Under the pieces are notes generated by a model. The model saw nothing but the letters and a program-made list of their open reading frames with translations, did not search any database and was not told where the DNA came from. 64,000 nt of DNA from Flavobacterium aquicola (GTDB lineage: Bacteria > Bacteroidota > Bacteroidia > Flavobacteriales > Flavobacteriaceae), in contig NZ_QUNI01000016.1 of NCBI RefSeq assembly GCF_003385115.1, positions 1-64,000 of the forward strand, written 5' to 3'. Shown here in pieces: positions 1-64,000 of the stretch (positions are counted from its first letter, which is position 1; each line of letters begins with the position of its first letter). Both the position numbers and the translations under genes were made by a program.

Positions 1-1500
1 AGATATTGTCTGCAATACTAACCAACAACTCTTGATAATGCAGCAGCATTCGATCTATTGTTGCTTTATCAAATAAAGCCGTGCAATAATTTATTTCTAA
101 TAAAACATCATTGTTATTTTCTGATGCACTCAATATCAAATCAAATTGTGCAGTAACCATATCGAACTCATAATCTGAAATCACAATACCTTCTAAACTC
201 TCCTCTTTTTTACTAGAATTTTTAGTATTATTTTTAAAATCAAACATCACTTGAAATAATGGTGTCATACTCATATCTCTAGTGATCGCTATTCGATCTA
301 CGACTTTCTCAAAAGGTACCAACTGATGATCGTACCCCTCCAAAGTTGTTTGCTTTACTCTCGATATCAAATCTTTAAAACTCTGATCGCCGCTTAAATC
401 ACTGCGAAGTGCTAAACTATTTACAAAAAAGCCTATAATTCCTTCTAAATCCGATTGCGTTCTATTCGCAATTGGTGTTCCTACACAAATATCATCCTGT
501 CCACTGTAACGAGATAATAAAATCTTAAAAGCAGATAACAATAACATAAACAACGTCACACCTTCTTCCTGGCATATAGAACTTAGTGAAGTGCTTATTT
601 TTTTGTCTAGTTCTAAAGAAATAGTCGCTCCTGCATTACTCTGTACAGAAGGTCGTGCATGATCCATTGGCAAGGACAAAGTGCTTACACCGCTTAATTT
701 TGCTTTCCAATAGGATAACTGATTCTCTAAAACAGAGCCTTCTAAATACTTACGCTGCCAAATAGCATAATCTACGTATTGTAAATTCAGCTTTGGTAAA
801 TTAGGAACTCTACAAGATTGTAATGCAGTATATAATTCTGTAAACTCATTCATCAAAATTCCCTCCGACCAACCATCACTGGCTATGTGATGGAAAACAC
901 AAGCCAAAACATATTTCTCATATCCTAATGTGTATAAACGCGCTCTTATTTTATAATCTTTTGACAGATTAAAAGGAATATTCAAATATGTCTTTAAATG
1001 ACTCTCTAGCAACTCTTCATCCAATACCTCTTCTTGTTCTAAAAACCAATTCTGAGCACTCATAACCTCTTGATATCCAATCCCATCTTCTGACAAAAGA
1101 TTGGTACGTAATACTTCATGGCGAGAAACTATAGTCTGTAATGATTCTTCTAAAATTGAAATATTTAATGCTCCATCTAAACGTAACGCAATAGGCATAT
1201 TATATTCTGCACTACCACTTAACTGATCCAAAAACCATAAACGCTCCTGGCTAAACGATAGTGGAATTTTAGTAAAAGAATCTCTATTGTAAGGAGTAAT
1301 CTTTTTTAATAATTCTTCTGATGTATCTTCATCTTTATACTTCTTTAGATATTGAATAATTAATTCCTTATTATTTTTTATTTCCAAAAATACTGTCGGG
1401 TCTATATTAGTATTTGATTTAACGCTTAATAAATCACCTTTTAATACTAATTTTATTCCTTCTCTATTTAATCTTTCAAAAAAACTTAAAAATTCCATAT
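1..1500 (-). CDS. NRPS, N-terminal part: TubC docking domain plus LCL condensation domain (cut by window edge)
   Basis: This is an open frame of 500 codons with no stop, running off the left edge. The first ~52 residues (starting MEFLSFFERLNREGI) look like a TubC-type N-terminal docking domain. From about residue 70 a condensation domain follows, with [22 protein letters not shown] and a C-terminal part like the other LCL domains of the upstream protein. It should accept the Gly-ended chain from the preceding synthetase and add the fifth amino acid; its adenylation domain lies outside the window. The start is 11 nt after the stop of the upstream gene. An in-frame ATG two codons earlier (1506) is an equally possible start. 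No thioesterase is visible yet, so the line continues. Confidence 0.93.
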
Positions 1501-1511
1501 GCATTATTAAA

Positions 1512-4500
1512 TTATAATTCGATGTTTATACTATAACCTTTTTTAGTATCAGTAGAGTTGATTACTTTATAGATTATATATGATGCTAACTCTTCTACTG
1601 TATTAAATCTGAAAATGTTTCGAATAGACACTTCTATTGATAGTTCTTTACGTATCATAGACACCAAGCGGGTTGCTAATAAACTATGACCACCCAATTC
1701 AAAGAAATTATCATAAATTCCTATCTTATCAATCCCTAATAATTCTTGCCAAATTTCTGCTAACTGCGCTTCCGTTTCGTTACGCGGTGCTACATATTCT
1801 TTACTTGATAAATCTGAACTATCCGGATCTGGCAGTGCCTTTTTATTCAGCTTTCCATTAGTGGTTAAAGGCATCGCATCTAAAGTCACCCACAATTGAG
1901 GAATCATATACTCTGGCAAGTTGATCTTTAATTGGTTTTGCAATACTTCTTTATCAAAATTCCCCTCAAGTACAACATAACCAACCAGACGCTTGTTGCC
2001 GACTGTATCTTCCTTAGCCAATACACAACACTGTGTTACTCCTGGCAAAGAAGACAAGACGTTTTCAATCTCGCCCAATTCTATACGATAACCCCTTATC
2101 TTAACCTGGTCGTCTTTTCTTCCTATACATTCAATATTGCCATCAGGTAACCAACGTGCCAAATCGCCTGTCTTATAAACTCGTTCACCTTCCTTAAATG
2201 GATTCTCTATAAACTTCTCATTAGTTAATTCTTCTCGGTTTAAATAACCTCGTGCTACCTGAACGCCTCCGATACACAATTCTCCAATTACTCCTATTGG
2301 CACTATCTTATCATAATTATCTAATATGTATATCTTAACATTATCAGTCATTCTCCCTATATTAACTTTTTGAAAACGATTTAATCTTTGAGCAGTAACC
2401 CAAATAGTAGCCTCTGTTGGACCATATAAATTCCAAACAAATTTACTTATAGAAGTAAGGCTATCCTTTAAAGATTCCTTAATAGCTTCTCCTCCAGTTA
2501 AGATAGTAACTCCTTCTTTATTGTCCCAGTCATTATCAATAAGCATTTGCCATGTTGATGGTGTCGCCTGCATAAAATCAGGACGGTAATCAGCTATAAA
2601 AGATTGAAGTTTATCTGCATCTCTTATGGATATACTATCTAAGACGATAACTTTTGCTCCTAATAATAAAGGAGTAAAAAATTCTAAATAAAAAATATCA
2701 AAAGTATATGTTGTTACTGAAATAAATTTCTTCAAACCACTCATTCCTAAACGATTAATCATACCTAGTAAGAAATTAACTAAACTAGTATGAACAACAG
2801 GAACTCCTTTAGGAACACCTGTACTTCCCGAGGTGTAAATAACATATGCCAAATTAGAAGATGATAATACAGGGATCAATTTTCTTTTAGAGCAGTCCGA
2901 GATAACATCCCAATCACTGCCTAAAGATAAAATTGATAATCCTTCACGCTTATCTATAATTTTACGACTTAACTCACTACTCAACACCAAGTGAATACTA
3001 GCATCTTTAAGCATGTAATTTATACGGTCTCTTGGATATTCCGGATCGATTGGAACATAGGCACCTCCTGATTTTAATATACCCAGAATACCAATTAGCA
3101 TTTCTAAACTTCGCTCCAGACAGATACCAACAAGATCATCTGGTTCTACGCCTTGTTCGCGTAAATAACGCCCCAACTGATTCGATCTTTGATCTAATTC
3201 TTTATAACTTAATTCCTTACCTTCATAAACAACCGCGATAGCGTCTGGTGTTCGTTTAACCTGTTCAGTGAATAAATCAACTACTGTCTTATCTTTTGGA
3301 TATGCGATATCAGTGTTATTGAAAACATTCAATAATTGATGTTCTTCTTCTTCGGTAAGCATCGATAAACTGCCCAAAGACTGGGAAATATCAACGACGA
3401 CGTTTTTCAACAACTCTTGGTAATGTAATAGCATTCGGTCGATTGTTGCCTTTTCAAACAAAGCAGTACTATAATTTATGTACAGTGAAATCTCTTCATC
3501 TACTTGTGATACACTCAATGTCAAATCAAACTGCGTAGTAACCATATCAAACTCATAATCTGATATCATAATATTCTCTAATTCTATTTTTTTATTAGTT
3601 ACTGTTGCATTTTGCAATATAAACATCACTTGGAACAAAGGGGTCATGCTCATATCTCGGGAAGTAACTACCCGGTCCACTACCTTCTCAAAAGGAACCA
3701 GCTGATGGTCATATCCCTCTAAAGTAGTCTGCTTGACCATTTTCAATAGATCCCTGAAGCTCAGATCACCACTCAAATCACTGCGAAGCGCCAGTGTATT
3801 GACAAAAAAACCAATCATTCCCTCTAACTCCGATTGTGTACGATTAGCTATAGGAGTTCCTACACAAATATCCTGCTGTCCACTATATCGGAACAACAAA
3901 ACCTTAAAGATGGATAAAAACAGCATGAACAAAGTTACTCCCTCTTCTCTGCATAAAGACTCCAGCGAAGAGCTTAACCCCTTATCCAGTCGAAAAGAAA
4001 CACTCGCTCCCACGCTACTCTGTACAGAAGGACGCATACGGTCTGTCGGTAACGATAAAGTACCGACACCTTCCAATTTCTTCTCCCAATACGACAACTG
4101 ATTCTCTAAAATATTATCTTCTAAATACTTGCGCTGCCAAATAGCATAATCTGAATATTGCAAACTAAGCTCCGGTAAAACCGTCGGACGACCAGATTGA
4201 AAAGAACTATACAATTCCATAAATTCATTTACCAAAATCCCCCCTGACCAGCCATCACTAGCAATATGATGGAACACAATTGCTAAAACATATTGATTGT
4301 TCCCTAAACAATACAAGCATGATCGTAACTTGTAATCTTTCGATAAATCAAATGGATGCATTAAATAATCTTGTAGACTACTTTCTAGAATCGATGTATC
4401 CTCTATCTCTAATTGACTCATTGACCAGTTTTCAGAACCTATCACCTCTTGATAAACAATACCTTCTTCAAATAAAAGATTCGTACGCAATACTTCATGA

Positions 4501-4706
4501 CGAAATACAATCTCTAGCAAGGTCCGTTCCAATAAAAATGCATCCAATAATCCATCCAAACGAAGAACTATTGGAATATGGTACTCAGTACTGCCATGTA
4601 ATTGGTCCAAAAACCATAGTCGCTCCTGACTAAAAGACAAAGGAACACGATCTGAACGATCTGCTACTACAATACTTGGCAACAATACGTTTTCACATTG
4701 ATCTGA
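1512..4706 (-). other. NRPS module 4 (LCL C-A-PCP), predicted glycine, with C-terminal docking tail
   Basis: These are residues ~5476-6539. The C domain is LCL-like (HHIASDGWS near 5621). The A4 pocket reads D I L Q L G L I W K, identical to a glycine code I remember. PCP serine is residue 6483. After the PCP only ~50 residues remain, ending [10 protein letters not shown]. That short tail is a candidate ligand for the TubC-type domain at the start of the next protein. Confidence 0.8.
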
Positions 4707-7700
4707 TATTTGAGCTCCCAATGCAGAAATCGTGGTATACTCAAAAACATCTCTAATAGAAATCTCAATTGATAACTCCGTACGAATGACAGATACCAAA
4801 CGAGTCGCCAACAAACTGTGCCCGCCCAACTCAAAAAAATTGTCGTAGATCCCAACCTTATCAACTCTTAATAATTCTTTCCAAATCTTTACCAATCTAG
4901 TTTCTTTTTCATTACGCGCAGCTACATATTCTTTACTTGAAAGCTTAGAACCGCCTGGATCCGGTAATGCCTTTTTGTCCAATTTCCCGTTACTAGTCAA
5001 AGGCATTACCTCTAAAGATACCCAAATCATAGGAACCATATATTCTGGTAAGCTCAGCTTTAATTGTTCTTGTAATTCCTCTTTGTCTAATGAACCCTCC
5101 ATTACTACATAGCCCACCAAACGTTTAGTGCCACTTGTATCTTCTTTGGCTAATACACAACACTGGAGTATTCCTGATAAAGACGATAATACCCCCTCTA
5201 TCTCCCCCAATTCTATGCGATACCCCCTAATCTTGACTTGGTCATCTTTCCTACCTATATATTCTATATTTCCATCAGGCAGCCAACGGGCTAAATCACC
5301 TGATTTATATAGTATGGAATCACTATTCTTGCTGAATGGATTCGATATAAACTTCTCTGATGTAAGCACTGGTTGGTTTAAATAACCTCGTGCTACACCT
5401 GCACCTCCAATACACAACTCTCCTTCTACTCCTATTGGCAATAAGTTTAAATAAGAATCAACAATATAACATTCTAAAGTAGGAATCGCGGAACCTATAT
5501 TACTAATTTGACATTCAGTATCAGCCTCCCTAATCTCTTTATAAGTAACATGCACGGTAGTCTCTGTTATTCCATACATATTTATCAATTTGCAGTCTGG
5601 ATAAGTTCGTTTCCAATTTCTTAAATAAAATGGATTCAAGGCTTCTCCTCCAAAAATTACATATCGCACGGAATGTTTTAAGTTTCCTGATAGAAATTCC
5701 TCCTGAAGAACATAAAAGGAGCTAGGTGTCTGATTTAAGACCGTTACACCTTCACTAATTAATAATTTCTTAAAAGAAATTGCATCTTTTGTGATATCTT
5801 TAGAAACAATTACTAAACGACCTCCATGTAATAGAGCTCCATATATTTCCCATACCGAAAAATCAAAGCAAAAAGAATGAAATAAAGTCCAAACATCATC
5901 TGATCCAAAATCATACAAACAAGATTCATGTCTGAATAGTCGAACTACATTACTATGTTCTATCAAAACTCCTTTAGGAGCACCTGTACTTCCTGAGGTG
6001 TAAATAACATATGCTAAATTAGAAGGCGATAATATAGGACTCAATTTTCTTTTAGAGTAACCTGAGATAACATCCCAATCACTGTCTAAAGATAAAACTG
6101 ACAATCCTTCACGCTTATCTATAATTTTACAACTTAATTCACTGCTCAACACTAAATCAATGCTTGCATCCATGAGCATGTAATCTATGCGATCTTTTGG
6201 AAAATCTGGATCAATGGGAACATAGGCTCCTCCTGATTTTAATATTCCTAGAATACCAATAAGCATCTCTAAACTACGCTCCAAACAGATACCAACAAGA
6301 TCATCCGGCTCTACTCCTTTTTCCCGTAAATAATGCCCCAACTGATTTGAGCGTTGATCTAATTCTTTATAACTTATTTCCTTTCCTTCGCAAACAACTG
6401 CAATAGTATTAGGTGTTCGTTTAACCTGCTCTTCGAATAAATTTACTATAGTCTTGTCTTTTGGATACGCAACATCAGTATCATTGAAGATATCCAATAA
6501 TTGATGTTTTTCTTTATTTGATAATATACTCAAAGTATTTATATTTACTTCTTTTTCAATAGTTAAGCCATCTATCAGCTGAATTAATGATTGCTCCATG
6601 AATTCAAATATGCGATCTGCCCCAATACTAGCATCTACAAGTACCGTTACCCCAAAATCAACACCAAAATCATCTACAATAAAGTTAAAAGGATAGTTCG
6701 TCCTTTCATAATCTCCAATTAGCGTTATCCCTAAGTCTTTGATATTATTCTCTTCTAGTAAAGATGATGAAGAATGACGGTAATTTAATAAAGCACTGAA
6801 AAAAGTCATTTGATTGGAGATACCGCACCAATCATGGATGTGAGACAAAGGGGTTTGTTCATAAGATAATAGTTCTCCTAATCTTAATTTAACTTCCTCT
6901 AAATATTCCCTAACACTGCCTTTTAATTCCAAAGCAACTGGTAGTGTATTTATAAACAAGCCTAAAGAATCAGCTGCGCCTAAAGAACCTTGCAAACGTC
7001 CGGAAAATAAAGATCCAAACACCGCATGTTCCTTATTACTGCATCTTGCTACTACTAATCCGAAAGCTGCATGAAACAATACTGCAGGACTCATACTTAA
7101 ATTCACACAAACAGTACGCAATAGGGTACTTAAATCTCTAGAAAGAATAACAGTAGACTCTTCAATTTTTGTACCGTTTCCTAAGATATTTGATAAATTA
7201 AACGGGTATGTTGGTTCATTAATTACTCCCAATAGTGATCTAAAATAAGATTCTCCATCGTTGACTGATTGTGTATGTAATGTATGCCCAATGAAATCCC
7301 TATATAAAAAAGGAATCGGAAGATTTTCCGCTTCTCCTGCGAGATACAACGTTACCTCTTCTATGATTTTCTCTAAGCCAACATGGTCCATTACTAAATG
7401 GTGATCATAGACTACTAGATAATAAGATTCATTCTCAGGATCATCAGCTAATTTTAATTCCATTAACGGAGCTTTAGAAGTATCCATCCAATGGGTTCCC
7501 GAAGCTACTAATAATTCTAACTGTGGTAAAATAGCTTTGGAGTTATCCAAACTTGAACTATCTACTAATTCTATTGATAAAACAGCTTCTCTCAACACTA
7601 CCTGTACCGCATTAGGTAAACCAGTACTTAAAAAAGAAGTACGTAAAATATCATGGCGGTTCACCACAAATTGTAAGGCTTCAATAAACGCTGCTCTTTT

Positions 7701-10700
7701 GTTCGAATCTGAAAATGAAAGTAAACTCGAAAGAACATAAGGATCTCCCTGAGCAGTATCGCTCATGAGATGATGAAAATAAATCCCTTCTTGTAATGGA
7801 GATAAAGGATAGATGTCTTCAATATTTGAAACACCACCTGCAACCATTGCAACTATCTTATCTAAATCACTCTGCTCAAAATCAAGTAAAGGCACCATCG
7901 ATGGTGTAATATGATCACTTGTTGCTAAAATTCCATTAGCAGGAACAGTATAAACAAACGATGTCGAAGATAACTTATTACTAATTGAAGCTATCGTTGG
8001 ACTTGCAAAAATATCTTTAACTAAAATATAAAAATCTAATGCCTGAAGGCGGGATATCAACTGAACTACCAATAAACTATGCCCTCCCAATTCAAAGAAA
8101 TTATCATGTATTCCTATCTTAGCGACTCCTAATAAGGACTCCCAGATAGCTACTATTTGGATTTCTGTTTCATTACGCGGCGCAACATACTCTTGTGTAG
8201 ATAATTGAGATCCATCAAATTCAGGTAAGGCCTTTTTATCTAACTTTCCGTTAGATGTAAGTGGTATTGTATCTAATTCAACCCATAATTGGGGAACCAT
8301 ATATTCTGGCAAAATAGATTTTAATTGTTCTTCTATTTTCTCTTTATCTAATACACCTTCCAAGACTACATAGCCCACCAGACGCTTGTTTCCACTTACA
8401 TCTTCTTTTACTAATACACGACATTGGATAACTACATCTAAAGATAATAAAACGTTCTCAATCTCGCTCAACTCTATGCGGTATCCTCGAATCTTGACCT
8501 GATCATCTCCTCTGCCAACAAACTCAATATTACCATCAGGTAACCAACGAGCTAAGTCACCTGTTCTATAAATCACTCCTCCTTTTATAAAAGGATTTGT
8601 TATAAACTTTTCATTAGTTAACTCTAGTTGGTTTAGATAACCTTTGGCAACTCCTGTTCCTCCAATACCCAACTCACCAATAACCCCAATAGGTACTAAT
8701 TCTTTATTAGAATTTAAAACATAAAGACTTGTATTAGTAAGTGGTTTACCTATTGGTAGAGTGTCTGCATTATCTGCTATATCAGAAACCACATAACAAG
8801 TAGCGTAGACTGTTGTCTCCGTTGGACCATATACATGAAGTATCTTATTATGCCCTAATGCAGCTAACATTTTTCGCACAGGTGGTACTGAAACTTTTTC
8901 ACCTCCAAATAATAAGAGTCTCAAGCTGGATAATAAAGACAGATCATATTCAGCTAAAGAATTAAACAATGCAGTTGTGATAAAAACAATACTCAACTCA
9001 TGTTTATTTATAACTTGAGATAAAGCGCCTGCATCTGAAGCTGTTAAATTATCTATTAAATAAAGGGAAGCTCCGTTTAAAAGACTTCCAAAAATCTCAT
9101 ATGTTGAACCATCAAATGCGTAATTAGACCATTGAAGCACTCGATCTGAAGCTTTTATTGAGATTTTATCAGATGGATCATTAATTAAAGTAATTATATT
9201 CTCCTCACTAATAAGGATTCCTTTAGGAACCCCTGATGTCCCTGAAGTATACATTACATATGCAACCGAATCAAGTTCTCTTTTGTATAAGCTTGCTGAA
9301 ATTTCATAATGATAAGATTGTGCAATATTTAAAAGGGTATATTCCGAAACTGCTAAACCTGAAAGTAAAGATTCTTCGCTATAAAGCAGGTAATTAACAC
9401 TTGAATCTTCAAGTATATAGGATAGACGATTAGAAGGCAATAAGGGATCTAAAGGAACGTAAGTACATTCTGACTTCAGAATACCTAATATACTAATGAT
9501 CATATCAAAACCTCTATTAAATAATATTCCTATTCGAGAATCCTTAACCACGCCAGTCGATTTCAAATAATGAACTAATTGATTCGACCTTTCATCTAAA
9601 TCCTTATAACTTACTTCCTCTCCCTGATAGACTATTGCTACAGCTTCCGGAGCCTTTGCTACCTGTTCTTTAAATAAATCAATTATCGTTTTATCTTTTG
9701 GATAGGCAAGGATAGTATCATTAAAAGTATTTAATAATTTATATTCTTCCTGTGTAGAAATCATGGATAAACTACCTATAGGCTGCGTGATATTGCTCAC
9801 AATACTAACCAGCAATTCCTGATAATGCAACAGCATTCGGTCTATTGTTGCTTTATCAAATAAGGTTGTACAATATGACATCTCCAATGAAATAGCATTA
9901 TTATCCTCAAATACATTTAACATCAAATCAAATTGAGAGGTAATGTTCTCAAAATTATAATTCGAAATTGTAATATCCTCTAAGTTTAATTCTCGAGATG
10001 CATCAGGCGTATTCTGTAATACAAAAAGTACTTGAAACAAAGGGCTCATAGCCATGTCACGAGTAGTAACCACACGATCTACTATCTTTTCAAAAGGAGC
10101 TAATTGATGGTCATATCCCTCTAAGGTTGTCTGTTTTACCATTGCTAATAAATCGCTGAAACTTGGGTTTCCACTCAAGTCACTTCGAAGAGCAATAGTG
10201 TTGACAAAAAAGCCAATCATATCTTCTAACTCCAATTGCGTACGATTTGCAATAGGTGTTCCCACGCAAATATCAGATTGTCCGCTATAACGGGACAACA
10301 AAACCTTGAAGGCTGATAATAAAAACATAAACAACGTAACACCTTCTGATCGACATAAGGAATCCAAGGATGCGGTTAACGTTTTATCTAATACAAAAGA
10401 AATACAAGCTCCATTTGTACTATGTACCGAAGGGCGTACATAATCAGTTGGCAATGATAAAGTGCTAACATCTTGTAGCTTCTCTTCCCAATACAATAAT
10501 TGTTCTTCTAAAACAGTATCAATTATATATTTTCGTTGCCAAATGGCATAGTCTGCATATTGCAAACTCAATTTTGGAAGAGTTGCTGTTCGATCTAACT
10601 CAAGCGTATTATACAACTTCATAAATTCGTTTACTAAAACACCTCCAGACCAACCATCACTGGCAATATGATGGAATACACTGGCTAATACATATTTTCC

Positions 10701-13700
10701 GTTACCCAAATCATATAAGCAACTTCTTAGCTTGTAATCCTTAGATAAATCAAAAGGTTTCTTCAGATAGCCCGCTATATTACTTTCTAATAATAATTCA
10801 TCTGATACAACTTCTTTATCCAATGACCATTCTTCTGCACTGACAATTTCTTGATAACCGATTCCATCTTCTGAAAGAAGTACAGTTCGCAATACCTCAT
10901 GACGAGAAATAATTTGTTGTAATGTTTGTTCTAATATCGATACGTCTAAAGATCCTTCTAAACGAAGAACTACAGGTATATGATAATCTGTACTGCCTTG
11001 CAACTTATCCAAAAACCATAATCGCTCCTGGCTGAAGGATAAAGGAATACGAGTAGGACGATCCTGTACGACAATCGTAGGTAATAAAATCCCTTCGGAT
11101 TGGGCGGACACATAAGTTCCCAATTTAGAAACCGTAGTATGTATAAAGACTTCTCGAATAGAAACCTCTATCATCAGCTCCTTACGGATCATAGAAACTA
11201 AACGTGTTGCTAATAAACTATGACCTCCCAGTTCAAAGAAATCGTCATGGATGCCGACTTTTTCAACACCCAATAACTCCTGCCATATATTAACAAGTTG
11301 TAATTCTAAATCTGTAGTTGGCCCAACATATTCTTCACTTGATAACTCTGAGCTATCAGGATCTGGCAATCCTTTTTTATCTAATTTTCCATTACTGTTT
11401 AATGGCATTACATCTAATGCGATCCAGATCGTAGGAATCATATATTCAGGTAAGCTTAGTTTTAATTGATTTTGAAGACGCTCCTTATCTAATTCGCCTT
11501 CTAATACCACATAACCTACTAAACGTTTTGTACCATTTATATCTTCTCTTGCTAATACACTGCATTGGGTAATCCCAGGTAATTCTGATAATGCGTTCTC
11601 AATCTCACCTAATTCTATACGATATCCACGAATCTTAACCTGATCATCTTTTCTACCTATAAATTCCAAATTCCCATCGGGTAACCAACGTGCTAAATCA
11701 CCAGTCTTATACATTTGCTCTCCTTCTTTAAAAGGATTCGCTACAAATTTTTCACTGGTTAATTCTTCCTTATTTAAATAACCTCTTGCTACTCCCGCTC
11801 CGCCAATACATAGTTCGCCAATTACTCCTATAGGCACCAATGATTCAAAAGTGTTGAGTATATAAAAACTATTGTTCCATAAAGGTTTACCAATCGGAAC
11901 ATTAATTAAGCCATCAAGACTCTCAACATTATCCGTTTCAAAATAAGAGCTATCTATGGTTGTTTCTGTGGTTCCGTAACTATTAATGATTCGCATAGCG
12001 TGACCAAATCTGGTATACACTGTTTTAAAGTCATTAATACTGCATACGTCAGATCCTAAAATTAACAACTTCATCCAAGCGTAATCTAACTTTTGCTCGT
12101 AGATGTAATCCATCAATGGAATCACTAAACCTGGCGTACCTTCTAATATAGTAACACCTTTTTCTAAAATAAGGTCATAAAGTCTGGCTGGATCCAACCT
12201 AAAATCTGAAGGACAAAGTATCATTCTGCCTCCAAATAATAAACTTCGGCATAAATCCCCTGAAAACACATCAAAAGAAAAACTTGCCATTTGTAATAAG
12301 CAAGTATCACTATCCAAAGAGTAAGATGACTCCCAACATAAAGCTATATTTAATAAGCTCGTATGATTAATAATAACTCCTTTGGGTCTACCTGTAGAAC
12401 CTGATGTATAAATTACATAAACAGACTGATCTGCTTTGACAATAGAATCAACCTTACTTAATGGTTGTTCACCTATTGACTTCCAATTGTCATCTATTGT
12501 AATAATTTGTATTTTCTTGTTTTTGGCAACTAAAAACTCATGTGCCTGATCTGTTATAAAAAAAACGGCATTACTGTCTTCAATTATGTAATGAATGCGA
12601 TCTTCAGGATACTCAGTATCTATAGGGACATAAGTTCCACCTGCTTTCAAAACACCAAACACCGCTATAATCATATCAAAAGAGCGATCGACACATATGC
12701 CAACTAAATCTTCTGATTTTAGTCCTTTATGGATCAAATAATGTGCTACTTGATTTGATTTTTCATCTAATTCTTTATACGTTAATTCCTCATTTCCAAA
12801 AACAACTGCTATACTATTCGGCATTTGCAATACCTGTTCTTCAAATAAATCAACTATCGTTTTATCTTTTGGATACGATACTTCTTTATCATTAAAATAC
12901 TGTAGTTGTTGCTCTTTTTTATCTTTAGATAACAATTGTATATCTTCTATACTGCCTCCATCGCCATCGCTTTCAATGATTTGATTTAAGATAAATTGAT
13001 AACAATCTAAAATATCTTCTGCCAGTTCATTACTTAGAAAAGATTCTCTGTAGTCCAGAGAAAGAACTAAATCTCCAGATTCCTCAATGGCATTAAACAT
13101 TAAGTCAAAATCGCTGTAAACTGGTTTATTATGTACTATATGTAAGTCTACACTTTCCATATCAGTATTGGAAGCACTAACATCAAAATTAAAAATAACA
13201 TTTACCCAATTATCATACTTTATATCCGTTTCTTTTTGGAGTAATTCCATAAAATTAGCATACGGATATTCTTGATGCTCATAGGCTTCATATATTCTGT
13301 TTTTTAGATCCTTTACATATTCTATTAAAGAATCTTTGGAATTATGAGATATTAAGAATGGCATAAAATGAGAGAAATCTCCAATTGCTTCTTCTATATC
13401 CGGCATGGTTCGGCCACCTGCAGGTATACCAATAATAACCTCATCTTTCTCACATATTTTACATACTAAGAGTTCGAATGCAGACAAAAATGTCATGAAG
13501 AGCGTTAGGTTTTGCTGACTGCTCCATTTTCTGTACCTCAGAATATTTTCTTTAGGAATACGTAAAGAAACTGAATTACTTGCGTTCCCATATTTTGATA
13601 AACTGTTATCAAATGGAAGTGTTATATAAAAAGATTTTTTAGAAAATTTATTTATAAAATAGTCTTCATGAACCTTCCAATCATCATTGTTCAGGTTGTT

Positions 13701-16700
13701 TTTCAACCATTTTGTATATTCATAAAAACCAACAGCTTGCACTAAATCAAGTTTTTTTCCCTGAAATAACGAATTGTAATTATCTACAACCCCTTGAATA
13801 AATAAAGCACAAGACCATCCATCTGCTATTATATGATGCATCGTCACAATTAAAGTACTCTCTTCTAAAGAAAACTTTATTAACTGTAACCGTACAAAAG
13901 GCCCGTTGGTAAATGAGAATGCCGTACGCATGTTTTCATTAACTAAAGCTTTATAAGCCTCTTCTTGTTGATTTAATCCATCCTTTGAAAGATCTATTTC
14001 TTCTATTGGTAAAGTAATGGATGGATCAAAAATTAAATGCTCTCCATCTACTGATACCCGAGTTCTTAAAATACTGTGATTATCTATTAAATTATGTATT
14101 GCCATTTTCAGCAATGATGCATAAATTTTACCTTTCATCTGTAAGCTGAAAGATTGCGTATATGCTAAGGATCTTTCCGGGTCAATCTGATGAAGAAGAT
14201 TAAACTTCTGTTGTGTTAAAGTCAAATTAACCTTAGAAATATTTGATTCCTGCACATCATAATCAATAACCTCCAGGGACAAACTCTTTTCTTGAGAAAT
14301 ATCAGAAGAAGTATAAACCAGTTTAGCACATTCTGTAATTCCTTTGTATAATTCTTCTATATCTTCATCAGAATGTGCAAATGAAAGAAAAAGATTATTA
14401 GATTCCCATACATATATTCCTCTTTGAACCAAATGGAAAGCTAATAATTCGAAATTCGCTTTGTATCTAAATGAAAATAGAGATCCAAAATATACCATCA
14501 TCATGGGTAGTGATTCCTTTTCGAAATAACTGTTCAATCGGTTCATTAAAGAAGCCGTTCTGTTATTGAGTTCCAGATATGCTTCTTTACCAATTTCATC
14601 AATACGGGTAAGCACCGCTTTTGATGCTGCCATAGTTAATGGATGTCGTGTAAAAGTACCTGCAGTAAATGTTTTGTCTACTTCAGGATAGGATTCATCT
14701 CCAAACTGCCAACGACCACCATCTACAGCATCCAGATATTTTGGTGAACCGGCAACAATTCCAATTGGCATTCCTCCTCCGGCTATTTTACCATAAATTA
14801 CAATGTCGGCTTTCATATCAAAATACTCTTGAGCTCCTCCGGGCATGATTCTAAAACCAGTCACCATTTCATCAAATATGAAAGGAATATCTAATTCTTT
14901 AGTTAATTCGCTAAGCTGATGTAACAATTCTTTTGGCTGAGAATCAGGAAACCTACTTCGTACAGGCTCTACTAATATCCCTGCAAGATCGTCTTTGTGT
15001 GCGCGTATTTGTTCTAGAATATCGTCATCAGAATAATTAAGGATAATTAAATCTTTAACCATATTTGCTGTTATTCCTGCCGATAAAGATTCTACAACAT
15101 TTTCTTGATCACCTTGAACTCCAAGTGTTATTTCTCCATGTCCGTGAAAAGAGGCCGAAAAAACGATGATTTTATTCTTTTTTGTAACAGCTCTAGCTAT
15201 TCTCAAAGCAAAAGAAACAGCTTCTGTACCTGTATTGGTTAGGCAAACTCGCTCAGCACCAGTTAATTTGGACACTAATCTTGCAATATCTCCAGACAAC
15301 TTATTCATAGGGCCAATAATCATACCCTGACTATGCTGTTCAAGAATTGCCTTAGAAATAAATTCTGGTTGATGACCAAAAATACAGGAGCCAAATCCCA
15401 TCACTATATCAATGTATTTATTTCCATCAATATCTGTAAAATGAGAACCAAATGCATGTTCACTCACTATTGGGTAAACCATTTCTTTTGTGGCAATGTT
15501 GAACTTATAAGCAGAGCGATAATCCGCTAAAACAGCTTTGTTTTCAATAGCAAAAGACTTTGATTTCTGGGTTTTAGCGGTATAACTCTCTATTAATTGC
15601 GGTAATTGTTCTTCTTGGTTTTTTGGTAATTTTTGAAAATAAAAGCTTTTACTGCCAAATGATCCTGGCAGGCTAACTTTTTCTTTAGTTGTTATTTTTT
15701 TTTTTACGATATCAAATATGTTCGTACTTTTAGAAACCTCAGCAAATGCTTCTCCCGTTGTATGTTTATCAGTATTTTGTGATGTCCTGGAGGTGTTTAA
15801 AAACTCAGAAATTATCTGATTTTGTTGTGACAGTATACGATTCTGCTCAGCAAATTGTTCTCTTATTATAGTAAATTCTGTAATATCAATTGCGGTATTT
15901 TCAATTACTTCTTTTACCGGTGTTTTAATATAGTCAGCAGTCGATTTATTTATTATTTCTTCTCCATTATTTGAATGTCTTCCTGTACCAATCTCACCAT
16001 TTGAACTTGCCCTAAAACTACAAGAAGTATTCGTGTCAAATGTCTTATTAACCTCTACATGATTATCAGATACGACTTCTGTTTGCCCCGTTTCCTGAAT
16101 AATGTATTTTATAATTGCATCCAAATTCGTTAAATCTTCAAACATCTTTCGGATTGGAAGTTTCACGTTGTATTCTTTACGTATCTTATTTATGATTTCC
16201 ATCAAAGAAAATGAATCTGCACCATAATTCAACAATGGTCTATGCAGCTCTATTTCTTCAATTTTCATCTGTAGCGTAGCTGAAATTGTATTCTTTAAAA
16301 AATTCTCTATATCTTTAAAAATCATGCTTTCTGAAAAATCTTTATTATTAGTACTAGAGATTGTATTTGATTCTTTGGAAATAGTAATTTGTTCTTCTTC
16401 TATCCAAAATCTTTTTCGTTGGAATTTATAAATTGGAGCATTTACTTTTACAACATCTTTATTAGAATAAAATGATTTCCATTGTACATCTCCTCCTTCT
16501 TTATACCATTCATTTAGACTTTCTAATAATTGCAGGTTCTCATTTTTACCTTTTCTAAAAGAAGCTAACCACATTGTTTTATCAGCTCTCTCATCAGATA
16601 TACATTGACTTCCCATATTGATTAAAACAGGATCTGGTCCTATTTCTACATACACATCAACTTCTAAGTTCTCTAATGACTTCATACCCTTTAAAAAATC

Positions 16701-19700
16701 CACCGGAGAAGTAATATGATCTACCCAATACTGTGAGGTACTTATTTCCTTACCTGCTACAGTTCCTGTTAGATTACTAATTACTATACATTTGGGAGAT
16801 TGAAAGTGAATAGTATCCGCGATTGCTTTAAATTCAGAAAGTATAGGCTTCATCATTGGAGAATGAAAAGCATGGGAAACTCTTAATTTTTTCCACTTAA
16901 TACCTTTTAAAGATAATGCACTTTTGATAGACTCTAAGGCTTCTTTTTCTCCTGACAATACTATTTGATTAGGAGTATTAATTGCTGCAATGGTAACTTT
17001 TTCTTTATAATGATTCAATATTTCGGAAATAGCTTCTTCATTAGATCGTACCGTAATCATCTCTCCTTCAAGTGTAATTCCTTGCATAAGACGCCCTCTA
17101 GATGCTACCAATTTAAGACCATCTTCTAAAGAAAACACACCTGCTACACATGCCGCTACGATTTCTCCTATACTATGCCCTATTAGTACAGTAGGTGTAA
17201 TACCCCAATGCTCCCAAAGCTGATATAGTGAATATTCTACGGCAAATAGTGCAGGTTGTGTGTATTGGGTTTGATCTATAAATTTGGCTTTTTCACTTCC
17301 TTCCTCTGCAAATAAAACAGTAATTAAATTTTCATCTAAATGAGCTTTTAATAACTCTGTACATATATCCAAAGCTTTCTTAAAAACTGGTTCAGTATCA
17401 TATAACTCCTGTCCCATTCCTAGATATTGAGAACCTTGCCCCGTAAATAAAAAAGCTGTCTTTAACGATCTTGTTTTCTGAAATGAGCTATTTTCCTGAT
17501 TTAATTTTTGAAGTAATTCTTCTTTATTTTCAGAAATTATTCCTAACCTATTTTCAAAGTGATCTCTGTGTACTGATAAAGTGTAAGATAAATCGCTTAT
17601 TTTTACTTCTGGATTATTCTCAATGTAATCAATTACCGCAACAACTTGGGCTTTTAGTGCTTTTTCTCCTTTTGCAGATATTGTAGTCAGCACTGTATTT
17701 TGAGAAGAAATCGTATCGTTTTGTTTTTTTGCATGATACACGGGAGCTTCTTCAAGAACTATATGTGCGTTTGTTCCTCCAAACCCAAAAGAACTTACTC
17801 CTGCCCTGCGTATGCTATTCTTTTTTTGATTCCATTTTAATAAATCATTAGGAATTAATACATTCAATTTTTCCCAATTGATATATCTATTAGGCTTATT
17901 ATAGTGCAGTTGTTTCGGGATTATAGAATGCTGTAGACACAAAAGTGTCTTAATTAATCCCGCAATTCCCGCAGCTGCTTCTAGGTGACCTATATTACTT
18001 TTTACAGATCCTATTATTAAAGGACTGTCTGCATCTCTTTCTTTATTAAATACTGTATCTAGTGCATTAATTTCTATTAGATCTCCTAGAGATGTTCCTG
18101 TACCGTGTGATTCTATATAATCAACATCTTTTGAGTGTAATCCTGCAGATTTTAATGCAGCTTGTATTACCTCTTCCTGAGCCAATCCATTTGGAGCAGT
18201 TAATCCATTACTTCGGCCGTCTTGATTAACAGCGGATCCTTTAATTACTCCTATGATATTATCTCCATCTTCTATAGCTTTTGATAACGGTTTTAATAAT
18301 ACTAGTCCAGCACCTTCACTTCTTACATATCCATTAGCTGAATCGTCAAAAGTTTTACATCTGCCGTCTGCCGCCATCATACTAGACTGTGATAATGCTA
18401 CTGTAGACTCTGGTGTTAATATAAGATTTACTCCTCCCGCGATAGCCATAGTACATTCTCCACTCCGAATATCCTTTATAGCCAAGTGTATACTTACCAA
18501 AGAAGACGAACAGGCCGTGTCAATAGACATACTAGGTCCTTTTAAATCGTAATAATACGATAGCCGATTGGAAGCTATACTCAATGCCGATCCAGTTCCC
18601 GAATACATATCTTTAGGATAGTTTTTGAGTAAAGATGCATACTCATTTTGAAGAATACCAATATATACTCCAGTCATTGACGCTTTGAGTTCTTTTGCAG
18701 TATATCCTGATCTTTCTAATAATTCATGAGTCAATTCTAATAAAATGCGTTGTTGAGGATCCATAAATTTAGCTTCTCTAGGAGATATCTCAAAAAAAGA
18801 AGCGTCAAATTCATCTATAGCATCAATAAAACCTCCCCAGCGTGTATTCATTTGGTAACCATCAATTTCTTCTTTACTGCTGAAGAAATTATCAATTTCC
18901 CATCGGCTCTTTGGTACTTCTGTAATAGAATCTGTTGCTGATTTTAAATTTTCTAAAAATGTTTCCAGATCTTGCGCGCCTGGAAAACGACAAGACATAC
19001 CAATAACTGCGATTGGTTCTGAGTTCAATATTTTTTCTTCCTCAACATTTGAAGTTGATTCAATATGTTCATTAGATACTAAATATGCCACCAGATCCTT
19101 TATATTTGAATAACTATACACAATTGTTGGTGTTATTTCTATCCCCAAATAGTCAGACAATTTTCCTGTGAGTCTTATACTTTGTATAGAACTCATACCC
19201 AATTCTGAAAATGAAGTATGTGCATTGACATTTAATATGCTTATGTTTAGTTCTGCTGCTACTGCTTCTCGCAAAAACTTTTCTAAATCACTGAGTAATA
19301 TTGGCGCTTTTACTACAATATCTTCCTGTGGGTTTTTAGTAGAATTATTTATACTTTGACCTCTTTCCCATTGATCCATTACACCATCAATAGTATCCGA
19401 CTCATATAAAATTTTAGTAGCTAATCGCTTAATTTTTCCGCTGGAAGTTTTTTCAACTTTTCCTGGTTCTACCAATACAATTGCATATATAGATAATTCA
19501 TGTTGCTCAAATACACTATCAATTATACTTTTTACAATGAAATTAAAATCATATCCCTTCATTGAAGTTCTTTTAATTTCCTGAACAATGACCAATTGTT
19601 CTTTTCCTTTTGCCTCTATACAAAAAGCCACTCCTGCATTGTTTTGTAAATCAATATGCGATTGTTGTACAACACGTTCTATATCTTGCGGAAAATGATT

Positions 19701-21131
19701 TACCCCATTAATGATCATGAGTTCCTTTAAACGACCTGTTATATAAAGTTCTTTATCGTTTAAAAAACCCATATCTCCTGTACGCAAATACTCCTCTTTG
19801 TATTCCTCTAAATTTGCATCCGAATTTTGAATTCGTGCCTGAAAAATATCTTTAGTTAATTCCTCTCTTTGCCAATAACCTTTAGCAACACTGGCTCCAC
19901 TAATCCAAATTTCACCTATTTCATTTTCCTGACATATCATTTTAGTATCAGGATTTACTATTTTAATTTCTAACTCTTCTAAAACTGGTCCATTACCTAT
20001 AAATTCAATAATATTAGATGTTTTATCTTCTTTATCGAAAAGTTTTACTTCTCCTGAATGAAATTTTTCTTTATCTAATAATAAAGATTTGGGTATTGAA
20101 TTAAAATTAGAACAGCTAACTATTAGGGTAGTTTCCGCCATCCCATAACATGGAATTAAATACGTTTCATCAAATCCAATAGAACTGAAACTAGTACTAA
20201 AATTATTTATGGTTTCTGGTCTAATTGGTTCTGATCCATTGTAGGCTACTTGCCAACTGCTTAAATCCAGCCCTTTTAAATCCTCTTCTTTAATTTGATT
20301 AGCACATAAATCATATGAAAAATTTGGCCCCCCACTAAAAGTCCCTCTATAATCTGAAATAACTTTTAACCATCGAATAGGTTTTTGTATAAAAGCGGTT
20401 GGTGGCATAACAATCATTTCAAACCCTACATATAAAGCTTGAAGAATATTTCCTATTAGTCCCATATCGTGGTAAATAGGTAACCAACTAACCCCTATGC
20501 TTTCAGAATTTTGATGAAAACAGTTTTTCATCAATTTATTATTATGCACAATATTAGAATGTGTAACCATAACACCTTTTGGATCACCTGTTGACCCAGA
20601 AGTGTACTGAAGAAACGCAGTATCTGTTGGTAATACAATAGGAAAATCTTTATCCAATAAATCAACTAACACATTGGTTTGCAACCATTTTATATTTGCA
20701 AAAATTTCAGTATCAAACCAACCACTACTCTTAGTATATACACTCTCTATAGTCAGAATAAGAGTAGCTTTACAATCAGCTACAATATTTTCTAATCTGC
20801 CTATTCTTCGTTTTCCTTGTGGTGGAAAAGCTGGAACCGCAATTACACCTGCCAGGAAACAGCCTAAAAAAGCGTCAATAAAATCTAATCCTGATGGATA
20901 TAAAAGTAAAACACGATCTCCAGGTTTTGCATGTTCCAATATATGAGATGCAATACGTTTTGCGTTATCATATAAATCCTGAAAGGTCCTGTAATCACTT
21001 TCTTCTTCTCCATTTTCTAAAAATCTATAAATAACCTTATTTGGAGTTTGGCTAATATGATTACTTAAAACTTTAACTAAGGTTTCTTTCGAAGTTATAT
21101 CTTCTGGAATAGTAGATTTTATTAGCGACAT
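1512..21131 (-). CDS. Hybrid PKS-NRPS synthetase for a beta-amino fatty acyl lipopeptide (6539 aa)
   Basis: This giant multidomain assembly-line enzyme has these domains (approximate residues): fatty acyl-AMP ligase 1-600; ACP1 (pantetheine Ser ~648); KS 705-1131 (Cys874 in DTACSSS, plus HGTGT and NIGH); AT 1224-1580 (Ser1320 in GHSIGE, HAFHS typical of malonyl-CoA); ACP2 (Ser1640); a low-complexity linker with a Gln-rich coiled coil; class III aminotransferase 1850-2275 (PLP Lys2115); then C-A-PCP, C-A-PCP, dual E/C-A-PCP and C-A-PCP (PCP serines 3305, 4352, 5439, 6483). Every carrier and catalytic motif checked is intact. The order FAAL-ACP-KS-ACP-aminotransferase-C is that of the iturin/mycosubtilin starter proteins, which load a fatty acid, extend it by malonate and transaminate the beta-ketone. 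Here the AT is in cis. It is the sixth gene of a co-directional cluster, and 2 nt separate it from the aminotransferase gene upstream. Confidence 0.96.
4707..7931 (-). other. NRPS module 3 (dual E/C-A-PCP), predicted threonine
   Basis: These are residues ~4401-5475. The condensation domain starts [17 protein letters not shown] and carries an N-terminal HH...GD motif ([11 protein letters not shown]), the hallmark of dual epimerisation/condensation domains, plus the regular HHLVMDH active site near residue 4575. It should epimerise the aminoacyl group on PCP2 and then condense it. The A3 pocket reads D F W N I G M V H K, identical to the threonine code I remember. PCP serine is residue 5439. 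Confidence 0.8.
7932..11096 (-). other. NRPS module 2 (LCL C-A-PCP), predicted isoleucine
   Basis: These are residues ~3346-4400. The C domain carries [13 protein letters not shown] and HHIASDGWS of the LCL class. The A2 pocket reads D G Y F L G V V Y K, nine of ten matches to the isoleucine code known from bacitracin synthetase. The nucleotide-binding motif is the variant [14 protein letters not shown] serine is residue 4352. The following module begins with a dual E/C domain, so this residue is expected to be epimerised. Confidence 0.75.
11097..14249 (-). other. NRPS module 1 (C-A-PCP), predicted ornithine or diaminobutyrate
   Basis: These are residues ~2295-3345. The condensation domain has HHIIADGWS near residue 2432 and is the most divergent C domain of the protein, as expected for one that takes a beta-amino acyl donor. 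The pocket residues of A1, read by alignment to GrsA positions, are D V G E I G S I D K. That matches the ornithine code I remember and is one residue away from polymyxin-type diaminobutyrate codes. The neighbouring diaminobutyrate-type aminotransferase makes Dab a real alternative. PCP serine is residue 3305. Confidence 0.75.
14292..15674 (-). other. Domain: class III PLP aminotransferase embedded in the assembly line
   Basis: These are residues ~1820-2280. The domain resembles glutamate-1-semialdehyde aminotransferase: [15 protein letters not shown] for cofactor phosphate binding, FDEMVTGFR with the PLP-contacting Asp, and [10 protein letters not shown] with the Schiff-base Lys2115. In mycosubtilin and iturin synthetases the equivalent domain converts the ACP-bound beta-ketoacyl chain to a beta-aminoacyl chain, whose nitrogen is then acylated or cyclised. 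The same reaction is inferred here from domain order. Confidence 0.87.
16062..19034 (-). other. Domain block: ketosynthase, malonyl-type acyltransferase, ACP2
   Basis: These are residues ~700-1690. KS catalytic residues are present (Cys874, the His of HGTGT, the His of NIGH). The AT has GHSIGE and the HAFHS signature that usually means malonyl-CoA rather than methylmalonyl-CoA. ACP2 carries GADSF with Ser1640. No KR, DH or ER domain lies between AT and ACP2, so the beta-ketone should survive until the following aminotransferase acts on it. The cis AT is a difference from iturin-type starter proteins, which use a separate acyltransferase. Confidence 0.88.
19047..21131 (-). other. Domain block: fatty acyl-AMP ligase and ACP1 (loading module)
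   Basis: These are residues ~1-695 of the synthetase. The adenylate-forming domain has [12 protein letters not shown] near residue 175 and the YGMAETT and RTGDMG motifs. Its overall form is that of FAAL enzymes, which make acyl-adenylates and pass the acyl group straight to an ACP without CoA. The ACP has GMSS in place of the usual GxDS around the pantetheine serine. The block should activate a free fatty acid as the starter; chain length cannot be read from the sequence. Confidence 0.88.
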
Positions 21132-21133
21132 TA

Positions 21134-22546
21134 TTATATGATTTTATTTTTTTCTAGAGCTGGTTCCAAATATTCTTCCATACAAACTATTATGGATTCT
21201 TTGATAATTTCAATTGCTGATTCAACAATATTCTGAGTTGTGATTAAAGGAGGAATCAATCTCATTACATTTTTATAATGACCACCTACTTCAAATAATA
21301 GTCCTCGCTGAAAGCATTCTTGTCTAAGCTTTTTAAGATATTCCGGAAAAGGTTCCTTCGTAGTTTTATCCTTAACAAATTCGATTCCTATCATCATTCC
21401 CTTTCCTCTTACATCACCTATGAACGGATTGTCGGTTTCTAATGTCCTCAATTTTTCTATCAAATAATCCCCTATAGACTGAGCATATTTTTCTATATCA
21501 TATTCTTCAATAAAATCAAAAGCTCCTCTTGCTGCAGCAATACTCACCTGGTTACATCTAAAAGTACCTATATGATCCGCCGACTTCCAGGCTTCTATAT
21601 TTTTTTTATATATTAATCCTGAAATTGGAAAACCTATACCTCCAAAACCCTTAGAAAATGTAATAATATCAGGTACAGCATTTGTATTCATAAATTCTAA
21701 GAATCTTCCTGTTCTGAAAAAACCACTTTGGACTTCATCAAAAATCACAATAACACCATGTTTATGAGCTACTTCTACGATACGTTCTAAGTATCCATCT
21801 TTAGGTACAATATTACCTCCTTCTCCTTGTAGTGGTTCTAATATGATAGCCGCCGGAGCTACAATTCCAGAATGTGCTGTATCTAATATCCATTCGAAAT
21901 GACTTACACATTCAAAATCGCAGCTATTAGAATTTTTATTAAAAGGGCAGCGATAGCAATAACTGTAGGGTACAAAACTTATATTTGGAATAAGAGATGT
22001 AAATTTATTGCGAAAAAAAGTATCAGAAGTTACTGCTAAAGCTCCAGAAGTCATACCATGATAACCTCCTGTAAAAGCTATAATGCCATCACGTCCTGTC
22101 TTAATTTTTGCAAGTTTTATTGCAGCTTCTATGGCATCTGAACCTGTAGGGCCTCCAAAACTAACCTTGTATTCGTCCTGAATTTCTGCTGGTAATTTTT
22201 TTAAAATTAGCTGAATTAAAATAAGCTTATTTTCTGTTGGAAAATCTAGTGCATGAATCAATTCTACTTGTTGCTCCTTAACATAATCTAATACATACTC
22301 ATTGCCATGACCCACATTCAAAACTCCGCATCCTCCAAAAAAATCAATAAAATGGTTACCATCTACATCTTCTATTATACTTCCTTTTGCTCTTTTTATT
22401 GCAATTGGCATATTTTTAGGATATGAAACAACACTTCCTTCTATTTCACTTTGCAATTTCAACAATACTTTCGACTTTTCACCTGGTAATGAAGATGAAA
22501 CAATTTTTGCACATTCAGATAAATGATACTTTTTAAGTAACTCCAT
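21134..22546 (-). CDS. Class III aminotransferase, 2,4-diaminobutyrate:2-oxoglutarate type
   Basis: This 470-residue PLP enzyme has [18 protein letters not shown] (phosphate-binding loop), [13 protein letters not shown] (PLP Asp) and [10 protein letters not shown] with the Schiff-base Lys. The SYCYRCPF segment and overall length fit diaminobutyrate aminotransferases, which make L-2,4-diaminobutyrate from aspartate semialdehyde and glutamate. No ectoine genes (ectA, ectC) or Dab decarboxylase lie nearby. The gene sits between the exporter and the synthetase and ends 2 nt before the synthetase start, so it most likely supplies a diamino acid building block. An ornithine-type activity cannot be excluded from sequence alone. 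Confidence 0.85.
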
Positions 22547-22635
22547 AGTAAATTATTCTTGCTTATTTTATTAAAATAGATCTTGGAAAATAAAATTCTT
22601 AAATTAAACAGTGTTTATAAATGATCAGTAAACTC

Positions 22636-24351
22636 TTAGACCAATTGGTCTTGCACTTCTCCATAATTAAATTTCATTAATCGATCACAGTATTGATAAT
22701 ATGCATCATCGTGGGTGATTGCAATTACAGTTTTTCCTTTACTTTTTAAGTCAGGAATTATATTTTCATAAAAATATTTTCGAAATTCCGGATCTTGCTC
22801 TGCAGCCCACTCATCAAAAATAAAAATATCTTTATCTTCTAATACTGAATATATCAATGCAAGTCGCTTTTGTTGACCACTGGATAAATTTTGGAATATT
22901 CTATTGTTTTCTTCATCTTGTCGAATAACTTTGTCCAGTTTCATTTTTTTCAAAAGCTCTACTAAGTGTTTATTAGACGGAAGGAGATTGAAATTATCAT
23001 AATTCTCTGTAAAGAGATAATTATCAGAAAAAATACATGATATCATATCTCTATATTGAGATCTATTATCATCTGTAATTATTAAATCATTAATGACAAT
23101 TTTACCGGATTTAGGAATATATAGTCCTGATAATAAATTGATAAAAGTGCTCTTTCCACTACCATTACTTCCAGAAATGAAAATAATTTCTCCTTTATTT
23201 ATTTTGAGATTAATTGGCTTAAGTTCAAACGTAACATCTCCGTTTTCATCAACGTGCTGGTAGGTTATCTTATTAATAGAAAGGGTTTCAAAAACTAGTA
23301 ACTCCTTTTTTGAAGTTGATAATGGAAATGCATCTGAATCGTTCAAATTATCTGTGAGAGTGTCATTGAATTCATTAATTCTTGCAAAGGCAATTTTATA
23401 ACCTATAACACTTTTCATAAGGTTTATTAAAATAGCGATTGGCCCCATTAAAAATAATAACGTAATCATAAAACCAGAAATAACCGTTTTGTCAATGCTA
23501 AAAACAAGAGGTAAAACAAAAAGCACTGTACCAATCAAAAAATAAAAAAAATAATCTCCTAATAGTTCATTACCAAAAGCCGATAATCCTGCTTTGATAT
23601 TGAGATTTATGGCTTTAACACGATTCTCAGTAATGTGCTCTAAAAACATAGAATCACTTCTCTTAGTACTCATTTTAACCTTATTGAAACCATGTAAAAA
23701 GTCGTTATAAAACCTCATAAATGTATCATCAAGATCTCTCTTGGCATCCATATCCATTTCAATAATTCCATTTCGATAGTTATAAATAAATGCCAATATA
23801 ATAATAAGAACGACTATCGTTAAGGCTCCTTTTGGATAAAGCCAAAACATGTAGCCCAAGCCGGCAACTATCATTATAAGTGAGTTAAAAAAAGTTATAA
23901 AAACTGCAGGAAGTGATTCTAAAGTACGTACATCTTCTAATGCAGTTCTTACTCTTGCCTCACCCATTTGCAAATAAGATTCATAATTCGATAGCCGAAG
24001 TTTATCTATGATTTGCAGGGTCATTTCTTTACCAAAGATTAACGTAGCTTTTATCATGTAACCATTAAAAAAGTACGTCAACAAAAAAGAAACCAAAACA
24101 AAAATTAAGTAAATCAACCAGTCGTATTCATTAAAAAAAGGTAAAGGAGTACCCGCTATTTTATGACTAACCAGCATTAACAAACTACCACTCCATAAAC
24201 CATTAATTACAGCTAAAAAACCAAGTAGTGGCAATGCTATTTTTAGTTTTAATCTTAATAAATTAAGCAATGTTGCTTTTCCCAATTTTCTAGTTAGTTT
24301 AATTGTTATTGTAGCTTTTATTTCATGAAAATAATTTGAAATACATCCCAA
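22636..24351 (-). CDS. Cyclic peptide/siderophore ABC exporter, fused membrane and ATPase domains (PvdE/SyrD type)
   Basis: This 571-residue half-transporter has an N-terminal membrane domain of about six segments (residues ~35-320) and a C-terminal ATPase. The ATPase shows GSNGSGKST (Walker A), LSSGQQKR (signature) and IFIFDEWAAEQDPEFR (Walker B region). The FDEWAAxQDPxFR block is characteristic of the PvdE/SyrD peptide-exporter family. It lies in the inner membrane and most likely exports the lipopeptide to the periplasm. It is separated by 89 bp from the aminotransferase gene and by 85 bp from the hydroxylase gene, consistent with one operon. The first Met is assigned as start; internal Mets further in would trim the N-terminal tail. 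Confidence 0.88.
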   Translation of the reverse strand: MGCISNYFHEIKATITIKLTRKLGKATLLNLLRLKLKIALPLLGFLAVINGLWSGSLLMLVSHKIAGTPLPFFNEYDWLIYLIFVLVSFLLTYFFNGYMIKATLIFGKEMTLQIIDKLRLSNYESYLQMGEARVRTALEDVRTLESLPAVFITFFNSLIMIVAGLGYMFWLYPKGALTIVVLIIILAFIYNYRNGIIEMDMDAKRDLDDTFMRFYNDFLHGFNKVKMSTKRSDSMFLEHITENRVKAINLNIKAGLSAFGNELLGDYFFYFLIGTVLFVLPLVFSIDKTVISGFMITLLFLMGPIAILINLMKSVIGYKIAFARINEFNDTLTDNLNDSDAFPLSTSKKELLVFETLSINKITYQHVDENGDVTFELKPINLKINKGEIIFISGSNGSGKSTFINLLSGLYIPKSGKIVINDLIITDDNRSQYRDMISCIFSDNYLFTENYDNFNLLPSNKHLVELLKKMKLDKVIRQDEENNRIFQNLSSGQQKRLALIYSVLEDKDIFIFDEWAAEQDPEFRKYFYENIIPDLKSKGKTVIAITHDDAYYQYCDRLMKFNYGEVQDQLV

Positions 24352-24436
24352 AAATATTTCACGAACATTAACGTTTATCGATATTTTATATGCCTTTTGA
24401 CGTATTCTTAATTATCAAAAGGAATAAGAATTCGAC

Positions 24437-26035
24437 CTACTTTGAATACATAATCTCTTTTTCCCCAAACAAACGTTCGGCAATTATGTTATTAGCCTGA
24501 CAATCCTTTATCAATAAGTCAGACTGAATAATAGGATGAGATTCTGCTGTGTATTTAATACTACTAATAAATTCTAACCAAGGCTCTTGCCCCATTGCGT
24601 ACACATATACTTCTTTTGGATTAAATGCTTGTACTAATCCTTTTCCTCTCTCAAAATTAGAGCCCGCCAATCTACGAGAAGAATCCTTATCTCTTGGCAA
24701 TGGTTCTGTTAACAATGGACCATAAAGCCATGAAAGAGGTGCTCCGTCACATTCCATTCCTAAAAAGATAACATCAACATCTCCAAGTAAAGCTTGTACT
24801 CTCTGGTAAATTTTTGATTCTACATTACAGGAATCGGCAACGAAAACCATTTTAAAATCTCCAACACGTACGTAATGACATATTTTAGCCTGAATATTTA
24901 AATCCGAGTGCTCTCCTATAAATGGAATACCTGTAATAGAACAATCGTGAAATTTAATAGTGTCCATTTCATCAATTTCTACTACATTATCAAACCCAAT
25001 TGAATTGAACATCAATTTCAAACTAGGATCTTGCAAAGTACCATTAGAAGATCTTGGCACGACTACATTTTTTATTTTATGTCTTAAAGGAATAAGAGTT
25101 TCGAATAAAATATGATCCTGATGATTATGCGTAATTAAAACGTAATCAATAGTATCAGGTAAATCCATATCCGAGAATCGATTAACTTCCTGATGATAAC
25201 CATAATAACTGATAATAGGATCTATAAGAATACTTAAATCCTTAGTCTCTACCAATATACATGCATGACCAAAATAGCGCATTCTTACCTTGTCTCCTCT
25301 ATATCTTTCATAAGGTTTAGGGGCATCAGTTGTAAAAAAAGATTCAAAAACTGCCTCCATATCAGCAGGTATATCCAGTTTCTTTTTAATTTTACTAAAT
25401 GATCCTGGAATTCTTCTCATTGTACTGAGTTCATCTAATCCACTGTGGCTAAAAGGTATATTCAAGTGTATTTTATCCTTATCTTCTAAACGTGGTGTGC
25501 TTAAAACAAAAGGCCTTTGGTCATTATCGGTCAGCCACAATAAAATACTTTGTGAAGTTTCTTTATAAAATTCACTATTATATAATAATGGCTCAAAAAA
25601 TCTAAAAGAAGGCTGATTGTTAAGATCGTAAATCAATTCTACATAACCTTTTAACACTTCAGGAACTTCTTCATACAAAGGTTCAAGAGAATATCCTTTT
25701 GCTTTTGCCATTAAGATCAAGTTTAACTCTTTGACCGCTTCACTGAATACGATAAGCTCTTTTTGATTTTCTAAAGTATTGTTACGTAACTGTTCTATCT
25801 CACTTACCCGTTTTCCATCATAATCAATAAAGGGACCTCCTAGCATTTTTGGGTTTTTTACTGCCGCAGCATGTGCTGCAGGAGCCTGAATATAGGAACT
25901 CATTATTTTTAAATGCCTACCCGTAATATTCATAGCTGCTGTTGCCGGAGATATCAAATGACTCCATGCATACCAGTTATCAAATAATGGCTCTATTACT
26001 AAATTTGGTTTCAAATAAACTTGATCTGTATTCAT
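24437..26035 (-). CDS. CmlA-type diiron beta-hydroxylase of carrier-bound amino acids (metallo-beta-lactamase fold)
   Basis: This 532-residue protein has a long N-terminal domain and a metallo-beta-lactamase-fold C-terminal half. His303-Asn-His305-Gln-Asp307-His308 (THNHQDH), Glu375 (GEHSDL) and Asp401 (VADSC) fall exactly two residues before the diiron ligands I remember for chloramphenicol-pathway CmlA (305, 307, 309, 310, 377, 403). CmlA is also ~532 residues. CmlA-type enzymes hydroxylate the beta-carbon of a PCP-tethered amino acid. Which residue is modified here is unknown; it may be one added by the next protein. One further His ligand of CmlA is not obvious: the next His after Asp401 is near residue 500. 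Confidence 0.85.
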   Translation of the reverse strand: MNTDQVYLKPNLVIEPLFDNWYAWSHLISPATAAMNITGRHLKIMSSYIQAPAAHAAAVKNPKMLGGPFIDYDGKRVSEIEQLRNNTLENQKELIVFSEAVKELNLILMAKAKGYSLEPLYEEVPEVLKGYVELIYDLNNQPSFRFFEPLLYNSEFYKETSQSILLWLTDNDQRPFVLSTPRLEDKDKIHLNIPFSHSGLDELSTMRRIPGSFSKIKKKLDIPADMEAVFESFFTTDAPKPYERYRGDKVRMRYFGHACILVETKDLSILIDPIISYYGYHQEVNRFSDMDLPDTIDYVLITHNHQDHILFETLIPLRHKIKNVVVPRSSNGTLQDPSLKLMFNSIGFDNVVEIDEMDTIKFHDCSITGIPFIGEHSDLNIQAKICHYVRVGDFKMVFVADSCNVESKIYQRVQALLGDVDVIFLGMECDGAPLSWLYGPLLTEPLPRDKDSSRRLAGSNFERGKGLVQAFNPKEVYVYAMGQEPWLEFISSIKYTAESHPIIQSDLLIKDCQANNIIAERLFGEKEIMYSK

Positions 26036-26571
26036 AATTATTATTTTATATTTAATTCGCCCTCAAAGGCATCTTATATTCTTTGAACAATAGTTTAAGA
26101 ATAAAAAAATATCCATTTTTTTATTTACGAACATACTTTACTTAATATGCCCAAATTTCAACAAGAATATTTTCAATTACAGAAAAATTCCGTCAGAGTT
26201 AATATTTACAGTAGTATTCTTTTTTATAATAAAAATTCAACTAGCACATTGATTAAAATCAAGAGAGCATGAATTTATAGTGTTCTTAGATTATAGCTTA
26301 CGGAAACTGCAATTAAAAAAGATCTTCAAAAAATAACTTTATTAAAATTCGGTTTAACTATAATCTTTAATTTTCAATCCTTATCGTTTTTTATTATAAA
26401 AAATAATATGTAATTACTTATAATAATGACCAATGATTACTAAATTCCTAAATAAAAAATCTTCATATTACATTAACAAACGTCAATAAATAATATGTTT
26501 CAAGACTATCTTTTAATTTTGTTCTGATATCATTCAAAAATTAACATATAATAATGAATAAATTCATGACT
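26036..26571. other. 536-bp AT-rich gap inside the biosynthetic cluster
   Basis: I checked both strands for short ORFs, including an MbtH-like gene (~70 codons), and found only very short frames with early stops. No TAnnTTTG promoter on the minus strand and no clear terminator hairpin is visible. The gap separates the thioesterase/PPTase pair from the hydroxylase-exporter-synthetase block, so it probably holds the promoter of the latter or a long leader. Confidence 0.6.
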
Positions 26572-27309
26572 CTAATAAATACTGAAAGAACCCATCGCAA
26601 TTTGAGATATTCTTTTTGCAATTGATTCGGCATGTTTAAAAATAAAAAAATGATCTCCTTCTAAAAGTTCAAATGTGCAATTATCACTAGTTTCAGTCTG
26701 CCAGGCCTTCATACCTGATAAAGAAGTTTTTTCATTACCAATACCTATTTCATCCTTACCCATAAAAATATGAATAGGAAAAGTAAAAGGCACTTCCATT
26801 GGTAAATAGTCATAATCCTCAATAGCCTTAAAATCAGATATCATTATAGGATAGTAAAGATCCAAAAGTTCTTTACATTCTAAAATTTCTTTAGGTAGCC
26901 CTCCAATTTTATTAACTTCTTCCCAGAAAAGAGGACTAGGCAGTATCGATTTTTTATTATCAAATCGGTTAAACCCTGGTGCCCCACGTCCTGTAAAAAA
27001 AAGAGCCATTGGTTTATTCATTTTTTTTTCAGTTATTTTCTTTGCCAATTCATATCCTAATAATGTCCCCAGACTGTGTCCATATATAATATAATTTTCG
27101 TCGTGTATATGGGGGATCATTTGACTCAAAAGATCATCTACCATATGATCAATTCTATCCAACAAACTTTCTTTAAAGCGACTGCCTCGTCCTGGAAGTT
27201 CCAAAGTAATCCAATCTATTTTTTTGGGCACATGCTTTTCAATACCATTAAAGCTATATTTATTACCTCCTGCAAATGGGAGAGCTATTACTTTATTGTT
27301 CGTTGCCAT
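26572..27309 (-). CDS. Type II thioesterase (alpha/beta hydrolase) of NRPS/PKS cluster
   Basis: This 245-residue protein begins KVIALPFAGG, has the nucleophile elbow YGHSLG, a Phe-Pro-rich lid region, an acid in MGKDE and the catalytic His in GDHFF. These are the features of stand-alone (type II) thioesterases. Such enzymes clear mis-loaded acyl or acetyl groups from carrier proteins and support assembly-line flux; they are normally not the product-release enzyme. It starts 16 nt after the stop of the PPTase gene on the same strand, so the two are co-transcribed. Confidence 0.92.
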   Translation of the reverse strand: MATNNKVIALPFAGGNKYSFNGIEKHVPKKIDWITLELPGRGSRFKESLLDRIDHMVDDLLSQMIPHIHDENYIIYGHSLGTLLGYELAKKITEKKMNKPMALFFTGRGAPGFNRFDNKKSILPSPLFWEEVNKIGGLPKEILECKELLDLYYPIMISDFKAIEDYDYLPMEVPFTFPIHIFMGKDEIGIGNEKTSLSGMKAWQTETSDNCTFELLEGDHFFIFKHAESIAKRISQIAMGSFSIY

Positions 27310-27325
27310 TAAAAAATCTTTTAAT

Positions 27326-27991
27326 CTATATTAAATTTATATAATTATTTAAAGAATCTAATTCTAAAATCTTTATGTACTTTTCATTAACCAGTTTACT
27401 AGTCGCTATATGACATTTATATTTACTGTCTAACTTAATCTCTTTAAGGAAAAATTTTTTATTCTCAACAATTGCAATATTTTTTGATATTTCAAAAGAT
27501 TTTAGCGGTACAGACAAACCTTTTCCGCCCCCCTTGATCACTGCTTCTTTTTGGGTCCAATAATTATAAAATGAACCCTTTTTATTAAAAGATGTGGAAA
27601 TTTTTATCCATTCTCCCTCTGTCATTTCAGATTGAAAATCTTGTATTTGAATATCACGTTGCAATTCAATATCAATTCCTATATCACAAACATTAGTCAC
27701 AGCACAAACAACAATTTCTCCTGAATGAGAAATATTAAAACAAACTTTATCTTCTCCAAAATAAGGTTTTTTATACTTAGTATATTTTACGCTAGTTTCT
27801 TTATAAGTTCCATTAAAATTATCAGTTCCCCTATAAAGCAATATTCTGCCTAATAATGACAATTGAGCATCCTCCCACCTTTGATAACTTTTTATTTTAT
27901 TCTGAAAATCAATTGGAAATCTTAACAAAAACTCTTGCATCAATTTTTCATGATTATTCTCTGAAATAAAGGCATAATAGATATATATCAT
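27326..27991 (-). CDS. 4'-phosphopantetheinyl transferase, Sfp type
   Basis: This 221-residue protein has the Sfp-family signatures: VCDIGIDIELQRD (Mg2+ and CoA binding) and YWTQKEAVIKGGGKGL (WxxKEA). It should convert the apo carrier domains of the neighbouring synthetases (two ACPs, at least four PCPs) to the holo form using coenzyme A. It is the first gene of the cluster. A TAnnTTTG element lies 65 bp upstream. Confidence 0.92.
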   Translation of the reverse strand: MIYIYYAFISENNHEKLMQEFLLRFPIDFQNKIKSYQRWEDAQLSLLGRILLYRGTDNFNGTYKETSVKYTKYKKPYFGEDKVCFNISHSGEIVVCAVTNVCDIGIDIELQRDIQIQDFQSEMTEGEWIKISTSFNKKGSFYNYWTQKEAVIKGGGKGLSVPLKSFEISKNIAIVENKKFFLKEIKLDSKYKCHIATSKLVNEKYIKILELDSLNNYINLI

Positions 27992-28055
27992 TTTTTCTTA
28001 CAAAATATAAAACAAATAAATTAACTTTATCCTTTTTTTAGTACCATTGACTTAT

Positions 28056-28063
28056 CAAATGTA
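28056..28063 (-). promoter_or_regulatory. Candidate -7 promoter element of the lipopeptide cluster
   Basis: On the minus strand the octamer is TACATTTG, a full match to the Bacteroidetes TAnnTTTG element. A transcript would begin about 58 nt before the PPTase start. No TTG at the proper -33 spacing is present, so support rests on one motif. Confidence 0.35.
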
Positions 28064-28953
28064 ATACAAAGATGATGTAAATCTAGAAGTAATTATCTTA
28101 ATAACAAAATTTTATTATTATTATAAATTTTGTTAAAATATAAATTACGGTCTATTGGCATCAATAAACCAATTAAAATTAAGAATTTTACACTTAATTA
28201 AAATAAAAACATAAGTTTTATAATATATATATTTCGAACTGGTTATATTTAAATTGTTTGATTTATTAAGATGTTTATTGGTTTTTCAACTATGATTCTA
28301 TTAATATATCGTACCAATGTTAATGCAGTTATTTTTGCTAAAATTATTGCTTTAAAACATTCGAAACTTTTATTATAATTTATTTATAATTCTTAAATAG
28401 TCAAATAGTTATAAAAAAAAACAACTCAATTTTTTTTGTTGATACCTAAGGATTTAAAATTTAAGCTTATAATTTTTTTTATAAATACTTTTTTGAATTT
28501 CTAGTTTAATATTCACCGTTTGGAATAGAATACTTTGAGACAAACAACCTCTTTTTCCATGTAATATACACTCAGGCATTTTTTGCTTTATATTCAAAAA
28601 ATGAACTTCAGCTTTCGCAATGTCTAATGAATAGAAAAAAAAAAAAAAAATCCGTTCAATTTATATCCATAAAACCATTGTATTCAGAAGTACCAAAAAT
28701 TATTTGAAAGAACAGTTTCAAACTCATTTTTACAAATTTTAATTCTTTTATGACAAGCAAATTTGCAAACATTCAGCGTACTAGCTATTTCGATGCATCC
28801 ATTTAAAATTCCGAAAGAAACTATAAACTAAATTCTAAACAATGATTTTTTTTGAATTATAGTAAAATTAAAAAAAGAATACACCCTTACCTTAGTTTGA
28901 GAAAATCTTAGAGCAGACACATCTGAAGCAAGATGCTAAAAACTAAAAATCAT

Positions 28954-29000
28954 AAAAAAATCTACAACACCTGATAGTTTGCAGATTTTCTATTTTTTTT
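28954..29000 (+). terminator. Terminator-like hairpin with T run
   Basis: An imperfect stem (AATCT-CAA against TTG-AGATT with one mismatch) is followed on the plus strand by CTATTTTTTTT. A-rich sequence on the other side makes weak action on the minus strand possible. No plus-strand gene directly precedes it. Confidence 0.4.
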
Positions 29001-29199
29001 TAGATCGAACTTAAGATATCTCTCCATTTGTTTGAAGTTAAGTTTTCATCTTTCTCTGTTATAGCAAAAAAAAGATCATGGGTAATTGATTATTTAACTT
29101 AAATAAACTTTCATTTTTTGTCGATATTTTTTCAATTTAAAACCCATTAATTTTTTATTAATCTTACATAAAATAGTTTCTAAATTATTTAGTCAACAT

Positions 29200-29233
29200 A
29201 AAAAACTCTAAATCTTACGATTTAGCGTTTTTT
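29200..29233. terminator. Bidirectional intrinsic terminator downstream of the DUF4833 gene
   Basis: A perfect 7-bp stem CTAAATC / GATTTAG with loop TTAC is flanked by A6C on the left and GT6 on the right. It lies ~200 bp past the stop of the DUF4833 gene on the minus strand and can end that operon's transcript. Confidence 0.65.
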
Positions 29234-29433
29234 ATGGCTTTTCTGTACTACAAATGAAACTAGAAATAATGTACAAATATGCATGTCTCAAATAAAATTA
29301 AGAGAAAATTTAAATTTACAGAGCAATAACTTAACAGAATTTTAGCATCAAAATAAATAAAAAAACTAAGTATTATAATTATCTTAAATTTACCGAATAT
29401 TAAATAATTTATAAACATCCAAGAATAAGCACC

Positions 29434-30012
29434 TTATATCAATAAAATCCTTTCCGTAATTGTTTTATTTGAAGAAGTATCAATTCCGGTAACTTCGGCA
29501 TACTTTACATTGGGTAACCAAAAAGAACCTCCTTCGATACGTACAAATATTTTTTCTACCTGAATTTTTTTCTGATTTACATTTACAAAAACATGATATT
29601 TTTGATCTGAATCTATCTTTTTTAAAGTTAACGGCAGCTTTTTGTACGAAACAAACTGAAGTTCAAACTCCTCATTATTTACTGTTTTACTTTGTATTCC
29701 GTAGGCAAATTTGCGCTGTACATAACTAAAATCTTTTTTTTCTCCTTTCTCAGCGTATCGAATCCAATACGCTTTTATAGGATTGCTTTTGTCTATTTTT
29801 CCATTTTCCTGGTAATTTATAGCATAAATAGCAGTGTTTATATTAGGATCACGCTGAATATAAAACAGCATATTATCTACATTTTTAGGCGTTGGAAAAT
29901 GTAATGGCGACGGATTTTTGGATTGTGCCAATACATTTTGTGAAATCATATTTACTAAGACCGCTATAACGATTAGTAATTTTGTGAAATATTTAAATGA
30001 TAATTTATTCAT
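29434..30012 (-). CDS. DUF4833 family exported protein
   Basis: This 192-residue protein has a signal peptide (Lys-containing start, hydrophobic LLIVIAVLVNMIS, cleavage near VLAQS). The mature part begins FPTPKNVDNMLFYIQRDPNINT, which matches the Bacteroidetes DUF4833 family as I know it. Function is unknown; the family often sits near lipid head-group genes, as here next to a CDP-alcohol phosphatidyltransferase and GtrA. A 211-bp spacer holding a palindromic repeat separates it from GtrA, so it may be the last gene of the operon or have its own transcript. Confidence 0.7.
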   Translation of the reverse strand: MNKLSFKYFTKLLIVIAVLVNMISQNVLAQSKNPSPLHFPTPKNVDNMLFYIQRDPNINTAIYAINYQENGKIDKSNPIKAYWIRYAEKGEKKDFSYVQRKFAYGIQSKTVNNEEFELQFVSYKKLPLTLKKIDSDQKYHVFVNVNQKKIQVEKIFVRIEGGSFWLPNVKYAEVTGIDTSSNKTITERILLI

Positions 30013-30092
30013 GACGAAATATTTGTAAACTTAATTAGATTCTTAATTGTTTTCTTTTTTTGATTATTGTAAAAAAGCAGAAAGTTATCTCT

Positions 30093-30170
30093 CAGCCCCG
30101 ATAGAAGCGACATCCTTTCCTGCCGGGGTTCGGCAGGAAAGATATAGTGGATAGCGGGACCAATCTTCCT
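30093..30170. repeat. Flavobacterium-type intergenic palindromic repeat
   Basis: The segment begins AGCCCCGATAGAAG and ends near GATAGCGGGACCAATC. It contains a 10-bp perfect stem TTTCCTGCCG / CGGCAGGAAA (30116-30140) with loop GGGTT, inside an outer CCCG/CGGG pairing. I recognise this family from many intergenic regions of Flavobacterium genomes; the attribution is from memory. It could act as a terminator or mRNA-end stabiliser between GtrA and DUF4833. Confidence 0.7.
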
Positions 30171-30223
30171 ATAAATGCCTAATATTCTGCTCCAAAAAAT
30201 TAATAATCGAGCTCAGGTTGTAA

Positions 30224-30655
30224 CTAATTTGATTCGATTACATTCTGTTTTTCATTTACTCTAAAAACCCAATATTTAATCAGTGGGTAATTAAATCCAT
30301 AAGAAACAAAACTGTCTGTGATTAATCTTCCGATTCTATAATCGATTTGAAATACTTTCTGCAGAATAAGCGTACCAGATGATTTTAAGGAAATACTCCC
30401 TAATACCACCAGCGCGAACTTAAAAAGCTGACTATTGATGTGGCTGCTATAACCCGATTGATTTTTAAATACCCAAAATCTATTGATGCTGAAATTGATA
30501 ACTGCGCCAACAGTTCCGGAGATTAAAATAGAAAAGGTAAAATGCAGTTTAACTACTTCTGTAAATACAATCATTAAACCATAATCGGTAACTCCGCCTA
30601 AAAATGCAGCAACTTGTGCCTGCAGAAAAGTGTAAATGGACTTTTTCCTAGGCAT
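30224..30655 (-). CDS. GtrA family membrane protein
   Basis: This 143-residue protein has four predicted membrane segments and the GtrA pattern (FLGGVTDYGLMIV, NFSINRFWVFKN). GtrA-like proteins are thought to move lipid-linked sugars or related polyprenyl intermediates across the inner membrane. Its start overlaps the last 8 nt of the CDP-alcohol phosphatidyltransferase gene, so the two are translationally coupled and probably act on the same lipid or glycan. Confidence 0.85.
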   Translation of the reverse strand: MPRKKSIYTFLQAQVAAFLGGVTDYGLMIVFTEVVKLHFTFSILISGTVGAVINFSINRFWVFKNQSGYSSHINSQLFKFALVVLGSISLKSSGTLILQKVFQIDYRIGRLITDSFVSYGFNYPLIKYWVFRVNEKQNVIESN

Positions 30656-31343
30656 AACGGTCTGGGTTTTGATCTCTTATATCACCCAATTTTAAAAGTT
30701 TTATGCTGTCAGCAATATTGATTATCAGTAATAAAACTGTTATTAAGCCAGCCAAATAGGTAATTGATCCATGAAAAACAACTTCTAAAATCAGAATTAA
30801 AGCAATAATAAATCGAAGTTCTGTTGGACCAACAAAGCCGGAATCGATACTGTATTCATTTGTAATTTTGTAACGCAGTTGACTGATGATGATCGACCAG
30901 CCATACAATGCAACAAAAGCAAAAGCTATCATTTTTGTGCCGTTTTTAGCATAAATATAGTAGCCAAAACCTATGAATACAATACCAATCCAATCGGCAA
31001 TAATATCGAGTGCAAAACCATACCAGCGTCGCGGAATATTTCTGTAATAAGCCAGTCTTCCATCTAAAGAATCACCTAACCAATTTACAGCCAAACCGAT
31101 AATACCCAAAAGCAGATACCAATTTGCTACATAAGTTCCTAAAACAAAACCTAAAAAAACCAATCCCGAACCCAATGTACCTAGCAAAGTGAGTACGTTG
31201 GGCGAAATGAATTTAGGCACCTTTGGAAGTAAAAATACAATCGTTAACTGTTCTGCTCTTTTTAAAATATTAGTCCGCTTACGATCTGAGAATGTCCTTT
31301 GTACAATTGCACTATAATCTGCAGTCTGTGTTTCTGTTCCCAT
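30648..31343 (-). CDS. CDP-alcohol phosphatidyltransferase family protein with altered motif
   Basis: This 231-residue integral membrane protein has about six hydrophobic segments. The signature region reads DSLDGRLAYYRNIPRRW, then GFALDIIAD. It keeps all four Asp and both Gly of the family motif DxxDGxxAR...GxxxDxxxD, but Tyr replaces the conserved Arg. Family members transfer a phosphoalcohol from CDP-alcohol to a second alcohol at the membrane. The substrate cannot be told. It begins at TAATG, sharing a base with the stop of a small upstream ORF, and overlaps GtrA downstream. Confidence 0.85.
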   Translation of the reverse strand: MGTETQTADYSAIVQRTFSDRKRTNILKRAEQLTIVFLLPKVPKFISPNVLTLLGTLGSGLVFLGFVLGTYVANWYLLLGIIGLAVNWLGDSLDGRLAYYRNIPRRWYGFALDIIADWIGIVFIGFGYYIYAKNGTKMIAFAFVALYGWSIIISQLRYKITNEYSIDSGFVGPTELRFIIALILILEVVFHGSITYLAGLITVLLLIINIADSIKLLKLGDIRDQNPDRYA

Positions 31344-31468
31344 TAATAACCCAATTCTAGTTTTGTAATTTTCAGCTTTATTTTTCTTTGCGTATTTTTA
31401 AGAAAATCTGTGGTACCTTTTAGTTTACCTGATCTAACCAGATAACTATATGCGATGATAAACAACAT
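31343..31468 (-). CDS. Small coupled ORF, 41 residues, unknown function
   Basis: The frame starts MLFIIAYSYLVRSGKL, a short hydrophobic stretch followed by a strongly basic tail (KNTQRKIKLKITKL). Its ATG lies 2 nt after the stop of the PhyH gene, and its stop overlaps the ATG of the phosphatidyltransferase (TAATG). That tight packing on both sides is typical of a translated ORF, and without it the interval would be an unusual 127-bp hole in the operon. It could be a small membrane-associated subunit or merely a translational bridge. It might also be a remnant of a longer gene. Confidence 0.55.
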   Translation of the reverse strand: MLFIIAYSYLVRSGKLKGTTDFLKNTQRKIKLKITKLELGY

Positions 31469-31470
31469 GA

Positions 31471-32277
31471 TTACTTAACAATTCCAGCAAAACGCTGATA
31501 GAAAACCGTTGGACTATTCTCATTTTTAGGAGCATATTTTCCTGCTATAATTGGAATATAAATCACTCTCCTTCTGCTTTCTTCACCACGAATAGATGAT
31601 TCTGCAACCCTGTGCCACAAACGGCCATCGTGAATGGTTAAATCTCCAGCTTCTGGATTGATAGCAATTTCCTCTGGGTCGGCATTATGATCTAAAAAGT
31701 ATTTTTTACGAAAAAGCATTTGATAAAGACTCTGCTTGTGAGTCCCCGGAATGATTTTAAGACCACCATTTTCGGGTTTTAAAGTACTTAAGTGAATACC
31801 TACATTTAGCATCGGGTTTAATTTTGCACCATAAAAAATATCTCTCAAACCATCTGTATGCCAGCCCATTTTGGCAAACTTACTTTCTGGTCCATTGATA
31901 TAATGATTGAAAACCATTCCGTCTTTTTCTTCGGTGCCTAATCTTGCTCCCTCGCCTGCCAATGGCAATAAACCATCCAATCTTGGATCAAGTAAAAGAC
32001 CGCTTAAGGTTTGATGATGCTGATTGATAAAAGCAAAACGCTGTACAATAGGAGAACCATCTAAATCTTTTCCGTATTTAATTGGAACGCCATTTACTTT
32101 TTCAAGGTTATTGTCAATCCATTTTTGCTCTACTTCTTTCGAAGCATCAATAATAGATGTAACAGTTTCGGGATTTATAAATTTTTTGAAATGGATGAAG
32201 CCATGTTGGTTAAAAAAGGCAATTTGCTCATCAGTTAATTGTTCTGTAAGTGTAAATTTTTTATAAGAAGATATCAT
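31471..32277 (-). CDS. PhyH family Fe(II)/2-oxoglutarate dioxygenase
   Basis: This protein of about 268 residues starts MISSYKKFTLTEQL. It has the metal triad: His-Thr-Asp in GWHTDGLRD and the distal His in DGRLWHRVAES, followed by Arg residues for 2-oxoglutarate. The frame stays open 40 codons further upstream, but that extension (Ala/Cys-rich) is the shifted-frame image of the leader peptide region, so 32277 is chosen. The substrate is unknown; PhyH enzymes hydroxylate lipids and other small molecules. It heads the operon with the small ORF, phosphatidyltransferase and GtrA, and is preceded by a poly-Cys leader ORF and a good promoter. Confidence 0.85.
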   Translation of the reverse strand: MISSYKKFTLTEQLTDEQIAFFNQHGFIHFKKFINPETVTSIIDASKEVEQKWIDNNLEKVNGVPIKYGKDLDGSPIVQRFAFINQHHQTLSGLLLDPRLDGLLPLAGEGARLGTEEKDGMVFNHYINGPESKFAKMGWHTDGLRDIFYGAKLNPMLNVGIHLSTLKPENGGLKIIPGTHKQSLYQMLFRKKYFLDHNADPEEIAINPEAGDLTIHDGRLWHRVAESSIRGEESRRRVIYIPIIAGKYAPKNENSPTVFYQRFAGIVK

Positions 32278-32329
32278 GATAAATAGATTTAATAAATGAA
32301 ATAATGTGTTTGTAATTTTATCTAAGGGA

Positions 32330-32377
32330 TTAGCAGCTGCAACAGCAACAACAGCGCATCCGCATCTTTGCGTGCAT
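32330..32377 (-). CDS. Poly-cysteine leader peptide (15 residues) upstream of the PhyH operon
   Basis: The small ORF reads MHAKMRMRCCCCCSC followed by TAA, so six of its last seven sense codons are Cys. It lies 63 nt downstream of the predicted start site of a strong Bacteroidetes-type promoter and ends 52 nt before the PhyH start, the geometry of a translated leader. Consecutive Cys codons would make translation sensitive to charged Cys-tRNA. Poly-Cys leader ORFs are known as cysteine-responsive attenuators in mycobacteria; a similar role here is inference. A GC-rich self-complementary stretch (GCAGCTGC) lies at its 3' end. No clear terminator is visible between it and PhyH. Confidence 0.65.
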   Translation of the reverse strand: MHAKMRMRCCCCCSC

Positions 32378-32446
32378 TCCGCTTTTAGTAAAACCAAATA
32401 TTTTTCTTTTATTATACATACTCTATCGAATTAGTAGAACTTTAAG

Positions 32447-32475
32447 CAAAAGTAATATAATTTTCCTTTCGCAAA
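32447..32475 (-). promoter_or_regulatory. Promoter of the poly-Cys leader/PhyH operon
   Basis: On the minus strand TTTG (32475-32472) is followed after 17 nt by TACTTTTG (32454-32447). Both the -33 and the -7 elements of the Bacteroidetes consensus (TTG-N17-23-TAnnTTTG) are matched fully. The start site would fall near 32440. The promoter lies just past the stop of the upstream SDR gene, so the operon is transcribed independently. Confidence 0.65.
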
Positions 32476-32506
32476 GAATATTTTTTTTATTTTTTTGAAA
32501 AAAAAA

Positions 32507-33295
32507 TTAAATTTTATAAATCCCGGCTGCAGTTTTTTCGATGAAAGCCTTTGGCAGTATGCGGTTGGCGTAAACCGAAATGATATTTGTAAACCCCGGA
32601 ATAACTTCTGATTTTTTGCTAAACATGGCTTTTACTGCCAATTTTGCAACTTCGTCTGGCTGCATATTGAACTTTTGAGCCATTTTACCAAGAGCATCTA
32701 AACCAGCTCTTGAAGCAAAACCAGTATTAACGGGACCCGGACTAAAACAGGTTACAGATATTGAAGTCTGGGCAAGTTCAAAACGCAGGGCACGGGTAAA
32801 TGATAAGACAAAAGCCTTTGTAGCGGAATAAACAGCCAGCGTAGGTACAGCCTGGTAGGCAGCAGTACTCGATATATTTAAAATGAAGGCTTGTTTTTCC
32901 TGTGAAAGTATGGGGATTAATAAATGCGAAAGTTCTACAACTACATTCATATTAAGCTGCATCATCCCAAGCTGATCGGTTAGAGAAGAATTACTAAAAT
33001 CACCCCAAACTCCATAACCGGCATTGTTTACTAAAAAGCCAACTCGATAATTATTGGTTTTTATCCAATCGGTTACTTTTAGTGATGCATCGTTTGTCGA
33101 AAGATCAATCGATAAAAAAGGAGCATTGATTCCGTATTGAACCTGAAGGTCATCAGATAGCACTTTTAACTCCTTGTCACTTCTTGCAACCAGCAATAAT
33201 GGATACCCCTGTTTGGCCAATTCATAAGCAATCGATTTTCCAATGCCTTTGCTGGCACCGGTTATTAAGGCATACGGTTTAGTATTTTCGCTCAT
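32507..33295 (-). CDS. Short-chain dehydrogenase/reductase (DltE-like)
   Basis: This 262-residue classical SDR has the cofactor loop TGASKGIG, NNAG, the catalytic Ser in NISSTAA and the YSATK Tyr-Lys pair, with the SFTRALRFEL and CFSPGPVNTGF segments of the YqjQ/DltE-like group. It is an NAD(P)-dependent oxidoreductase of unknown substrate and probably cytoplasmic. Its gene stands alone, with a TAnnTTTG element just upstream of the start. Confidence 0.88.
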   Translation of the reverse strand: MSENTKPYALITGASKGIGKSIAYELAKQGYPLLLVARSDKELKVLSDDLQVQYGINAPFLSIDLSTNDASLKVTDWIKTNNYRVGFLVNNAGYGVWGDFSNSSLTDQLGMMQLNMNVVVELSHLLIPILSQEKQAFILNISSTAAYQAVPTLAVYSATKAFVLSFTRALRFELAQTSISVTCFSPGPVNTGFASRAGLDALGKMAQKFNMQPDEVAKLAVKAMFSKKSEVIPGFTNIISVYANRILPKAFIEKTAAGIYKI

Positions 33296-33632
33296 TTTAG
33301 TATTTTAATTCCTCAAATATAAAAATTAATTGTAAACTGTTGGGTGTGCAGCGTGCATAATGGTTAACCTCTGCCTCCCATAGAAGTCACTAAATTCTAC
33401 TTATTCCAACTCAAAAAAACCTTAATTTTTCAAGACTTTTTTTGTTATTCGCACTAAATCGAATTCTTTGTGTTAATACAAATAAATGATTTTCAGCTCT
33501 TAAAACTTTTACATCAAAACAAATATTTCTTGTAAATAAAGCTTGAAATATGGCTAACAATTTATTCCTATTATCAAAAACCATTGGATTGCAAAAAATG
33601 CTTATTTTTATTAACCACTAAAAAACAATAGT
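33296..33632. other. 337-bp intergenic region between divergent genes
   Basis: The region lies between the SDR (minus) and the NAD(P)-binding protein (plus). Apart from the SDR -7 element I see no gene, repeat or hairpin in it. Confidence 0.5.
33314..33321 (-). promoter_or_regulatory. Candidate -7 element for the SDR gene
   Basis: The minus strand reads TATATTTG, a full TAnnTTTG match ending 19 bp before the start codon. No good TTG at -33 spacing is present. Confidence 0.35.
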
Positions 33633-34271
33633 ATGAAAGCATTAGTCATTGGTGCCACGGGTGCTACAGGAAAAGACCTTGTAAATATTCTGCTGCAGGA
33701 TTCGGATTATAAAGAAGTGGTATTATTTGTTCGCCGCTATAGTGGAATGAAGCACTCTCAATTGACCGAAGTTTTAACCGATTTTGACAAACTGGAAGAA
33801 GTTTCAGAATTAATCAATGGAGATGTTTTATTTTCCTGTTTGGGAACTACGCTAAAAGTGGCAGGTTCAAAAGAAAATCAGCGGCACATTGATTATGAAA
33901 TTCCGTTGAAATTTGCTGAAATAGCAAAGACCAATGGCATTTCGAAAGCAGTTTTACTTTCGGCTTACGGTGCTTCATCGACAAGCAAAGTATTTTACTC
34001 TAAAATAAAGGGAGAATTGGAAGACAAGATTGCAAGCCTTGCTTTTGATTCCTATATTGTTTTCAGACCTGGTTTACTTCTTCGAAAGGATACAAACCGA
34101 ATGGGTGAACGTTTAAGTGCATCGGTACTAAAATTTCTAAATTCATTAGGCATAGTCCGTAAATTTAAGCCGATACCTACTTCTGTACTTGCAGAAAAAT
34201 TAGCGAAGGCTCCCAAAATTTTACAGTCAGGAAAGCAGATTATCGAATTGGATGATATCTTCAGGTTTTGA
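33633..34271 (+). CDS. NAD(P)H-binding protein, atypical SDR (TIP30/YwnB-like)
   Basis: This 212-residue protein has the N-terminal Rossmann motif VIGATGATGKD (GxxGxxG), then DVLFSCLGTTLKVAGS and the VLLSAYGAS and YSKIKGELED segments, including a YxxxK. This is the pattern of small atypical SDRs often annotated as NAD(P)H-binding or oxidoreductase. It lacks a substrate-binding C-terminal domain of full epimerases. No neighbour explains its role; the following NO-response genes have their own promoter. Confidence 0.8.
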   Translation: MKALVIGATGATGKDLVNILLQDSDYKEVVLFVRRYSGMKHSQLTEVLTDFDKLEEVSELINGDVLFSCLGTTLKVAGSKENQRHIDYEIPLKFAEIAKTNGISKAVLLSAYGASSTSKVFYSKIKGELEDKIASLAFDSYIVFRPGLLLRKDTNRMGERLSASVLKFLNSLGIVRKFKPIPTSVLAEKLAKAPKILQSGKQIIELDDIFRF

Positions 34272-34472
34272 TATTTTTAGTACAAGTAATAAAAATTAAC
34301 AATATTGTAGTTTATTTAATGAAGAAAAATCAGAATTATGAAAAACTCAATTAAAAATTGTTACTCGGAAATACCTCAATAACAAACAGTAACACTAATC
34401 TTTTCTTATTTTATAAAAGTCTTGAATACGTGTACAGACTGATTAAAACGACCAGATTTTCATTACAACAAA

Positions 34473-34502
34473 TTAATAGTGGATAAATTTATCCACTATT
34501 AA
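34473..34502. promoter_or_regulatory. Operator palindrome 1 of the NO-response unit
   Basis: The site is a perfect 30-bp palindrome whose core is AATAGTGGATA-AATT-TATCCACTATT (34475-34500). It ends 12 bp before the -7 element of the Rrf2-type regulator gene and so overlaps the -33 region, the position of a repressor site. A second copy with the same arms lies before the RIC gene. This suggests autorepression and co-control by the regulator encoded just downstream. Confidence 0.85.
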
Positions 34503-34513
34503 AAATAAATACT

Positions 34514-34521
34514 TACCTTTG
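34514..34521 (+). promoter_or_regulatory. -7 promoter element of the Rrf2-type regulator
   Basis: TACCTTTG is a full match to TAnnTTTG, 18 bp before the start codon and just downstream of the operator palindrome. Confidence 0.55.
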
Positions 34522-34539
34522 TGCTGTAAAAAAGAATAA

Positions 34540-34974
34540 ATGTTTTCAAAAGCTTGCGAATACGGTATCAAGGCATCGATCTACATTGCCGAACAATCTT
34601 TGACTGGGAGAAAAGCGGGCTTGAAAGAAATTTCAGAAGCAATAGAATCGCCAACTGCTTATACTTCAAAAATATTGCAGCACCTCTGTCGAAGTTTTAT
34701 CATAAACTCCGACAAAGGCCCTACAGGAGGCTTTTCAATGGATATACAAAGAATGGAAAAGATAAAGCTGAGTGCAATAGTTTTTGCAATTGATGGAGAT
34801 TCAATTTACAATGGCTGTGGTTTAGGGTTAAAAAAATGTGACGAAAAAAAGCCTTGTCCTGTGCATAATCAATTTAAACTCGTTAGGGATGAACTTAAAA
34901 AAATGTTAGAAACAACTAGTGTAAAAACATTGGCTATGGATCATGAAAAAAAATTAACTTTTTTAAAACGATAA
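34540..34974 (+). CDS. Rrf2 family Fe-S transcriptional regulator (NsrR-like)
   Basis: This 144-residue protein has an N-terminal winged HTH (residues ~1-60, YGIKASIYIAEQS...LKEISEAIESPTAYTSKILQHL) and three cysteines, Cys-x6-Cys-x5-Cys, in NGCGLGLKKCDEKKPC. This is the Fe-S ligand pattern of NsrR/IscR/RirA regulators. It lies directly upstream of RIC and NO reductase, both NO-stress genes, so NO sensing through a labile cluster is the likely job. It is probably a repressor that binds the palindromes at 34473-34502 and 34990-35015. Confidence 0.88.
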   Translation: MFSKACEYGIKASIYIAEQSLTGRKAGLKEISEAIESPTAYTSKILQHLCRSFIINSDKGPTGGFSMDIQRMEKIKLSAIVFAIDGDSIYNGCGLGLKKCDEKKPCPVHNQFKLVRDELKKMLETTSVKTLAMDHEKKLTFLKR

Positions 34975-34989
34975 AAAAAAAATTAAAAT

Positions 34990-35015
34990 AATAGTGGATA
35001 TTTTTATCCAATATT
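34990..35015. promoter_or_regulatory. Operator palindrome 2 upstream of RIC-norB
   Basis: The site reads AATAGTGGATA-TTTT-TATCCAATATT. It has the same 11-bp arms and 4-bp spacer as operator 1, with one arm mismatch, and lies 47 bp before the RIC start. Having the same site twice in front of consecutive genes supports a shared repressor. Confidence 0.82.
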
Positions 35016-35061
35016 ATTCTAAAATAGAACATATTAATACAAAACTTTAAATTATAAAAAA

Positions 35062-35793
35062 ATGAATATTCAAGAAAACCAAATTATAGGCGAATTAGTA
35101 GCAAAAGACTACCGAACTGTATCAATATTTAAAAAATACGGCATTGACTTTTGCTGTCAAGGCAACAGAACCATTAATGATGCTTGTGAGGCAAAAAAAA
35201 TTGATGACAAATTAGTTGTTTCAGATTTGAATGCACTCATACAATCCAATGTAGAGAATACAATCGATTATAAATCTTGGCCTATAGATTTATTGGCTGA
35301 TTATATAGAGAAAAGACATCACCGTTATGTGGAAGAAAAAACGCTGGAAATAAAACCCTACCTAGATAAAATATGCAGAGTTCACGGAGAACGTCACCCT
35401 GAACTGCTTGAAATCAGCGAACATTTCAACGCTACTGCCGGTGAGCTGGCAAAACACATGAAAAAAGAAGAACTTATTGTGTTCCCCAGGGTACGCAAAA
35501 TGGTTCAGGCAAAACAAGAAAACTCCAAATGGGAGACACCACAGTCTGGCAGCGTACAAAACCCTATTCAAATGATGATGGACGAACACACCACGGAGGG
35601 TGACCGATTTAGAAAAATTGAAACATTAAGCAATAATTACACACCGCCTGAAGATGCCTGCAATACTTATAGAGTAACAATTGCATTACTTAAGGAATTT
35701 GAACAGGATTTACACCTTCACATTCATTTGGAGAATAATATTTTGTTTCCCAGAGCGTTAGAATTGGAAAAAGAATTGTCACAAAAAAACTAA
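35062..35793 (+). CDS. ric: Iron-sulfur cluster repair di-iron protein (RIC/ScdA/YtfE family)
   Basis: This 243-residue protein has an N-terminal ScdA_N domain (residues ~5-60, GELVAKDYRTVSIFKKYGIDFCCQG with the Cys-Cys pair) and a hemerythrin-like domain. The hemerythrin domain has His/Glu ligands in EKRHHRY, RVHGERHPEL, HMKKEELIVFP, MDEHTTEGD and HIHLENNILFPR. RIC proteins repair Fe-S clusters damaged by NO or oxidants. It lies between the Rrf2-type regulator and NO reductase and ends 9 nt before the latter, so these two are one operon. Confidence 0.93.
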   Translation: MNIQENQIIGELVAKDYRTVSIFKKYGIDFCCQGNRTINDACEAKKIDDKLVVSDLNALIQSNVENTIDYKSWPIDLLADYIEKRHHRYVEEKTLEIKPYLDKICRVHGERHPELLEISEHFNATAGELAKHMKKEELIVFPRVRKMVQAKQENSKWETPQSGSVQNPIQMMMDEHTTEGDRFRKIETLSNNYTPPEDACNTYRVTIALLKEFEQDLHLHIHLENNILFPRALELEKELSQKN

Positions 35794-35802
35794 TTAGAAA
35801 TT

Positions 35803-38040
35803 ATGAGTCAAGAAAAAAAATTATGGATTGGATTGTTATTGGTAGCGATCTTTTCCTTTGGAGTTTTAGGGTATTATGGCTATGAAATTTACCAGCAGTC
35901 ACCGCCCATTCCCGAAAAAATAATTTCAGAAAACAACGAAATCATTTTTACCGGTCAAGAGATTAAAGATGGTCAAAATGTCTGGCAAAGTATGGGAGGC
36001 CAAGAAGTAGGAACCATCTGGGGGCATGGTGCTTATGTAGCCCCAGATTGGACAGCCGACTGGCTTCATAGAGAAGCTGTTTTTATATTGAATCGCTATG
36101 CGCAAAAAGATTTCAATAAAGATTTTGATGCATTGGATAAGGAAAAGCAAGCTGCTCTAAAAATACGTCTGCAGGCCGATTTAAGAACCAATAGATACGA
36201 TGAAAAAACAAAAGCAATAACTATTTCTGAAAATAGGATTTTGGCCATTCAATATTTAAGTCATTATTATGAAGGTTTGTTTACGAATTCTCCCGAATTT
36301 GACAAATTGAGAAATGACTATGCGATTCCAAAAAATGCCATCACAGACTTAACTAAAATGCAAAAAATGAATGCATTTTTCTTTTGGGCAACTTGGGCAA
36401 CAGTTACAGAACGACCTAATTCTGATATTTCATACACGCACAACTGGCCGGCAGATGACTTAGTAGGAAACAAAGCCACCACCGATTTAATGGCTTGGTC
36501 GGGTGTCAGTATTATAACCCTCATACTATGCATTGGATTATTGGTTTTTTATCATGCAAAATCCGGTGAAGGGGAAAGTCTGCCAATACCAAAATCAGAT
36601 CCGCTCTTAAAACAAGGCATGACACCATCAATGTATTTGGTGAAAAAATATTTCTGGGTGGTAAGTTTACTTATGATTTTACAAGTGCTGTTGGGAATTG
36701 TAACTGCCCATTATGGTGTAGAAGGAAATGGTTTGTATGGCATTCCAATAGACAAATTTCTGCCTTATGCCGTAACTAGGACTTGGCACACCCAATTGGC
36801 TATTTTATGGATAGCCACAGCCTGGCTTGCAACAGGATTGTATATCGCCCCTGCAGTTTCGGGAAAAGATCCTAAATTTCAATGTTTTGGAATCAACTTT
36901 TTGTTCATAGCCTTACTCATAATTGTGGTTGGATCCATGATCGGTCAATGGTTTGGAGTAATGCAAAAACTAAACTTGGTTCAAAATTTTTGGTTTGGAC
37001 ATCAAGGTTATGAATATGTCGATCTAGGCCGTTTTTGGCAGATCTTTTTGCTGGTTGGACTTTTCTTGTGGCTGGCTTTAATGGTTCGCCCTCTCCTTCC
37101 TGTTTTAAAAAGAAAAACAGAAGAAAAAAATCTTATCATTCTTTTTCTAATTTCATGTTCTGCGATTGCACTTTTCTATTCTGCTGGATTAATGTGGGGA
37201 AGACAAACCAATCTTGCCATTGCTGAATATTGGAGATGGTGGGTAGTTCACTTGTGGGTAGAAGGATTCTTTGAAGTATTTGCTACAGTTGTAATTGCTT
37301 TCCTTTTTGTTCGTTTAGGCTTATTGAAAACAAAAACAGCCACATTGAATGTATTGTTTAGCACGATAGTCTTTCTGGCTGGAGGAATTTTAGGTACATT
37401 TCACCATCTGTATTTTTCGGGAACACCCAGTGCCGTTATGGCTTTGGGAGCTACGTTTAGCGCCTTGGAAGTAGTACCGTTAACTCTTATCGGATATGAA
37501 GCGTATCACAACTATAAACTTTCTAAAGCAACAGCCTGGGTTGATGATTATAAATGGCCTATTTATTTCATGCTTGCCGTATCTTTTTGGAATTTCCTTG
37601 GAGCCGGAATATTCGGGTTTATCATTAATCCACCCATAGCTTTGTATTATGTTCAAGGACTAAATACTACTCCTCTTCATGGTCATACCGCATTGTTTGG
37701 AGTGTATGGAATGCTGGGAATTGGTTTGATGTTATTTGTGTTAAGAAGTTTGTATAGAAATATCTCGTGGAATAACAAGCTGATTAAAACCACTTTCTGG
37801 TCACTTAATATTGGTCTGTTTTTAATGGCAACAATGAGTTTACTTCCAATTGGTATTTGGCAAGCCATTGAAAGTATCGAAAAAGGAATGTGGTATGCTC
37901 GTTCCGCTGAATTAATGCAAGACCCAGCCATGATTACTTTAAAATGGCTGCGTACCTTTGGAGATGTTCTCTTTGCAATAGGCATTGTTTCCTTCGCTTG
38001 GTTTGTATTTGACCTGACATTAAAAAACAAAAACAAGTAA
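35803..38040 (+). CDS. norB: Quinol-dependent nitric oxide reductase (qNOR)
   Basis: This 745-residue single-subunit NO reductase has an N-terminal membrane anchor and a haem-free cytochrome-c-like periplasmic domain (residues ~28-220, with GQNVWQSMGGQEVGTIWGHG). The haem-copper-oxidase-type NorB core follows. Haem and FeB ligands are visible: His329 (TWHTQ), His483 with Glu487 (HLWVE), His534-His535 (GTFHHLY) and His626/His628 (LHGHT). It reduces 2 NO to N2O with quinol electrons at the inner membrane. With the upstream RIC and Fe-S regulator it forms an NO-detoxification unit; no other denitrification genes are in the window. Confidence 0.95.
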   Translation: MSQEKKLWIGLLLVAIFSFGVLGYYGYEIYQQSPPIPEKIISENNEIIFTGQEIKDGQNVWQSMGGQEVGTIWGHGAYVAPDWTADWLHREAVFILNRYAQKDFNKDFDALDKEKQAALKIRLQADLRTNRYDEKTKAITISENRILAIQYLSHYYEGLFTNSPEFDKLRNDYAIPKNAITDLTKMQKMNAFFFWATWATVTERPNSDISYTHNWPADDLVGNKATTDLMAWSGVSIITLILCIGLLVFYHAKSGEGESLPIPKSDPLLKQGMTPSMYLVKKYFWVVSLLMILQVLLGIVTAHYGVEGNGLYGIPIDKFLPYAVTRTWHTQLAILWIATAWLATGLYIAPAVSGKDPKFQCFGINFLFIALLIIVVGSMIGQWFGVMQKLNLVQNFWFGHQGYEYVDLGRFWQIFLLVGLFLWLALMVRPLLPVLKRKTEEKNLIILFLISCSAIALFYSAGLMWGRQTNLAIAEYWRWWVVHLWVEGFFEVFATVVIAFLFVRLGLLKTKTATLNVLFSTIVFLAGGILGTFHHLYFSGTPSAVMALGATFSALEVVPLTLIGYEAYHNYKLSKATAWVDDYKWPIYFMLAVSFWNFLGAGIFGFIINPPIALYYVQGLNTTPLHGHTALFGVYGMLGIGLMLFVLRSLYRNISWNNKLIKTTFWSLNIGLFLMATMSLLPIGIWQAIESIEKGMWYARSAELMQDPAMITLKWLRTFGDVLFAIGIVSFAWFVFDLTLKNKNK

Positions 38041-38132
38041 ACATTAAATAAAATACAAGGTCTTTAATTAGATTGTTTAAAAAATTTATCAAATTAACAA
38101 CCTGTGTTTATCAATTCAATTCCTGTTATTAT

Positions 38133-38171
38133 AAAAAACCTTAAATGTCAATCGTTTAAGGTTTTTTTTTT
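38133..38171. terminator. Bidirectional terminator between norB and the DUF4406 gene
   Basis: A 13-bp stem (A6CCTTAAA / TTTAAGGT6) with a 9-nt loop is followed by ten T. It lies between the convergent stops at 38040 and 38190 and can serve both genes. Confidence 0.85.
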
Positions 38172-38189
38172 ACTTAATCTCTATTTAGT

Positions 38190-38573
38190 TTAGACTTCAT
38201 CCTTAAATTCAGGAATCTCCTCCAGATTTCTGTAGATCGTTTTGCCGTAAGCTAAACCTGTTTCCACCATTTCATCAGCTCCTGCTGACGGCCCGCCAAT
38301 TCGCAGTACACCATCGCAATGATTTATCAGCTGGATGGCAACCGGATGAAAGATCTGATTGAAAACGGCATCCCCTATTTCTTTTGAGCCTGCAGCCTCA
38401 ATCAACGGCAGTGCAAACCACTCACCCAATACAGGAAGATGTCCTTTGTTATAAAGAGCTAAAGCGGTATCGGTCATCGCTTTTACATTAGCGTCAATCA
38501 GCACCGGATCATCATTGGTGCCTGAACGGTAAGGCCCGGCTACCAGTATCATAAGGTTTCTCATTTTTGTCAT
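38190..38573 (-). CDS. DUF4406 family protein (nucleoside 2-deoxyribosyltransferase-like fold)
   Basis: This 127-residue protein has LMILVAGPYRSG near the N-terminus and LRIGGPSAGADEMVETGLAYGKTIY near the C-terminus. This is the pattern of small DUF4406/nucleoside deoxyribosyltransferase-like proteins. The catalytic activity is unproven. An internal ATG at codon 4 is an equally good start. It is a single gene, convergent with norB. Confidence 0.7.
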   Translation of the reverse strand: MTKMRNLMILVAGPYRSGTNDDPVLIDANVKAMTDTALALYNKGHLPVLGEWFALPLIEAAGSKEIGDAVFNQIFHPVAIQLINHCDGVLRIGGPSAGADEMVETGLAYGKTIYRNLEEIPEFKDEV

Positions 38574-38867
38574 CCTAATATTTTATATGTTTTTAAGTGA
38601 ATACTATTTTATTGTTCTATTTTGCACTAGCATCACAGAGTCGATTTTTCCTTAGCAAGCTATGCTTTTTTTCTGCTCAGTATACTCCGTGACAATAATA
38701 TCTTTTTAAAAGTCAACTTATCTTGCTCTATTGACCTCCAAAATTTATCAGAAGTAACTATGATGGCAAATGCAATATCGCCATTATTTCTTTCGGCCGT
38801 TTATGTATAAAATTCGCCAGTGATTAAATTTATAAACAATTCTCTTTTGGTTAAATATTTATCCTAA

Positions 38868-39869
38868 TTAGTTTTTCCTTAAAATAACCAGTCCTTTATT
38901 TACAGTCCCTAACCATTTACTGTTATTTTTTCCAGATGCTATGACAGTAATTGTCGAATCGTCTATAGGGATGGTTATCAATTCAACAGCCTGTCCGTTA
39001 TATACGGCAAGAGTACTGCCACCGATCCATAAATTCTGACCATCCTGATGGAGTGATTTAATCCCTGTAAGGTCTTGCGGCAAAGGCAGTTCTCTAATAG
39101 CACTGGCTTCTATTCGAATCAATGCTTTTACAGATGTTCCAGTAAGCACAGCAGAAACTACATTATTACTGCTTACGGATAAACTGTATGGGAATGTTGA
39201 AGGATAGCCTAAATGATCCAACTGAAAGGTTTCTGCAAATTGTCCATCAAATTTTACAATGCGTCCTCTAAATGCAAAGTGATTGAATAATCCCATCCAT
39301 ATTTTGCCATCAGGTGCCACATCCATCGAAAGTATCAGGTTGTCTTCAAAACCGCCAAATCGTTCCCACAAGCCTGTTACGCTGTCAATTTTAATAAGCT
39401 CATTTTCGGTTGCCACCCAAATGCGTTTGTTTTTATCATCATAGCTTATGCAAAATATACTGTCGTCGGTAATTACACTGTTAGCAGTAGTATAAAGATT
39501 CCATTTTGAACCATCATAAGACAGCAAACCCCTATCTGTTCCAATCCAGAGCTTACCATTCGCTTCCAAAGCTAGTGCACGTATATGATCTGAAGGCAAC
39601 AGAGAATTTGCTGTATTAAAAACAGTCCATTCTGTGCCGTTAATTTTCACAAGACCTTTTGCTGTACCTATCCACATTACCCCCTCCTTAGCTGCTTCAA
39701 TAGCTGTTACCTGATTATCCGGAAGCTTTGAGTTTTGAATATTGTAAACCACTGCCTGCCATTTCCCATCAGGAGCTGGAGTCTCTTTATCCGAATCATC
39801 AGAGTCACATCCAAGGGCTGCAGAAAATAAAATAAGGATGATAAAGTTTAGTATATTTTGTTTTTGCAT
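38868..39869 (-). CDS. Lipoprotein with two-component-regulator-type beta-propeller repeats
   Basis: This 333-residue protein has a lipoprotein signal peptide (IILILFSAALGC) and an acidic stretch after the Cys (CDSDDSDKE), which in Bacteroidetes can direct lipoproteins to the cell surface. The rest consists of blades with the pattern IWIGT..GL....G..W..Y.T.NS.L..D.I. This is the propeller-repeat fold found in hybrid two-component sensors, here without any kinase part. Ligand unknown. It ends 29 nt from the next gene's end region on the same strand, downstream of the proline-dehydrogenase-like gene, and may be co-transcribed with it. Confidence 0.8.
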   Translation of the reverse strand: MQKQNILNFIILILFSAALGCDSDDSDKETPAPDGKWQAVVYNIQNSKLPDNQVTAIEAAKEGVMWIGTAKGLVKINGTEWTVFNTANSLLPSDHIRALALEANGKLWIGTDRGLLSYDGSKWNLYTTANSVITDDSIFCISYDDKNKRIWVATENELIKIDSVTGLWERFGGFEDNLILSMDVAPDGKIWMGLFNHFAFRGRIVKFDGQFAETFQLDHLGYPSTFPYSLSVSSNNVVSAVLTGTSVKALIRIEASAIRELPLPQDLTGIKSLHQDGQNLWIGGSTLAVYNGQAVELITIPIDDSTITVIASGKNNSKWLGTVNKGLVILRKN

Positions 39870-39901
39870 AGCTGCATTAATTTAGAATTTGTAATTAAGT
39901 G

Positions 39902-40834
39902 TTATTGACTGATATCGGCCAAAGCTGTGAAAATATTCATTGGATATTCAGCAATTCTGTTGCATACATAAAGGTACCATTCCCTTCCATAGACAAAATA
40001 TACTTTTGTCATATACCCTTCCTCTTTAAGCACCGCTAACTGCTCCTGCTGTATGCCATAAAGGCTTTCAAATTCATAACAGCTTTTATGAGATGCATAT
40101 AAATTCACCAATTTTTTTGCTTCCTGCTGTATTATATCATGATGGGTAGCAATCGAACATCTATGCCGTCTAAACAGTAAAGTGTCTATATAATCAAGAT
40201 AGATATCATTTAATTCAGTACTTCTCGGAATAGAATATCCTGCCGGAGTTTCAAATGCTCCTTTAACAATTCTTATTCTTCCTGGATAATTAAGTAAATC
40301 AGCAAAATCATCTTTTGATCGGTGAAGATATGCCTGAAGAGTTATGCCTAAATTATTATGATTTTTTGAAGCCTCTTTATAGGTATCAATAATGCTGTCT
40401 GTCATATTTACGCCTTCCGCACTTATAATAACTTCATTATTTCCTGCTGATTTACAAATTTGTCTTAAATTATCCAATGCAAGTTCACGTGAAATATTCA
40501 ACCCAATGTGAGACAGATCGAGTGAAATAGATGCGTTAAATTCATTCCCTTTAATAGTCTCACAAATTTTTATAAACTCATCTGTTGCTGCTAAGGCTTC
40601 CATCTCCGTTTTGGCATTCTCTCCCATAAATTCGATTGAACATTTATGGCCGTCTTTATTTTCTTTAAGAACTTTGGGAATTGTTTCTTCCAGCGTATCA
40701 CCGCCTATATATCGATTGGCAGCTTTTTTAAATACATTGAATAATAATTCATTATCTAATATATATATTTTTGCTTCCTCATTAAGCGCCGCCTTTCTTA
40801 AGGCTGCCGCACCTAGAGTTAAATGATTTTCCAT
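39902..40834 (-). CDS. Proline dehydrogenase family protein (divergent)
   Basis: This 310-residue single-domain protein has the size of monofunctional proline dehydrogenases. It has the FAD barrel segments (SIEFMGENAKTEMEALAATDEFIKI, ISLDLSHIG, RIVKGAFETP) and the C-terminal helix YGREWYLYVCNRIAEYP. In the family this helix usually ends YxxRRLxE and the two Arg bind the proline carboxylate. Here the first is Asn (YVCNR), so the substrate may differ. An AraC regulator is encoded divergently. Confidence 0.8.
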   Translation of the reverse strand: MENHLTLGAAALRKAALNEEAKIYILDNELLFNVFKKAANRYIGGDTLEETIPKVLKENKDGHKCSIEFMGENAKTEMEALAATDEFIKICETIKGNEFNASISLDLSHIGLNISRELALDNLRQICKSAGNNEVIISAEGVNMTDSIIDTYKEASKNHNNLGITLQAYLHRSKDDFADLLNYPGRIRIVKGAFETPAGYSIPRSTELNDIYLDYIDTLLFRRHRCSIATHHDIIQQEAKKLVNLYASHKSCYEFESLYGIQQEQLAVLKEEGYMTKVYFVYGREWYLYVCNRIAEYPMNIFTALADISQ

Positions 40835-41018
40835 AGAATTTGTTTTCGGATCAGATACAGCAGATTAAGATATTCTGCCATAACTTTTAATTAATGTAAT
40901 GTACTGAATATAAATACCCAGCATGAAACATTGTTGTTTTTATGTATTTTTGTAAAAAAATAAACTAAGCATTGCTGCATTTTTAAGCAGTTATACACCA
41001 ATAGCCAGCTGCGATATT

Positions 41019-41034
41019 TACTTTTGCAAAAGTA
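41019..41034. promoter_or_regulatory. Palindromic divergent promoter/operator between PRODH and AraC genes
   Basis: The 16-bp perfect palindrome TACTTTTGCAAAAGTA contains TAnnTTTG on both strands, back to back. It may be a pair of divergent -7 elements or an operator for the AraC regulator whose gene begins 71 bp away. No good -33 elements are seen. Confidence 0.4.
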
Positions 41035-41104
41035 GGTCTTCAATTAAACGAGCAGTTACGCATAAAGTATTTTAAAATACGCAAACCGTATTAATTACAT
41101 TGTC

Positions 41105-42013
41105 ATGCAAAACGAGCAAAAACAATTTGACAGGATTTATAATTCACAGATTATTAACCTGCCCAACATAAAAATCACGAGTAATCAATCCAGTTTTATG
41201 GAAAATGTTATTCTGCACGAAACCGCAGAAACTTCTCCTTTTAAGCGAATGGAAGATGTTGTACTTACTTTTATAATTGACGGACAGGTAAATTCTTCTT
41301 ATCAAGGCATTGATAAACCTATTGTAAATACTTCAAAAAGCTGTACATTAATTTATGCACCAGATGACAACGAGCATAGAGTTACAGGCAATCAGAATAT
41401 TGACAGTGTGTCTATAGGAATAAACAAAAGATTTTTTCAGGATCTGATTCATCCCAGCGACAACTGGATGGAAGATATTGCAAATAAGATAGAAAGAAAA
41501 CAGTCTTTTAGTTTATCTAAAAATGCCTATAGGCTTACTCCAAAAATGTTTTCTATTCTGCACCAGATACGAACGACTGAGTTTACAGGAAGCCTAAAAA
41601 CACTTTATCTTCAAGGGCTAATGAGCGAACTTATGATGCTGCAGTTTAGTGAAATTATGGCCGAGCAAAATTATGCTTATGAACTGGGAGTTAAAGAAAT
41701 AGACAAGCATAAAATACACGAATTAAAAAACTATATTGACATTCATTATCTTGAACCATTAACACTGGATTCACTCGCAAGCCTTTGCGGACTCAATTCT
41801 TTTAAATTAAAAACAGGATTTAAAGCGATGTATCAAAAAAGTGTTTTTGAATACATACGGGGGCTAAGGATGGATCATGCCTTTAAATTACTTAGTGATG
41901 GCAATAGCAATATTACCGAAGTGGCCTATATACTTGGATATGAACATGTACAGCATTTTTCCACTGCGTTTAAGAAACATTTTGGCACATCTCCCGGAAA
42001 ATTTAAATTTTAG
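41105..42013 (+). CDS. AraC family transcriptional regulator
   Basis: This 302-residue protein has a C-terminal double HTH (residues ~205-302): LTLDSLASLCGLNSFKLKTGFKAMYQKSVFEYIRGLRMDHAFKLL, then ITEVAYILGYEHVQHFSTAFKKHFGTSPGKFK. This is a canonical AraC signature. The N-terminal ~190 residues are an unassigned sensing domain of the type seen in siderophore-responsive Bacteroidetes AraC proteins. It is divergent from the proline-dehydrogenase-like gene, its most likely target. Confidence 0.88.
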   Translation: MQNEQKQFDRIYNSQIINLPNIKITSNQSSFMENVILHETAETSPFKRMEDVVLTFIIDGQVNSSYQGIDKPIVNTSKSCTLIYAPDDNEHRVTGNQNIDSVSIGINKRFFQDLIHPSDNWMEDIANKIERKQSFSLSKNAYRLTPKMFSILHQIRTTEFTGSLKTLYLQGLMSELMMLQFSEIMAEQNYAYELGVKEIDKHKIHELKNYIDIHYLEPLTLDSLASLCGLNSFKLKTGFKAMYQKSVFEYIRGLRMDHAFKLLSDGNSNITEVAYILGYEHVQHFSTAFKKHFGTSPGKFKF

Positions 42014-42155
42014 GAAGTGTCACACTATTTTGTAATATTTTAAGCATAATTTTAAAAATACATACAAACCTTTTTTTTATTTATTGCTTATAGATTACAA
42101 GCTAATTCTTTAGATACTGTATGCAACAATTGGTAAAGTTTACAGAAATGCAAAT

Positions 42156-44657
42156 CTAACTTCTTTTTCTTCTTCTAAAGTATTTTACCCATTCAAACCA
42201 TAACACTGATAATGAACCTATTGAAACACATGAAATTAATTGAAAAATTGTGATTGGTTCAAAACTAAATAAGGAACGTAAATAGGGAATCGCAAACAAT
42301 AATGTGACCAAAAACACTGTAATACCTACAATGATTGGAATCAAAACATTTTTGTATCGAAGTGTCACCAATAAGGAATAATAAAAAGACCTATTCACCA
42401 GCGTAAGCACAACATTGGCTGTCATTAAAGTCAGAAAGACCATGCTTCGGGTGCTGTTTTCATTCCATTGATTATGCACTGACCATTGATATATCAGCAA
42501 TACTCCTAAGGTTATAGCAATCCCTTGTAAAACACTTACTATAAGTTCTTTTATATTAAAAAATGTCGAAGTCATTTGTCTTGGTGCTCTTCTCATCGTA
42601 TCGGCCTCAGCAGGTTCGTTTTCGTATATTATGGAGCAGGTTGGTCCCATAACAAGTTCGAGTAAAATCACATGAAGCGGACTGAATATATTAGGATAAA
42701 TCCATCCCAAAGCAAGCGGAAGGAAAACAATCAGGATTATAGGAATGTGTATCGAAATGATATATTGAATCGCTTTTTTCAAATTGGTATAAATCTTTCT
42801 TCCCATAGCAACCGCATCCACCATTTTAGAAAGATCATCTTCTACAAGAATCAGAGACGCTGCATCTTTGGCTATTGCCGTTCCTTTTGTTCCCATTGCA
42901 ATACCTATGTGCGCTGACTTAAGCGAAGGCCCATCATTAACACCGTCTCCCGTCATAGCTACGATTTGTCCATTCGCTTTTAAGGCATTCACAATACGTA
43001 ATTTGGCTTCGGGAAACATTCTGCTAAATACATTAATGTTCATTACTTTGCTTTGCAGTTCAGTATCGCTCAGTTTCATGAGTTCTTGTCCTGTAATCGC
43101 TTTATCGGAACCAAAAAAGTTAATTTCCTCGGCAATAGCATTTGTGGTACTCGCATTATCACCGGTAATAATTTTCACCCCTATTCCTGCTGCATAAAAA
43201 GACTGTAAAACCTCTTTAAAATTGTCTTTTGGCGGATCATAAAAAGCAACTAAACCTTTGAATATAAATGGAATTTCCTGCTGTGTTTCGGGGAAATTAT
43301 TACCCTGCAGATTCCCTTTTGCAACGCCAAGAACTCGGTAACCTTTACTCATTAGTTTTTCCATAGCCAATGTTACCGTTTCTTTTTCTTCTTTTGAAAG
43401 ATGACAAACTTCAAAAATAGCTTCAGGTGCGCCTTTTGTTGCAATTATACGACTGCCATTAGCATCTTCAAACAGATGGGTCATCATTGGCGGTGTACCA
43501 GATAAAGGATATTCGTGAATCATTTTAAAATTGATTCTTAAATCTTTATGGGCAAATTTTTTATACGCATTATGCAGGGCAATTTCCATTGGATCAAAAG
43601 CGATTGGCTCACTTGCCCACATCGCAATTGTAAGGAGTTCTTCGGTTTCTTTTAATTCACTGAAAGTATCTACCGCTACTTCTGAGCCTGAAGGCACATA
43701 AAGTCTGGCCAGTTCCATTTTATTCTGAGTAATCGTTCCTGTTTTATCGGTACAGATTACTGTTGCACTGCCTAATGTTTCGACCGTTTTCATTTGTTTG
43801 ACAATAATTCCCAACTTCATCAGTCTGCGCGATCCCAAAGCCATAAATGTCGTGAACGCAACCGGAATCTCTTCGGGCAATATACTCATCGCTAAAGTTA
43901 GTGCAAGCAAAAGGCTTCCAAGAACATTTCCAAGTTTTATATAGTTGATACACCAAACCAAAATAAACATCAAAGCTCCGGCAAAAACCATTTTTTTTAT
44001 AAAATTCCCAATCTGAATTTCCAATGGTGTTTTTTCCTCTGCAATAGCTTCCAGACTGCTTCCAATTTTACCTAAACTCGTCTGACTGCCAACCTCAGTT
44101 ACTTCAATGACAGCCAATCCGCTGACAACGGTTGTACCTGAAAAAACTTTATTATCATCCTTTTTTCTATCCTTGAAAACAGACATCGATTCACCGGTCA
44201 GTATCGACTCATTCACTGAAAAATCATTCGAACGAATGATAAAACCGTCAGCGGGAACCATACAGCCTTCTTCAATAACAACTAAGTCTCCAACCACAAT
44301 ATCATGCGTTTTTATATCCTGCTGTTGTCCCTCACGAATCACTTTGCACAAAGGTTCGGTGAATTCCTGTAATTTTGCCAATGCATTTTGGCTTCTTTTT
44401 TCCTGATAAAGTGATATGGCAACAATTAATAAAATTGAAACCGAAAGAAAAACAGCATCATTGTATTGACTGTTGATAAAATAAATGGCTGAGGCAATAA
44501 GCAATAAAACTACCATTGGTTCTGCAAACACAGTTTTTAGAAAAGCTAAAAACCGGTTCTCTTTTTTATAATCATTCCTATTGATTCCAAATTTTTTTCT
44601 GTTTTCAACTACTTCGTCAAAACTTAGTCCTTTTAATTCTTGTTCAGTTGTATTCAT
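42156..44657 (-). CDS. P2-type cation-transporting ATPase (Ca2+-ATPase-like)
   Basis: This protein of about 833 residues starts MNTTEQELKGLSF. An upstream in-frame ATG at 44711 would add 18 poorly conserved residues. It shows the cation ATPase N-domain, TGES (actuator), PEEIP in TM4, the phosphorylated Asp304 in CTDKTGT, KGAPE (nucleotide domain) and TGDGVNDGPSLK (hinge), then a six-segment C-terminal membrane domain with NEPAEADTMRR. The PEEIP and C-terminal features fit the Ca2+/Mn2+ P2 group. It pumps cations at the inner membrane using ATP; the ion cannot be fixed from sequence. It is a stand-alone gene. Confidence 0.9.
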   Translation of the reverse strand: MNTTEQELKGLSFDEVVENRKKFGINRNDYKKENRFLAFLKTVFAEPMVVLLLIASAIYFINSQYNDAVFLSVSILLIVAISLYQEKRSQNALAKLQEFTEPLCKVIREGQQQDIKTHDIVVGDLVVIEEGCMVPADGFIIRSNDFSVNESILTGESMSVFKDRKKDDNKVFSGTTVVSGLAVIEVTEVGSQTSLGKIGSSLEAIAEEKTPLEIQIGNFIKKMVFAGALMFILVWCINYIKLGNVLGSLLLALTLAMSILPEEIPVAFTTFMALGSRRLMKLGIIVKQMKTVETLGSATVICTDKTGTITQNKMELARLYVPSGSEVAVDTFSELKETEELLTIAMWASEPIAFDPMEIALHNAYKKFAHKDLRINFKMIHEYPLSGTPPMMTHLFEDANGSRIIATKGAPEAIFEVCHLSKEEKETVTLAMEKLMSKGYRVLGVAKGNLQGNNFPETQQEIPFIFKGLVAFYDPPKDNFKEVLQSFYAAGIGVKIITGDNASTTNAIAEEINFFGSDKAITGQELMKLSDTELQSKVMNINVFSRMFPEAKLRIVNALKANGQIVAMTGDGVNDGPSLKSAHIGIAMGTKGTAIAKDAASLILVEDDLSKMVDAVAMGRKIYTNLKKAIQYIISIHIPIILIVFLPLALGWIYPNIFSPLHVILLELVMGPTCSIIYENEPAEADTMRRAPRQMTSTFFNIKELIVSVLQGIAITLGVLLIYQWSVHNQWNENSTRSMVFLTLMTANVVLTLVNRSFYYSLLVTLRYKNVLIPIIVGITVFLVTLLFAIPYLRSLFSFEPITIFQLISCVSIGSLSVLWFEWVKYFRRRKRS

Positions 44658-44739
44658 CGAATATTTTAGATTTTCAATTTTAATTAATCCTTTCTTTTCC
44701 CAATCTAGCAATACCTTTATGCTGAGCTTTTATTCACTC

Positions 44740-44801
44740 TCGCAAAGACGCGAAGGCGCAAAGTTGGGATCGGATTTCTTTGCGTCTTAGCGCCTTTGCG
44801 A
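44740..44801. repeat. Palindromic repeat (REP/MITE-like), copy 1
   Basis: Two 24-nt arms (left starting TCGCAAAGACGCG, right starting CTTTGCGTCTTAGCG) form an imperfect inverted repeat with 3 mismatches and a 14-nt loop. It is followed by CTTAACTTAATGACAT near 44835-44851. Copy 2 at 48012-48073 has the same orientation and two differences per arm. I recognise this family as common in intergenic regions of Flavobacterium. It is the main content of the 393-bp gap 44658-45050. Confidence 0.8.
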
Positions 44802-45050
44802 AAATTATATTTTAAAAAAAATAGTGAGAAATCCTTAACTTAATGACATTTTACTATCTCCCGATTGACTTTTGAAACAAATTATTCACTTCAGATTTCT
44901 TATCAGAATAGTTTTAATCTTCTGGCTGTAAATTTATTGAATATGCGTATGAACCTTTTTGTCCGATTTTAAAATTAATTAAATCTTAAGCTGAGAAAAA
45001 AAATAAGACCAGCTATAATTCGTTATTTCGTATAGCTAAAAACACTCACG

Positions 45051-45488
45051 ATGAAAGTCCTTACACTGTTCCTTTTCTTAACTTTTCTTCCCACGATAAA
45101 TTGGGAACCCGACTTTACTATTGCAAAAAAAACTGCAAAGGAAAAAAACGAACTAATATTATTAAACTTCTCCGGATCGGACTGGTGCGGACCTTGTATT
45201 GTATTGCACAGGGATTATATCCAAAGCGAAGTCTTTACAAAAATGGCAAACCAAAACTTAGTACTTGTCAATGCTGATTTTCCGCGAAAAAAGAAAAATA
45301 TAGGCACTCCTGAACAGATTAAGCAAAATGAACAGCTAGCTGACATATATAACAAAGAAGGAAACTTTCCGCTTACACTGCTGCTTGACTCCGAGGGAAA
45401 AGTAATTAAAACATGGCACGGAAAACCTCAAAACAGTCCTGAGGAATGGACTGCCGAGATTAAAGCAATTTGTGACAGTAGAAAATAA
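45051..45488 (+). CDS. Exported thioredoxin-like protein
   Basis: This 145-residue protein has a signal peptide (VLTLFLFLTFLPTI) and a thioredoxin fold with the redox site SGSDWCGPC and the motif NADFPRKKKN. It is probably periplasmic. Its paralogue at 51060-51503 shares SGSDWCGPC and ADFPRKK. It is the first gene of a tight operon with ApbE, DUF4266 and DUF3570; its stop is 1 nt before the ApbE start. A 7-bp inverted repeat AGCTATA-N13-TATAGCT (45011-45037) lies just upstream and could bind a regulator. Confidence 0.88.
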   Translation: MKVLTLFLFLTFLPTINWEPDFTIAKKTAKEKNELILLNFSGSDWCGPCIVLHRDYIQSEVFTKMANQNLVLVNADFPRKKKNIGTPEQIKQNEQLADIYNKEGNFPLTLLLDSEGKVIKTWHGKPQNSPEEWTAEIKAICDSRK

Positions 45489-45489
45489 T

Positions 45490-46422
45490 ATGATCAAAGA
45501 ACAAAAATATTCACAGTCCCTGAAACTTATGGGAAACATCTTTACCATCACCGTTGTCGCGGTTGATGAAAAGACTGCCAATGCACATATTGAGCTTGCC
45601 ATAGCGGAAATCCGAAGAATTGAAAAACTTCTAACAACATACAGCGATGACAGCCAGACAAACCTTATCAATGCAAATGCGGGCATTCAACCCGTAAAAG
45701 TTGATGAGGAAGTTTTTAATCTTATAGAAAGATCAATCGGCATTTCCAAAATCACTCAGGGTGCTTTTGACATTTCCTACGGAAGCATTGATAAAAGTCT
45801 GTGGAATTTTGATAAATCAATGACCAAACTTCCGGACAGTGAAACGGCTTTAAAAATGGTGCATCTTATCGATTACAGAAATATCATTTTGGATAAAGAA
45901 AACACAACCGTTTTTTTAAAAGAAAAAGGCATGCGCATTGGCTTTGGCGGAATCGGAAAAGGATATGCGGCCGAAATGGCAAAACAAATTCTTCTGAAAC
46001 AAAATGTAAAGAGCGGAATTATTAATGCGAGCGGGGACCTCTGCGTGTGGGGACAACAGCCCGATAACAAAAAATGGACGATCGGTGTGGCTGATCCTGT
46101 TTCTCCCAATAAGCCGTTCTCTTATATGGAAATTTCCAATAGTGCGGTAGCAACATCGGGGAATTATGAAAAATATGTAACCATCAACGGCAAAAAATAT
46201 TCGCATACGATAGATCCAAAAACGGGACTGCCCATATCAGGCATAAAAAGTGTCACCATTATTGCGCCAAATGCCGAGTTTGCCGATGCAATGGCAACTC
46301 CAATAGCGGTGATGGGAATTAAAGCAGGCTTATTTTTAATCGATCAAATACCCAATTTACATTGTATTATAATAGATGATAACAATAATATTTACACTTC
46401 AAAAAACATCCGTTTAAAATGA
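45490..46422 (+). CDS. apbE: FAD:protein FMN transferase
   Basis: This protein of about 310 residues starts MIKEQKYSQSLKLMGN. Six further in-frame codons upstream overlap the thioredoxin gene and are less likely. ApbE motifs are visible: MGNIFTITVV, FGGIGKGYAAE, INASGDLCVWG, TSGNYEKY, HTIDPKTGLPISG and AEFADAMATPIAVMG. ApbE moves FMN from FAD covalently onto a Thr/Ser of target proteins exported to the periplasm. The usual targets (RnfG/NqrC or FMN-binding-domain proteins) are not in the window, so a neighbour or a distant protein is the substrate. It overlaps the DUF4266 gene by 4 nt. Confidence 0.9.
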   Translation: MIKEQKYSQSLKLMGNIFTITVVAVDEKTANAHIELAIAEIRRIEKLLTTYSDDSQTNLINANAGIQPVKVDEEVFNLIERSIGISKITQGAFDISYGSIDKSLWNFDKSMTKLPDSETALKMVHLIDYRNIILDKENTTVFLKEKGMRIGFGGIGKGYAAEMAKQILLKQNVKSGIINASGDLCVWGQQPDNKKWTIGVADPVSPNKPFSYMEISNSAVATSGNYEKYVTINGKKYSHTIDPKTGLPISGIKSVTIIAPNAEFADAMATPIAVMGIKAGLFLIDQIPNLHCIIIDDNNNIYTSKNIRLK

Positions 46423-46652
46423 AAAAGCCTAATCAGAAAAGACTCCTGCTTGCATGCGGTATCGTTTTATCAGCAATGCTATTTGCCTCCTGCAGTCCTG
46501 TGAAAGAATATCAGAAAGGAAAAATCAACGATTCGGAGATGGTACTTTCCAACAGAAAAATCGAAAAGACTGAGCTCAGTTTTCAATCCTACCGTGAAGG
46601 AGCTTCCGGAGCCAATTCAGGAAAAAGCGGTGGTGGCTGTGGCTGTAATTAA
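46419..46652 (+). CDS. DUF4266 family lipoprotein
   Basis: This 77-residue protein has a lipoprotein signal peptide (LLACGIVLSAMLFASC) and a mature part with KGKINDSEMVL and a C-terminal GGGCGCN, the hallmark of DUF4266. Function is unknown. The family is regularly encoded with thioredoxin, ApbE and DUF3570, as here, which suggests a shared redox or metal-related envelope system. Gene overlap with apbE (ATGA) implies coupling. The segment EGASGANS near the C-terminus loosely resembles a flavinylation motif. Confidence 0.82.
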   Translation: MKKPNQKRLLLACGIVLSAMLFASCSPVKEYQKGKINDSEMVLSNRKIEKTELSFQSYREGASGANSGKSGGGCGCN

Positions 46653-46676
46653 TTTTTTGATAATATAAAAAATGAA

Positions 46677-46730
46677 ATCGCCATTAATAACAAGTTTGTT
46701 GCAAACAAACACCTATAAACAAAAGGCGAT
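46677..46730 (+). other. Dyad-symmetry element between DUF4266 and DUF3570 genes
   Basis: The outer arms ATCGCC / GGCGAT enclose an inner hairpin GTTTG-TTG-CAAAC. There is no T run, so it is not an obvious terminator. It may be an attenuation or processing site setting the ratio of the outer-membrane protein to the upstream genes. Confidence 0.35.
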
Positions 46731-46766
46731 ACCATATATGACCTATTACAAATAAATTTCACATAT

Positions 46767-47951
46767 ATGAAAAGAATATTCATATCAGGATTTGCTTTAT
46801 TGGCAATGTTCCAATTAAAAGCACAAAACGTCGCTAAGGATTCAACAAATTACGAAAGCCGAAAATTAAAAGTCGAGGAAGTAAATTTAGTTTCCAGTTA
46901 TTATACACAAGATGGAGATAATTCAGCCGTTACGGGAGGAATTGGTTCCGAGCATCTTACCGATATTGCCAATACCATAGATGTCAAACTTGTTAAGTTC
47001 GGACAAACTGGAATCAAGCACACCTTTGATATTGAAGCGGGTATTGATCACTATACTTCGGCATCTTCAGACATGATCGATTTAAGTGCCAATTCATCAG
47101 CATCCTCTTCTGACATTCGTTTTTATCCTTCTCTGGGCTATCTTAGAGAAAATATAGAAAAAGGGAGAAGTTTTGGCGCAGGTGTTTCCTCTTCAAGCGA
47201 ATTCGATTACCAGTCTTTTGGTGCGAACCTTAGTTTTTCGCAAAAAACAAAAGATAGAAATGGTGAGTTTACTGCCAAGTTCCAAACCTTTATTGATCAG
47301 TTAAAACTAATCGAGCCAATTGAACTCAGAACCTATGGAAGTGAAGGCTATGACACTGCAAACCGAAATACTTTTGTGGGAACCCTTAGTTATTCCCAGA
47401 TTATAAACAAAGAGCTTCAAATAATGCTTGTTGCGGATGTTATCAGCCAGAACGGATATTTAAGCCTTCCTTTCCATCGTGTTTACTTTGAAGATGGTTC
47501 CGTGCATCAGGAAAAAATGCCGGATACAAGGCTTAAAACTCCAGTGGGAATCAGAGCCAGTTATTTTCTGGGAGACAATTTTATTATAAGAGCTTACTAC
47601 AGATATTATTCTGATGATTGGGGAATCAATTCTCATACAGCCGACCTTGAAATTCCTATAAAATTAACACAGGCATTTTCGCTGAGTCCGTTCTATAGGT
47701 ATTATACCCAGAGCGGAACCAAGTATTTTAAGCCTTATGGTGAGCATACCTCGGCAGATGAGTTTTATACCAGTAATTATGATTTATCAAAATTCGACAG
47801 TGGCTTTTTTGGAATGGGCATGAAATTCACGCCTCCCGAAGGTATCTTTGGTGTAAAACATTGGAACACTTTAGAATTACGCTATGGTCATTATACCAGA
47901 ACCACTAATATGGTTTCTGATATCGTAAGCCTTAATATTAAATTCAGATAA
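46767..47951 (+). CDS. DUF3570 family outer-membrane beta-barrel protein
   Basis: This 394-residue protein has a signal peptide ending near QLKAQ, then the conserved SSYYTQDGDNSAVTGGIGSEHLTD block of DUF3570. Alternating hydrophobic strands follow and the protein ends in an aromatic residue (NIKFR, with F penultimate), as in outer-membrane barrels. It is the last gene of the thioredoxin-ApbE-DUF4266 operon. Role unknown; the constant company of ApbE and thioredoxin suggests an envelope redox function. Confidence 0.85.
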   Translation: MKRIFISGFALLAMFQLKAQNVAKDSTNYESRKLKVEEVNLVSSYYTQDGDNSAVTGGIGSEHLTDIANTIDVKLVKFGQTGIKHTFDIEAGIDHYTSASSDMIDLSANSSASSSDIRFYPSLGYLRENIEKGRSFGAGVSSSSEFDYQSFGANLSFSQKTKDRNGEFTAKFQTFIDQLKLIEPIELRTYGSEGYDTANRNTFVGTLSYSQIINKELQIMLVADVISQNGYLSLPFHRVYFEDGSVHQEKMPDTRLKTPVGIRASYFLGDNFIIRAYYRYYSDDWGINSHTADLEIPIKLTQAFSLSPFYRYYTQSGTKYFKPYGEHTSADEFYTSNYDLSKFDSGFFGMGMKFTPPEGIFGVKHWNTLELRYGHYTRTTNMVSDIVSLNIKFR

Positions 47952-47988
47952 ATTGAAAATCGGTTTTATCCACTCGACAACAAAGAAA

Positions 47989-48116
47989 TTAAGTTAGACT
48001 GGATTTCAATCTCACAAAGACGCGAAGTCGCAAAGTAATACGTTAAAAACTTTGCGTCTTCGCGCCTTTTCGAGATCTATTTTTAGAAAAAGAATGGCAA
48101 GAAAAACTTAACTTAG
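47989..48116. repeat. Palindromic repeat (REP/MITE-like), copy 2
   Basis: The core arms are 48012-48035 (starting TCACAAAGACGCG) and 48050-48073 (starting CTTTGCGTCTTCGCG). Outer TAAGTTA / TAACTTA sequences flank them. It has the same orientation as copy 1 at 44740-44801, so the two form direct repeats around the thioredoxin-apbE-DUF4266-DUF3570 operon. Confidence 0.78.
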
Positions 48117-48144
48117 CAACATATCAGACTCAACTTTAAATCAT

Positions 48145-48179
48145 AAAAAAATAGACCACTTTAGAGTCTATTTTTTTTT
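48145..48179. terminator. Bidirectional terminator
   Basis: A perfect stem A7TAGAC / GTCTAT7 with a 9-nt loop is followed by T's on both strands. It lies between the convergent DUF3570 gene (plus) and the DUF2231-like gene (minus). Confidence 0.85.
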
Positions 48180-48227
48180 GTTTTAGCATATGTATTATCT
48201 CTCCTTTGTGGAGCATAAATCAGAACC

Positions 48228-48722
48228 TTAATCTTCCTTTTCTTCCGATTGTTTTACAGCACCATTAACCGTTGTATCGGCATTGGGTCTTATTTCGGTG
48301 TGACGAATTTCCCCACCTGAAGTTCCTACTTTTTGAACCAAAAACAATCCGATGACAGAAATTCCCAATATCAGGAAGGAAAGCAATTTTGCTTTAGCAT
48401 GAATTTTAAAATTCAGATACAATCCAGCAAGTGAAAATGCTCCTAAAACATAAAGTACAACAGCTAATTTTTCGGCCAGCTCTTCGTGTTCGTGAATGAT
48501 TTGCTTTCCAATATTTGGCATGTCTTCAACCAACTCCTCTGCTCCTTCTCCAGTTCCCATACTGATTGCGCCAAAAACAGCGCTAACAATAAATAATACA
48601 TAAGAAGTATTTATCAGGGTTTTATTCTTTAAAACCAAACCTGCTATTAAAATTCCAAATCCAAAAATGGTTCCAATAATCGGAAAATGGTTGACTACCA
48701 TGTGTAAATGTGCATCGTTCAT
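48228..48722 (-). CDS. DUF2231-like integral membrane protein
   Basis: This 164-residue protein has four membrane segments and the N-terminal motif HLHMVVNHFPIIG, followed by HEHEEL between segments 2 and 3. The conserved histidines in the motif could bind haem or metal, as proposed for DUF2231-like proteins; this is inference. It is a single gene between the DUF3570 operon and the two-component system, with a hydrophilic C-terminal tail. Confidence 0.6.
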   Translation of the reverse strand: MNDAHLHMVVNHFPIIGTIFGFGILIAGLVLKNKTLINTSYVLFIVSAVFGAISMGTGEGAEELVEDMPNIGKQIIHEHEELAEKLAVVLYVLGAFSLAGLYLNFKIHAKAKLLSFLILGISVIGLFLVQKVGTSGGEIRHTEIRPNADTTVNGAVKQSEEKED

Positions 48723-48893
48723 GACTATATAAGATTTAATGGTTATATGATTTTTTTTATATCAACTGCGACAAAATCAATTTTAATATCAAAACAAAAG
48801 TGCATCTAATAAATAAGAATATGCTTAAGAACAAATTAAGACTCGCCTAATGATTCCTTAATAAAGCGCAAATCTTTTTTTTTTAAAACTGTT

Positions 48894-48973
48894 CCTGCAA
48901 GGTCTTTTTCCGGACCTTGTAGGTATCTCCTAATTCGTATTCATACCTACAAGGCTAAAAAAAATCTTGCAGG
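48894..48973. repeat. Nested inverted-repeat element
   Basis: The outer arms CCTGCAAG (48894-48901) / CTTGCAGG (48966-48973) enclose CCTTGTAGGTAT (48915-48926) / ATACCTACAAGG (48943-48954) and a small AAGGTC/GACCTT pair. It lies just past the histidine kinase stop. I recognise similar ACCTACAAGG/CCTGCAAGG elements from Flavobacterium intergenic regions. Confidence 0.7.
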
Positions 48974-49000
48974 ATATTCAAATAATTACAAATTACAGCT

Positions 49001-50383
49001 TTACTCAAAAACAAAAATTACTGTGGTTCCTTTGTTTAATTCACTTTCAATTTTGAATTCGATATTTAATAATCGCGTAATTCTTTCTACAATGGAAAGT
49101 CCTAAACCGGAACCTTTAATTTCTGGATGCAATGTTGGATCTGATCTGAAAAATGGATTTACAATTTTATCCAAATCGGTTGCTGAAATCCCAATGCCAT
49201 TATCAGATATAGAACAAATTGTTTTTGAACCGCTTTTGGAGATATTTATCACTAGTTGCCCATTCTCATGAGAATATTTTACAGCATTTGAAATTATATT
49301 ACTGATGATTGTGGACACCAAATAGTTATCTGAGGTAACAAAATAATCTTTTGAAAAATCGTGTAAAACCTCTAGTTTTTTATCATTTATTTTGCTTGAA
49401 TATAACGAAAGAGCGTCCAAAATTATGGCATTCAGGTAAATTTGTTCAATGCGTAAACTTTGTTTTTGATTTTCGAACCGAGCCAATAAAAGCAATTGAT
49501 CCACCAAATTATTCAAACGGTTAACTTCAGAAATGCTGAAATTAATTTTATCTTCATATTCGGCTTGGTTTCTGGGTTTTCGTATCAAAACTTCGAGCGT
49601 TCCTTTCAAAACGGTCAAAGGTGTCCGTAGCTCGTGAGAAGCATCTGAGGTGAATTGTTTTTCTCTTTCGACCGCATTTTCAATTCGGTCTAATAAATCA
49701 TTAATTGTTTTAGAAAGCACAAATAATTCATCCTTATTTTGAGGCAGAATTATTCTGTCTTTCAGATTGTCTTTGGTGATTCTGCTGGAAGTTTCAGTGA
49801 TCAAGGTTACAGGTTTAATACTGCGTCCCGCAATCAATCTGGCAATAGAAAACAACAACACTAGAATTAATGGAAAGGCTATAAAAAGAGTGTTTCTGAG
49901 ATTGGTCAGTATCAATGTTGCCTCATCCAAAGACATCGCTACAAAAAGATATCCTATTTTTTTATTTTTATCAAAAAGCGGAATCTGAATCTGCCTAATT
50001 GGTTTTTTATTCAAATAAGTATCAACAAATTGATTGTCCTTTTCGGGTTTATGGAGTTTAAGCTGAAATCCTTTCAGATTGGGTGATTTGTCAATTAATT
50101 TATTGTCATTGTCAAAAAACTGCACAAAAACCGGATTTACATTGACTCTATTATTATCACTTTCTCTCCATTGATCCACTTGAATCAGATAGGCATTATT
50201 GCTGTCAATTTTTATCTGCTCCAAATATTCACTTGATTCCTCTAAAATATCATCATTTATATGTTTGTTAATACTGTATAAAGTGATTCCATAAATAGTG
50301 CAAAACACCACCGAAATCAATAGTGCCGTGCTGAGAATGTAATTAAAAGCAATTCTATTTTTATAGGAGAATGAAAGCATCAA
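49001..50383 (-). CDS. Two-component sensor histidine kinase
   Basis: This 460-residue protein has TM1 (residues ~10-35), a periplasmic sensor region of ~130 residues, TM2 (~165-190) and a HAMP domain. It then has the HisKA domain with His250 in SHELRTPL, and an ATPase domain with NAVKYS (N box), DNGIG (G1) and GSGLGLSIV (G2). It should phosphorylate the response regulator encoded just upstream; its ATG is 1 nt after that gene's stop. The signal is unknown. Confidence 0.94.
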   Translation of the reverse strand: MMLSFSYKNRIAFNYILSTALLISVVFCTIYGITLYSINKHINDDILEESSEYLEQIKIDSNNAYLIQVDQWRESDNNRVNVNPVFVQFFDNDNKLIDKSPNLKGFQLKLHKPEKDNQFVDTYLNKKPIRQIQIPLFDKNKKIGYLFVAMSLDEATLILTNLRNTLFIAFPLILVLLFSIARLIAGRSIKPVTLITETSSRITKDNLKDRIILPQNKDELFVLSKTINDLLDRIENAVEREKQFTSDASHELRTPLTVLKGTLEVLIRKPRNQAEYEDKINFSISEVNRLNNLVDQLLLLARFENQKQSLRIEQIYLNAIILDALSLYSSKINDKKLEVLHDFSKDYFVTSDNYLVSTIISNIISNAVKYSHENGQLVINISKSGSKTICSISDNGIGISATDLDKIVNPFFRSDPTLHPEIKGSGLGLSIVERITRLLNIEFKIESELNKGTTVIFVFE

Positions 50384-50384
50384 T

Positions 50385-51053
50385 TTAATTTATGTCGTTT
50401 GCAATATATCCAACGCCCCTAATGGTTTTTATAAGATCTTCGTCTTTATTCAAATTAAGTTTCTTCCGAATGGCATTTATAAAAACATCAATTACGCCTG
50501 TATCGTATTCAAAATGTATATCCCAAACATCATTTATAATTTCATTTCTTGTGCATACTTTTCCTTTGTTCTTCATCAAATAAGCAAGCAACTCGTACTC
50601 CCGTTGTGTAAGTGGAACTTCCTGATCATTTACAATAACCTGATGTTTGGACAGCATTATTTTGATTCTGCCCAAGGAAAGCACATCGTTTTGATTTTCA
50701 TTTCTAAAATGAATCCTGATACGCTCTACCAATTCATCAAAACTAAATGGCTTTTTTATGTAATCATTGGCACCAGCTTTCAAACCTTCAATGGTTTCCT
50801 GAATAGTATCTTTGGCCGTTAAAAATAAAATAGGAGTTTTTGAATCTTCTTTTCGGATTTCTTTGCAAACATCAATACCCAGCATTTGAGGCAAAATCCA
50901 ATCCAGTAAAACGATATCTACTTTTTGTTTCTTGGTTAATTCAAGTCCCGACTTTCCATCGTGGGCGACCAAGACTTCATAGCCCTCCTCTTCTAAACCC
51001 TGCCTTAGAAAATTGGCAATCCCTATCTCATCTTCAACAATTAAAACTTTCAT
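50385..51053 (-). CDS. OmpR/PhoB-family response regulator
   Basis: This 222-residue protein has a receiver domain (residues ~1-120: acidic EDE, phospho-acceptor Asp in VLLDWILP, Thr in FLTAKD, Lys in IKKPF) and a C-terminal winged-helix domain (LTQREYELLAYLMKNKG...IRGVGY). It pairs with the kinase downstream and follows the thioredoxin gene by 6 nt, making a three-gene operon. That physical link suggests it controls envelope thiol or redox genes, possibly including the paralogous thioredoxin operon at 45 kb. Confidence 0.95.
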   Translation of the reverse strand: MKVLIVEDEIGIANFLRQGLEEEGYEVLVAHDGKSGLELTKKQKVDIVLLDWILPQMLGIDVCKEIRKEDSKTPILFLTAKDTIQETIEGLKAGANDYIKKPFSFDELVERIRIHFRNENQNDVLSLGRIKIMLSKHQVIVNDQEVPLTQREYELLAYLMKNKGKVCTRNEIINDVWDIHFEYDTGVIDVFINAIRKKLNLNKDEDLIKTIRGVGYIANDIN

Positions 51054-51059
51054 TTTTTT

Positions 51060-51503
51060 CTATTTTTCGAACGAATGGATGAGCTTAATATATTCAGATG
51101 CCGTTGCATTTTTGAAACCTGTGGCACCAATTATTTTTCCTTTTTTATCCAAAAGCAAAACCAATGGAAAGCTACCGTGCTTATTGTATTTTTCGGCTAG
51201 TTTATTATTGTTTTCCGCCAATTCCGAAGAAAGTTGGTTTACTTTTTTTCTAGGAAAATCGGCTCTGTAAATAACCCAGTTATTATCGGCTTCCGTTTGG
51301 AATTCCTGTGATTTCCAAACTACTTTTTCCAATCTCATGCAAGGTCCGCACCAATCTGAACCAGAGAAAACTAACAAAATGTTTTTATTTTCTTTTTCTG
51401 CTTTCATTTTAGCATCTTCAAAATTAGTACTCCAATTTTGGGAATAGCCAAAACCTGCCGTCAATAAGAACCAGAAGGAAATTAGGTATTTCATAAGTCT
51501 CAT
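51060..51503 (-). CDS. Exported thioredoxin-like protein, paralogue of the one at 45 kb
   Basis: This 147-residue protein has a signal peptide (LISFWFLLTAGFGYSQ) and the redox site SGSDWCGPC, then RADFPRKKVN and KHGSFPLVLLLDKKGK. It aligns along its whole length with the protein at 45051-45488. It is the first gene of an operon with a response regulator and kinase. An in-frame ATG at codon 4 is an alternative start. Confidence 0.88.
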   Translation of the reverse strand: MRLMKYLISFWFLLTAGFGYSQNWSTNFEDAKMKAEKENKNILLVFSGSDWCGPCMRLEKVVWKSQEFQTEADNNWVIYRADFPRKKVNQLSSELAENNNKLAEKYNKHGSFPLVLLLDKKGKIIGATGFKNATASEYIKLIHSFEK

Positions 51504-51567
51504 TTGTACATTTATAAAATTAACTTAAATGATTTTGTTTCATTGCATGAATGCATAGGTCTTAAGT

Positions 51568-51601
51568 CAAATTTAAGAATTAAAGATTTTACAGCTTTCA
51601 A
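51568..51601 (-). promoter_or_regulatory. Candidate promoter of the thioredoxin-response regulator-kinase operon
   Basis: On the minus strand TTG (51601-51599) is followed after 23 nt by TAAATTTG (51575-51568), a full TAnnTTTG match at the upper limit of usual spacing. The start site would fall ~58 nt before the coding start. Confidence 0.45.
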
Positions 51602-51700
51602 AAATTAATAAATCTTCAGCAATAATGAATGATACTAAATAAAAGTGAGGTGATTTCTAAAATTCATTTTTAGTAATCTGCAGCTTCTTATACAATCTCC

Positions 51701-52399
51701 TTAACAAATCAAAAGCAAGCGATACTCCCCTTCATTTTCTATTGGTGCTCTATGAATGCAAGGCAGTACTTGCTGTTTTGGATGATCTACGGCCAGTCGC
51801 CAAAGATTCATTACACCTAAATTAATGGGTTCTGCTTCTGGATTTAACTGATAATGCAAATCAAAATAATTTTCCTTTAAAAAGTCATCAAATTCTTCCG
51901 ATGGACCATTATATAGTTCTTTTAGCTTTGCTCGGATTTCTGGAATTAGAATTTTTTGCTGTGCTTGTGAATTAGAAATAATATCACTTGCTGCTCCGTG
52001 ATAGGTACATAAAAAAGTATCAGTTGCAATGGGCGAACGATCAACATGAAAAGAATAAACATCAGTCGATATGAAATCAAATTCATCATCACGTTCATAA
52101 CACTTCAGTAAATTAAGAGAGGGTGAAGCTCCAAAATCAGTTAATAACTGCAAATCATTTAAGATTGTTTCCCTAGCTATATTCCCCTTTTCTGATAGCT
52201 GTAGCACGATTAGATCTTCAGGGGAAACTTCGGTTATATTTTCTTTTAAAGATAACTTCTTTACAATCTCATTAAAATCTCCATCTAAATTCCGATACCA
52301 GCATAATGCATTCATTTCTCCCTTGAAACCAGTATGTACAAGCTCAGAGAAAGTAGATACAATTCCAATTTGGCTGCTGTCAGAAAATGTGTTGCTCAT
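51701..52399 (-). CDS. DUF1826-like putative Fe(II)/2-oxoglutarate-type oxygenase
   Basis: This 232-residue cytoplasmic-looking protein has YSFHVDRSPIATDTFLCTYHGAAS (an HxD metal pair) and CIHRAPIENEGEYRLLL (distal His and a following Arg). This is the arrangement of DUF1826 and prolyl-hydroxylase-like folds. Identification is by motif only; the substrate is unknown. It is a single gene with a TAnnTTTG element ~36 bp upstream. Confidence 0.5.
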   Translation of the reverse strand: MSNTFSDSSQIGIVSTFSELVHTGFKGEMNALCWYRNLDGDFNEIVKKLSLKENITEVSPEDLIVLQLSEKGNIARETILNDLQLLTDFGASPSLNLLKCYERDDEFDFISTDVYSFHVDRSPIATDTFLCTYHGAASDIISNSQAQQKILIPEIRAKLKELYNGPSEEFDDFLKENYFDLHYQLNPEAEPINLGVMNLWRLAVDHPKQQVLPCIHRAPIENEGEYRLLLIC

Positions 52400-52434
52400 A
52401 ATACAGTATAAGAAGCTGATTACTTCATTCGTCG

Positions 52435-52442
52435 CAAAATTA
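52435..52442 (-). promoter_or_regulatory. Candidate -7 element of the DUF1826-like gene
   Basis: The minus strand reads TAATTTTG, a full TAnnTTTG match. No clear -33 element is seen. Confidence 0.38.
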
Positions 52443-52693
52443 TGTAATAGCAGTCAGTTAAGAAATTTTACAGCTATAAACTTTAAAATACACCGTCATT
52501 TTTGCAACAAAAAATTAAGCTGTTAATTCCGAGAATTTATAATCAATGAATTTTGATATGAATACTTTCAAAGCAAAACGAAATAAAAAAACGCTAAATC
52601 CGAAGAATTAACGTCTTTTACTCTGCATACGTTATTTAAATAATTAGTAATTTCCCGAGGCTGCTTAAAAACTTACCGTAAAAAGTTCTTTTC

Positions 52694-54322
<1,629 letters not shown>

Positions 54323-54351
54323 TTAATAAAAAATAGATATTAATCAATATA

Positions 54352-56664
54352 TCAATTCATTTTCAATACATCGTGGCATTTAACCATCTGAGCCTTTGCT
54401 TTGAAATCAACATTCTGGCGGATGTCGGCTACAGAGGCGGCGAATCGGGCAGTATACACACCTTCATCAGTAATAAATGACTGCTGAGATTCGTCATAGG
54501 AAGCTAAGTCATAATTACTGAATGTCATTGTGATCTTCTGACTCTCTCCAGGCTGCAGCTCTTTTGTTTTTCCAAATGCTTTGAGTTCATAAACAGGTTT
54601 TACAAGTTTACTTTTAGGTGCAGAAACATACAGCTGAACAGCTTCTCTGCCTGCACGTTTTCCTGTATTTTTTACAGTTACAGTTGCAGTGTAGATTCCG
54701 CCTTTTAATTTTATCTCTGCGCCGCTGTATTCAAATTGTGTATAAGTCATTCCAAAACCAAAAGGATATGCAGTCTTTTTCCCTTCGGTCTGGAAATAGC
54801 GATAGCCAACATTTAATCCCTCTTCGTACTTAGTTTCTCCTAAATTTGGAAGTTTATTGATTTCCTCCTTCTTACCAAACATTTCATCCCTCCATGTAAA
54901 ACCATTAGGGAAATTTTTAGTCGAAGGAACGTCAGCCAAAGCTTCAGGCCATGTCATAGTAAGTTTTCCTGAAGGAGATGTTTTGCCTGTAAGCACGTCA
55001 GCAATACTGTTCCCTGCTTCCATACCTGGCTGCCATGCAAGCAGTATTGCATCCGAATATTTCTGAATAGGGGCAGTTTCAATTACACCTCCTACATTTA
55101 AAATTACAATTACTTTTTTTCCTTTATTGTGAAAAGCTTCATACGTCTGCTTTAGCATATCCAGTTCTTCTGAATTAATATTAAAGTCTTCAAAAGCACG
55201 GTCGCCTCCTTCACCAGAACTTCTTCCTACTGTAACGATGGCAAATTCATTTCTTTCGGCTGCGTAGGTATAGGTAAAAACTCCCATCTGCGGTTCTTTT
55301 ACCCTTGGGCGCGGAAAATAACTCGATGATGAAAATGGTCCCATTTCAGCTTCGGCTTCATTTATAGCATAATCACGATACTTTTTATAAACGGTAGTTA
55401 GAGTTTCGTCAATTTCTATTCCTGCATTTTTTAGTCCCTCTACTAAATCTACCACATAAGGTTTATTTACGTCGCCAGAACCGGAACCCCCGGCATAAAG
55501 ACCGTAAGAAGTATGTCCAAAAAGAGCCACTTTTTTCTTTGAACTGTCCAAAGGCAGTACATCACCATCATTTTTCAGCAAAACCATGCCTTCTGGAGCT
55601 GCTTTACGGATGATTTCTGCATGCGCTTTTAAATCTGGATTATTCGAAAATTTATATCCATTAAAACGTGGTGTTTTGACTATGTATTCCAGTACTCGTT
55701 TCACGTTTCGGTCAACATCTGCAATAGCTATAGAACCATTTTTCACACCGTCCGAAATCTGTTTAATCTGCTCAGCGTTACCTGGTGCCAGCAGATCATT
55801 TCCTGCATGTACCTGTGCTGCTGTATTTCGGGTATTGGTCCAGTCTGTAATTACAATATTTTTGAAACCCCACTCATCACGCAGAATGGTAGTCAACAAA
55901 TCTTTACTTTCCTGTGTGTAAACTCCATTTATGTAATTATAACTGCTCATAATGGTCCATGGCTGGCTTTTCTTTACCATGATTTCAAAACCTTTTAAAT
56001 ACAGCTCTCTCAGTACACGCTGGCTTACAATGGCATTGTTATACGTACGGTTTCCCTCTTGGTTATTAGCTGCAAAATGTTTTGCAGATACTCCTACTCC
56101 ATTACTTTGAATACCATTTACAACAGCAGCAGCAATTAAACCTGACACAAATGGATCTTCCGAATAATATTCAAAATTCCTCCCGCATAGCGGATTACGC
56201 ATGATGTTCATTCCAGGTCCAAGCAGCGCATCAACACCATATTCTTTGGTTTCATTGCCCATTGCAGCTCCTACTTTGTATACAAGATCAGTATCCCAGG
56301 AAGAAGCAAGCAGTGTTCCAATAGGAAATCCGGAACAATAATATTTCTTTGTATCATTTGGTCTTTCAGCATTAATATGTACACCGGCAGGTCCGTCGGC
56401 AAATACTGTGTGAGGGATTCCAAACCGATCAATTTTGGCTGTATTTCCAGCAGCACCTAAGACAATAGCACCCGCATTTGGATCCGGATTGGTAGGCAGA
56501 CCCCAGTACGACTTTCCAAAAGAATAGCCAACAAGTATGTTTGCTTTTTCTTCAATAGTCATTTCCTTAATAACGGCATCAATATTTTTCGATGTAAGTT
56601 TTATTTGTGCCGTAAGACCCGCTGACAACAATATAGTTCCCAGCATAATAAAAGTAAATTTCAT
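54352..56664 (-). CDS. GH3 family beta-glycosidase, exported
   Basis: This protein of about 770 residues starts MKFTFIMLGTILLSAGLTAQ (signal peptide). The frame is open 37 codons further up to an ATG at 56775, but that part lies over the promoter and has no signal-peptide character. It has the N-terminal barrel with KHFAANNQEGNR and the nucleophile Asp274 in IVITDW, the alpha/beta sandwich domain, and a C-terminal fibronectin-III-like domain (VTVKNTGKRAGREAVQLYVSAP). Beta-glucosidase or beta-xylosidase activity is likely. It is paired with GH43 downstream and divergent from the GH51 arabinofuranosidase, suggesting a xylan/arabinan function. Confidence 0.9.
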   Translation of the reverse strand: MKFTFIMLGTILLSAGLTAQIKLTSKNIDAVIKEMTIEEKANILVGYSFGKSYWGLPTNPDPNAGAIVLGAAGNTAKIDRFGIPHTVFADGPAGVHINAERPNDTKKYYCSGFPIGTLLASSWDTDLVYKVGAAMGNETKEYGVDALLGPGMNIMRNPLCGRNFEYYSEDPFVSGLIAAAVVNGIQSNGVGVSAKHFAANNQEGNRTYNNAIVSQRVLRELYLKGFEIMVKKSQPWTIMSSYNYINGVYTQESKDLLTTILRDEWGFKNIVITDWTNTRNTAAQVHAGNDLLAPGNAEQIKQISDGVKNGSIAIADVDRNVKRVLEYIVKTPRFNGYKFSNNPDLKAHAEIIRKAAPEGMVLLKNDGDVLPLDSSKKKVALFGHTSYGLYAGGSGSGDVNKPYVVDLVEGLKNAGIEIDETLTTVYKKYRDYAINEAEAEMGPFSSSSYFPRPRVKEPQMGVFTYTYAAERNEFAIVTVGRSSGEGGDRAFEDFNINSEELDMLKQTYEAFHNKGKKVIVILNVGGVIETAPIQKYSDAILLAWQPGMEAGNSIADVLTGKTSPSGKLTMTWPEALADVPSTKNFPNGFTWRDEMFGKKEEINKLPNLGETKYEEGLNVGYRYFQTEGKKTAYPFGFGMTYTQFEYSGAEIKLKGGIYTATVTVKNTGKRAGREAVQLYVSAPKSKLVKPVYELKAFGKTKELQPGESQKITMTFSNYDLASYDESQQSFITDEGVYTARFAASVADIRQNVDFKAKAQMVKCHDVLKMN

Positions 56665-56772
56665 TTTTTTTATATTTTGTGGTTCGTGTTTAGATTTGAT
56701 ACAAGATTGATAATTTAGTATAAACCTTGCTATAGATTTTAATTTATTTTCGCAAGATACGAAGGTTTTATC

Positions 56773-56780
56773 CAAAATTA
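56773..56780 (-). promoter_or_regulatory. Candidate -7 element of the GH3-GH43 operon
   Basis: The minus strand reads TAATTTTG, a full TAnnTTTG match ~109 bp before the chosen GH3 start. It overlaps the alternative upstream ATG at 56775 and so argues against that start. Confidence 0.38.
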
Positions 56781-56889
56781 GTGTAAAAATTCCTTCGAAT
56801 GAATTAAGTATAAATCTATTAATTTTAATATCTATTTGCTTTGAAGCAAAAGAATTCCACAGCTCTGAATACCTTAATCAAATAAAAAA

Positions 56890-58446
56890 ATGAAATATTA
56901 TTTATTACTTTTTTGTTTCCAGCTTTCTGTGCTGAACATCACATCCCAAAATAAAAAAGATGCAGAAATTTTTGTTGATTTAAAACAAAAGCCAAATGAG
57001 ATATCTCCGTTACTCTATGGTCAGTTTATTGAATTTCTGGGAAGATCTATTGACGGAGGTATTTATGATGAAAAATCAGTTTTATCAAATGAAGAAGGCT
57101 TTAGAAAAGATGTACTTAAAAGTGTTCAAGATTTAAAAACTCCTCTCTTAAGATATCCCGGAGGAACGGTTGTTAAAATATACCATTGGAAAGATGGCAT
57201 TGGTGCAAAGGAAAGCCGCCCAAAACGTAAAAATCTAATTTGGGGAGGAATAATGGACAATCATTTTGGAACAGCTGAATTTGTGAAATACTGCCGTGAA
57301 ATAGGAGCTGAACCATTTTTGGTAGTAAATATGTCAACAGATTCACCTAATGATGCTTCAGACTGGGTCGAATATTGTAATGGGACAGGAGATACCTATT
57401 GGGCTAATTTAAGACGTTTACACGGTTATCAAGAACCCTTTAATGTTAAATATTGGGGTATAGGAAATGAGGAATATGCAGAACCTGATGCCGGTAAACA
57501 TCAGAATGTGAATAAATATATTGAAGACAGCTGGCACATAATTAAGCTGATGAAACTTCAGGATCCTTCTATCAAAATTACACTTGTTGGAAATGCTGAT
57601 GATTTAGAATGGAGCAAAAAAGTAGTTTCTGAAATGCATCCAGTTTGTGACTTTCTTGCTGTTCATTTTTATTCAATGCCATCGGATTCTAAATATTCGA
57701 CCCTTTTTCAGAGTGTTGATAGTTTTAATGAAAAATTCGACAGCATAAGAACCCTGCTCAATACTGTGCCTGCAAAAGTTCAGGACTTTCCAGTATGGTA
57801 TCGCTTCCCTCCAAGATCAGAACCTTTGAAACTGGCAATTGATGAATGGGGCATCTGGGATATGCAGTCAAATAAAGGAACTGGTGTTTATAATCTAGAA
57901 TATCCATACAACTGGGCTCAGGCTTTAGCTGTTGGAAAATTTCTAAATATGTTTCAAAGAAATGCAGATATTATCGGGCTTGCAACATGGGCTCAGACTG
58001 TTAATGTTTTAGCAGCTATTATGACTACCGAAAAAGGTTCTTATCACCAAACAGTATATACACCGCTTAAGGCGTACAGGCAGTACAGTCAGCAAAATAA
58101 TCTCAATATTGTTGTCAATACACCGGCGTCAAAAGATAAAATGAATCTTATTGATGCTGCTGCCAGTATTTCTAATGACAGAAAAGAAGTAACTCTTGCC
58201 GTCATTAATCTTTCTGAAAATGAATCAGTAAAAACAAAAATTAGTTTTGGAAATTTAGAAAAAATGGAATTGAAAAACCAGATAATTTATACAGCTCCAT
58301 CACTTGACGCTATTAATACTTTGGAAAAAAATATTGTAACAGAAACTAAAATTAAAAAAAACATTCCATCCAAAAATGGTTTTGAAATAACGCTGCAGTC
58401 TGGTTCTATAAACTTTTTAACTTTTGAGAAAATCGATAAAAAATAG
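56890..58446 (+). CDS. GH51 family alpha-L-arabinofuranosidase, exported
   Basis: This 518-residue protein has a signal peptide (YLLLFCFQLSVLNITSQ), then SPLLYGQFIEFLGRSIDGGIYDE, RYPGGTVV, the acid/base Glu194 in GIGNEEY and the nucleophile Glu319 in AIDEWGIWD. A C-terminal beta-domain follows. It releases terminal arabinofuranose from arabinan or arabinoxylan. Divergent from the GH3-GH43 pair across a ~225-bp region, it probably shares their regulation. A strong hairpin terminator follows. Confidence 0.92.
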   Translation: MKYYLLLFCFQLSVLNITSQNKKDAEIFVDLKQKPNEISPLLYGQFIEFLGRSIDGGIYDEKSVLSNEEGFRKDVLKSVQDLKTPLLRYPGGTVVKIYHWKDGIGAKESRPKRKNLIWGGIMDNHFGTAEFVKYCREIGAEPFLVVNMSTDSPNDASDWVEYCNGTGDTYWANLRRLHGYQEPFNVKYWGIGNEEYAEPDAGKHQNVNKYIEDSWHIIKLMKLQDPSIKITLVGNADDLEWSKKVVSEMHPVCDFLAVHFYSMPSDSKYSTLFQSVDSFNEKFDSIRTLLNTVPAKVQDFPVWYRFPPRSEPLKLAIDEWGIWDMQSNKGTGVYNLEYPYNWAQALAVGKFLNMFQRNADIIGLATWAQTVNVLAAIMTTEKGSYHQTVYTPLKAYRQYSQQNNLNIVVNTPASKDKMNLIDAAASISNDRKEVTLAVINLSENESVKTKISFGNLEKMELKNQIIYTAPSLDAINTLEKNIVTETKIKKNIPSKNGFEITLQSGSINFLTFEKIDKK

Positions 58447-58456
58447 CAATTAGTTG

Positions 58457-58497
58457 CAATGAAGAAGCCAATTTAAAAAAAACTGGCTTCTTCATTG
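58457..58497 (+). terminator. Intrinsic terminator after GH51
   Basis: A perfect 14-bp stem CAATGAAGAAGCCA / TGGCTTCTTCATTG with a 13-nt A-rich loop is followed by AATTTTCT. It lies 10 bp after the GH51 stop, convergent with the SDR gene on the minus strand. Confidence 0.75.
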
Positions 58498-58553
58498 AAT
58501 TTTCTACACAGAAATATACATAAAAACTTCTTTTTAATTCTGATAATTAAAAA

Positions 58554-59309
58554 TTACTGTACAGTGTAACCTCCATCTACAGCAATAGCCTGCCCAATTA
58601 CATAAGTAGATGCGTTGCTGCAAAGCCAAAGCACTACATCAGCAATTTCTTCTGCCCTGCCTAAACGCTTAATAGGAAGCTGCTCTATCATCGCATTCAT
58701 CGCTTCTGCCTGACCAACCAGCATATCTTCTACCATAGGCGTTACAATGATTCCAGGACAAACTGCATTGATTCTTATGCCCTGAGGAGCGTATTCTAAC
58801 GCAGCACTTTTTGTCATACCTAAAATCCCATGTTTTGAGGCATGATAAACAGCACGTTCTGGCAAACCAACCAATCCGCCTAAAGAAGAATTATTTACTA
58901 TAGCACCGCTGCCTTGTCTGCGCATCTGCTGCAATTCGTACTTCATAAAGTTCCAAATACCTTTTAAGTTTACGTCCATAACTCGGTCGTATATTTCATT
59001 GCTTACATCTGCAAGTTCTTGCGGAGGTGCTTGTATACCTGCGTTATTAAATGCAAAATCAATACTCCCAAATTGTGCTACAATTTTCTCAACAGTTTCT
59101 TTTACCTGTTTTTCATCGGCTACATCGCAGATAAATGCTTCAGCTTTATATCCTGCTGCTTTCAGTTCTTCTGCCTGTGCGCTGGCGTCTAATATATCGA
59201 CCAAAGCTACATGAGCCCCCGCTGCTGCAAATGCTTTAGCTGCTGCAAGTCCCATTCCCATTGAAGCTCCAGTGATGACTGCCACTTTATTTTTAAATTC
59301 TTCTTTCAT
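58554..59309 (-). CDS. Short-chain dehydrogenase/reductase, classical type
   Basis: This 251-residue protein has TGASMGMG (cofactor loop), Asp after strand 2 (ALVDILD, suggesting NAD(H)), NNAG, the Ser in NNSSLGG, YHASK and the C-terminal AVDGGYT. It is typical of tetrameric SDRs acting on small alcohols, sugars or steroids. It follows the alcohol dehydrogenase gene by 12 nt on the same strand, so the pair is co-transcribed and is probably controlled by the divergent AraC regulator. Confidence 0.92.
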   Translation of the reverse strand: MKEEFKNKVAVITGASMGMGLAAAKAFAAAGAHVALVDILDASAQAEELKAAGYKAEAFICDVADEKQVKETVEKIVAQFGSIDFAFNNAGIQAPPQELADVSNEIYDRVMDVNLKGIWNFMKYELQQMRRQGSGAIVNNSSLGGLVGLPERAVYHASKHGILGMTKSAALEYAPQGIRINAVCPGIIVTPMVEDMLVGQAEAMNAMIEQLPIKRLGRAEEIADVVLWLCSNASTYVIGQAIAVDGGYTVQ

Positions 59310-59321
59310 TTTTTCTGTTTT

Positions 59322-60515
59322 TTAAAAAGTTGAAGCATCAATTACATAACGGTAACGTGCTTTTTTATTTACTACTTTATCCCAAGCCTCATTAATTTGA
59401 TCTGCTTTGATAATCTCAATCTGCGGATAAATTTTGTTAAGTGCGCAGTAATCCATCACTTCCTGAGTTTCTGGTATACCTCCAATAAGTGAAGCATTGA
59501 AATTAACGCGGTTGAATATCATACTGAAATTATTGATTGTCAACTCACCATTTATTGGCATTCCCACCTGAGTAAAAAATCCGTTTGGTTTAACACACGA
59601 TATGTAATTTGTCATCTCATAAGCGTATGGAACTGTCGAAATCATATAATCCAATTTCCCAAAAAGCGGTTTAAGCTGATCCTGTTTTTCATCTACAATG
59701 ATTATCTCTTTAGCCCCGAATGATTTGATGTCGTTTAATTTATCAGCAGAAGTTGTGAAAGCATAAACATCAGCACCTTTTGCTGCTGCTATTTTCACGG
59801 CAAGATGTCCAAGTCCTCCAATACCGATAACACCAACTTTATCCCCTTTTTTTATACCTGTTTTCATCATAGGCGAATAGGTTGTGATACCCGCGCACAA
59901 TAATGGTGCTGCATATTGCAGGTCAATATTTTGAGGAATCTTGATAGCAAAATGTTCCGTAACCACAATATTATTTGAATATCCTCCTTGTGTAATTCCG
60001 CTTGGCGATGTTGGATCTGGCGCACCGTAAGTCCCTACCATACCTGTAGTTTCACAGTGATGTTCTTCACCATTTTTACAGCTTGTACATTCCATACAGC
60101 TGTTCACCATACAGCCAACACCTGCCTTATCCCCTACTTTAAACTTGGTTACTTTTTTACCCACGGCAGCAACCAAACCTGCAATTTCATGACCTGGCAC
60201 CTGTGGATATTTCTGTGGTCCCCAGTGATCTCTTATAGTGTGGATATCAGAATGACATATCCCTGAGAATTTGATATCGATAAGAATATCATAATCCCCT
60301 ATTACTCTGCGTTCGAATTCCCAAGATTGAAGAGGTGTTTCTTTATCTGTTCCAGCATAACCTTTTGATTTTATCAATTTATTCATAGTACCATTTTTAA
60401 TTTCATTATTGTTATTATTCTTTTCGCTGGCAAGCAAACCTGAAACATCTGCAAGTACGAGACCAGTTCCGGCAAATGCTGCCTGCTGTAAAAACTTTCT
60501 TCTTGATTTTTCCAT
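59322..60515 (-). CDS. Zinc-dependent NAD(P) alcohol dehydrogenase with a Tat-type signal sequence
   Basis: This 397-residue protein begins MEKSRRKFLQQAAFAGTGLVLA, a twin-arginine signal. A poly-Asn linker follows, then a full cinnamyl-alcohol/YahK-type dehydrogenase. It has the catalytic Zn ligands in SGICHSD and GHEIAG, the structural Zn cysteines in CMECTSCKNGEEHHC, and the Rossmann loop GIGGLGHLAVK. Periplasmic location of an NAD(P)H enzyme would be unusual. A start at MNKLIKSKGYAG (codon 44) would give the normal cytoplasmic length, but the Tat motif is too clear to ignore. It is co-transcribed with the SDR. Confidence 0.88.
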   Translation of the reverse strand: MEKSRRKFLQQAAFAGTGLVLADVSGLLASEKNNNNNEIKNGTMNKLIKSKGYAGTDKETPLQSWEFERRVIGDYDILIDIKFSGICHSDIHTIRDHWGPQKYPQVPGHEIAGLVAAVGKKVTKFKVGDKAGVGCMVNSCMECTSCKNGEEHHCETTGMVGTYGAPDPTSPSGITQGGYSNNIVVTEHFAIKIPQNIDLQYAAPLLCAGITTYSPMMKTGIKKGDKVGVIGIGGLGHLAVKIAAAKGADVYAFTTSADKLNDIKSFGAKEIIIVDEKQDQLKPLFGKLDYMISTVPYAYEMTNYISCVKPNGFFTQVGMPINGELTINNFSMIFNRVNFNASLIGGIPETQEVMDYCALNKIYPQIEIIKADQINEAWDKVVNKKARYRYVIDASTF

Positions 60516-60697
60516 AACCTGTTTTCTTAACTAATTATATATAACCTGATCTGCCATTTTATTCACAAAAACAATCACACTGATTTATTTTACAAAATTC
60601 GGGATAACTGTAAAGATGAAGTTTATACATTTTACAGTTATATATACCACTTTTACCTATTTAGATTATAGGAGATACAATAGGCAGTTAGATTCTC

Positions 60698-60705
60698 TAC
60701 CTTTG
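60698..60705 (+). promoter_or_regulatory. Candidate -7 element of the AraC gene
   Basis: TACCTTTG is a full TAnnTTTG match 17 bp before the start codon. No TTG at -33 spacing is seen. Confidence 0.42.
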
Positions 60706-60722
60706 TTTAAAAATTACTTTTT

Positions 60723-61628
60723 ATGGATGCTATAGAAAGACTAGATACAGTTAAGCAGTATAATGATTCGGTAGGTGCTGATACCCTGCATCCGCTTGTA
60801 TCGGTAGTAGATTTTAAGAATATTTCCCCGTTCAGTTACTTCCGCAGGTATATGGGTGTTTATGCTGTATTCTTAAAAGATGTAAAATGTGGCGAAATTA
60901 CCTATGGATGCCAGCCTTATGATTATGAAGATGGAACTTTGGTCTTTATTGCACCTGGACAGGTTTATGGGATAGATACTAAGGGAGAAAAAATTAAGGC
61001 AAAAGGAAAAGCATTGGTTTTTCATCCGGATCTTATTTCAGGCACAAGTCTTGGAAAAACCATTAAAGACTATTCATTTTTTTCCTATCAGGTTAATGAA
61101 GCACTGCACCTCTCTAAAAAAGAAAGAGCCATTATTAATGATTGTTTTGAAAAAATTGCAACTGAAATCGAATTGAATATTGACAAACACAGTAAGTCTT
61201 TAATCGTATCCAATATAGATCTGTTTCTGAAATATTGTATGCGTTTCTACGACCGTCAATTTATCACCAGAAACCATATCAACAGTGATATACTTACCCG
61301 ATTTGAGCATTTGTTAAATGACTTTTTTAAATCAGGAAAACCAGCCCTGATTGGGCTGCCGTCTGTGGGGTATTTTGCAGATCAATTAAATTTATCTGCT
61401 AACTATTTCGGTGATTTAATTAAGAAAGAAACCAGCAGTACGGCATTAGAATACATACAATCCAAATTGATCGAACTGGCGAAAGAAAAGATATTGGAAA
61501 CCAACAAGAATATAACAGAAGTGTCTGATGAACTTGGTTTTAAATACCAACAGCACTTTACACGATTATTCAAACAAAAGGTTGGTATGGCACCGATTGA
61601 ATTTAAAAGCTTAAATAAAATGAATTAA
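60723..61628 (+). CDS. AraC family transcriptional regulator
   Basis: This 301-residue protein has an N-terminal cupin-like domain (residues ~20-120, with GCQPYDYEDGTLVFIAPGQVYG). Its C-terminal double HTH (~205-301) is LPSVGYFADQLNLSANYFGDLIKKETSSTALEYIQ, then ITEVSDELGFKYQQHFTRLFKQKVGMAPIEFK. It is encoded divergently from the alcohol dehydrogenase-SDR pair, the arrangement common for Bacteroidetes AraC proteins that activate such oxidoreductases. Confidence 0.9.
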   Translation: MDAIERLDTVKQYNDSVGADTLHPLVSVVDFKNISPFSYFRRYMGVYAVFLKDVKCGEITYGCQPYDYEDGTLVFIAPGQVYGIDTKGEKIKAKGKALVFHPDLISGTSLGKTIKDYSFFSYQVNEALHLSKKERAIINDCFEKIATEIELNIDKHSKSLIVSNIDLFLKYCMRFYDRQFITRNHINSDILTRFEHLLNDFFKSGKPALIGLPSVGYFADQLNLSANYFGDLIKKETSSTALEYIQSKLIELAKEKILETNKNITEVSDELGFKYQQHFTRLFKQKVGMAPIEFKSLNKMN

Positions 61629-61749
61629 TTTCTTCAATAATTTTTTAAATAACTGACTTTATAATAATATTTAACCAGCTTTTACCCTCTCAGACTCAAA
61701 AGTTAGCAAAAAAATATAATTTAGTTGAAATAAGGAAGTTTTCAGCTTT

Positions 61750-62451
61750 TTATGACACTGTTATAATTTTTGTAAGCGTGTAACCATCACTATTATTCCC
61801 TGTTACACTGTCAGCCATATTTCGGCTTAAACTATCAGAAAACAAAGAATCCTGAGTATTTGATCTATCTGGTGCCCCATTATAGCCATTTGAAGCATAT
61901 ACTGATGAATAAGCCGCTACCGGAAAAGCAATTTGTGTAACCAAAAGTGAATTTCCTCCTGCAGTTAAAACCTCAACATGTATATGTGGTGCCCTGCCCG
62001 GATACCAGCCTGGAAAAATGCTTATAAAAGATACTTCTCCCTTGTTATCAGTAGTTTGTCTTCCACGAAGAAAATTTTGACTGGTATAATTTATTGCCTG
62101 TAACTGATTGCCTCCATATTGCGAATAATTTCCATCTTTATCGCATTGCCATACATCTACTAGAACACCTTCAAGCGGCAGGCATCCGTTACTTTGATCC
62201 TGAACAGTTATTTTCATTAATAAAGGTACGCCGCTTCTATCACCTATTATATTTGACTGTGCCAATTGTGCCGGAGTTTTAATTGGAAAAGGCCCAATCA
62301 TTTCAACAGGCGAAACCTGACAGCCTTGTGCATCAGCCAAAGTTTCCTCTTCTTCTTTGTCGTCTTTTGAGCATGAAGAAACAACGGACGGCATTACCGC
62401 CATTGCACCTAAACCTAAAAATCCGTTTTTTAAAAATTTTCTTTTGTCCAT
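61750..62451 (-). CDS. Intradiol ring-cleavage dioxygenase-like lipoprotein
   Basis: This 233-residue protein has a lipoprotein signal (MAVMPSVVSSC followed by SKDDKEEEE). It then has the intradiol core: VDVWQCDKDGNYSQY (Tyr ligand region), FLRGRQTTDNKGEVSFISIFPGWYPGRAPHIHVEV (Tyr, two His). This is the metal-binding pattern of protocatechuate 3,4-dioxygenase-like proteins. The acidic stretch after the lipid Cys could favour surface display. The true substrate of exported members is not known to me. Confidence 0.82.
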   Translation of the reverse strand: MDKRKFLKNGFLGLGAMAVMPSVVSSCSKDDKEEEETLADAQGCQVSPVEMIGPFPIKTPAQLAQSNIIGDRSGVPLLMKITVQDQSNGCLPLEGVLVDVWQCDKDGNYSQYGGNQLQAINYTSQNFLRGRQTTDNKGEVSFISIFPGWYPGRAPHIHVEVLTAGGNSLLVTQIAFPVAAYSSVYASNGYNGAPDRSNTQDSLFSDSLSRNMADSVTGNNSDGYTLTKIITVS

Positions 62452-62562
62452 GATTTTTTATTTATGTCAATAGCAGGCCATAAAAAATTAAAACTGCCAT
62501 TCTGCAAATATGCAGCTACTTTTACTTTAAAAACATTGAACAAGTTCAATAAATACAGCAGT

Positions 62563-63144
62563 TTATTTACTAATGAAAAGCTTTTTCCTGATTTTACTCA
62601 AAAATTCATGGCTTATGCCTAAATATGCGGCAATCTGTAAATTTGTAAGACGCTGGGAAAGCTGCGGATATTTTTCGATAAAATCCAAATAAAGCTGATC
62701 GGCGGTTTTACTAAGATTATCCATCATACGCTGCTGCAGAGCAATATGCGTTTTCTGAGTCATAATCCTGAATAACTTTTCAATCTGTGGAATATTATTG
62801 TATGCATATTCTTTGTCATTTTTTGAAATGAGCAAAATTTCACTATCTTCTAATGCCTGAATATGCAATTTGGAGAAGCTGGCATTTGTAAAACTTTCCA
62901 AATCGGTTAACCACCAATTCTCAATGGCAAAATATAGAATCTGCTCTACGCCATTTGGATGGATATGATATATTCTAAAAAGTCCTTTTTCTACAAATCC
63001 TTCAAAATCACAGATTTCTCCCTCTTTTAGCAAGAAACTTTTTTTTCTGACTGATTTATTTTGAAACAAACCACAAAAATCTGTCATTTCAGATTCTGAA
63101 AGTGAAATGTATTTGGAGATATATTCCTTTAAATTATCTTTCAT
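62563..63144 (-). CDS. Crp/Fnr family transcriptional regulator
   Basis: This 193-residue protein has an N-terminal cyclic-nucleotide-binding-like barrel (residues ~20-120, KSFLLKEGEICDFEGFVEKGLFRIYHIHPNGVEQIL) and a C-terminal HTH (LTNLQIAAYLGISHEFLSKIRKKL). No Fe-S cysteine set of FNR is visible, so it is the small Bacteroidetes Crp-like type. The intradiol-like lipoprotein gene downstream on the same strand is a possible target or partner. Confidence 0.88.
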   Translation of the reverse strand: MKDNLKEYISKYISLSESEMTDFCGLFQNKSVRKKSFLLKEGEICDFEGFVEKGLFRIYHIHPNGVEQILYFAIENWWLTDLESFTNASFSKLHIQALEDSEILLISKNDKEYAYNNIPQIEKLFRIMTQKTHIALQQRMMDNLSKTADQLYLDFIEKYPQLSQRLTNLQIAAYLGISHEFLSKIRKKLFISK

Positions 63145-63180
63145 GATATCAATAGTGGTATTTTATAATTTGTTTTAATT

Positions 63181-63188
63181 TATATTTG
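63181..63188 (+). promoter_or_regulatory. Candidate -7 element of the GH97 gene
   Basis: TATATTTG is a full TAnnTTTG match 85 bp before the GH97 start. A -33 TTG is not at good spacing. Confidence 0.35.
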
Positions 63189-63272
63189 TTAAAAATACAC
63201 TTATTATTTCAAAGTCTATTCTTCAGAATTAATTTTGACACAGAATTCAATCAGCAAAACTATAATCTAATT

Positions 63273-64000
63273 ATGAAAAAATTGCACTTCCTCTTTTTGT
63301 TTTACTTCATTTTTTCCTTTTGCGTAAAAGCACAAGAACTTCTTTCGCCAAACAAAAAGATCAAAATTGCTGTTACAATTCTTGAAAAATCAAACAATAA
63401 CCAATTACAGTTCAAAATTTTATATAGCAAAGACAAACGATTTATTGAAGTATTACCTTTATCCTCTTTAGGAATTACAAGAACAGACGAGAACTTCATC
63501 AATAATATGGAACTTTTAAACGTCTCAAAAATCACATCAATTGATGAAAAATATGAAATGATTATTGGTAAAAAAAAGCAGAGAGAAAATTTTGGCAATG
63601 AACAGATTTTTTCTTTTAAAAATAATAACGGCGCTCTTATGAATATCATATTTAGAGCCTATAATGATGGTGTTGCTTTTCGATATGAATTTCCTGAGAA
63701 GACAGGTTCTAAAATTAATATATTATCAGAAAACACTTCATACATTCTGCCGGAAAACACCAATAGATGGATGCAGGAATTTGAACTTTCTTATGAAGGT
63801 TTTTATCCAATAAATACAGATGGAAAAGGTAAAAAGGTACAGCATTGGGGATTTCCTGCTCTATACAAAGTGAACGAAGAAAATGTTTGGGCAATGATTT
63901 CAGAAGCTGATTTATCTGAGTATAACTGTGCTGCCAGTCTTAGGAATTCAAACTTATTGAATAAGTATTCTGTTTCTTATCCAGAACCAAGAGATAATTT
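63273..64000 (+). CDS. GH97 family glycoside hydrolase, N-terminal part (cut by window edge)
   Basis: This is an open frame of 242 codons running off the right edge. It starts MKKLHFLFLFYFIFSF, a signal peptide cleaved near VKAQE. The visible part is the GH97 N-terminal beta-sandwich: LSPNKKIKIAV, NDGVAFRYEFP, FELSYEGFYPI, WGFPALYK and MISEADLSEYNCAASL. Catalytic residues lie beyond the window, so alpha-glucosidase versus alpha-galactosidase (inverting or retaining) cannot be decided. Its own promoter is suggested by TATATTTG at 63181. Confidence 0.85.
   Translation, partial: MKKLHFLFLFYFIFSFCVKAQELLSPNKKIKIAVTILEKSNNNQLQFKILYSKDKRFIEVLPLSSLGITRTDENFINNMELLNVSKITSIDEKYEMIIGKKKQRENFGNEQIFSFKNNNGALMNIIFRAYNDGVAFRYEFPEKTGSKINILSENTSYILPENTNRWMQEFELSYEGFYPINTDGKGKKVQHWGFPALYKVNEENVWAMISEADLSEYNCAASLRNSNLLNKYSVSYPEPRDN

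Follow-up and report, generated by a model that had tools for sequence, protein, structure and literature searches.

The window analysed here, a stretch of 64,000 nucleotides from Flavobacterium aquicola, carries on its minus strand an operon of lipid-type genes headed by phyH. Between phyH and an upstream dehydrogenase gene lie a promoter, an operator-like element and a short cysteine-rich reading frame:

32507–33295, minus strand: short-chain dehydrogenase/reductase (SDR) gene (Pfam PF00106), upstream of the leader promoter
32472–32475, minus strand: TTTG, the -33 box of a Bacteroidota-type promoter, with 17-nt spacing to TACTTTTG
32447–32454, minus strand: -7 box TACTTTTG; TAnnTTTG or near forms in the alignments of relatives
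32422–32438, minus strand: operator-like element TCTACTAATTCGATAGA, an imperfect inverted repeat, kept in relatives and with further copies in the genome
32330–32419, minus strand: leader ORF MYNKRKIFGFTKSGMHAKMRMRCCCCCSC, 29 codons plus stop (ATG 32419, TAA 32330)
32330–32377, minus strand: 15-codon ORF MHAKMRMRCCCCCSC (ATG 32377, TAA 32330), the in-frame tail of the 29-codon leader
32339–32353, minus strand: five consecutive Cys codons (TGT TGT TGC TGT TGC), candidate stalling site
31471–32277, minus strand: phyH, PhyH-family Fe(II)/2-oxoglutarate dioxygenase of 268 aa, first gene past the leader (Pfam PF05721, E 4.3e-16)
30648–31343, minus strand: CDP-alcohol phosphatidyltransferase gene (Pfam PF01066)
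30224–30655, minus strand: gene for a GtrA-family membrane protein (Pfam PF04138), overlapping the phosphatidyltransferase gene by 8 bases
29434–30012, minus strand: gene for a DUF4833 protein (Pfam PF16117), a downstream neighbour of doubtful operon membership

The best NCBIfam match of the SDR was mycolate reductase (167.6 bits, below the cut-off of 380), and the phosphatidyltransferase weakly resembled phosphatidylinositol-phosphate synthases (NF045883, 30.2 bits, cut-off 170). Residues H140, D142 and H222 of PhyH, which we take to form the H-x-D...H motif of Fe/2OG enzymes, were invariant in 16 aligned orthologues. Comparison of PhyH with solved structures gave no match, and its AlphaFold model (mean pLDDT 36) was left unused. 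Neighbourhoods were printed for 15 of the 80 phyH loci described below. The order SDR–leader–phyH–phosphatidyltransferase–gtrA was found in 13 of these 15, the exceptions being L199, which had no phosphatidyltransferase and gtrA genes, and L207, which had no SDR gene; the SDR gene occurred in 14 of the 15. The DUF4833 gene followed downstream in six Flavobacterium and in one of nine Pedobacter neighbourhoods.

Elsewhere in the window, an Rfam search detected a Flavo-1 RNA (RF01705, 71.7 bits) at 30090–30165 on the plus strand, opposite the genes and between gtrA and the DUF4833 gene, and nothing besides. Beside the cassette, at 34540–38040 (plus strand), lie genes for an Rrf2 regulator and for Ric-like and NorB-like proteins; the cluster may serve a nitric-oxide response (all names but Rrf2 assigned by eye). 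An ORF of 6539 residues at 1512–21131 (minus strand) reads by eye as a hybrid polyketide/non-ribosomal peptide synthetase.

Direct reading of the sequence confirmed the poly-cysteine ORF on the minus strand. An earlier note on this DNA had described a promoter of the form TTTG-N17-TACTTTTG without stating the strand, and both boxes were read at 32475–32472 and 32454–32447 of the minus strand; we take this pair to be the Bacteroidota promoter consensus, and a similar layout was seen by eye in the Pedobacter alignment. The element TCTACTAATTCGATAGA begins 8 nt past the -7 box and ends 2 nt before the leader ATG at 32419. The 15-codon ORF of the earlier note exists, but the full leader has 29 codons, starting at this in-frame upstream ATG and ending ..MRMRCCCCCSC before the TAA, and the upstream-ATG form is the one conserved in nearly all relatives. 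The distance of 63 nt previously given between promoter and ORF is 69 nt when taken from TACTTTTG to the 15-codon ORF; 63 nt fits a start site approximately 6 nt further on. The leader stop lies 52 nt before the phyH ATG (32277), and both this distance and the Pfam PhyH match agree with the earlier description.

Five cysteines in a row had been judged very unlikely to arise by chance, and the counts bear this out. Among 2222 short ATG ORFs in 184 kb of the genome, the phyH leader alone contained five consecutive Cys, and Cys made up 0.96% of residues in the long frames of the window. A leader-derived pattern matched 48 places in 47 of 398 genomes of the genus, while the reversed-pattern control matched 0. 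Loci were obtained for 30 of the 48 places (18 were not read); 25 of the 30, our own included, lay upstream of phyH in an alignable region, and the five elsewhere were taken for chance matches. Conservation together with the reversed-pattern control ruled out a chance or simple-repeat origin of the leader. A second MRMRCCCC leader was also sought in the genome: the sole exact match was the phyH leader itself, and the three of seven near matches that were opened (L037, L039 and L042) lay in or across coding sequence (L039 by eye).

phyH itself is not widespread: of 60 relatives searched, four had it (counting our own genome), all with the leader. A wider scan with a PhyH alignment, restricted to one genome per species, gave 115 relatives, of which 80 loci were kept: 56 of the Flavobacterium type and 24 from Pedobacter/Sphingobacteriaceae, with phyH 80–95% identical. 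According to the NCBI taxonomy these two groups represent two classes of Bacteroidota. A Cys leader stood upstream of phyH in all 80 loci kept (79 with a first script, 80 with a looser one). Loss of the Cys run in relatives, which the earlier note had named as speaking against its reading, was thus not what we found; the operon is preceded by a short conserved ORF rich in codons for one amino acid in 80 of 80 loci.

Flavobacterium leaders were of the type MSNKRNMFNFPKxRMHANMRMC(4-9) and Pedobacter leaders of the type MSNKTNLFYFLSAPNHSPMRMCCCCA. Most had 24–30 codons, and the longest Cys run ranged from 2 to 9 in the 78 relatives counted. The leader of L207 had two Cys only (MYNKTKLFYFPAQNSSRMRMYCCGA), that of L199 (Pedobacter) was otherwise unrelated (MYYIEQHPKNNQVYLMCCCL) and still ended in MCCCL, L192 had lost the upstream start (ATA TAG) with MRMCCCCA remaining, and in L166 the open part was MHENIRMRMCCCCCC only. 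In 62 of 80 loci, those in which the ORF ends before phyH, no more than a few codons separated the run from the stop; in the other 18 the leader ORF overlapped the phyH start out of frame. The most strongly constrained feature of the leader is its stretch of Cys codons towards the end.

Codon-level evidence was gathered from 79 leaders (L199 was left out), with the run taken to extend from the first Cys through the last codon of the longest Cys stretch. Cys occupied 448 of 452 run codons, a figure inflated in part by this definition of the run, and the other four were Arg or Ser. Codon spellings were mixed (272 TGT, 176 TGC). Frame +2 was closed by stops in 78 of 80 leaders and frame +1 in 35 of 80. 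The T/C changes in TGY were silent in frame 0 (Cys) and equally silent in frame +2 (Leu), and pN/pS before the run was 0.65 in Flavobacterium and 0.53 in Pedobacter, with frame 0 not favoured over the others. The case for Cys as the selected feature therefore rests on sister leaders elsewhere in the genome.

These sister leaders were found through the element, which was kept in Flavobacterium and had the form ACTACTAAWTCTATAGA and near forms in Pedobacter. The form of the phyH relatives, TCTACTAATTNKATAGA, had three exact sites in the 5.12-Mb genome, at phyH and at two sites termed C6 and C10. The C6 site lies just past an Rrf2 gene, before a TonB receptor gene and an ABC cluster that is PstS-like and has no assigned substrate. 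The C10 site precedes metY, metX-like and homoserine-dehydrogenase-like genes and stands opposite metK with a SAM-II riboswitch (metX, hom and metK by eye). Both elements were followed by Cys-rich leaders, MQANQTKSKTVRKSNQTPNYQIIVENSIYMCCMCMC and MKTIADKIRMCCMMRNCLPACCCQK, respectively. A relaxed form, TCTACTNNTTNNATAGA, which was drawn after matches had been seen, had five exact sites, these three and two more: one between a sulfatase gene (Pfam) and a SusC-like receptor gene, the other before a formylglycine-generating enzyme gene (Pfam), with the leaders MKTFKNIHFLSMQESVSFDTLRRMYCCC (GTG start) and MIKIMAIQYISLEKRQGLLAFGIPCLMYCYCC. A Cys-rich leader therefore began 2–56 nt after the relaxed element at five of five exact sites, where the background rate of Cys leaders was 0.96% per intergenic position per strand (both directions were looked at). 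The sister leaders had Cys in common and not sequence or repeats (..MCCMCMC, ..MCCMMRNCLPACCCQK, ..CLMYCYCC and ..MYCCC).

With one mismatch allowed, the pattern was barely above its reversed control in this genome (32 versus 20, exact sites included), and 2 of the 32 places had no locus. One of the 25 one-mismatch sites scanned had a Cys leader, METLNNIFFSIKQKSSSFENFNPMCCCR (TTG start; ..MCCCR), before another SusC-like receptor gene; weak short matches at two further sites (L082 and L122) were taken for chance. Between promoter and cysH, the sulfate-assimilation operon of this genome (Rrf2, cysH, ..., sulfite reductase) carried just a degenerate element, CTAGTAAGCCGATAGGG; the operon yielded no Cys leader. 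Rrf2 genes adjoined copies of the element at L104 3942–4355 and, beside the degenerate copy, at L282 7901–8311. In L104–L107, Rfam detected one SAM and one SAM-II riboswitch, both on L105 and neither at a leader. Behind the Rrf2-linked Cys leader, at L104 7305–13118, were genes for a chromate-transporter-family protein and for an ABC transporter with PstS-like and, by eye, PstC/PstA/PstB-like components; this is perhaps a sulfate uptake system of the phosphate-transporter type.

The element was also searched for in other genomes. With one mismatch allowed, five further genomes (two Flavobacterium, three Pedobacter) had 18 sites (reversed control, 6). Cys leaders were present at five phyH sites and five others, the latter including ..YMCFCC (L208, L224) and ..MMCMC at a TonB receptor gene (L223); the remaining eight had none or weak matches. 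The other two of these five were ..MCCM.. leaders, one in each of the two Flavobacterium genomes, where element and leader preceded an amino-acid-dehydrogenase-like gene (by eye; L209, L218). In two Pedobacter genomes a one-mismatch element stood 75 and 79 nt before tRNA-Cys (L216 1592–1663 and L217 1350–1421), and these sites belong to the eight without a clear Cys leader. The exact element CTACTAAWTCKATAGA was found in 9 of 149 genomes of the family (reversed control, 0): our own, one more Flavobacterium (leader ..YMCMCC) and seven of the 147 from other genera. The exact element is rare in the family. Four of these seven elements precede cysI-like (2), cysH-like (1) or metY/sulfite-transporter-like (1) genes, named by resemblance to genes of L282 and L105 with Pfam or NCBIfam matches (the transporter by eye), and a Cys leader was found behind none of the seven. 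The element in company with sulfur genes is thus more widespread than the leaders.

Rrf2 relatives occurred in 41 of 60 genomes of the family. Of 30 Rrf2 loci, 27 were readable (the start was not found in three), and the next gene was PAPS-reductase-like in 19 of them. The element lay near the Rrf2 gene in 4 of the 27, with a sister-type Cys leader at our own locus only; short Cys-containing ORFs near L253, L261, L267 and L272 were taken for chance. CymR of Firmicutes is an Rrf2-family cysteine regulator. The likeness here consists of the Rrf2-family genes beside the element and a match of the C6 protein to the CymR model (55.2 bits), but this score is below the NCBIfam cut-off of 195, and the models for IscR and RirA give similar matches. 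The link between Rrf2 proteins and the element is thus only suggestive.

The metY leader had a more elaborate anatomy. The leader at C10 is followed by a 13-bp hairpin and a T run:

L105 6549–6710 (own genome), with L226–L251 in relatives: Cys/Met leader and intrinsic terminator upstream of metY

Of 26 metY loci fetched from the genus, 23 were readable, and in 15 of these a terminator stood behind a Met/Cys leader, as in a classical attenuator; L247, with scattered Cys and a poor hairpin, was not counted among the 15. In 11 of the 15 loci the leader tail (mostly CCAAAAG) and the 5' arm of the terminator were complementary over 7 nt or more, and in the other four over 5–6 nt, as counted without a shuffled control, and in three loci the complementarity was kept with other letters (TTACCAAA or TACCAAAA). 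A ribosome at the end of the leader would cover the tail and let the terminator form, while one held at earlier Cys or Met codons would leave the tail free. This textbook attenuator anatomy marks the Cys-codon leaders of the genus as regulatory. Further upstream of metY, L227, L233, L234, L238 and L241 carried a second leader (..MCCMM..) with its own terminator-like hairpin.

The tie of the phyH operon to sulfur and cysteine, proposed in the earlier note, is strengthened by these results: metY and loci related to sulfatases use the same element as the operon, sister Cys leaders follow that element, and the layout at metY is that of a Cys/Met attenuator. Through the shared element the operon is tentatively linked to the supply or use of cysteine.

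The RNA around the phyH leader was organized differently from that at metY. The terminator of a classical transcription attenuator was not found between leader and phyH: a candidate was detected in one of 80 loci, inside the Cys run. The cysteine-sensing attenuator proposed earlier is supported in part: the conserved Cys-codon leader in Bacteroidota stands, and the layout at phyH is not that of an attenuator in the strict sense. A 16-bp helix encloses the Cys run, and the minimum-energy fold predicted for the F. aquicola sequence contains 14 of its arm-to-arm pairs:

32383–32399, minus strand: 5' arm, inside the leader ORF before the Cys run (minimum-energy fold; pair counts in 56 relatives)
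32308–32326, minus strand: 3' arm, between the leader stop and phyH (minimum-energy fold; pair counts)

Among the 56 Flavobacterium relatives, 93.8% of cells were paired. The covariation score of the helix was 0.098, which 1 of 500 shuffles reached, and slid versions scored 0.039–0.066. Doubly changed cells numbered four (shuffles mean 1.0, with 9 of 500 reaching 4); slid versions had 3–7, so this count supports nothing. The RNAalifold consensus of 25 sequences was weak (-2.3 kcal/mol), the F. aquicola leader region folded no better than shuffles (z 0.18), and in Flavobacterium the surroundings of the phyH start had less structure than mononucleotide shuffles (mean z +1.6). No enclosing helix was seen by eye in the Pedobacter alignment; as the one candidate for an alternative pairing at phyH, the helix was seen in Flavobacterium only. 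Its position around the Cys run suggests translational control at phyH in this genus.

We propose, with a probability of roughly 0.7, that the phyH operon is a member of a sulfur regulon whose control has two layers: a binding site for a transcription factor and a leader with cysteine codons. The genome sequences document the conserved leader, the element, the gene order, the sister leaders, the attenuator anatomy at metY and the Flavobacterium helix; the identity of the regulator, stalling, the direction of control and the translational mode are inferred. Control of the promoter would come from a CymR/IscR-like regulator, probably an Rrf2-family member, bound to the element. When Cys-tRNA is ample, the ribosome would pass through the leader; when it is scarce, the ribosome would stall at the Cys run and downstream expression would rise. 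At metY this mechanism can work through the terminator. At phyH, a stalled ribosome and a second one queued behind it could hold the helix open, allowing phyH and the later genes to be translated under cysteine shortage. In the 18 loci with overlapping ORFs, run-through ribosomes would cross the phyH start and could hinder phyH directly. Opening of the helix and overlap of the start would each mean induction of phyH by cysteine shortage.

Other explanations were weighed against this one. The leader might encode a functional micropeptide rich in Cys (binding metals or thiols, or acting in trans), whose synthesis and not the rate of its translation would matter. The N-terminal half of the leader is indeed alike across the two classes (MSNKxxxFxF....MRMCCCC). 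However, a run length of 2 to 9, an ORF end that ranges from just past the run to inside phyH, the otherwise unrelated L199 leader that still ends in MCCCL, and sister leaders alike only in the content and position of Cys make this unlikely. We consider it quite unlikely that the (UGY)n stretch and the surrounding helix are an RNA or DNA element that works without translation, the ORF being incidental. UGY repeats need no codon reading, pN/pS before the run is not frame-specific and the helix enclosing the run is conserved in Flavobacterium, but against this stand the open frame 0 with its ATG adjoining the element, the stops that close frame +2 in 78 of 80 leaders, sister leaders that are Cys-rich without being repeats, and a helix that was not seen in Pedobacter.

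Elements without a leader, which occur at some Pedobacter sites and ahead of sulfur genes in other genera, would fit an operator that regulates alone, with the Cys leader as a relic or weak fine-tuner; retention of the leader in all 80 phyH loci, across two classes, renders this very unlikely. Least probable, to a degree that we regard as remote, is a nascent-chain arrest peptide, MRMCCCC, that senses a non-cysteine signal such as redox state or a metal. The MRM before the run is widely conserved, yet MLM, MLLY, TLM or ILM replace it in a number of Flavobacterium leaders, sister leaders are without MRM, and the shared element points to sulfur supply. The phyH leader is real, is conserved in two classes and, on our reading, belongs to a wider system of sulfur control; the two-layered sulfur control proposed above is the reading we retain.

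What the cassette does under such control can be approached through the lipids of the genus. A genome labelled F. johnsoniae strain CI04 contains the cassette (locus L139). In F. johnsoniae, deletion of Fjoh_2419, the gene for a cysteate-fatty acyltransferase, removes sulfonolipids, according to the parts consulted of PMC9304779 and PMC11211663. Two titles cited in PMC9304779 report more ornithine lipid in a sulfonolipid-deficient mutant and a need for a sulfonolipid-precursor enzyme in efficient gliding of F. johnsoniae. These reports and the gene types of the operon make a sulfur-sparing lipid change a fair guess and no more. In this tentative and rather doubtful scenario, cysteine shortage would induce the SDR–PhyH–CDP-alcohol transferase–GtrA cassette through operator and Cys leader, sulfonolipids would be replaced or dismantled, and the cassette would be one of several operons under one operator and many unrelated Cys leaders. 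PhyH would perhaps hydroxylate the sulfonate carbon, freeing sulfite, or a phosphate-headed lipid would substitute for the sulfonolipid. If true, such a switch would be the sulfur-sparing counterpart of the membrane-lipid change that occurs under phosphate starvation.

The Cys leader apparently lets soil and water bacteria switch on lipid-type genes when cysteine, and hence sulfur, is scarce. If this holds, Bacteroidota would gain a sulfur regulon recognizable by its DNA signature as well as a leader system that senses cysteine, unrelated leaders would have converged on one Cys-codon device under a single operator, and an uncharacterized lipid-type cassette would stand under sulfur control in a genus with gliding-linked sulfonolipids. 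With the cassette under sulfur control in Flavobacterium, the handling of membrane sulfur under starvation would be directly testable in a laboratory strain.

Within the phylum, leader-peptide attenuation of amino-acid operons is suggested for Flavobacterium psychrophilum (PMC9723704) and leader-like sORFs in long 5' UTRs for Bacteroides thetaiotaomicron (PMC7366714); the main-text parts consulted of both papers name no cysteine leaders, sulfur element or phyH. The open-licence PMC literature, as far as consulted and supplements aside, contains no recognizable description of Cys leaders or of the sulfur element in Bacteroidota. With trp/his-type attenuators the leaders share codons for the limiting amino acid, to which the metY leader adds a terminator and a complementary tail; at phyH, in contrast, no terminator was found. 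The leader ORF uORFC-8-2 upstream of cysS in Rhodobacterales (PMC8632094, in part) also has tandem Cys codons, but it differs in having two of them, an intrinsic terminator, an aminoacyl-tRNA synthetase gene as its target and a host of another phylum.

The poly-Cys short ORFs of mycobacteria (Canestrari et al. 2020, as cited in PMC9094748 and PMC13236596) are leaderless and cysteine-responsive according to the title; for the phyH leader, start site and response to cysteine are predicted from sequence. Poly-Cys leaders had earlier been predicted in mycobacteria without an obvious terminator (PMC1262725, in the part consulted), and the comparison drawn in the earlier note is apt in this respect too. 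The two systems differ in phylum, in their targets (cys genes there, a lipid-type cassette here) and in the operator-like element present here. Both place a short ORF ahead of an operon, with consecutive Cys codons close to the stop (at phyH, at the stop or a few codons before it in 62 of 80 loci), and neither has a conserved terminator. By this analogy, the mycobacterial poly-Cys leaders are the closest known system.
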